Source of the DNA: Candidatus Methanophagales archaeon
Lineage (GTDB): Archaea; Halobacteriota; Syntropharchaeia; Alkanophagales; Methanospirareceae
DNA length: 33,018 nucleotides
Assembly: GCA_030612405.1 (NCBI GenBank)
Contig: JAUWNY010000004.1
Span: 1-33,018, forward strand
Direction: 5' to 3'
In this document: piece after piece, positions 1 through 33,018 of the stretch
How positions within the stretch are numbered: position 1 is the stretch's first letter
Layout: the number at the start of each line of letters is the position of its first letter
Position numbers and translations under genes: made by a program
The notes under the pieces: model-generated
The model's database searches: none
What the model was told of the DNA's origin: nothing
The model's input: the letters and a program-made list of their open reading frames with translations, nothing else

Positions 1-2
1 TT

Positions 3-344
3 GTGGAGAAACCGCCAAAACCTACTAATGCCTTTTTAGGCGAGGCGGTTTTGCTTGATAAGAACTTGAAAAAAGGGGAAGTAGTGGAAATAAGGTGTGG
101 AACTGCAAAAGTAAGTGGTGAGATAAAAGAGATAAGAGAAAAGATAGATTCGGAGACAGGAGCAGTTTTAGAGAGCAATCCAGAAGAGATAAATGAGCAT
201 GATGCGGCAACTATTGTCTTTGCGACCGAGCCGCTGGTGGTAGAGGAATTCGCGGAGATTCCAGAACTCGGACGGTTTGTTCTCGTAAAAGCTAACAAGA
301 ATATAGGGGCTGGAGTGGTCTTACAAACAAACTTTTCTTTTTAA
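3..344 (+). CDS. C-terminal domain of an EF-1A/EF-Tu/CysN-family translation-type GTPase (5' end cut by window)
   Basis: FLGEAVLLDKNLKKGEVVEIRCGTAKVSGEIKEI...IPELGRFVLVKANKNIGAGVV resembles domain III of EF-1A/CysN; ORF open at left edge. Confidence 0.6.
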   Translation: MEKPPKPTNAFLGEAVLLDKNLKKGEVVEIRCGTAKVSGEIKEIREKIDSETGAVLESNPEEINEHDAATIVFATEPLVVEEFAEIPELGRFVLVKANKNIGAGVVLQTNFSF

Positions 345-392
345 AAGAAACCTTTACTAAAGAAAGCATTTTCTTTCTAAAGAAAGAACCTA
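316..392. repeat. AT-rich block of nested TTTCTTT/AAAGAAA inverted repeats
   Basis: cttttctttttaaaagaaacc...aaagaaagcattttctttctaaagaaag; similar block recurs at ~31668-31790. Confidence 0.45.
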
Positions 393-478
393 TAATAAAT
401 AAAAATAAACCTAATCTTGGTGATGAATATGGGGACAAAGGTAATAGCGATATATAAGCTTGAAGGAGTGAAAAAATA

Positions 479-1300
479 ATGGATAAAAGGTTGGAAGCCA
501 TGACTGGAGAAAGAGATAAGGGAACATTTCTCGTATTAGGCATAGATGCGGCGACATGGGCTGTTGTGAACGCGAATTTAAGCAAGTTGAGTAATTTTGA
601 GCGGTTGATTAAGCTTGGCAAAAGCAAAGTAATTACGCTGACGGAGAAGCCTATATCCGCATCTATCTGGTGCGGTATGTTCTCAGGTAAGCTTTTCACG
701 GAGCACAAACATGAAAGTTATGTTGTTAATGGCGATATTGTAAAGCGAGCGGATATTAAAGTGGATTTTATATGGGATATTCTACATGCGAGAGGAAAGA
801 ATGTAAAAGCGTTGAACGTACCTTTTGTTGTGCCGCCTTATTCATTCAACGTAGATTTTAAGCCCATCGGTTTTGGATTGCCCACGAATGAAAAGGAATG
901 GGGAGAGGAGCTGGAACGAGTTACGGAGAAGACGAAAGAACTTTTAGTGGAGGAGAAGCCGGATTTGCTCATCGCTGTTTATACGTTTTTGGATAGGATT
1001 CAGCACTTCCACTGGGGTGAGGAATACGTTGTCGAGTGGTATGAGCGAATGGATGAGAAGATAGGAGAACTGATATTCGATACAGGTTTCTTAGATGGGA
1101 ACAACAAGTTGATTGTGATTTCTGATCATGGGTTCTGCTCTTTTGGGGAGGCGAAGGTGCAGACGCTGCCGGAATACACGAAAGAGGGGCAATTAAAGGG
1201 AGACCATCATGAAGATGCATTTCTGGTAACGGTGAACGTGGATTACGAGGTAGAGAGACCGCAGGATGTCTTTTTTGCGATTGAGGAAGAGATTCTATGA
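479..1300 (+). CDS. Alkaline phosphatase superfamily protein (type I phosphodiesterase/nucleotide pyrophosphatase-like)
   Basis: VLGIDAATW start, SASIWCGMFSG nucleophile-like region, LDRIQHFHW, SDHGF and GDHHEDAFL metal-ligand-like motifs; SD aaggagtg upstream. Confidence 0.75.
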   Translation: MDKRLEAMTGERDKGTFLVLGIDAATWAVVNANLSKLSNFERLIKLGKSKVITLTEKPISASIWCGMFSGKLFTEHKHESYVVNGDIVKRADIKVDFIWDILHARGKNVKALNVPFVVPPYSFNVDFKPIGFGLPTNEKEWGEELERVTEKTKELLVEEKPDLLIAVYTFLDRIQHFHWGEEYVVEWYERMDEKIGELIFDTGFLDGNNKLIVISDHGFCSFGEAKVQTLPEYTKEGQLKGDHHEDAFLVTVNVDYEVERPQDVFFAIEEEIL

Positions 1301-1311
1301 AGGAAATACTT

Positions 1312-1487
1312 GTATTTGTTTAGCTCCTTTTTATAACCACCAGATTACACAGATTTTCACGAGAAAAAGAATAGTAGTGACATAGTTTTAGTACGCATTT
1401 AACTACTTTATACCATATAAGTTAATCCCAAGTTCTTGTGTTAATCTTGTGAAATCTCGTGGTTTTTTTAGTTAGCTATACAAATAC
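1312..1487. repeat. ~176-bp element bounded by imperfect inverted repeats (GTATTTGTTTAGCT..TTTTATAACCACCAGATTACACA / TTGTGAAATCTCGTGGTT..TAGCTATACAAATAC)
   Basis: left arm 1312-1350 compared with reverse complement of right arm 1445-1487; same termini at 31640-31831. Confidence 0.6.
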
Positions 1488-1508
1488 TTTTTTGCAAGAA
1501 TAGCATAG

Positions 1509-1952
1509 CTATTCAACAACCGCTATTACTTCGCATGGTGCATTCTTCTTCAAATCATCTACAATTTTAGCACGTTTTTCTACCAATATCGTATCTACAT
1601 TATATCTCTGTATCACTTCGACAACCGTTTCAACAAAGGGCCCTTTAACTCTTATTGTCTCAAAGGCTATGCCACGTTTTTCCGCTTCCTTTTCCAATCT
1701 GGCTAATCGCTTCGAGATGACCTCTTCCCTATCTGCGTTTATATCTACCTCTAATCGCTCTACAACCTTTTCACCAAGAAAACCCAGATCATGCGTTAAC
1801 CGGGCAACCTTTTCGGCAATATTCATATCTCGCACGCTTAATATGATCAGATCGGCTTTATTATTCGCCGCAAGATCCAGTGCCTGCATTGCCAGTTTTT
1901 TGTGGATTGAAGTAGCAGAAAAAGCTACTAATATTTTAGCTTTCGTCTCCAT
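1509..1952 (-). CDS. Universal stress protein (UspA)-like protein
   Basis: KILVAFSATSIHKKLAMQALDLAANNKADLIILSVRD...VDTILVEKRAKIVDDLKKNAPCEVIAVVE, USP-like fold order. Confidence 0.7.
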   Translation of the reverse strand: METKAKILVAFSATSIHKKLAMQALDLAANNKADLIILSVRDMNIAEKVARLTHDLGFLGEKVVERLEVDINADREEVISKRLARLEKEAEKRGIAFETIRVKGPFVETVVEVIQRYNVDTILVEKRAKIVDDLKKNAPCEVIAVVE

Positions 1953-1975
1953 GATTTATCTATCTTTATATTAAA

Positions 1976-3391
1976 TTAAATTAAGTTGATACCAATTAAA
2001 GGCCAATATGTAAATACCATAATAATAAAAACTACCCATGCAGTTAAATTTAAAATGGATGCAGGCAGCAGGATTTGACGTATCGTATAATAGCCAGCCG
2101 AATATGCAATTGCATTTGGCGGCGTGCCCATAGGCAGGATAAATGCAAGTCCTGATGGTATGGCTATCAGAAACACCATAATTATAGGGTTTATGCCAAC
2201 TATATCACCTATACTGAATCCAATGGGTATGAGAATCGCAACACATGCCGAATTACTGATCGCCTCTGTAAGGAATATAGCGATAAGAGGTAATATCAGA
2301 ACTACAATGACCGATGTCAACGTGAGGTTATCCAAAACGGTCATAGCAGCCCATTCTGCCGCTCCTGTCGATGCCAGTGCAGATCCGATGGCGATTGCCC
2401 CGCCGTACATTAGGATTATTCCCCAGTTGACATTGGATTCCACATCTCGCCATTTCAGCACATTGAGCATGAAGAGCAAAACAGCAGAAAGAATCGCTAT
2501 TACTGCTAATCCTATTGTATTACCAATAAATATCCATGAACATACGGTCAGCAGCATAACACACCCCACCTTCTTTTCTGCCCTCGTTATCTTACCTACG
2601 GCTACTAGTTCAGATCTGAGTACTTCTTTTGCCGGTTTGATTGTGTGTATATCCATTTTCAAAAAAAGATTTAATATGACAAAAGCAATTGCAAGCATTA
2701 CAAATACTATTGGCATCGCAGCCACCATCCACTCAAAGAAAGTTATTTCAAGACCTGTGCTTTCTTTTAATAAGCCGATAGCAAGTGGGTTCCTTGCACC
2801 GCCAAGCAGCGTTCCCACACCGCCTATCACGGCACCCCACGCCAGTGATAGAAACAGAAGTGCACCGTAATTGCTGTTTAACTTTTCTAAATCTAAACTG
2901 TTCGCAATCGCGGCAACCACCGGGAACATCATGGCTGCAACGGCGTGTTCCGGCATTATAAACGATAAAGATGCGCACGTTAGCATTATGCCCGCCAACA
3001 ATTTACGGGGTGTGCTGTCAAATTTATTGAGCATAAGCAAAGCCATTCTTTTGCTTAACCCTGTCTCAATCATTGCAGCGGCAAGGATGAAAGCACCAAG
3101 GATAAAGAATACTGCTGAGTTTCCAAACAGAGCAAAAGCATCTTTACTCGGCATCACGCCTAGTAGAGGGAGAAGAGCGATTACAAACAGACCCGTCACA
3201 GAAAGTGGCAGCGCGTTTGTTATCCACAGTATAATAGCACATGCAAAGATCCCTATTGCATTTTTTGCTTCCGTAGACAGTCCTGCCGGTGCAGGCGATA
3301 CCACAAAAACTGCAAGTACGAGTAATGAAAAAGCTATGACGATATATTGTCCTTTTCTATTCATGTTATTTTTGTATATAAAGTATAACAT
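1976..3391 (-). CDS. DASS/SLC13-family anion (sulfate/dicarboxylate):sodium symporter; likely start at the internal Met of MNRKGQYIV
   Basis: multi-TM ORF with IILWITNALPLSVTGLFVIALLPLLGV, EHAVAAMMFPV, FLTEAISNSACVAILIPIG and PMGTPPNAIAYSAGY motifs. Confidence 0.88.
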   Translation of the reverse strand: MLYFIYKNNMNRKGQYIVIAFSLLVLAVFVVSPAPAGLSTEAKNAIGIFACAIILWITNALPLSVTGLFVIALLPLLGVMPSKDAFALFGNSAVFFILGAFILAAAMIETGLSKRMALLMLNKFDSTPRKLLAGIMLTCASLSFIMPEHAVAAMMFPVVAAIANSLDLEKLNSNYGALLFLSLAWGAVIGGVGTLLGGARNPLAIGLLKESTGLEITFFEWMVAAMPIVFVMLAIAFVILNLFLKMDIHTIKPAKEVLRSELVAVGKITRAEKKVGCVMLLTVCSWIFIGNTIGLAVIAILSAVLLFMLNVLKWRDVESNVNWGIILMYGGAIAIGSALASTGAAEWAAMTVLDNLTLTSVIVVLILPLIAIFLTEAISNSACVAILIPIGFSIGDIVGINPIIMVFLIAIPSGLAFILPMGTPPNAIAYSAGYYTIRQILLPASILNLTAWVVFIIMVFTYWPLIGINLI

Positions 3392-3410
3392 CTACCTATA
3401 AATTTAATTT

Positions 3411-3460
3411 GGGACGCAGATTTACACGGATTTGATTTTTTCTGCGTTAATCTGTGTCCA
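3411..3460. repeat. Hairpin-like inverted repeat of the CGCAGATTTACACGGATT family
   Basis: gggacgcagatttacacggatttgatt / ttctgcgttaatctgtgtcca; related arm aaatcagcgtaaatctgtgtctt at 3682-3707. Confidence 0.6.
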
Positions 3461-3555
3461 TAAAATACTTTTTGTATGATAATCTTTTCTTTTGGTTTTG
3501 TGGGCCCTAAGTAAATACTTAACCGAACACACAGGTCTAAGCATCTTAAAATGTA

Positions 3556-3599
3556 TATTTATATATACTATACTATGTTAAGATTAGGAGGAGTATGAT
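3556..3599 (+). promoter_or_regulatory. Putative archaeal-type TATA element plus SD (aggaggag)
   Basis: tatttatatatactatacta followed by ttaggaggagtatgat before ATG at 3600. Confidence 0.4.
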
Positions 3600-3686
3600 A
3601 TGTCCATAACTGTGTCAAAAGAAGAAGTAATAGGATTTGAGAAGCTAAAGGCAATCTCGCAAATCGCTCCAATTGAAAAAGAATAA
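3600..3686 (+). pseudogene. 28-aa ORF, likely N-terminal remnant of an antitoxin-like gene
   Basis: MSITVSKEEVIGFEKLKAISQIAPIEKE* with strong SD; head-only fragment. Confidence 0.35.
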
Positions 3687-3707
3687 ATCAGCGTAAATCT
3701 GTGTCTT
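3682..3707. repeat. Arm of CGCAGATTTACACGGATT-type repeat, inverted relative to 3411-3437
   Basis: aataaatcagcgtaaatctgtgtctt; reverse complement aagacacagatttacgctgatttatt vs gggacgcagatttacacggatttgatt. Confidence 0.6.
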
Positions 3708-3725
3708 GAAAGATAAGTTAAAACC

Positions 3726-3818
3726 ATGTCCGAAATCGTTAATCAAAACCTGCGAAAAATAGCAAAAGCTTTTATGATTAAAAATAAATCAGTGAAATGG
3801 AAAGATGAGTGGATGTAG
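3726..3818 (+). pseudogene. N-terminal fragment of a flippase gene, similar to the head of the downstream flippase
   Basis: MSEIVNQNLRKIAKAF... vs MSKNVNQSLKKIAKGT... at 4263; both preceded by 'accatgtcc'; stops after 30 aa. Confidence 0.6.
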
Positions 3819-3852
3819 AAGGCAAGAGGCTAAAGGCGAGAGGCTAAAGACT
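3818..3852. repeat. Left arm of inverted repeat flanking the four-helix-bundle gene
   Basis: gaaggcaagaggctaaaggcgagaggctaaagactt. Confidence 0.7.
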
Positions 3853-3853
3853 T

Positions 3854-4219
3854 ATGGGTAGTTTTAAAGAACTTAGAGTTTGGCAGAAGGGAAAAGACCT
3901 TGCTGTTTACATCTACCAAATAACAAACACCGGCAATTTTGCAAAGGATTATGGGTTAAGAGATCAAATCAGGCGTGCGGTAGTTTCTATTCCGAGTAAC
4001 ATTGCAGAAGGCGATGAGAGAGAAACAGATAAAGAGGCTGTTCGCTACTTTTACATTGCTAAAGGGTCATCTGCTGAAGTGTTGACACAAGCAACTATTG
4101 CCTTTGAAATAGGATATATCCCAAAAGAGACATTTTTTGAGATAGAGAAAGGATGTATAGAAATATCAAGTATGCTTTCAAAATTGATCTCGGCACGGTC
4201 GAAGACCTTTAGCCCTTAG
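3854..4219 (+). CDS. Four helix bundle protein (23S rRNA intervening-sequence protein/IVP-like family)
   Basis: FKELRVWQKGKDLAVYIYQIT...YGLRDQIRRAVVSIPSNIAEG...RYFYIAKGSSAEVLTQ is diagnostic of the family. Confidence 0.92.
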   Translation: MGSFKELRVWQKGKDLAVYIYQITNTGNFAKDYGLRDQIRRAVVSIPSNIAEGDERETDKEAVRYFYIAKGSSAEVLTQATIAFEIGYIPKETFFEIEKGCIEISSMLSKLISARSKTFSP

Positions 4220-4243
4220 CCTTTTGCCTTTAGCCCTTTCCCT
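4202..4243. repeat. Right arm of inverted repeat flanking the four-helix-bundle gene (overlaps its stop codon)
   Basis: aagacctttagcccttagccttttgcctttagccctttccc, reverse complement of GGCTAAAGGC-type units. Confidence 0.7.
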
Positions 4244-4262
4244 ATAGATAAAAAGAGATACC

Positions 4263-5819
4263 ATGTCCAAAAACGTAAACCAATCGCTCAAAAAAATAGC
4301 AAAAGGCACTGGTATAATCTTCACCGGCACAATAATTGGCCTGCTCTTAGCTTTTGTCAGCCGAGTCATTATCGTCAGATACACCACCCAAACAGAATAC
4401 GGAATCTTCTCTCTGGCATTAGTTTTGATGAGCATCTTTGCTATGATTTCAACCTTAGGACTACAAAGTGGGGTTACCAGACAAATCGCTTATTTCAGAG
4501 GGAAAAAGGATAGTAAAAAAGTAAGTGGCATTGTCATATCATCCATTCAGATCGCTCTGGTTGCCAGCATTTTTTTCTCTATTTTTCTTTTTTTTGTTTC
4601 AGATATAATTTCAGTAAAAGCATTTCACAGCCCTGAATTATCCACGCCACTGAAAATATTCGCTATTGCAATTCCTTTTTCCGTTTTTATTGTTATTTTT
4701 ACGTCAATCTTCCGTGGATTTGACAGAGTGGAGCCCAACGTATATTTCCAAAACATTTTAAGAAACGTTCTTTTACTGCCGCTTTTGGGTATAGTTATCC
4801 TGTTTGGTTTATCTTTTCTTGGACTACTGTATGCATATTTAGCATCAATCGCACTCACTTGCATTGCCTTTGCAGTGTATGCCGCGAAAAAATTGCCCGT
4901 TTCTGTTAAAGGAGAGAAAAATACCAATGTCGGTTCGTTGAGAAAAGAGCTATTATTCTTCTCGCTTCCACTAATGGTTAACAGTATATTAGGAATGATT
5001 ATGCACTGGACCGATACTTTAATGCTCGGATATTTCAAGACGCCAGATGTAGTTGGATTATACAATGCTGCATTACCACTCGCAAATCTCATTCCAGTGG
5101 TTTTAACGTCAATGCTTTTCCTCTATGTTCCAATCGCATCGCAGTTATACTCGCAAAATTTGATGGGTGAATTGAGAAGAAACTATGCAATTCTTACAAA
5201 ATGGATGTTCGCATTAACACTTCCCCTTTTTCTCATAATATTTCTGTTTCCGGAAACCGTATTGAACATTCTATTTGGTGCTCGTTATATTCAAGTGGGT
5301 CTGGCACTTCAAATCATGGCTTTGGGTATGTTCATTCACACCTTTTTAGGACCCAATGGCGCCACTTTAATGATTGCCGGGAAAACGAGATTTTTGATGT
5401 GGACCGGTTTAATTGGTGCAATTATGAACATAGCGCTAAATATTTTTTTGATTCCGCTATTAGGGATTATCGGTGCGGCTATTGCTTCTGCATCCTCACT
5501 TGCCGTGATAAACTTACTTAATTCAACAAGGCTTTATCTGCTTTTCAGAATACATCCGTTCACGAAGAATTATATCAAGCCAATTTTAATATCGGTTTTG
5601 CTTGTTTTCGTTATTTTTACACTTGTAAGGAGTGTGGTTGATGGGATACCTTTCTGGTTGCTGCTGATGTTTCTTATAATATTCCTGGGGGCGTATGGTT
5701 TATCGATACTGCTGACAAAGAGTTTTGATAAAGAGGATATAATGATGCTGCTTACGATAGAAAAAAGGCTGGGAGTTGATCTTACGTCAATAAAAAATAT
5801 ATTGAAGAGGTTTATATAG
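4263..5819 (+). CDS. Flippase / polysaccharide biosynthesis (Wzx/PST-like) membrane protein
   Basis: ~12-14 TM segments, FTGTIIGLLLAFVSRVIIVRYTTQTEYGIFSLALVLM start typical of oligosaccharide flippases. Confidence 0.9.
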   Translation: MSKNVNQSLKKIAKGTGIIFTGTIIGLLLAFVSRVIIVRYTTQTEYGIFSLALVLMSIFAMISTLGLQSGVTRQIAYFRGKKDSKKVSGIVISSIQIALVASIFFSIFLFFVSDIISVKAFHSPELSTPLKIFAIAIPFSVFIVIFTSIFRGFDRVEPNVYFQNILRNVLLLPLLGIVILFGLSFLGLLYAYLASIALTCIAFAVYAAKKLPVSVKGEKNTNVGSLRKELLFFSLPLMVNSILGMIMHWTDTLMLGYFKTPDVVGLYNAALPLANLIPVVLTSMLFLYVPIASQLYSQNLMGELRRNYAILTKWMFALTLPLFLIIFLFPETVLNILFGARYIQVGLALQIMALGMFIHTFLGPNGATLMIAGKTRFLMWTGLIGAIMNIALNIFLIPLLGIIGAAIASASSLAVINLLNSTRLYLLFRIHPFTKNYIKPILISVLLVFVIFTLVRSVVDGIPFWLLLMFLIIFLGAYGLSILLTKSFDKEDIMMLLTIEKRLGVDLTSIKNILKRFI

Positions 5820-5851
5820 GTGTATACACATCTTAGATGTAGATAGATGAA

Positions 5852-6097
5852 ATGCCCGAAAAAAATATTGTTGGAATAGCAAAGGTAAAGCAGCCACAGA
5901 ACAAGTCAGAGATTAGAAACCAACTATTCAATCTATTAGGTCTGATGAAAGAGAAGGGTAAAATCAAAATCCCTACAAAAGCAAATATAATGATCAAACC
6001 GAACATCTGTCTCGTCAGAGGTTATGAAACGGGCGCAACTGTTGACCCTTTTATCGTTAAATGCCTCGTGGATTGGCTATCCAAAACTGGTTATTAA
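5852..6097 (+). pseudogene. Truncated DUF362-like protein (N-terminal ~80 aa only)
   Basis: ANIMIKPNICLVRGYETGATVDPFIVKCLVDWLSKTGY* resembles DUF362 N-terminus, then stops just before the next gene. Confidence 0.55.
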
Positions 6098-6110
6098 GAA
6101 AGATATAACT

Positions 6111-7529
6111 ATGGGAAATATTAAACGAAGCGTTGTGGATATAATAAAGAAGCATGCATTAATTCATAAGATGGCTCGATATGCATATAAAGATTACAAC
6201 GACATAAAGAATAGAAGAGAATTTTATTCGAGAATTAAGCAAATAAATCCCGATGAGTATCTTGATACCTCAAATAAACCGGATTTGAATGTCATCATAC
6301 TCACGGTTGATTGCTTACGAGATTCTCAGCTATCATATAATGGATATTTTAGAGAGACTACTCCATTTCTTGATTCGATAAGAGGGTCTAAGTTTACAGC
6401 AATCTCTTCAGCACCCTGGACATATCCCTCAGTAGCTTCGATTTTAACCGGGTTATATCCCCATACTCATGGTGGTATTCTTTCAGGAAAAGTGAAGGAG
6501 TTCTATCTGAAAAATTTCATGAAGATAAAAGGAAACTTATTAACTTTACCTGAGATACTATTTCTCTTAGGATATAGAACTTATTTTGGAACAGCGATAG
6601 ATGTAGCATTTTATCCTCTTAGAGGTAGGGTTGTCCCATCAAAACAAAAAGGTATAGGTGATTATAGCGCAGAGGAATTACTTGAAGATTTAAAGAAGTG
6701 GATTTCAAAAAGTGATAAACCTTTCTTCGCTTATGTCCAGCTTGGGGACCTCCATGAACCTCTAAATCCCCCCAATAGCTTTAGAAATTTCTTTGGAGAG
6801 GTAAAAAACCTCCATAATATTGATTTGTGGGACTTTAGAAGGAGAGAAGAACAGAGAGGAAAAAAGTTCCAGGAGTATAAAGAGAATAGAATACTGCTTT
6901 ATGATAATACCCTTAGATATGTTGATTATTCAATCGAGCAGTTCCATAGCTTCCTCGAAGATTCCGGACTTATTGATTCCACTGTTCTTATAATTACGGC
7001 AGATCATGGCGATGAGTTCTGGGAGCATGCCGAATTAGAGGCTAAGAACTTCTATGATCCAAGAGGTTTTTATGGGGAGGGGCATGGTCATAACGTGTTT
7101 AACGAGATTATTGAAGTCCCGCTTATATTATCCTGGCCTAAAATTCCAAACAAAAGATATGGTAAATTAGTTAGCACAATAGACATTATGCCAACTATTC
7201 TTGATTTGCTTGGAGTAAACCATAAGCTGAGTTTTGATGGGTTAAATCTTTTCGAGAGTAAGGAAAAAAGAGCTTTGCTTAATGAAGCAGCGGGCTTTGG
7301 ATACGAGAAAAAAGCATTGGTTATAGGGAGATTCAAGTTGATATACTCTAAGCATGATGATATAGCATGGGTTTTTGATCTTGAGAAAGATTCAGAAGAG
7401 CAAAATCCGATTAGAGATGAAGAATTAGTTAGTATGTTTGTTGATAAGTTAAATAGGATACTTGCAAAAAGGGGGAAACTAAAAATAAGAGAAATCATTA
7501 AATTAAAAGAGAGCGGTATAAACAAGTGA
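6111..7529 (+). CDS. Sulfatase-like alkaline phosphatase superfamily protein (start refined from 6024 to MGNIKRSVV)
   Basis: NVIILTVDCLRDSQLSYNGY, SSAPWTYPSVASILTGLYPHTHGG, ITADHGDEFWEH motifs. Confidence 0.85.
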   Translation: MGNIKRSVVDIIKKHALIHKMARYAYKDYNDIKNRREFYSRIKQINPDEYLDTSNKPDLNVIILTVDCLRDSQLSYNGYFRETTPFLDSIRGSKFTAISSAPWTYPSVASILTGLYPHTHGGILSGKVKEFYLKNFMKIKGNLLTLPEILFLLGYRTYFGTAIDVAFYPLRGRVVPSKQKGIGDYSAEELLEDLKKWISKSDKPFFAYVQLGDLHEPLNPPNSFRNFFGEVKNLHNIDLWDFRRREEQRGKKFQEYKENRILLYDNTLRYVDYSIEQFHSFLEDSGLIDSTVLIITADHGDEFWEHAELEAKNFYDPRGFYGEGHGHNVFNEIIEVPLILSWPKIPNKRYGKLVSTIDIMPTILDLLGVNHKLSFDGLNLFESKEKRALLNEAAGFGYEKKALVIGRFKLIYSKHDDIAWVFDLEKDSEEQNPIRDEELVSMFVDKLNRILAKRGKLKIREIIKLKESGINK

Positions 7530-7553
7530 AAACTTGATATTATGGAACACTAG

Positions 7554-8960
7554 CTAAATTTTCATATTCTTTTTCAATTTACTTAATCTCTGACTGATTA
7601 GCTTTTTCTCTTCTTTGCTTTTTAAATTACTTAACCAACTAAATAAATTTTTTCTAAGCATTTTAGCGATTTCCGGCTTCTCTTCAACAATATTCTGCAT
7701 TTCCTCTGGATCGCTTTCCAAGTGATAGAGTTCTTCTATCCCTCCATGAATTACGCCGCAGTATCTACATGTTGCAGCTTCTTTTGAAGGGGAATATATA
7801 TATTTCCATTTATTAGTTCTGATTGTTTTTTTATTTTCAGTGTAAGACTCCTCAGCAACTATGAAAGAACGGAGAGAATTTACTTCTCCTCTTATTGTCG
7901 GAACTAAAGTTATACCATCGAATTCGGATTCTTTGAATGGAATGTTTAGAATATCCAAAAGAGTGGGTACTATATCAACGTGTTGGACAAAACCTTTGAT
8001 TCTTTTTCCCTCCACAGGTAAGTTATTAAAAATTAAAGGGATATGTATTGATTCGTCATACAAACCATGATGATCAAAAAATATTCCGTGTTCAATCAAA
8101 CTCTCGCCATGATCTGAAGTTATCACAAAAATCGTATTCTCATATATACCTTGTTCTTTGAAATATTTTACCAATCTTCCAATTTCTTGATCCACATATT
8201 TTATAGCTGAATCATACATTGCACTTACTTCTTCTGCAGTTGTCGCTTTCCCTGCGGCTTTCAGCAGATACTCTTTCCATTGTTCATTTCCAATGCTTGC
8301 AAATAACTTCTCCAATTCTTTGCCGTCTCCTTCTGGTTTAAGTTCGTTATAAATGCTTTCTGGAGCGTTGTAAGGGGTATGGGTATCCCAGTAATGTATA
8401 AAGAGAAAGAAAGGTTTGTTACAATTATTAACAAGTTCAAGTGCCTTATCCGTCAGTTTGGTTGCGGTATGTATTGAAGAATTAGAAGATGTCGTTTTTC
8501 TGTATATTTTCTTTATTTTATCTGAAAAAGTGTCAGGAAGTTTGTTCACTATTTTTGAGAGAATTTTTAAATGCTTTTTCTGCATAGCATCGCTTAAATA
8601 ATATTCAAATCCCTTTTTGTGCCATCTACCCAACCAATCTATACCAATAGTTTTATAACCATTGTCCCTTAATATCTCTGATAAAAATCGGATTTTTTGT
8701 TTATAGAAGTTCTGAAGCATGGAATTTGTTACTTTTTCGCTGTGATTTCTTATACCATGGGAAATTGGATACTTACCGGAGAGTATTGTTGTGAAAGAAG
8801 GATCCGTTGTATTGATACAACTAAAAGCGTTCTCGAAAGTAATTCCTTTCTTTGCCAAATTATCTATATTTGGGCTGGTCTCCTTATCGTATGCATAACA
8901 GCCTAAATGGTCTGCTCTAAGGGCATCTATCCCTATTAGGACTATATTTTTGTGTTTCAT
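7554..8960 (-). CDS. Sulfatase-like alkaline phosphatase superfamily protein
   Basis: NIVLIGIDALRADHLGCYAYDKETSPNIDNLAKKG, TTDPSFTTILSGKYPISHG, FVITSDHGESLIEHG. Confidence 0.88.
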   Translation of the reverse strand: MKHKNIVLIGIDALRADHLGCYAYDKETSPNIDNLAKKGITFENAFSCINTTDPSFTTILSGKYPISHGIRNHSEKVTNSMLQNFYKQKIRFLSEILRDNGYKTIGIDWLGRWHKKGFEYYLSDAMQKKHLKILSKIVNKLPDTFSDKIKKIYRKTTSSNSSIHTATKLTDKALELVNNCNKPFFLFIHYWDTHTPYNAPESIYNELKPEGDGKELEKLFASIGNEQWKEYLLKAAGKATTAEEVSAMYDSAIKYVDQEIGRLVKYFKEQGIYENTIFVITSDHGESLIEHGIFFDHHGLYDESIHIPLIFNNLPVEGKRIKGFVQHVDIVPTLLDILNIPFKESEFDGITLVPTIRGEVNSLRSFIVAEESYTENKKTIRTNKWKYIYSPSKEAATCRYCGVIHGGIEELYHLESDPEEMQNIVEEKPEIAKMLRKNLFSWLSNLKSKEEKKLISQRLSKLKKNMKI

Positions 8961-9067
8961 TGCACACCCTCTTTTACAATCCTGAACTCCCTTTCTAAAA
9001 GCTCATTGAAAGAAGGGAATATCCTCGCATAAATCCTTCTAATTACGCTTTTCATGTTTTCACCCAT
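8957..9067 (-). other. 36-aa small ORF overlapping (ATGA) the start of the downstream sulfatase-like gene; possible fragment
   Basis: MGENMKSVIRRIYARIFPSFNELLEREFRIVKEGVQ*, TGA overlaps ATG at 8960-8957. Confidence 0.4.
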
Positions 9068-9204
9068 TTCTCTTAACTTAGTAAGTGTAGGTAATCTTCC
9101 ATCCTTCAGCTCCTCAGCCCATGCATCTCCTTTCATCTAAACTTTTAAATACATTTTGCAATAAGATGTATTTATTGATAGGTATATAAAAAGGTGATGG
9201 AAAT

Positions 9205-9354
9205 ATGGAAAATCATGCCGCTCAAATTTTGCTCTTGAACTGGAACGGATGGGAAGATACGATAATCGAATGTCTTGAATGCATAAAGAATGATATGTAC
9301 AATATAAAACAAAGTAAAGTTAGAAAGCGAATATTTAAATATGAAATGTATTAA
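9205..9354 (+). pseudogene. N-terminal fragment of a GT2 glycosyltransferase
   Basis: MENHAAQILLLNWNGWEDTIIECLECIKNDMYN... matches head of GT2 at 15456 ([28 protein letters not shown]) then diverges and stops. Confidence 0.7.
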
Positions 9355-9356
9355 CA

Positions 9357-9393
9357 TTTATATACATGTAGCATCTACAAATTCTAAGGGGGT
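9357..9393 (+). promoter_or_regulatory. Putative TATA-like element and SD upstream of the CDP-sugar operon
   Basis: tttatatacat at 9357-9367 and aaggggg at ~9386-9392 before ATG 9405. Confidence 0.4.
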
Positions 9394-9404
9394 AGAGAAG
9401 TAGC

Positions 9405-10205
9405 ATGATCGAAACGGAAAAAATACCAGTCGTCATCCTCTGCGGCGGCATGGGCACAAGACTAAGAGAAGAAACAGAATACAAACCAAAGCCTATGATC
9501 GAGATTGGAAACAAACCGATCTTATGGCATATAATGAAAATATACTCAGCTTATGGGTTTAAGGACTTTATTCTCTGCTTAGGCTACAAAGGTGAAATGA
9601 TCAAAAGTTATTTTTATAACTATGAGATTTCAAATAACGATTTTACGGTAGAATTAGGCAGCTATAAGCATGTAGAAATTCACAGCAATCATAAAGAAAA
9701 AGGCTGGCGGGTTACTCTTGCTGATACAGGGGAGACGGCTTTGAAAGGTTCCAGGATAAAGAAAATAGAAAAATATGTAAATGGTGATTTATTCATGCTT
9801 ACTTACGGGGATGGTGTAGCAGACATAAACTTGCATGAACTACTGTCTTTTCATAAAAATCATGGTCGCATAGGAACAGTAACAGGTGTCCAACCACCAT
9901 CAAGATTTGGTGAAATGATAATTAAAGATAATAAGGATGTTTCATTTACAGAAAAACCGCAAGTTTCTGAGGGTTTAATAAACGGTGGATTTTTTGTTTT
10001 CAATCGAAAAATCTTCGACTATTTATCGGAGGATAATAATTGTGATTTTGAAGTGGGGCCTTTAGAGCAATTAGCCGAAGAGGGTGAATTAAGGGTATAT
10101 GAACTCAAAGGAGATTGGGCATGTATGGATACTTTTAGGGATATGCAGTATCTTAATAAGTTGTGGGAAAGTAGGAAAGCATTTTGGAAAATTTGGGATA
10201 AGTAA
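9405..10205 (+). CDS. rfbF: Glucose-1-phosphate cytidylyltransferase
   Basis: VVILCGGMGTRLREETEYKPKPMIEIGNKPILWHIMKIY, TYGDGVADINL, FTEKPQ, GDWACMDTFRDM. Confidence 0.93.
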   Translation: MIETEKIPVVILCGGMGTRLREETEYKPKPMIEIGNKPILWHIMKIYSAYGFKDFILCLGYKGEMIKSYFYNYEISNNDFTVELGSYKHVEIHSNHKEKGWRVTLADTGETALKGSRIKKIEKYVNGDLFMLTYGDGVADINLHELLSFHKNHGRIGTVTGVQPPSRFGEMIIKDNKDVSFTEKPQVSEGLINGGFFVFNRKIFDYLSEDNNCDFEVGPLEQLAEEGELRVYELKGDWACMDTFRDMQYLNKLWESRKAFWKIWDK

Positions 10206-10207
10206 AA

Positions 10208-11164
10208 ATGAGGAAACTAAACAAAGTATTAGTAACGGGAGCTACTGGCTTTATCGGTTCTCATTTAACGCAGAGATTGATACGAGAGGGATTTGAAGTT
10301 GGAATATTAAAGCGAGAAAAATCAAATATATGGAGGATTAAAGGTTTGTTAGATGAAATAGTGGCTTATGATGTGGATTTACGAGATACAGAAGAAGTTT
10401 CTAAAGCGTTTTCGCATTTTAGACCAGATGTTATTTTTCATTTGGCTACCTACTATGCGGTGGAACACAAGCCACAAGAAATACCCCTAATGGTTGATAC
10501 AAATGTTTTAGGAACAGCAAATCTGCTCGAAGCATCTAAAGAATCTATGGTTAAGCTATTTGTTAATACAAGCTCTTGTTTTGTCTATAAAGAAAGCGAA
10601 AACAAGTTAAGAGAAAACGATGACTTGAGCCCTTTAAACCTATACGCATTGACAAAGATACAAGCAGAACAAGCCTGCAGTTTTTATGCAGAAAAATATG
10701 GATTGAAAGCAATAACCTTCCGCCTCTTCCCGCCTTATGGTCCGGCTGATCACGAACGAAGATTGATCCCTTATGTCATAAAGAGTTTGCTTGAAGGAGA
10801 AAAGCTGAAGATGACCACAGGGAAGCAAAGATGGGACTTTGTTTTTGTTGATGATATAGTGGATGCTTACTTCAAACTTTTATCTGTTTCTGATCTTCCC
10901 AAAAAACATGAAATCTTCAATATTGGAACGGGGAACGCCGTCAGTGTTCGAGAAGTTGTATCCCGAATAAAGGAAATCATAGGTGCTGGGTTAGAGCCTG
11001 AATGGGGAGCAATTCCTCACAGAAAGAACGAGGTTTGGTTTATCTGTGCGGACATAAGCAAGACCGAAACATTTTTAAGGTGGCAACCTAAAATACAAAT
11101 CATGGAAAGAGGGTTGGAGCTCACGGTAGAGTGGTATAAAAACTTTTGGAAAAAGGAAGTATAA
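10208..11164 (+). CDS. NAD-dependent epimerase/dehydratase (extended SDR), candidate CDP-dideoxyhexose reductase/epimerase
   Basis: VTGATGFIGSHL, YALTKIQAE (YxxxK), RLFPPYGP; placed between rfbF and rfbG. Confidence 0.85.
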   Translation: MRKLNKVLVTGATGFIGSHLTQRLIREGFEVGILKREKSNIWRIKGLLDEIVAYDVDLRDTEEVSKAFSHFRPDVIFHLATYYAVEHKPQEIPLMVDTNVLGTANLLEASKESMVKLFVNTSSCFVYKESENKLRENDDLSPLNLYALTKIQAEQACSFYAEKYGLKAITFRLFPPYGPADHERRLIPYVIKSLLEGEKLKMTTGKQRWDFVFVDDIVDAYFKLLSVSDLPKKHEIFNIGTGNAVSVREVVSRIKEIIGAGLEPEWGAIPHRKNEVWFICADISKTETFLRWQPKIQIMERGLELTVEWYKNFWKKEV

Positions 11165-11166
11165 AA

Positions 11167-11628
11167 ATGGATGAGAAAGAGATTGAAGGCGTGATTGTGA
11201 AACCCCTGAAAAAGATACCTGATGAAAGGGGATGTATCTACCACATGCTCAGAAACGATGACCCAGTTTTTGAGAAGTTTGGAGAAATATATTTTTCAGT
11301 AGTATATCCCGGAGTCATTAAGGGATGGCATCTTCACGAGAAAATGACGCTGAATTATACTATTATACAGGGAATGATAAAACTTGTTCTTTATGATGAT
11401 AGGGAAAATTCTCCTACGAAGGGCAATTTGATGGAATTGTTTATTGGTGAAGAAAACTACTGTTTGGTTAAGATACCACCAAGAATTTGGAATGGATTTA
11501 AGGGTGTAGGAAACAAACCAGCCATAGTTGCAAATTGTGCAACATTACCTCATGATCCAAATGAGATAAAAAGAATTAGTCCAGTTACGGATAAGATACC
11601 TTATGATTGGGGGCTAAAACATGGATAG
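11167..11628 (+). CDS. dTDP-4-dehydrorhamnose 3,5-epimerase (RfbC)-like protein; start refined
   Basis: PDERGCIYHMLRNDDPVFEKFGEIYFSVVYPGVIKGWHLHEKMTLNYTIIQGMIKLVLYD. Confidence 0.8.
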   Translation: MDEKEIEGVIVKPLKKIPDERGCIYHMLRNDDPVFEKFGEIYFSVVYPGVIKGWHLHEKMTLNYTIIQGMIKLVLYDDRENSPTKGNLMELFIGEENYCLVKIPPRIWNGFKGVGNKPAIVANCATLPHDPNEIKRISPVTDKIPYDWGLKHG

Positions 11629-12757
11629 AACCATAAATGGTTACTTTGGAGATATATACAAAAATAAAAAAGTGCTAATTACAGGTCATACTGGCTTTAA
11701 GGGTAGTTGGTTATCTTTATGGCTTACAGAGTTAGGTGCAAATGTTATCGGCTACTCCTTAGAACCTCCAACAGAACCAAATTTATTTGAAGCTATAACT
11801 CTGAAGGATAAAATTACACATATTATTGGGGATGTCAGAGACGAAGAACATTTAATCTCCATCTTTGAAAAATATCAGCCCGAATTTGTTTTCCACCTAG
11901 CAGCCCAACCATTAGTGAGGGTTTCATATAAAGAGCCAAAACTTACTTATGAAACAAATGTAATGGGAACTATAAATGTTCTGGAAGCAGTAAAAAAAAT
12001 AAAAAGCGTTAGGGTCTGTGTTATTATTACCAGCGATAAGTGTTATGAAAATAAGGAATGGGTTTACGGATACAGAGAAACAGACCCTGTGGGCGGATAT
12101 GATCCATATAGCTCAAGTAAGGGCTGTGCTGAACTTGTAACCAGTGCATATAGAAGATCATTTTTCAATCCCGAAGATTACAGCAAAACTCATAATGTAG
12201 CTTTATCTTCTGTTCGTGCAGGAAACGTTATAGGTGGTGGAGATTGGGGAGAAGATAGGATTATCCCTGATTGCATAAGGGCTATTGCTAAAAATAAAGC
12301 AATTAATATCCGTAGCCCACAAGCAACAAGACCATGGCAATATGTTCTGGAACCCTTATCAGGTTATTTATTGCTTGGAGCCTTGATGTATGAAGACGGG
12401 GGCAAGTATAGTAGTGCTTGGAATTTCGGTCCGAACGATGAAAGCATAAAAACCGTGGAGGATTTGGTTAATCTTGTAATTAAATATTGGGATGGTGGTA
12501 CTTATACAATAGACACCTTAAATCATCCACATGAAGCAGGTCTTTTGAAGTTAGATGCAAGCAAAGCCAGAGCATTACTTGGCTGGAAGCCAATTTATGA
12601 CGTTTATAAAGCAGTTGAAAAGACTATTAATTGGTATAAGAATTTTTATAATGGTATGAGAAATGAAAAGTTGTATGAATTTACAGTAGGAGTACTTTGG
12701 GAATATGTAAATCGGATGAGTGATGAATATGGAATGATGGGGGAGAAGGGTGATTGA
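11621..12757 (+). CDS. rfbG: CDP-glucose 4,6-dehydratase
   Basis: KVLITGHTGFKGSWLSLWLTELGANVIGYSLEPPTEPNLFE, HLAAQPLVRVSYKEP, RAGNVIGGGDWGEDRIIPD. Confidence 0.94.
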   Translation: MDRTINGYFGDIYKNKKVLITGHTGFKGSWLSLWLTELGANVIGYSLEPPTEPNLFEAITLKDKITHIIGDVRDEEHLISIFEKYQPEFVFHLAAQPLVRVSYKEPKLTYETNVMGTINVLEAVKKIKSVRVCVIITSDKCYENKEWVYGYRETDPVGGYDPYSSSKGCAELVTSAYRRSFFNPEDYSKTHNVALSSVRAGNVIGGGDWGEDRIIPDCIRAIAKNKAINIRSPQATRPWQYVLEPLSGYLLLGALMYEDGGKYSSAWNFGPNDESIKTVEDLVNLVIKYWDGGTYTIDTLNHPHEAGLLKLDASKARALLGWKPIYDVYKAVEKTINWYKNFYNGMRNEKLYEFTVGVLWEYVNRMSDEYGMMGEKGD

Positions 12758-12758
12758 A

Positions 12759-12836
12759 ATGTTAGCAATAAAGGCAGTTGTAAAAAATGCAGTATCAGAA
12801 TGGAAAAATCTGGAGGAAGAGGAAGTATGGAAATAA
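12759..12836 (+). pseudogene. Remnant of an antitoxin gene of the type at 13647
   Basis: MLAIKAVVKNAVSEWKNLEEEEVWK* shares head with [12 protein letters not shown]... at 13647 but lacks most of the body. Confidence 0.5.
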
Positions 12837-12867
12837 GAGAAGGAATACTTTGCGGGGGAGGGCTAGA

Positions 12868-13080
12868 ATGCAGGCAATTAGAGACCTAATAGATACAGAA
12901 AAGCTGAAGCATATTATGAACATACCAGAGAACTTTGGGGATAAAGTTGAGGTTATTGTTCTGCCTTTTAATAAGGATGAAAAAAGCGAGTCATATTACT
13001 TAATGAAAATGCAACAACACTGCGGATACATTCAGGCTTTATTAAATGATCCAGATGAGGACGTATGGGATGACTTATAA
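12868..13080 (+). CDS. Small antitoxin-like protein (start refined)
   Basis: MQAIRDLIDTEKLKHIMNIPENFGDKVEVIVLPFNKDEK...DPDEDVWDDL; overlaps next ORF start as in TA pairs. Confidence 0.5.
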   Translation: MQAIRDLIDTEKLKHIMNIPENFGDKVEVIVLPFNKDEKSESYYLMKMQQHCGYIQALLNDPDEDVWDDL

Positions 13081-13639
13081 AAAAATCAGCAAAAATATTA
13101 TTCTGATTAGTAACTCAGATTTTGCTAAGAGTTCCTTACCTAGAGAATCCTTTTTACATATGGATAAATCAGTTTTACTCGACAAATCTGTCTTTACCGA
13201 GGAAGTCGCTGAAATGACTTCTTCATTTATGGATAGTGTTGTAAGAGCGATGATAATAGGAAAGTCTAAGCTTTATTATGAAAAGTTCCACAAGCCAATT
13301 CAGCATAAAGAATTTATTCAGGGCAAAGATTACATCTCTTATGCAGGACGGGTCTATGAGAACAAATATGGAAATTACGAGGATGCAGAAAAAGCGATTA
13401 GAAGCGATTTTGTGCTCGGGGGACATAAAGCATTTTATGTAAGAAAAGCAACGAAAAGAATATCTTTATCTATTGTTTCGGAACTCGACAGCAACATGCT
13501 TAATAGATGGGGATTAAACGCTTATAACTCTGTTCGGGAAGCAGTAGAAGAAGAGATAAACAAAAATATGTATGAAAATGCTAAAATAGGAATAGTTAAA
13601 AATGGCTTAGCCATACTATTAAATGTTAGCGGAGGATAA
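13070..13639 (+). pseudogene. Chimeric ORF: MazF/PemK C-terminal half + RfbH N-terminal linker + LarA/DUF2088-like C-terminal tail
   Basis: IILISNSDFAKSSLPRESFLHMDKSVLLDKSVFTEEVAEMTSSFMDSVVRAM aligns without gaps to [52 protein letters not shown] of 13858 ORF; then EFIQGKDYISYAGRVY vs [16 protein letters not shown]; then VLGGHKAFYVRKATKRISLSIVSEL... Confidence 0.5.
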
Positions 13640-13646
13640 AAATAAA

Positions 13647-13874
13647 ATGTTAGCAGTAAAGGCAGTGGTAAAAGATGGCTTGATAAAGCCGTTGGAAGCG
13701 ATAGACTTACCAGAAGACAAGGAAATTGTCATTTATATCTCTGAAGAAAAAGAGGAAGAATATTCAGATTGGACTGAAGAAGAATGGCAAAGATTTAGCC
13801 TTCATAGTTTTATGAAGACCGAAGACGATAAAGATGTAAACTGGGAGGGTTTCTTCAATGTTAAAAACGGGTGA
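13647..13874 (+). CDS. Antitoxin-like protein (AF2212/DUF104-type), partner of the MazF domain
   Basis: [31 protein letters not shown]; overlaps the MazF ORF by 17 nt. Confidence 0.65.
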
Positions 13875-15459
13875 TATACTCATTGCGGAATTTGCATATA
13901 GCGATCAGTCCGGGTTAAAACGAAGACCAGTTGTTTTGATAGAGCGATTTAAAGAGGATCTGCTTGTTGCATATTTTACGAGAGAGGTCGAGAAGTATGC
14001 AGATGAAACAACCTCCGTACGGATATCGCAAGAAGATATGTGCGAAGGTTCGATTAAATCCACAAGCATTATAAGATTGCATAAACTTGCTCTCGTAGAT
14101 GAAAGATTGTGTAAATGGGTGGCACGAATTGGAACTAAAAAGGTTGATGAAATACTTAGAAAACTTGCTACTATCCCAACCAAGGCTCATTTTAAAAATG
14201 TACATGGAGCTTCTTCATCCTTTACACCGGGCGAATCTTATATTCGCTACGCCGGCAGGGTCTACGACGAAAAAGAAATGATTTCTTTAGTGGATTCTGC
14301 ACTGGATTTCTGGCTTACAGCAGGGAGGTTTGCAAAACAATTTGAGGAGGAATTTGCCAAGTTCTTAGGAGTAAAACATTGCATTTTAACAAATTCAGGT
14401 TCTTCCGCTAATCTCTTAGCCATATCTACTTTAACTTCTCCCAAGTTAGGCGAGAGGAGACTTAAACCCGGCGATGAAGTAATTACCGTAGCCGCAGCGT
14501 TTCCCACAACCGTAAATCCAATTGTTCAGAACAATTTGGTGCCGGTTTTTCTGGATGTAGATGTCGGAACTTATAACATCCAGGCAGATAAGATTGAAGA
14601 GGCATTAACCGAAAAAACAAAAGCTATTTTTTTAGCGCATACGCTTGGTAATCCATTTGACCTCGATAAAGTCTTGGAAATATGTGAAGCGTACAACCTT
14701 TGGCTGATAGAAGATAACTGTGATGCTTTAGGCTCAAAATACAACGGAAAATATACAGGAACGTTTGGTCACATAGCTACTTTTAGTTTCTATCCGCCTC
14801 ATCACATCACTATGGGTGAAGGTGGAGCTTTGGTAACTGACGATACTCAGCTAAAGAAGCTGATCGAATCTTTTAGAGACTGGGGGAGGGATTGTTGGTG
14901 CGAACCCGGTTGTGATAATACCTGTGGAAAAAGATTTGGATGGCAGTTGGGTACTTTGCCTTTTGGCTATGACCACAAATATATTTATTCGCATATTGGA
15001 TATAACTTAAAAGTTACCGATATGCAGGCAGCAGTGGGTGTGGCGCAGTTGAAAAAGCTTCCAAGGTTTATCGAGGCGAGAAAGAGGAATTGGGGACTTC
15101 TTTATGAGGGGTTAAGGAAGTATGAGGATTATTTCATTCTTCCGAAAGCTGCGGATAAATCTGACCCGAGTTGGTTTGGATTTCTATTGACAGTTAAAGA
15201 GAACGCTCCATTTTCAAGGAATGAGATTACGAACTACCTGGAAGAGAACAAGATTGCGACCAGGTTACTCTTTTCGGGGAATATCATCCGCCATCCAGGT
15301 TTTGAGAGTGTGAAATATCGTGTTTACAATAATCTTAGGAATACAGACATTACAATGAATAATACTTTTTGGATTGGAGTTTATCCAGGTCTCACCAAAG
15401 AGATGATTGATTATGAATTGAAAAAATTTGATGCGTTTTTAGGAGATGAACGTAAATGA
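13858..15459 (+). CDS. rfbH: Fusion: N-terminal MazF/PemK-family toxin domain + RfbH-type CDP-4-keto-6-deoxyglucose-3-dehydrase (E1)
   Basis: [28 protein letters not shown]...[25 protein letters not shown] then [54 protein letters not shown] (His for PLP Lys), [18 protein letters not shown] Fe-S cysteines. Confidence 0.88.
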
Positions 15460-16562
15460 TTATGAGGGAAGAATCTATGTCAACGGCGGTTATTGAAAAT
15501 AATCCAAGAGTTACAATCATCCTACTAAACTATAATGGATGGGAGGATGCAATCGAATGTTTGGAATCTGTCTATAAGATAGCGTATCCTAATTGGGAGC
15601 TTATCCTTGTTGATAATGGGTCAGTAGATGGTTCGGTGTCAAAAATAAAAGAATGGGCGGCAGGCGAAATCACAGTTGAATCTAAATTTTTTGAATATGA
15701 TGCGGAAAGAAAACCAATAGAATATATTGAAGAATTATTTTATGATGAAGAAGAAGCAAGAGTAAAGGTATCGAAAAAAGAAAAAGAATGGGATACGTTG
15801 CTTCCATATCAAAAACTTTCTATATTACGAATTGAGAAAAATCGTGGGTTTACTGGTGGTAACAATATTGGGATAGAATATATCTTAAAAGAGAAAAAAA
15901 CAGATTATATATTGTTATTGAGTAATGACACTGTTGTGGATAAAGAGTTCTTGAGTGAATTGGTCAAGGTTGCTGAAAGCGATAATAATATTGGTCTTGT
16001 TGGAGCGAAGATTTATTATTATGATTATAATGGTAGAAAAGATGTGATTTGGTTTGCAGGAGAAGAGTTCAGTTTTTGGAAAGGAGAGTTGTATAATAGA
16101 TATGGAATAAATGAAATCGACAAAGGTAATTATGAAAAAATAAAAGAAGTGGATAAATTAGACGGAGCGTGCATACTCATAAAGAAAAGTGTATTGCAGA
16201 AAGTTGGGTTGCTTGACCCTGAATATTTTATTTACTGGGAAGTGACAGAGTTATGCTTTAGAGTATCTAAAAGAAATTTGAAAGGACTATATGTTCCGAA
16301 AGCCAAAATATGGCATAAAGTAAGCGCATCAACTGGAGGACATTTAGGTAGGGATCATGTATATTATATGACCAGAAATCGGTTTTTGTGTATGAAGAAA
16401 AATGCCAGAAAAATACAAATGTTTACATTTTTGTTGTACTTTTTTGGATTTAGATTTTGGTTTTTTATAGGTATTTATATATTATATCATAGAAATATAA
16501 ACGCTTTAAAATATTTTTTGAAGGGAGTCAAAGATGGAATAAGATTTTTTACACCTTTTTAG
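15456..16562 (+). CDS. GT2 family glycosyltransferase
   Basis: [60 protein letters not shown] overlap with rfbH. Confidence 0.9.
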
Positions 16563-16630
16563 CTATACACGTCGTAGGCAGATAGTCAGCCGAAAAAGAT
16601 ATTGAAGAGATTTATGTAACCAAAACCCCC

Positions 16631-18307
16631 TCACTTCCTTCCCTTAATCACTCTAATCACACTATTTCTCTTCCTTAAGACTCGTGGATACACTTCCCGG
16701 TACGCATATTCTCTCCTCCTAAAATATTCCGCCAGTATTCTCGCTTTAGCCTTATCTAAAAATCCTTCGCGACATTCACCCGCCAAGGGAAAATTATACT
16801 CTTTCCTAATCTTTGGGTCATTGAAATCCATGTTCATATTCTTGTAATAAACACCATTTTCAATATGATAAACTCCTCCCTGCCTCGCGAAAGACATTAC
16901 AAAATCATCTTCTAACTCCCTGTAATTCAATTCAAGTAATGATGCAACACCATTAACGCTCCCGTTCCAATCCAATCCATAAGGTTGAGGCTCTGTAAAC
17001 AATTTCACATCTCCTTTAAAGATATTTCCAAGATGCTTCTCATGAGAATCCGGTGATGTGTATACATCTCCATGATGATCTACAAGAATATAATACATTC
17101 CCTGATAGCTCAGCCATCCCTTAAAATCAACATTAAAATCATTCAGCATATATTTTATGGTTGCATCATCAGAATATCTTGCGGTAAGTTGCCGTTCCTC
17201 TTCAGTATATGCCTTTGGATATAATTTACCGTTATACCAACCTTTAAATCTCCTGACATGAACGAGGAAATTATGCTCATCGAATATTTTAAACCACTCT
17301 TCAAACTTATCAATGAAAGGAGGCCACATAACAAACACTACCGGACACTCTAATCCATGTTCTCTCAAGAACAAAAGTTTATCTAGGAATTTATCAATCG
17401 AAGTTTGCGTAGGATGAAATGACGCATTAATGTTGAACCTCTTCTCCTTAAACAATTTCGTCTCTACGAGCCTATTCAATCGAGGAGACAGATTGCTTGT
17501 CATGTGTCCATACCAATTTGGCTCCTTAGCAATCATGTTCAGTACATCATAGAAATTTTTTGCTACCATTGGCTCACCAAAAGCGAGGTAAAAAACCAGC
17601 TTTTGGTTCCCAAAAGTTCTCTTAAAGGCATCATGCCATTCATTTATATCACCTTGAAAATGATGCCCCAGCCTATATTCATGAGGTGCATAACAATATT
17701 CACATTTGTAATTACAGAATGCATTATCCAACCCGTTAAAGCCCCAGACGATAACAGTTTGGCTTCTTGGCACGACCTGCATCAATGTTTTGCAAATTAT
17801 CTCATTTCCAACTCTCTCATTTGGATGTATCTCATCGTAAAGCCCTTCTTTGATGTTTGGCAACTCTTTCATCCATAAAGAATGAACATCTGCTATCCTG
17901 ACTCTCTTTTCATAAGCGACATCTCTTATTACTTCGTTGTATTCAATCAATTGTTTGCTAACTTGACCTTTCTGGTGATAATCCGGATTCATAGCCGTTA
18001 AGATAACTCTTATACCTCTTTTATCGAGTTCATCTACAATAAATCCAAGATTGTTTCTGAAAGTCTCTTTTTCAACTCCCTTTCTCCAATCGTTCATTCC
18101 AAATCCCACCACAACAACATCCGGCTCCAATGCTATCACTTGATCTAACCTTCGTAGACCATCCACAGATGTTTCGCTCACCACGCCCGCATTGATAACT
18201 TCAATCTGGAGATCACTGTATTCCTCTTTTATCTTCTTCTCAAACCTACTGCAATATCCTTTCGTTATCGAATCGCCAAAACAAACAATTTTACATGGAT
18301 TTTCCAT
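16631..18307 (-). CDS. SGNH/GDSL-hydrolase domain fused to radical SAM protein (start refined to MENPCKIV)
   Basis: FGDSITKGY, GFGMNDW, DEIHPN (SGNH blocks) followed by CNYKCEYC radical SAM motif in the same ORF. Confidence 0.85.
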   Translation of the reverse strand: MENPCKIVCFGDSITKGYCSRFEKKIKEEYSDLQIEVINAGVVSETSVDGLRRLDQVIALEPDVVVVGFGMNDWRKGVEKETFRNNLGFIVDELDKRGIRVILTAMNPDYHQKGQVSKQLIEYNEVIRDVAYEKRVRIADVHSLWMKELPNIKEGLYDEIHPNERVGNEIICKTLMQVVPRSQTVIVWGFNGLDNAFCNYKCEYCYAPHEYRLGHHFQGDINEWHDAFKRTFGNQKLVFYLAFGEPMVAKNFYDVLNMIAKEPNWYGHMTSNLSPRLNRLVETKLFKEKRFNINASFHPTQTSIDKFLDKLLFLREHGLECPVVFVMWPPFIDKFEEWFKIFDEHNFLVHVRRFKGWYNGKLYPKAYTEEERQLTARYSDDATIKYMLNDFNVDFKGWLSYQGMYYILVDHHGDVYTSPDSHEKHLGNIFKGDVKLFTEPQPYGLDWNGSVNGVASLLELNYRELEDDFVMSFARQGGVYHIENGVYYKNMNMDFNDPKIRKEYNFPLAGECREGFLDKAKARILAEYFRRREYAYREVYPRVLRKRNSVIRVIKGRK

Positions 18308-18308
18308 A

Positions 18309-19433
18309 TTACGCCCCTCTTTTATTTTCAACCATAATATCCAAAGATTCATTAATAAATTCCCTTTGCTTTTTCTTCCAACCTTCAATATATTCCTGTG
18401 AACATTCTATTATTGATTGCCTATTTTGTTTTATCTTCTCATATTTTTCTATGTAAGCATCAAAAGAAAAATCATCCGTCCTGATGATAAAATCATCCAT
18501 ACCAATGCTTTTCATGAAATCCGTTGTCTTTAAAAATTGATATTCAAAACCTATATTTGGAACTTTTTGAACCCAGCCAAGTATGCACGGATGTAAGCGT
18601 TGGCTGATTAGATAATCAAACTTTCCAATTAAAGAACACATTTTGAGTGCTTCGTTTGAAAATGGTATCAATTTCGGGTTGTTTTTGTGCTTCATTAGTT
18701 TAATAACTTTTTTCGCTGCTTCCGTATCACTGTCGTGTTCATTCTCTGTAAATGAGAAGAAATATATCTGAGCACCTTCTTCAACGAAATAGTCTGCTAA
18801 CTTGGCAAATATCGTATATATTTCCTCGTTTTTTAGATATTGTGGTTCTCCTGTTTTCATAAATCTCACGTTCATTCCAACGTTGAAATCGCCATTTAAT
18901 TTGTTATTTACAGGAATAGGATAAAAACTCAATGCCGGATCGCCAATAACATCTACTTCGTTCACTATTCCATTAGAGATAAATAATTGTTGGCTAACAG
19001 GGCCCCTGACACCTTTCAAAATGGCTCTATCAAACAGCTCTCTCATGTGAATGCGATCTTTTTCCGGCAACTTTTCTTTCTCCCTCCTGAAACCACCGCC
19101 AAAAATAACTAATGGCGTTTTTCTATTTCTTGATATTTTGTGAAGATTAAATTTATCAAATCCAAAGATAGTTAGATAGAGGTTCATGGAATCCAATCCA
19201 AGAATAGACCCACCTCCAATTATAATTAAATCGTTTTTGATAAGATATGAATGAATCATGCGATGTTTAAAATCCTTTACTCCCGAAAGAGGAACAAATT
19301 GTAATTTTATGCCCTTTTCCTCTGCTCCTTCAAAGAATAAACGTTTGGTAACCTCGGCTATTATGTCATCTCCGATTGCGTTATATCCATACCATCCAAG
19401 TAATAGGATTTTGTATTTTTTATCGTTGAACAT
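18309..19433 (-). CDS. Polysaccharide pyruvyl transferase family protein
   Basis: ILLLGWYGYNAIGDDIIAE, LIIIGGGSILG, GVRGPVSQQLF, VIGDPAL, DYLISQRLHPCILGW. Confidence 0.87.
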   Translation of the reverse strand: MFNDKKYKILLLGWYGYNAIGDDIIAEVTKRLFFEGAEEKGIKLQFVPLSGVKDFKHRMIHSYLIKNDLIIIGGGSILGLDSMNLYLTIFGFDKFNLHKISRNRKTPLVIFGGGFRREKEKLPEKDRIHMRELFDRAILKGVRGPVSQQLFISNGIVNEVDVIGDPALSFYPIPVNNKLNGDFNVGMNVRFMKTGEPQYLKNEEIYTIFAKLADYFVEEGAQIYFFSFTENEHDSDTEAAKKVIKLMKHKNNPKLIPFSNEALKMCSLIGKFDYLISQRLHPCILGWVQKVPNIGFEYQFLKTTDFMKSIGMDDFIIRTDDFSFDAYIEKYEKIKQNRQSIIECSQEYIEGWKKKQREFINESLDIMVENKRGA

Positions 19434-19502
19434 AACTTGTACCTCCTTTTTGAACGATAAATATCATTGGTGCTACAATTCTTATCGGCGATAATAGAAT
19501 TC

Positions 19503-20222
19503 TCACTTTTTGCGTTTTAGGATATTTATACTCAATGTAATCATTAATGTTTGCAAGTATCTTAAATCGGTTCGTTTTAGTAATCGAGTAAACGACCAGT
19601 AATTTGTATGCCAAACATCCCACTCATTTTCTTTGCGTATTCCTCCTCTCAATTTAACATATTTTTTACAGATATCGTGTGGGAGTAAACCAGCAAAAAG
19701 AAGTCCACAATGACCCTCTTTGTACCATAACATATTTGGTAGGCTAATATACGCAATCCCATCTTGGCGTAACACCCTATACATCTCATTTATAAATTTG
19801 TCTTTATTCTCTACATGTTCTATTACCTGATTGCAAAATATAAAGTTGAAAACGTCATCCTTAAACGGCAATCTATATCCATTTCCCTGTATAAAATCAA
19901 TAGATACCCCATGCTCTTTTGCACGTACTTTGGCTAACTTCAGCCCAAGACCAGGATCACCCCATTTATAATCAACACCACACACTTTATTTCCATCCAA
20001 AGCAAGGGAAATACTCGCCGGTCCAGTTCCGCAACCTAACTCCAAACATCGCATTCCCGAAGAATTTGGCAGATATTTTCTCACAAAATGCAATTGATGG
20101 GATATCCGTTTTACCGCAGTTCGATGATCATTGATCCAAAAGTCCCAAAGTGGATGATCTCTTCCACGCCGTTTTTCAATATCCTGTTCAACTAAGTGCA
20201 TAAAACTGTCAGTTTTATCCAT
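19503..20222 (-). CDS. Class I SAM-dependent methyltransferase
   Basis: MRCLELGCGTGPASISLALDGNKVCGVDY, FIFCNQVIEHVENKDKFINEMYRVLRQDG. Confidence 0.88.
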   Translation of the reverse strand: MDKTDSFMHLVEQDIEKRRGRDHPLWDFWINDHRTAVKRISHQLHFVRKYLPNSSGMRCLELGCGTGPASISLALDGNKVCGVDYKWGDPGLGLKLAKVRAKEHGVSIDFIQGNGYRLPFKDDVFNFIFCNQVIEHVENKDKFINEMYRVLRQDGIAYISLPNMLWYKEGHCGLLFAGLLPHDICKKYVKLRGGIRKENEWDVWHTNYWSFTRLLKRTDLRYLQTLMITLSINILKRKK

Positions 20223-20308
20223 TTTGTTCCCGTTTTCCTATTTCATTGCGATTAAGTTTTTTTCCCTCTGCAAGCAACATATATCATTTATCTTTCACCC
20301 CAAACAAC

Positions 20309-20677
20309 CTATCCGAGGTCATACATAAATACACCATAGGAGACAGCCCCTTCCACCTTATCAAAATACTCATCTGGGTACGGCAAATCTTCTGCATTTC
20401 CAACTTCAAACTCGCATGTTATTCTCTCCCTTTCTGCAAGACGCTTCGCTCTCTTTATCACATCTTTTGATATGTCGATTCCATGAACCTTGCAGCCCTT
20501 TTCAGCGATCTTAAGGCTCAATGTTCCCACCCCACAGGCGACATCCAAAATTCTTTCGCCTTCTTTCAGATTAAGCCATTCAAATATATTTCTCCACTCG
20601 ATTATTCTGATAATATTTGGCGTGCCTATTGTTTTGTATATCAGATGGCCTACTTGTTCTTTCATGTATTCGTTCAT
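20309..20677 (-). pseudogene. C-terminally truncated class I SAM methyltransferase
   Basis: RILDVACGVGTLSLKIAEKGCKVHGIDIS...DEYFDKVEGAVSYGVFMYDLG* stops where the conserved core should continue. Confidence 0.65.
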
Positions 20678-20690
20678 GTTATCCACCTTT

Positions 20691-22940
20691 TTAGCGATAA
20701 TATACCACTGCATCGCCATTATTATATATTTCACTCATATTAAGTAAAGTAGTATAGAACGTCAAATTTTGAAGTTGCACAGCTGTGGTGTTTGAACGCC
20801 CTCCTCTCGGATCACCTAACCATATTTTTCCATCCATTACATTTTTTCTTCCAAGGAAAATACGAGTATCATCCGGGATTCGAGTTATTACCTCCTCTTC
20901 AGTTCCTCGTAAAGGAGAAAAAGAACCACGCGACATTTGAAGTAAAAGTGCATTATGTACACCAGCATATACTCTCTTGCTGGCATCGATATTATCACTT
21001 AACCACCTTGCGGAAACAACTTCTTCTTCATTGAAATTTGGACGATTAACGGCAGTAGTATTTAGCGGGAATGAATATGGTTGGTTGGCGAGTTCATAGA
21101 CAAAACCCGAATTGAAAAGTAAATAAATTACAAAAAATGTAGATAATACCTTCAACGAACTTCTCACATTTTTATTTGTCCAAGATGTCCTAACAATCCT
21201 ACTCAGTATCTTCAATATCGTCATCCCGCCGATTACACAAAATGGTGCTAAAAATAGGAGGGTAATATGATATAACCGTGGTGTGTTAATAGTTGCTGCA
21301 AAATAAGGAATTATTATACCCCCCAAGCACATCCCAAAGAATGGGATAGAGAAAGCGAGATATTCGGCGTTGAAATCTCTTTCTTTTGGTTTCAATAATG
21401 ACATGAGGATGCCTACAATAATAAAAAACTGTGTGGTGAAGTGGATAGCTTTATTAAAATAACCAAGTAGTGTTTCAGGCTTCATAAGTACTAGCTCCAA
21501 TCCCTGTGTAGCCTCGGGATTTAAAAACTCCGAGATGATACTGCTTGCCATGTGATCGCCCAAGTGCACAAACGCATTAAATGCAGCAGAACTTGAAACA
21601 TACATATACCATGTTAGTGTAAATGTGATAAAAAGGAGGACAAAAGTCAAGCTGATTGTTCTATCTCCAAAATTCGAAGAATTTGGATTACCGACAAGGG
21701 CAAGTTTCTCATTTTTATACCTACTAAATTTAGAATGAAGGTTATTTCTCAATTTTTGTATTGCAGGGTTATCCATTGAAAACAATATCAGCCATGAAGT
21801 GATAAGAGAAAACATATAGATGTAAGACAGTGCATAATGAGATACAATCAATGAAATTCCAAATACGACAAATAGAAACGATCGCTTTATTTTATCCATA
21901 TTTTTGTCTATCATTAACAAGATCAATAAAACGAGGAATAATTCAGCAATTTTTTGACGATGCAATCCTACCATAGACACATGGAAAGCGAACATTGACA
22001 TAAAGAAAAAACACGACAAAAATGCGATTTTATCATTTGTCTGTTTTTGAAATATTCGATACAATCCGACAGGCACTAAAGAAAATACCAATGGATAGAT
22101 TATTTTGAATATCCATGTTATTTCCATATTCGAGATAATGGAATAAATTGGAGGTAACATAGCGAGACTTAACATAGCATTATAAGTACCATATATCGTT
22201 GGATCCCAAATTGAGTTCATCACTACTGTTTTAGAAATCCAATATTCAAATGCAGCGTCTGCCCACCCGACCATGTACATCGATATTAGCGATGCGTGGT
22301 ATAAAAGCGAGATTGCAATTACAAAAACAGCTAAAGGATACAAATCATTTGGAATGAACTTATCAAAAGCAATTAAAATGGCTATTAGCGCAATTATGAT
22401 GATTAAAAGCATCAGAATGATATTATTATGATGAAAATTAACCAAATACGTTCCAAATATCGCTAAAAAAGGAATTAAGCATAAGAACAATGCCGGTGAA
22501 GATAGCACACTCTTAACATCGATGAAATTAGGGTCAGAGAAGTCTTTATCCCTTACGTAGCTTAGAATACATAATATTAATACGAGAATGCTTATCGTGA
22601 TGATCAAAGGCGTGATTGAAATCGGTCCGGAAATACCGAAAAGAGGATAGATAGTGTTCATAAACAATCCGGTGAACATCAAGGTCGCAATACTCAATCC
22701 AACCGTGTATAAAATTGTCTCGATATTTCCGAGTTTGTGTAGTTTGAGAATTCTGAGGATGATAATCCCGGGTACGAATGTAAGATAAACGAAACCGATA
22801 CACTGTCTTAAAATTGGAATTTGTAAGCCTACCGCATCTAAACCTATCACGCCCCATAATGCAACTTGGATGGCTAAAACTACCTTGAGAAATTTCTTAA
22901 TTTCCCAATCGTTCATTTGCAAGGGGTTATTTAGTTGCAT
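20691..22940 (-). CDS. DUF2206-like multi-TM membrane protein (archaeal, probable glycosyltransferase-type)
   Basis: ~15 TM segments, FVYLTFVPGIIILRILKLHKLGNIETILYTVGLSIA, C-terminal soluble domain. Confidence 0.75.
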   Translation of the reverse strand: MQLNNPLQMNDWEIKKFLKVVLAIQVALWGVIGLDAVGLQIPILRQCIGFVYLTFVPGIIILRILKLHKLGNIETILYTVGLSIATLMFTGLFMNTIYPLFGISGPISITPLIITISILVLILCILSYVRDKDFSDPNFIDVKSVLSSPALFLCLIPFLAIFGTYLVNFHHNNIILMLLIIIIALIAILIAFDKFIPNDLYPLAVFVIAISLLYHASLISMYMVGWADAAFEYWISKTVVMNSIWDPTIYGTYNAMLSLAMLPPIYSIISNMEITWIFKIIYPLVFSLVPVGLYRIFQKQTNDKIAFLSCFFFMSMFAFHVSMVGLHRQKIAELFLVLLILLMIDKNMDKIKRSFLFVVFGISLIVSHYALSYIYMFSLITSWLILFSMDNPAIQKLRNNLHSKFSRYKNEKLALVGNPNSSNFGDRTISLTFVLLFITFTLTWYMYVSSSAAFNAFVHLGDHMASSIISEFLNPEATQGLELVLMKPETLLGYFNKAIHFTTQFFIIVGILMSLLKPKERDFNAEYLAFSIPFFGMCLGGIIIPYFAATINTPRLYHITLLFLAPFCVIGGMTILKILSRIVRTSWTNKNVRSSLKVLSTFFVIYLLFNSGFVYELANQPYSFPLNTTAVNRPNFNEEEVVSARWLSDNIDASKRVYAGVHNALLLQMSRGSFSPLRGTEEEVITRIPDDTRIFLGRKNVMDGKIWLGDPRGGRSNTTAVQLQNLTFYTTLLNMSEIYNNGDAVVYYR

Positions 22941-22975
22941 ATTTTATTTCTCCCTACAAGCAATATAATACCCGC

Positions 22976-23644
22976 TCACGAACGGGGGGGCAGTTTATCT
23001 GCCAGTTTACAGTCATAGTAGCTGAATCTGTTTGATTTGACAAGTATAGGCAAAAATGATATGAAATCCGAATGATTTGTCTTTAAAACTTCAAATCCTG
23101 CCTCTTTTAGCAGATTGCTGATTTTGGATAGTGTAAATGCTTGAACGTGATCAGAGAGTCCAATTTTAGGAAATATCTTTGAAACAATCTTATTTCTAAA
23201 ATGGTCAAAAAGCAATGAATAAAGACCATAACCATTTGGAACGGTTACAATCAAAAGCCCATTTTCTTTCAATATCTTGTTAATCGAGTTTAATGCTTTA
23301 TCTGGATGGTTTAAATGCTCCAAAACCTCTGAACAGACAACAAAATCAAAATTTCTTTTTTCGCGTATGAAACTTTCAGCGTCATCAACAAGGAACAGTG
23401 GATTATCATTTGTAATTCCTCTGGATTTTGCAGCTTCAATGTTATCCGGGGATATATCGATACCAACCATGCTATACCCAAGAGACGCCAACGGAATTGT
23501 AACGTTTCCTTTACCGCATCCCAAATCCAAGCCTCTGAGGTCGGTTTTGTTGAAGTGATTTCTTATGGACTGAACGATAAAGTCAAGTCGTTTGAAATCA
23601 GCGTATCTCGTGTATTCGGTATATTCATGGTAATTTTGGGTCAT
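22976..23644 (-). CDS. Class I SAM-dependent methyltransferase
   Basis: GLDLGCGKGNVTIPLASLGYSMVGIDIS, FVVCSEVLEHLNHPDKALNSINKILKENG. Confidence 0.9.
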   Translation of the reverse strand: MTQNYHEYTEYTRYADFKRLDFIVQSIRNHFNKTDLRGLDLGCGKGNVTIPLASLGYSMVGIDISPDNIEAAKSRGITNDNPLFLVDDAESFIREKRNFDFVVCSEVLEHLNHPDKALNSINKILKENGLLIVTVPNGYGLYSLLFDHFRNKIVSKIFPKIGLSDHVQAFTLSKISNLLKEAGFEVLKTNHSDFISFLPILVKSNRFSYYDCKLADKLPPRS

Positions 23645-24834
23645 TTATTTCTCATTTTATATTTTATCAGATTGCTATATAATCTGTTCAACTTTTCACC
23701 TATCGTATTCCAATCGTATTCCTCCTCAGCCAACTTTCTGGCAGTTCTACCTAATCTTTCTCTTTCATCGTTGTTTTCTATTAAGTAATTTATCGCTTCA
23801 ATAAATTCTTCATTCACATCATCAACAATAATTGCATGCTTACCATTATTGGCATTTATCCCCTCGATGCCTTTTTTTGTTGTAACTATTGGTAAGCCAG
23901 CCCCTATATAGTCAAGTATTTTTACTCTTGTCCCGCCACCTGTAAGAACCGGAACTATTGCGATATCACTTGCAACCAGTAACTCATTTAGATCATCTAC
24001 AAAACCTAAATATTTTATTTTTTCGTCTTCATATTTAGGAGCCCCTTTGCCTGCTATTGCGAATAGAACCTTTTCATGTTCTTCATGAATTTTTGGGGCA
24101 ATGTATTTTGTGATTAATTTTACCGCTTCTTTATTTGGATAGTAATCATAAACGCCATGAAATAAAATTATAGCTTTGTCCTCCGTTACTCCTAATTTCT
24201 TCTTACAATTTATCTTGTTATAATTCTTTAAATCAGGATTGACAGTTCCAGTTGGTATAACTGTGATCTTATTTTTGTCCAAAGAATATCTTTTGATGAA
24301 TTCATCTTTATCTTTTTCACTAACTGTTATGATGTGATCTACCAGCTTGCACGAGATTCTCTCAATCATAGATCCATAGAGGTAAGATACCCATCTTTTA
24401 ATGGCTTGAACATCTTGTTCTGTTAATACAACATCATTAAGCCTTTTTGCTTCAACATCATGTGCCTCATATACAATATAAGGGGATATTTTATTAAATT
24501 TCGTTAAGACTTTTGCTACGAACAAACCCTGTGGATAGGAGATATGTATCATATCAGGTTTATTCTCTTTGATTATTTTATAAAGTTTAAATATGTAACT
24601 TGGATTCAAATCTGCAAAAAAAGTTCCAAAATGGATGTTTTTCAGGATAAATGGATTGAAGAAATATCTCTTCTCAACAAAAGATGTATTTAATTCGTTT
24701 TTATATTCTGTTGACTCCAAGGTAAAAATCTTATTCTTTTTTGATAGTTGTTTAACCACATTTTGCATTCTTGATTCGTTTCCCGCTTTTGGTGCAAACA
24801 TATTCCCGTGAAAGAATACAATCAATATCTTCAT
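23641..24834 (-). CDS. GT4-like glycosyltransferase
   Basis: AHDVEAKRL, VIPTGTVNPDL, ILFHGVYDYYPN, PVLTGGGTRVKILDYIGAGLPIVTTKKGIEG. Confidence 0.9.
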   Translation of the reverse strand: MKILIVFFHGNMFAPKAGNESRMQNVVKQLSKKNKIFTLESTEYKNELNTSFVEKRYFFNPFILKNIHFGTFFADLNPSYIFKLYKIIKENKPDMIHISYPQGLFVAKVLTKFNKISPYIVYEAHDVEAKRLNDVVLTEQDVQAIKRWVSYLYGSMIERISCKLVDHIITVSEKDKDEFIKRYSLDKNKITVIPTGTVNPDLKNYNKINCKKKLGVTEDKAIILFHGVYDYYPNKEAVKLITKYIAPKIHEEHEKVLFAIAGKGAPKYEDEKIKYLGFVDDLNELLVASDIAIVPVLTGGGTRVKILDYIGAGLPIVTTKKGIEGINANNGKHAIIVDDVNEEFIEAINYLIENNDERERLGRTARKLAEEEYDWNTIGEKLNRLYSNLIKYKMRNK

Positions 24835-25997
24835 TTTAATAGCGCCTCATAAACCCTCTCCGTCTCCTCAGCTATATTTTCCCAGGAATAACCTTCAACT
24901 TTCTTCCGTGCATTCTTTCCCATTTTTTCCCTTACATCTTCGTTCTCTAATAAATAAATTATCGCATCTGCAAGATTTTTCTCATCACCTCTTTTAGTGA
25001 AAAGACCGTTATATCCTTCTTCGATAATACACTTGAACGTATCTAAATCGCTTACAACCATTGGCAGACCAGAAGCAGAAGCCTCTAAAAAGACGATTGG
25101 AAAAACCTCGGTATTTAAAGTTGAAGGCAGCACAAAAACATCTGCTGCCTTGTAATACAATGATTTCAAACTCTCTTCTACAAATCCCGCAAATTTTAAG
25201 TGATTTTTAATGCCAATTTTCTCAGCCAATTTTTCGAGTTCATTTCTCATTTTTCCTCTACCAACAAAAACCAGTTCCGTGTCTGGAACTTCCTTTATTA
25301 TCATCGGCATCGCCTTTACCAGAACATCAGGTCCTTTGTATGGGGTCAGATTTCCAACAAAGAGGATTATATTCCTATCAAGCGGCAATCCTAATTTTTC
25401 TCTGCATTCCTCCTTTGAATATGGAATGCCGAAGTCTTCCATGTTTATTCCATTTGGAATCACAACGATTTTATTCCGATATTTCCCTAAAAACCTTGAT
25501 TCATCGATATAATATTCAGAAGGAGATATTATAACGTCTGCAAAGGATAGGACTTTATCAAGCAAATGTTTGTTATAAAAAGATAAAGCCGTTCTACGAA
25601 CAAAACCTCCAAAACTCTCCTGCCAATCTCCATGATATGTAAGTATAAATGGCACTTTCTTCCTCTTTGCACACCTCGCTCCAGCAATCTCCCCTGGCGG
25701 CGTGCTGAAATGTGCATGGATAACATCTACATCATGTTTCATAGGTTTATGAAACATTCCAAATGAAAAGATGGAACCGTGCACCCTGAAGTTCGTGCCA
25801 TAACGGTATATCGTCATATTTTCGCGTTTTTCAATGGAATCTTTAGAATTAACTGATGTGGTAAAAATGTCTATTTTATGACCTCTTTTAGCCATCTCGA
25901 TTGCCAGATAATATGCAGCCAGTGTTGAACCTCCATATAAATATTGTTTAAAATGTTGAGAATATGAAAATTTTGTATTAAAGTATCCTATCTTCAT
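24831..25997 (-). CDS. GT4 family glycosyltransferase
   Basis: VIPNGINMEDF, ILFVGNLTPYKGPDVLVKAM, VFVLPSTLNTEVFPIVFLEASASGLPMVVSD. Confidence 0.93.
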   Translation of the reverse strand: MKIGYFNTKFSYSQHFKQYLYGGSTLAAYYLAIEMAKRGHKIDIFTTSVNSKDSIEKRENMTIYRYGTNFRVHGSIFSFGMFHKPMKHDVDVIHAHFSTPPGEIAGARCAKRKKVPFILTYHGDWQESFGGFVRRTALSFYNKHLLDKVLSFADVIISPSEYYIDESRFLGKYRNKIVVIPNGINMEDFGIPYSKEECREKLGLPLDRNIILFVGNLTPYKGPDVLVKAMPMIIKEVPDTELVFVGRGKMRNELEKLAEKIGIKNHLKFAGFVEESLKSLYYKAADVFVLPSTLNTEVFPIVFLEASASGLPMVVSDLDTFKCIIEEGYNGLFTKRGDEKNLADAIIYLLENEDVREKMGKNARKKVEGYSWENIAEETERVYEALLK

Positions 25998-26188
25998 CTT
26001 TCCATCCTCATATACTTCGAAAAGACCTTTATGGATATCACCATTCCCTTCAACTTATGTAATCTGTTTCTCTCAAAATACATGCCTTCTTTTACCATCC
26101 TATCCAAAGTAGACTCTCCCCCATACCCCATAAAACTGCAGTGATCAGCTCTCAAACCCTCTAAAGTTATTAAAGCTATGTTTCTCAT
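25994..26188 (-). pseudogene. Internally deleted remnant of a sulfatase-like gene (N-terminal ~40 aa + short unrelated tail)
   Basis: MRNIALITLEGLRADHCSFMGYGGESTLDRMVKEGMYFERN vs MRNIVLITLDSLRADHCTFMGYKRETTPTIDRMAKEGLYFEN of adjacent gene. Confidence 0.75.
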
Positions 26189-27537
26189 TTTTCATACCTC
26201 CCAGAACCCCTCAACTTCGAAACTCGATCACGAATTCTTCTCATCTCCATCTCCTGCTTTACGTGGTTTTCAACGATTGTTCTAAGCTCTCTAACCATAT
26301 CTGGGCGTTCATCAATCAAATTCTCTTGCTCTTGTGGATCTTTCTTTAGATAGTAAAGCTCATCTCCATCTTTTTGCCCTGTTATGAACTTCCAATCCTT
26401 CATCCTATAAGTGATTTTTCTCCCATTTCTATCAAAGACCTTGGAAATTACCCCGTCTTCACCTCCATGCAAAAAGCTCTCAGAAGAAAATTCGTTTTCT
26501 TCGTCTATTAATTCTAACATGGTTGGAGCTAACCCTCTAAGGGAGACTGGCTCTTCCACTTTTCCTTTCCTGTCTGCGTTGTAGATTACGAGTGGAACAT
26601 GTATGAGCTCTTCGTAAAGCATAGGTGGGTGTTCATAAAATCCATGTTCCCCAAATCCTTCACCATGATCAGCATGGATAATGAATATTGGGTCATCGTC
26701 CCTTAAATCCTTCCAAAGCTTATTGATGAACAGATCAGAATAGTAAATTGCATCGTCGTAGGCATTTATAACCGTCGTTCTTTCATTTTCGTCGAGATAG
26801 TTTGTCTCCTTATATAGGCCTTTTGTTATTTTATAGCATAGATAAATATTTTTAAGTTCGTTACCCCTCCACTTTTTGATCCTGGGCACCCAAGGAATAT
26901 GGGTATCTATCAGCAAAATCCACAGAAAATATGGTTTTTCTTGTTCAACTTGTTCAACTTGCTCAATTATATTATCATAATATCTTTCCCATGGCGTAAG
27001 AAGTCTGTCCTTTGTTATTACTACTTTGAGTATTTCAAGAAAACTCTTAACTCTGGAAACAACGCCACCAGATTTTAAAAAGAAATTATCCCCCGCTAAG
27101 GGCACCTCTTTCTTTCTTAAAACGAATTCTATTAATTTTCCTCCCTTTTTGTTGTAGGTTTCAGAAGGGTCATGTAAAGAATCAAATCCTTTATTTAGAC
27201 CAAAATACTTTGTAGCGAAAGGGTTTGTAACGAATGCTTTTGTAACATATCCTTTTTTTGAAAGAATTTCCGCCAAGGTTTTCCTTGAAGATATTTCTCT
27301 CCTCCATTCTTCGCCCACCTTTCCCGTAAAAACATCTGCATTTATGAGTGCATAATCTCCGGTAAGTATCCCAAACATTGATGGAAGTGTCGGAACACTC
27401 GAAGATATTGCATTCTCAAAATACAACCCCTCTTTTGCCATTCTATCAATGGTGGGCGTAGTTTCTCGTTTATATCCCATAAAGGTGCAATGATCCGCCC
27501 TTAAGCTATCCAATGTTATTAAAACTATATTTCTCAT
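26185..27537 (-). CDS. Sulfatase-like alkaline phosphatase superfamily protein (start refined to MRNIVLITLD)
   Basis: NIVLITLDSLRADH, VPTLPSMFGILTG, IIHADHGEGFGEHG. Confidence 0.87.
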   Translation of the reverse strand: MRNIVLITLDSLRADHCTFMGYKRETTPTIDRMAKEGLYFENAISSSVPTLPSMFGILTGDYALINADVFTGKVGEEWRREISSRKTLAEILSKKGYVTKAFVTNPFATKYFGLNKGFDSLHDPSETYNKKGGKLIEFVLRKKEVPLAGDNFFLKSGGVVSRVKSFLEILKVVITKDRLLTPWERYYDNIIEQVEQVEQEKPYFLWILLIDTHIPWVPRIKKWRGNELKNIYLCYKITKGLYKETNYLDENERTTVINAYDDAIYYSDLFINKLWKDLRDDDPIFIIHADHGEGFGEHGFYEHPPMLYEELIHVPLVIYNADRKGKVEEPVSLRGLAPTMLELIDEENEFSSESFLHGGEDGVISKVFDRNGRKITYRMKDWKFITGQKDGDELYYLKKDPQEQENLIDERPDMVRELRTIVENHVKQEMEMRRIRDRVSKLRGSGRYEK

Positions 27538-27677
27538 TTCTCTCTCCCTCCTATATACCCCAAAAACATCCTCGTCGAATACCAAAGCCGCCTCATCTCA
27601 TCCAACCCGTTTCTCCTCAAAACCTGCCTCTTAGTTATTTCTTCTCCCTTCACCTTCATCACAAACTTTATCCGCAT
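27534..27677 (-). pseudogene. C-terminal remnant of a radical SAM (B12-binding type) gene, ATGA-coupled to the sulfatase-like gene
   Basis: RQVLRRNGLDEMRRLWYSTRMFLGYIGGREK* vs RQVLRRHGFDEARRLLYSVKMFIRYVSNR* at the end of the 28291 ORF. Confidence 0.65.
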
Positions 27678-27702
27678 AGCTCCTCCCTCAATTTCTCTAT
27701 CT

Positions 27703-28233
27703 CTACTTTTCCATACTTCTTTTTAGCTCATCCAAGGTTTCAAAAGGTGAGAAATAGCCCTTTTCAATCATGTCTGAAAGCATTGCGTTGCCTTCCTCAA
27801 TGGACAAAAGTCCTTCTCTTACCGCTTCAACCAGGACACCCATGGTTCCTGAAACGGGCACTCCCCTCCTCTGGGCAAGCTTTCTTGCATCCTTGTCGTC
27901 CGTTAATACCTTCAGTTCCCTTGATATAGCGATGCTCAGGCAAGACGACTCACCTTTTCCCAACAAATCCGCGAACAATCGAAAGATCACATCCTCCTCA
28001 GAGAGCACACGAATTGGAACACCTTTCTCTCTCAATTCTCTTTGCAACTCCAACCTATGCATCCCAAGCAACTCCGCAGCTTTTCCTAAATTTATCTTTT
28101 CATCAAGATAGGCGTTTATTATCACCGACTTATAAAGAGCTGGATTCCTATGCCCTAATTCTTTAAAAGCTGCTTCTAACATCTCCGGCGGAATTTTGAC
28201 TAATTTACACAACTCCTCTACTTCCCATTCCAT
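27703..28233 (-). CDS. Fusion of UPF0175-like HTH antitoxin to the C-terminal part of a DUF3368 PIN-like toxin
   Basis: KINLGKAAELLGMHRLELQRELREKGVPIRVLSEEDV (UPF0175-like) + GESSCLSIAISRELKVLTDDKDARKLAQRRGVPVSGTMGVLVEAVREGLLS (DUF3368-like). Confidence 0.7.
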   Translation of the reverse strand: MEWEVEELCKLVKIPPEMLEAAFKELGHRNPALYKSVIINAYLDEKINLGKAAELLGMHRLELQRELREKGVPIRVLSEEDVIFRLFADLLGKGESSCLSIAISRELKVLTDDKDARKLAQRRGVPVSGTMGVLVEAVREGLLSIEEGNAMLSDMIEKGYFSPFETLDELKRSMEK

Positions 28234-28290
28234 CTTTTTATCCTCCCCTTAATGCGATCTTTGCATCTATCTTTTCCATCATATCACTAC

Positions 28291-29745
28291 TTATCTATTT
28301 GAAACATACCTTATAAACATCTTCACCGAATATAAAAGCCTCCTTGCTTCATCGAACCCATGTCTCCTCAAAACCTGCCGCATAGCAAGTGGAACATAAT
28401 TCAAAGACACGTAATAACCCTTTAATATCTTATCCACTTCTTTCACTATCTCCTCATTTGTAAGTCCCGGATAGGAAATAATCGCCTTCTGATGCCCTTG
28501 TTCATCTAAATACTCATTCGGGTCATCCGTGAGCAAATACCCATTTTCCTTACACCATTCGTAAAGTTCTGTTCCAGGGAATGGCGAGCAAACCGAAACT
28601 TGCAACTGCTCAGGCTTTATCCCCCTGATGAATTTCTTCGTCTTCTCTATCGTCGCCTTAGTCTCTCCCGGCAAGCCGATAATGAAATCCGCATGTAACA
28701 GCAACCCCGCACTCTTCACATTCTTTGCAAATTCCCTCGCCAACTCAACCGTAAACCCTTTTTTTATATTTTTCAATATTTCATCGTCTGCTGATTCAAA
28801 ACCGGTGATGAGAAACCTACAGTTAGTCCTTCTCATCTCTTTCATCGTCTCCGGATCAAGCGTATCCGCTCTTGCATTGCATGACCAACTTATATCCAAA
28901 CCCCTCTCTACATATCCCTTACAGAACTCCAGTACCCTATTCTTGCTTATCGTGAAGGTATCATCCTCAAGAAAGACTTCTTTAACTTCTGGCAAATTCC
29001 CTTCAATCCACTCAAGTTCATCAAGAAGATCTTCGACGCTTCTGACCCTATATTTTTTCCCCATCAATGACTGTGGCCATGAACAGAATGTGCACTTATA
29101 AGGGCAACCTCTACCGGTAAATATCTGAACCATCGGATATAAAGAATAGTTAAGGAAATAATCGCGAATATTCAGGTGCCTTTTGTACACCTCAGACACA
29201 AACGGCAATCCGTCCAGTTCACCTGACGTAGACCATGGCCTGTTTGGATTGTGAATAACCGTACCATTTTGTTTAAATGATATTCCAGAAATATCCTCAA
29301 TGCTTTCTCCTTTCTCCATTCTTTCTGCCAGTTCAGCCAAAGTAAAATCGTATTCATATCTCGCAACGATGTCTATGCCACCGTCCAGCATTTTTTCCGG
29401 GAATTTGGATGTTGGCGGACCTGCCATAATAACCGGCACATCAGCATCGAATTCGGTTTTTATTTTTTTAGATACATCCAAATCGTTGTTCACACTTGTG
29501 AAACTTGTTCCAACAACCACCATGTCTGGACTAAATTTCCTTAAATCCTCTATGACTTTTTCGATGCTCCAATCCCATGCAGGTGCATCAACAAGTCTGA
29601 CCCTATGTCCATTATTTTCAAGTAAGCCGGTAGCGTAAGAAATCCAGATTGGGTAGTAGAGCGTGCCTCCCCTTCCGGTATCCTGCCACCTCATTTCCCT
29701 ACCAAAATGAGCAAAGTAGGGTGGATTTAGCATGTAAATTCTCAT
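28291..29745 (-). CDS. B12-binding-domain radical SAM protein (HpnJ-like)
   Basis: N-terminal cobalamin-binding-like domain, GRGCPYKCTFCSW (CX3CX2C), DFIIGLPGET. Confidence 0.88.
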   Translation of the reverse strand: MRIYMLNPPYFAHFGREMRWQDTGRGGTLYYPIWISYATGLLENNGHRVRLVDAPAWDWSIEKVIEDLRKFSPDMVVVGTSFTSVNNDLDVSKKIKTEFDADVPVIMAGPPTSKFPEKMLDGGIDIVARYEYDFTLAELAERMEKGESIEDISGISFKQNGTVIHNPNRPWSTSGELDGLPFVSEVYKRHLNIRDYFLNYSLYPMVQIFTGRGCPYKCTFCSWPQSLMGKKYRVRSVEDLLDELEWIEGNLPEVKEVFLEDDTFTISKNRVLEFCKGYVERGLDISWSCNARADTLDPETMKEMRRTNCRFLITGFESADDEILKNIKKGFTVELAREFAKNVKSAGLLLHADFIIGLPGETKATIEKTKKFIRGIKPEQLQVSVCSPFPGTELYEWCKENGYLLTDDPNEYLDEQGHQKAIISYPGLTNEEIVKEVDKILKGYYVSLNYVPLAMRQVLRRHGFDEARRLLYSVKMFIRYVSNR

Positions 29746-30725
29746 TTCACCACCCCTCTAAACATTCCGATGCCATATCCCCAGAACCAGATTGCGATCA
29801 AGAGGTAAAAGTTGAAGAAATCCCTCATCCTTCCTGTCCTAGTACCCAGATACAAACCTATTAAGCCTATTCCAATTCCTCCAATAACTAAAATCAGAAA
29901 AGCGATTAAAGGTAAAATAGGATTTAGAAAAGATAATGCAAAGAGAATAATAATTACCAAAATAAGCATCGACGGTGTGTAATAATACCATCTCCCCATA
30001 TCCCAATGCAATTTTATTACCTGCGTTCTTCCAATTCCATAATTTAATGCCATCTTTGCAAATCTTTTCCATGTCGGTCTTCGATAATGGAAAACTTTTG
30101 CATCTGGCGTAAATAAAATCTTGTATCCTTTTTCTCTTATCCGGTAATCCAGTTCTTCATCATCTTCCGCTACTAAATTATGGTTGAAGCCACCTACTTC
30201 TTCCAAAACTCTCTTCCTATACATTACATTGCATGTAGGATTGTGATATATCTCCATAACTTCATCGGCATTAAAACCGTATCTCGGTCCGGGATTACTC
30301 AAAAACTTTAAAATTTCCCCTGCACACTTCGCAAAATCTGTATCATCTTCCGGCGTTACATTTGGCCCTCCAACAGCAGCAACGTCTTCATTACTAAAAT
30401 GCTTAAGAAGATTTTTTATCCAGTTCGTATCCACAACGCAATCTGCGTCTGTAAAGGCTATGAACTCCCCAGAAGATTCTTTCACGCCTAAATCCCTTGC
30501 ATAGCTTATTGTTCCTTTGTCTTCATAAATAATGTTATCTGTATATCTCTTAGCTATCTCGACTGTGTCATCTGTGGAGTGCCCATCTACAATGATTAAT
30601 TCTATTTTATCCTTAGGATAATCCAAATTCTGGATTGAATCCAAACATCTTGCAATTATATTTCCGTTATTCTTCGTTGGAATTATGATTGAAACTTTTA
30701 TGTTATTGCTTGCTTCAAACGTCAT
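29742..30725 (-). CDS. GT2 family glycosyltransferase with C-terminal TM segments
   Basis: VSIIIPTKNNGNIIARCLDSIQNLDYPKDKIELIIVDGHSTDDT, FTDADCVVD. Confidence 0.92.
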   Translation of the reverse strand: MTFEASNNIKVSIIIPTKNNGNIIARCLDSIQNLDYPKDKIELIIVDGHSTDDTVEIAKRYTDNIIYEDKGTISYARDLGVKESSGEFIAFTDADCVVDTNWIKNLLKHFSNEDVAAVGGPNVTPEDDTDFAKCAGEILKFLSNPGPRYGFNADEVMEIYHNPTCNVMYRKRVLEEVGGFNHNLVAEDDEELDYRIREKGYKILFTPDAKVFHYRRPTWKRFAKMALNYGIGRTQVIKLHWDMGRWYYYTPSMLILVIIILFALSFLNPILPLIAFLILVIGGIGIGLIGLYLGTRTGRMRDFFNFYLLIAIWFWGYGIGMFRGVVK

Positions 30726-31630
30726 CGCTTCTTCATCTCCCTCTCCAACCGCTCAACAACACCTCTCAAATTTACTATCATATCCGCAATCAATCCAAAC
30801 AGCATAATAAACATACCCACCAGTATGAGCAACGTGGTTAAAATAAACGAAGGCTCGAACATTGAACCCATTAACCATCTACCCACTGAATAAACTCCGA
30901 GTATCACGCCCCCTACAAAAAATGGTATCCCAATCGTGCCGAAGAACGCCATTGGCTTGTGATTCTTCACGGTATTCGCAATCACCATAAAAAACCTATA
31001 GCCATCCTTTATCGCACTCAATTTGCTCTCGCCAGCCCGTTCCTGGTATTCAATCGGTATCTCCTGATAGTTCATCCCTATATGCAGAATTTTCGTACTC
31101 ATTCCCGGTGTAAAACTCAAGCCATCTGGCAAATCTTGAAATTCGGGTAAGAGCGATGCTTTAAAGACGCGAAGCCCGCTTCCTGCATCCGTTATCTTCT
31201 TTCCTGTATATATTGAGACAATAAGCGCAAAGAACCTGTTTCCAAGCTTTCTTATAGCTGGCATGCCTCTGTTCTTGCCTAAAAAGCGTGAACCAACTGC
31301 AATATCAACGTCATTTTCTTTGCATAGTCCATACAATTCCGGTATCTTCTCCGGTGGATACGTGTTATCGGCATCCAGGAACGCAAAGCATCCGACCTCG
31401 TCATTATTCCAATTAAAACCTATTTTCAATGCCTTGCCATAGCCATAATTAACAGGATTGCTGATTACTTTTACGTTTCTCTCCCGCGCTATCGCCGCGG
31501 TGTTATCCGTGCTGCCGTCGTCAACAACGATTATTTCCGCATCCTTGCACGCCTTTTTGGTGCGGTCTATCACTTCTCCAATACTCGCTTCTTCATCACG
31601 TGCCGGTATGACTATCCTCAGGTCTTTCAT
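30722..31630 (-). CDS. GT2 family polyprenol-phosphate (DPM-like) glycosyltransferase with C-terminal TMs
   Basis: RIVIPARDEEASIGEVIDRTKKACKDAEIIVVDDGSTDNTA, FLDADNTYPPEKI, GSGLRVF, two C-terminal TMs. Confidence 0.92.
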   Translation of the reverse strand: MKDLRIVIPARDEEASIGEVIDRTKKACKDAEIIVVDDGSTDNTAAIARERNVKVISNPVNYGYGKALKIGFNWNNDEVGCFAFLDADNTYPPEKIPELYGLCKENDVDIAVGSRFLGKNRGMPAIRKLGNRFFALIVSIYTGKKITDAGSGLRVFKASLLPEFQDLPDGLSFTPGMSTKILHIGMNYQEIPIEYQERAGESKLSAIKDGYRFFMVIANTVKNHKPMAFFGTIGIPFFVGGVILGVYSVGRWLMGSMFEPSFILTTLLILVGMFIMLFGLIADMIVNLRGVVERLEREMKKR

Positions 31631-31639
31631 TTTTTATGC

Positions 31640-31831
31640 CTCCTTTTTATAACCACGAGATTACACAACACTTTTTCTTTTTCACAAAAAGAAAACCTGT
31701 GCTAAAAGAAAAAAAGACCTGTTTCTTTAGTCAAGGTTTCTTTCCCAAAGAAAAGTTGTTTGGTAAGCTTTTCTTTCTAAGAAAAGGTTTCTTGTGAAAT
31801 CTCGTGGTTCTTTTCCCCGCTTTACAAATAC
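31640..31831. repeat. ~190-bp element with inverted termini AACCACGAGATTACACAA / TTGTGAAATCTCGTGGTT and AAAGAAA-rich interior
   Basis: termini differ by one base from perfect inversion; left flank CTCCTTTTTATAACCAC also present at 1324-1340. Confidence 0.65.
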
Positions 31832-31905
31832 CCCCACTCTTTTTACCAAAATTAATAATAAACCAACACGCATTTTTGTAGCTTTTAGATAGCTATGTAC
31901 CTGTG

Positions 31906-32142
31906 TCATTCAGTCACCAGCCCATATCTTTCTTTTAATAATGCCTTTAATCTCTCAAATACAAATTCTGCCTTTTCTATTGCTTCATTTGCATCTTCTT
32001 CTTCATACTCTTCTAAAGGATTCCAGATATCCCCCATCTCCGGAAAAGGATACCTCGGTCTTATCCAGTGCCTTTCCAATTCCCTACAATAAAGAAAAGC
32101 TCTTGCAAATTCCTTCCTATTTATATCTTCGCCAGCTCCCAT
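31906..32142 (-). CDS. HEPN-like domain protein (short)
   Basis: KEFARAFLYCRELERHWIRPRYPFPEMGDIWNPLEEYEEEDANEAIEKAEFVFERLKALL; overlaps upstream MNT gene. Confidence 0.6.
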   Translation of the reverse strand: MGAGEDINRKEFARAFLYCRELERHWIRPRYPFPEMGDIWNPLEEYEEEDANEAIEKAEFVFERLKALLKERYGLVTE

Positions 32143-32633
32143 CTTCTTTCCCTGTCATAAAAAATAGGTCTCTCAATCTTTACCTTTGCCTTGACCTCTT
32201 CCATTTCATTCTTAAAAAAATCATCCCTGTCAAATAATATGGCATACCCTGTCAGAATCCCATAGAACAATGGATTACCCCTTTTCACGGAGTTTATAAT
32301 TGCCTCAGGAGTTGTAAGTATCGGAAATATTCTTTTATGGCGTTTTTTAAGGAAATGTCGCTCCAAATCATCCAAAATCTTATCTCTTCTCCTCCAATCT
32401 CTTGGTAAATTCTTTACTACTGCCAATAAATCAATGTCAGAATATTTGGTTGCCGTACCTCTTGCATAAGACCCAAAAAGGACGATTGAAACTAAATCTA
32501 AGCCAAATCTCTCCTTGCATTCTTCCATAAATTCTTCCAAAATATCTCCTATTCTTTCGATGTATTCCATTCTTATCTTAAGCCCCTCATCCGAAATTTT
32601 ATATTCTTCTACTCCCATTTTAACATTTTTCAT
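32121..32633 (-). CDS. MNT-type nucleotidyltransferase domain protein
   Basis: SIVLFGSYARGTATKYSDIDLLAVV (GSx10DxD). Confidence 0.88.
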   Translation of the reverse strand: MKNVKMGVEEYKISDEGLKIRMEYIERIGDILEEFMEECKERFGLDLVSIVLFGSYARGTATKYSDIDLLAVVKNLPRDWRRRDKILDDLERHFLKKRHKRIFPILTTPEAIINSVKRGNPLFYGILTGYAILFDRDDFFKNEMEEVKAKVKIERPIFYDRERRWELAKI

Positions 32634-32708
32634 TTATATCTTTCATTTTCTCTCTTCTGTGTGAATTATGGGGCTCTGCCCCATGTCTCCGCAAGCCCTG
32701 AAAGGGCT

Positions 32709-32727
32709 TATGTGCAATCTCGTGGTT
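32709..32727. repeat. Solo arm of the AACCACGAGATTxCACA repeat
   Basis: tatgtgcaatctcgtggtt. Confidence 0.45.
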
Positions 32728-32762
32728 TTTAATTCCACCAACTTCAGGTATCTCGCTTCTTC

Positions 32763-33014
32763 TTAAACATTTTCGATAATCGAACTGCCATGGTCTGATC
32801 TTCGTCTTTTTATCCTCTCTGTTATCTCATCTATATCTGATTTCATTCTTTTTTCTCTTATATCTATAACGGAATCTCCTTCTCCGCCCAATATCGCAAT
32901 GAACCGTGCGGCATTTGCGTATCCTAGCCTGTCTATCAATGCTCTGGCTCCCTCCCTCATTAAATCCTCTAATGCTCTTACACTCACACTCGCACTATCC
33001 GTTGCTGCTACCAT
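32763..33014 (-). CDS. Hypothetical small protein (possible TA-associated); may continue beyond window
   Basis: MVAATDSASVSVRALEDLMREGARALIDRLGYANAARFIAILGGEGDS...; starts 4 nt from the edge. Confidence 0.35.
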   Translation of the reverse strand: MVAATDSASVSVRALEDLMREGARALIDRLGYANAARFIAILGGEGDSVIDIREKRMKSDIDEITERIKRRRSDHGSSIIENV

Positions 33015-33018
33015 ATCC

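Follow-up and report, generated by a model that had tools for sequence, protein, structure and literature searches.

In the archaeal DNA analysed here, an SGNH/GDSL hydrolase and a radical SAM enzyme are encoded as one polypeptide, and this fusion is confirmed as real. It is a rare architecture that recurs across domains of life, being present in the archaeon and in two gut-type bacteria of the Lachnospiraceae. Judged from the alignments, the auxiliary-cluster cysteines typical of its relatives, STM4011-like and viral twitch-type enzymes, have been lost from the radical SAM domain, and in the Lachnospiraceae the fused SGNH domain has lost catalytic residues and drifts fast.

The fusion gene

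The window, by which we mean the whole 33,018-nt stretch that was analysed, is a complete contig. The host assembly has a completeness of 85% and a contamination of about 4%, and its SSU rRNA is best fitted by the archaeal model (1493 bits). The features of the window are collected in Table 1. One open reading frame runs through both domains, with no stop and no frameshift between the SGNH and radical SAM parts. The motif blocks from which the original prediction had read a single polypeptide occur exactly in this frame, on the minus strand, at residues 11–18 (GDSITKGY), 70–74 (GMNDW), 158–163 (DEIHPN) and 198–208 (CNYKCEYCYAP) of the protein. Both domains are recognised, and their order and junction are identical in two independent bacterial genomes, which excludes an assembly join and upholds the prediction on this point.

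Table 1. Features of the window, with positions counted from its first nucleotide.
Feature	Positions	Strand	Basis or remark
SGNH-radical SAM fusion ORF	16631..18307	-	558 aa, ATG at 18307; last in a series of glycan genes on this strand
SGNH hydrolase domain, residues 1-180	17768..18307	-	PF13472, alignment with stand-alone archaeal SGNH proteins, Foldseek
Radical SAM core and degenerate twitch region, residues 181-445	16973..17767	-	Pfam, alignment, tree, Foldseek
CX3CX2C (C198, C202, C205), ligating the SAM-binding [4Fe-4S]	17693..17716	-	Sequence; invariant in aligned relatives
Former twitch (auxiliary cluster) region	16973..17119	-	The relatives' four Cys sites here are S, S, Y and no Cys
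C-terminal extension, residues 446-558	16634..16972	-	Alignment; low model confidence
Polysaccharide pyruvyl transferase (PF04230)	18309..19433	-	E 2.7e-22; directly upstream, stop 1 nt from the fusion ATG
SAM-dependent methyltransferase	19503..20222	-	Pfam; upstream, same run
Methyltransferase and two GT4 glycosyltransferases, ends overlapping	22976..25997	-	Domain models, gene spacing
B12-binding radical SAM protein and two GT2 glycosyltransferases	28291..31630	-	Domain search
CDP-sugar genes: glucose-1-phosphate cytidylyltransferase, epimerase, RmlC-like, CDP-glucose 4,6-dehydratase, RfbH-like DegT	9405..15459	+	Domain models

The SGNH domain of the archaeal protein

The N-terminal domain matches PF13472 (Lipase_GDSL_2) over residues 9–164 (E 1.3e-25, above the cut-off), and the Ser, Gly, Asn and Asp-x-x-His of the SGNH/GDSL class are all present, in blocks I, II, III and V: GDSIT (S13), NAG (G41), GMND (N72) and DEIH (D158/H161). 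The predicted structure has two domains (mean pLDDT 68, pTM 0.62), pLDDT falling below 50 over most of the last 115 residues, and the best PDB matches of its first domain by Foldseek are acetyl-xylan esterases of the SGNH fold. These enzymes (AlAXEase 7ddy, Axe2), like the stand-alone archaeal SGNH proteins, agree with the domain in fold and in all catalytic blocks but consist of a single domain, whereas here a radical SAM enzyme follows in the same polypeptide. Stand-alone SGNH proteins of 208–228 aa from another family of the same phylum are 34–38% identical to the SGNH half. The fusion protein has no N-terminal signal, its first strand being predicted from residue 5, and it is therefore probably cytoplasmic.

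The radical SAM domain and the loss of its auxiliary cluster

The second domain combines the CX3CX2C motif, which is kept in all relatives aligned, with a SAM-binding GEP motif (FGEP, 243–246) and a partial TIM barrel (Pfam, Foldseek). In the window protein it matches PF04055 (Radical_SAM) at residues 197–274 with E 2.4e-6 and 28.2 bits, slightly below the cut-off of 29.5, which both Lachnospiraceae homologues exceed (38.4 and 47.1 bits). Its best structural match, from the predicted structure, is anSMEcpe. The top-scoring named family for all three fusions is STM4011 (NF038073), aligned from the core into the twitch, but their scores of 56.3, 84.2 and 84.0 bits lie far below the 200-bit cut-off and place them outside that family. 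STM4011 members, unlike the fusions, have four auxiliary Cys sites and neither an SGNH domain nor the C-terminal extension, and neither the window gene nor its two homologues have the STM4012–STM4015 neighbours found in two STM4011 reference loci.

Viral, Omnitrophota-group and STM4011 relatives have four Cys sites after the core in common (GxxC..G, VxRC, PxPC, ...C). All four are occupied in 75 of the 76 aligned non-fusion relatives, as against none in the window protein and one in each Lachnospiraceae homologue, so that a SPASM or twitch set of auxiliary cysteines is lacking from all three fusions. Their radical SAM domains form one clade (100/98) in the radical SAM tree. The distant viral relatives of this half, about 27% identical, lie in marine contigs; the twitch-type family was seen in mostly aquatic viral contigs (loci L039–L118), often with a second paralogue about 5–6 kb away.

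In two-electron oxidations by twitch and SPASM enzymes, the auxiliary cluster acts as an electron acceptor, as observed for SuiB and proposed for BtrN and PqqE (PMC9012708). BtrN, a twitch-type sugar dehydrogenase, resembles the fusion in having a radical SAM core followed by a short C-terminal twitch-like region, and a sugar-like substrate of this kind is likely for the fusion as well; however, oxidation by BtrN requires a four-Cys auxiliary cluster (PMC9012708), the ligands of which the fusion clade lacks. The loss favours redox-neutral or reductive chemistry, without proving it. It does not by itself fix the type of reaction, since MoaA has an auxiliary cluster although its reaction is redox-neutral (PMC9012708).

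Homologues, divergence and rarity of the fusion

Full-length homologues, each of 559 aa and aligning from end to end, occur in two Lachnospiraceae genomes, one of them a Blautia MAG, and are 33–36% identical overall to the window protein. By part, this identity is 19–21% in the SGNH region, 46% in the radical SAM core and 20–30% in the C-terminal extension; between the two bacterial proteins the corresponding values are 32%, 83% and 67%. Conservation of the core at these levels, between archaeon and Bacillota and within the Lachnospiraceae, indicates that it is under constraint. In the bacterial fused domains the SGNH blocks are broken, as the catalytic Ser has been replaced by Val or Lys (GDS to CDV or GDK) and the catalytic Asn by Lys or Glu (GMND to GVKD or GTEE). 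The degenerate domain still aligns with SGNH proteins in hhalign (probability 96%, E 1.8e-9), and the model of the Blautia fusion matches TesA and other GDSL proteins in Foldseek, a comparison that is not fully independent as its input alignment included the window protein. The C-terminal extension is common to the three fusions and missing from the viral and Omnitrophota-group relatives.

Single-protein scans returned no relatives of the whole protein or of its radical SAM half, because the search patterns sat on poorly conserved stretches. The Blautia homologue came to light through a gapped DNA pattern (MTSNxS...ASFH...DK) derived from motifs that it was known the viral relatives have in common with the window protein; the second emerged when 397 genomes of the Blautia family were searched with a profile. 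The strict DNA pattern found one fusion among 84,980 species genomes and missed the second member, so that its count is an undercount; the profile searches, which covered sets of 397, 226, 228, 111 and 109 genomes, yielded two fusions altogether. Other than in Blautia itself, none was found among 226 genomes of the Clostridia-type class, nor among 228 of the phylum of a Syntrophobacteria locus or 109 of the Thorarchaeota phylum, empty results that alone weigh little. Whole-protein searches found no fusion in 58 genomes of the archaeon's class and only SGNH-only or weak radical SAM matches in 394 of its phylum. The plasmid and phage collections gave nothing but SGNH-only or STM4011-type matches, and viral contigs queried with natural two- and three-row alignments gave none. 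Alignments A1 and A4, which contain artificially varied rows, served for locus retrieval only, and no conclusion is built on those rows. In the SGNH tree, the fusions are compatible with a single origin (p-AU 0.4), although the tree does not demonstrate one. In open-access text, we found no relevant paper on SGNH or GDSL proteins with radical SAM, none on STM4011, and, with combined terms, nothing on point about radical SAM enzymes in polysaccharide clusters. The view that the architecture is unusual holds: in the genomes searched, full-length homologues were found in two Lachnospiraceae only, and that literature yielded no description.

Gene neighbourhoods

Glycosyltransferases, a flippase, CDP-sugar genes and a pyruvyl transferase surround the fusion, in agreement with its predicted place in a surface-glycan cluster. 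A PF04230 pyruvyl transferase lies within two genes of the fusion at all three loci (3/3), each of them a glycan cluster, and the one in the window shares no more than about 21% identity with its counterparts; since many glycan clusters contain such a gene, part of the association could be background. Three proteins of the CDP-sugar region of the window are 51–59% identical to proteins of the Blautia cluster. Each bacterial fusion also has, within two genes, a CE2-type SGNH esterase with intact GDSI/GTND/GHPT motifs, the order being fusion–esterase–transferase in Blautia and fusion–transferase–esterase in the other Lachnospiraceae genome. These esterases match CE2/AxeC2 models; they are encoded by separate genes, have a CE2_N domain and show no close kinship to the fused domain. 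Every one of the three loci therefore holds one SGNH domain with intact motifs, fused or nearby.

Other genes of the window show peculiarities of their own. A methyltransferase ORF at 20309–20734 (minus strand) ends early, at 141 aa, and appears truncated. The RfbH-like (DegT) ORF at 13858–15459 (plus strand) carries an in-frame N-terminal PemK/MazF-like domain and is preceded by a small antitoxin-like ORF at 13623–13874, and part of an RfbH-like N-terminal motif (YISYAGRVYE) occurs a second time in the ORF at 13046–13639; this arrangement suggests that the RfbH-like gene has been hit by an insertion or duplication. Three sulfatase-fold proteins, at 6024–7529 (plus), 7554–8960 (minus) and 26185–27585 (minus), are without C/S-x-P-x-R. 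On this ground they are unlikely to be formylglycine sulfatases, and perhaps transfer or hydrolyse phospho-substituents of the glycan.

Distant relatives of the radical SAM domain occur in glycan loci, and one is fused to two glycosyltransferase domains, which ties the lineage to glycans. The latter is an ORF of 1208 aa that runs into the end of its contig (L375:9004–12630, minus strand), in which GT2 and GT4 domains precede a C-terminal radical SAM domain with auxiliary cysteines. At another locus (L376, G1326:C1:374000–393900), about eight small STM4011-like radical SAM domains are arrayed in tandem, alternating with B12-binding radical SAM genes, to whose products the B12-binding protein of the window (28291–29745, minus strand) is 26–28% identical; an SGNH-like gene is also present there. 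SGNH-like genes thus lie near both the array and the 1208-aa protein, in the group sampled around the Omnitrophota locus. Whether relatives carry the two domains as separate neighbouring genes, a check that had been suggested, can be answered partly: the Lachnospiraceae radical SAM gene has intact SGNH genes close by, and SGNH-like genes lie near the distant relatives in two Omnitrophota-group genomes.

Possible function and alternative explanations

We tentatively propose, at somewhat less than an even chance, that the protein is a cytoplasmic glycan-tailoring radical enzyme with SGNH as partner esterase or scaffold; its location, glycan substrate, type of chemistry and division of labour are what we infer from few fusion sequences (n = 3). 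The radical SAM domain, with one [4Fe-4S] cluster and SAM, would abstract a hydrogen atom from one of the sugar residues in the precursor of a surface polysaccharide. Given the loss of the auxiliary-cluster ligands, epimerisation, elimination or rearrangement, that is, a redox-neutral or reductive outcome, would be more likely than two-electron dehydrogenation. The archaeal SGNH domain may be active as an esterase or acyltransferase, cutting off or relocating an O-acyl substituent of that same glycan. In the Lachnospiraceae, the acyl role has apparently passed to the separate CE2-type esterase while the fused domain stays as a scaffold, a hand-over of function that we infer from the motifs. 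Tailoring may further be coupled to pyruvyl-ketal decoration through the neighbouring pyruvyl transferase. As a general rule, the sequential action of esterase and radical chemistry on one substrate, as originally envisaged, is weakened, since both Lachnospiraceae proteins have lost the catalytic Ser and Asn while their radical SAM cores remain 83% identical; for the acyl-carrier substrate also envisaged, no support was found.

Those same losses, the low identity of the SGNH regions beside that of the cores and the retention of the fold by the degenerate domain would also suit an SGNH part that is only a structural or glycan-binding module, with the radical SAM domain doing all the chemistry and the archaeal catalytic residues a relic. 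This is a serious possibility that we nevertheless find doubtful, as the archaeal blocks are all intact, which is unlikely if they are unused, and as an intact SGNH esterase lies near the fusion in the bacterial clusters. That the contig might instead be mis-binned bacterial DNA, and the fusion bacterial rather than archaeal, is suggested by its bacterial closest homologues, its absence from the class and phylum genomes searched and the level of contamination; but the tetranucleotide signature of the window correlates with contigs of its own genome at r 0.79, against 0.29–0.63 for the bacterial loci compared (a small sample), and a DUF2206 protein adjoins the fusion gene, so that we regard mis-binning as unlikely.

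The radical SAM domain also allows other readings. It is weakly similar to SPASM maturases (DynA and StsB models), and SuiB and the epimerase EpeE are among the structural matches, which might point to a RiPP-type peptide maturase with an attached hydrolase. However, the auxiliary cysteines are lost, no gene for a precursor peptide was seen next to the fusion gene (in no systematic search), and glycan genes lie all around at three loci, as they do around the nearest relatives, which makes this quite improbable. An anaerobic sulfatase maturase acting on the sulfatase-like proteins of the window would accord with the top structural match and the three sulfatase-fold proteins; it was rejected, as the SPASM cysteines are absent, the putative partners lack the C/S-x-P-x-R site that is converted to formylglycine, and the anSME model scores at most 24.5 against a cut-off of 349, and we give it hardly any credence. 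Equally implausible is a viperin-like nucleotide-modifying defence enzyme: pVip models match locally with E 1e-7, but only over about 75 residues round CX3CX2C, the NCBIfam viperin model gives 24.7 bits against a cut-off of 180, and the genomic context is one of glycan synthesis.

Conclusions

Radical SAM enzymes of polysaccharide clusters are largely uncharacterised. The glycan-tailoring reading could extend to a new two-part glycan-editing family spread between archaea and Bacillota. Its radical SAM part, with a single cluster, would modify a carbon atom of a sugar; the SGNH esterase, fused or encoded nearby, would govern how that residue is O-acylated, in coordination with pyruvylation. In this broad form we consider the reading rather unlikely. 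The fusions nonetheless make up a small, testable family, with bacterial members of a culturable type, a fixed partner gene and the clear prediction of one cluster and not two. As twitch-type enzymes seemingly without an auxiliary cluster, and with a strongly constrained core, they provide a natural experiment on the role of that cluster.
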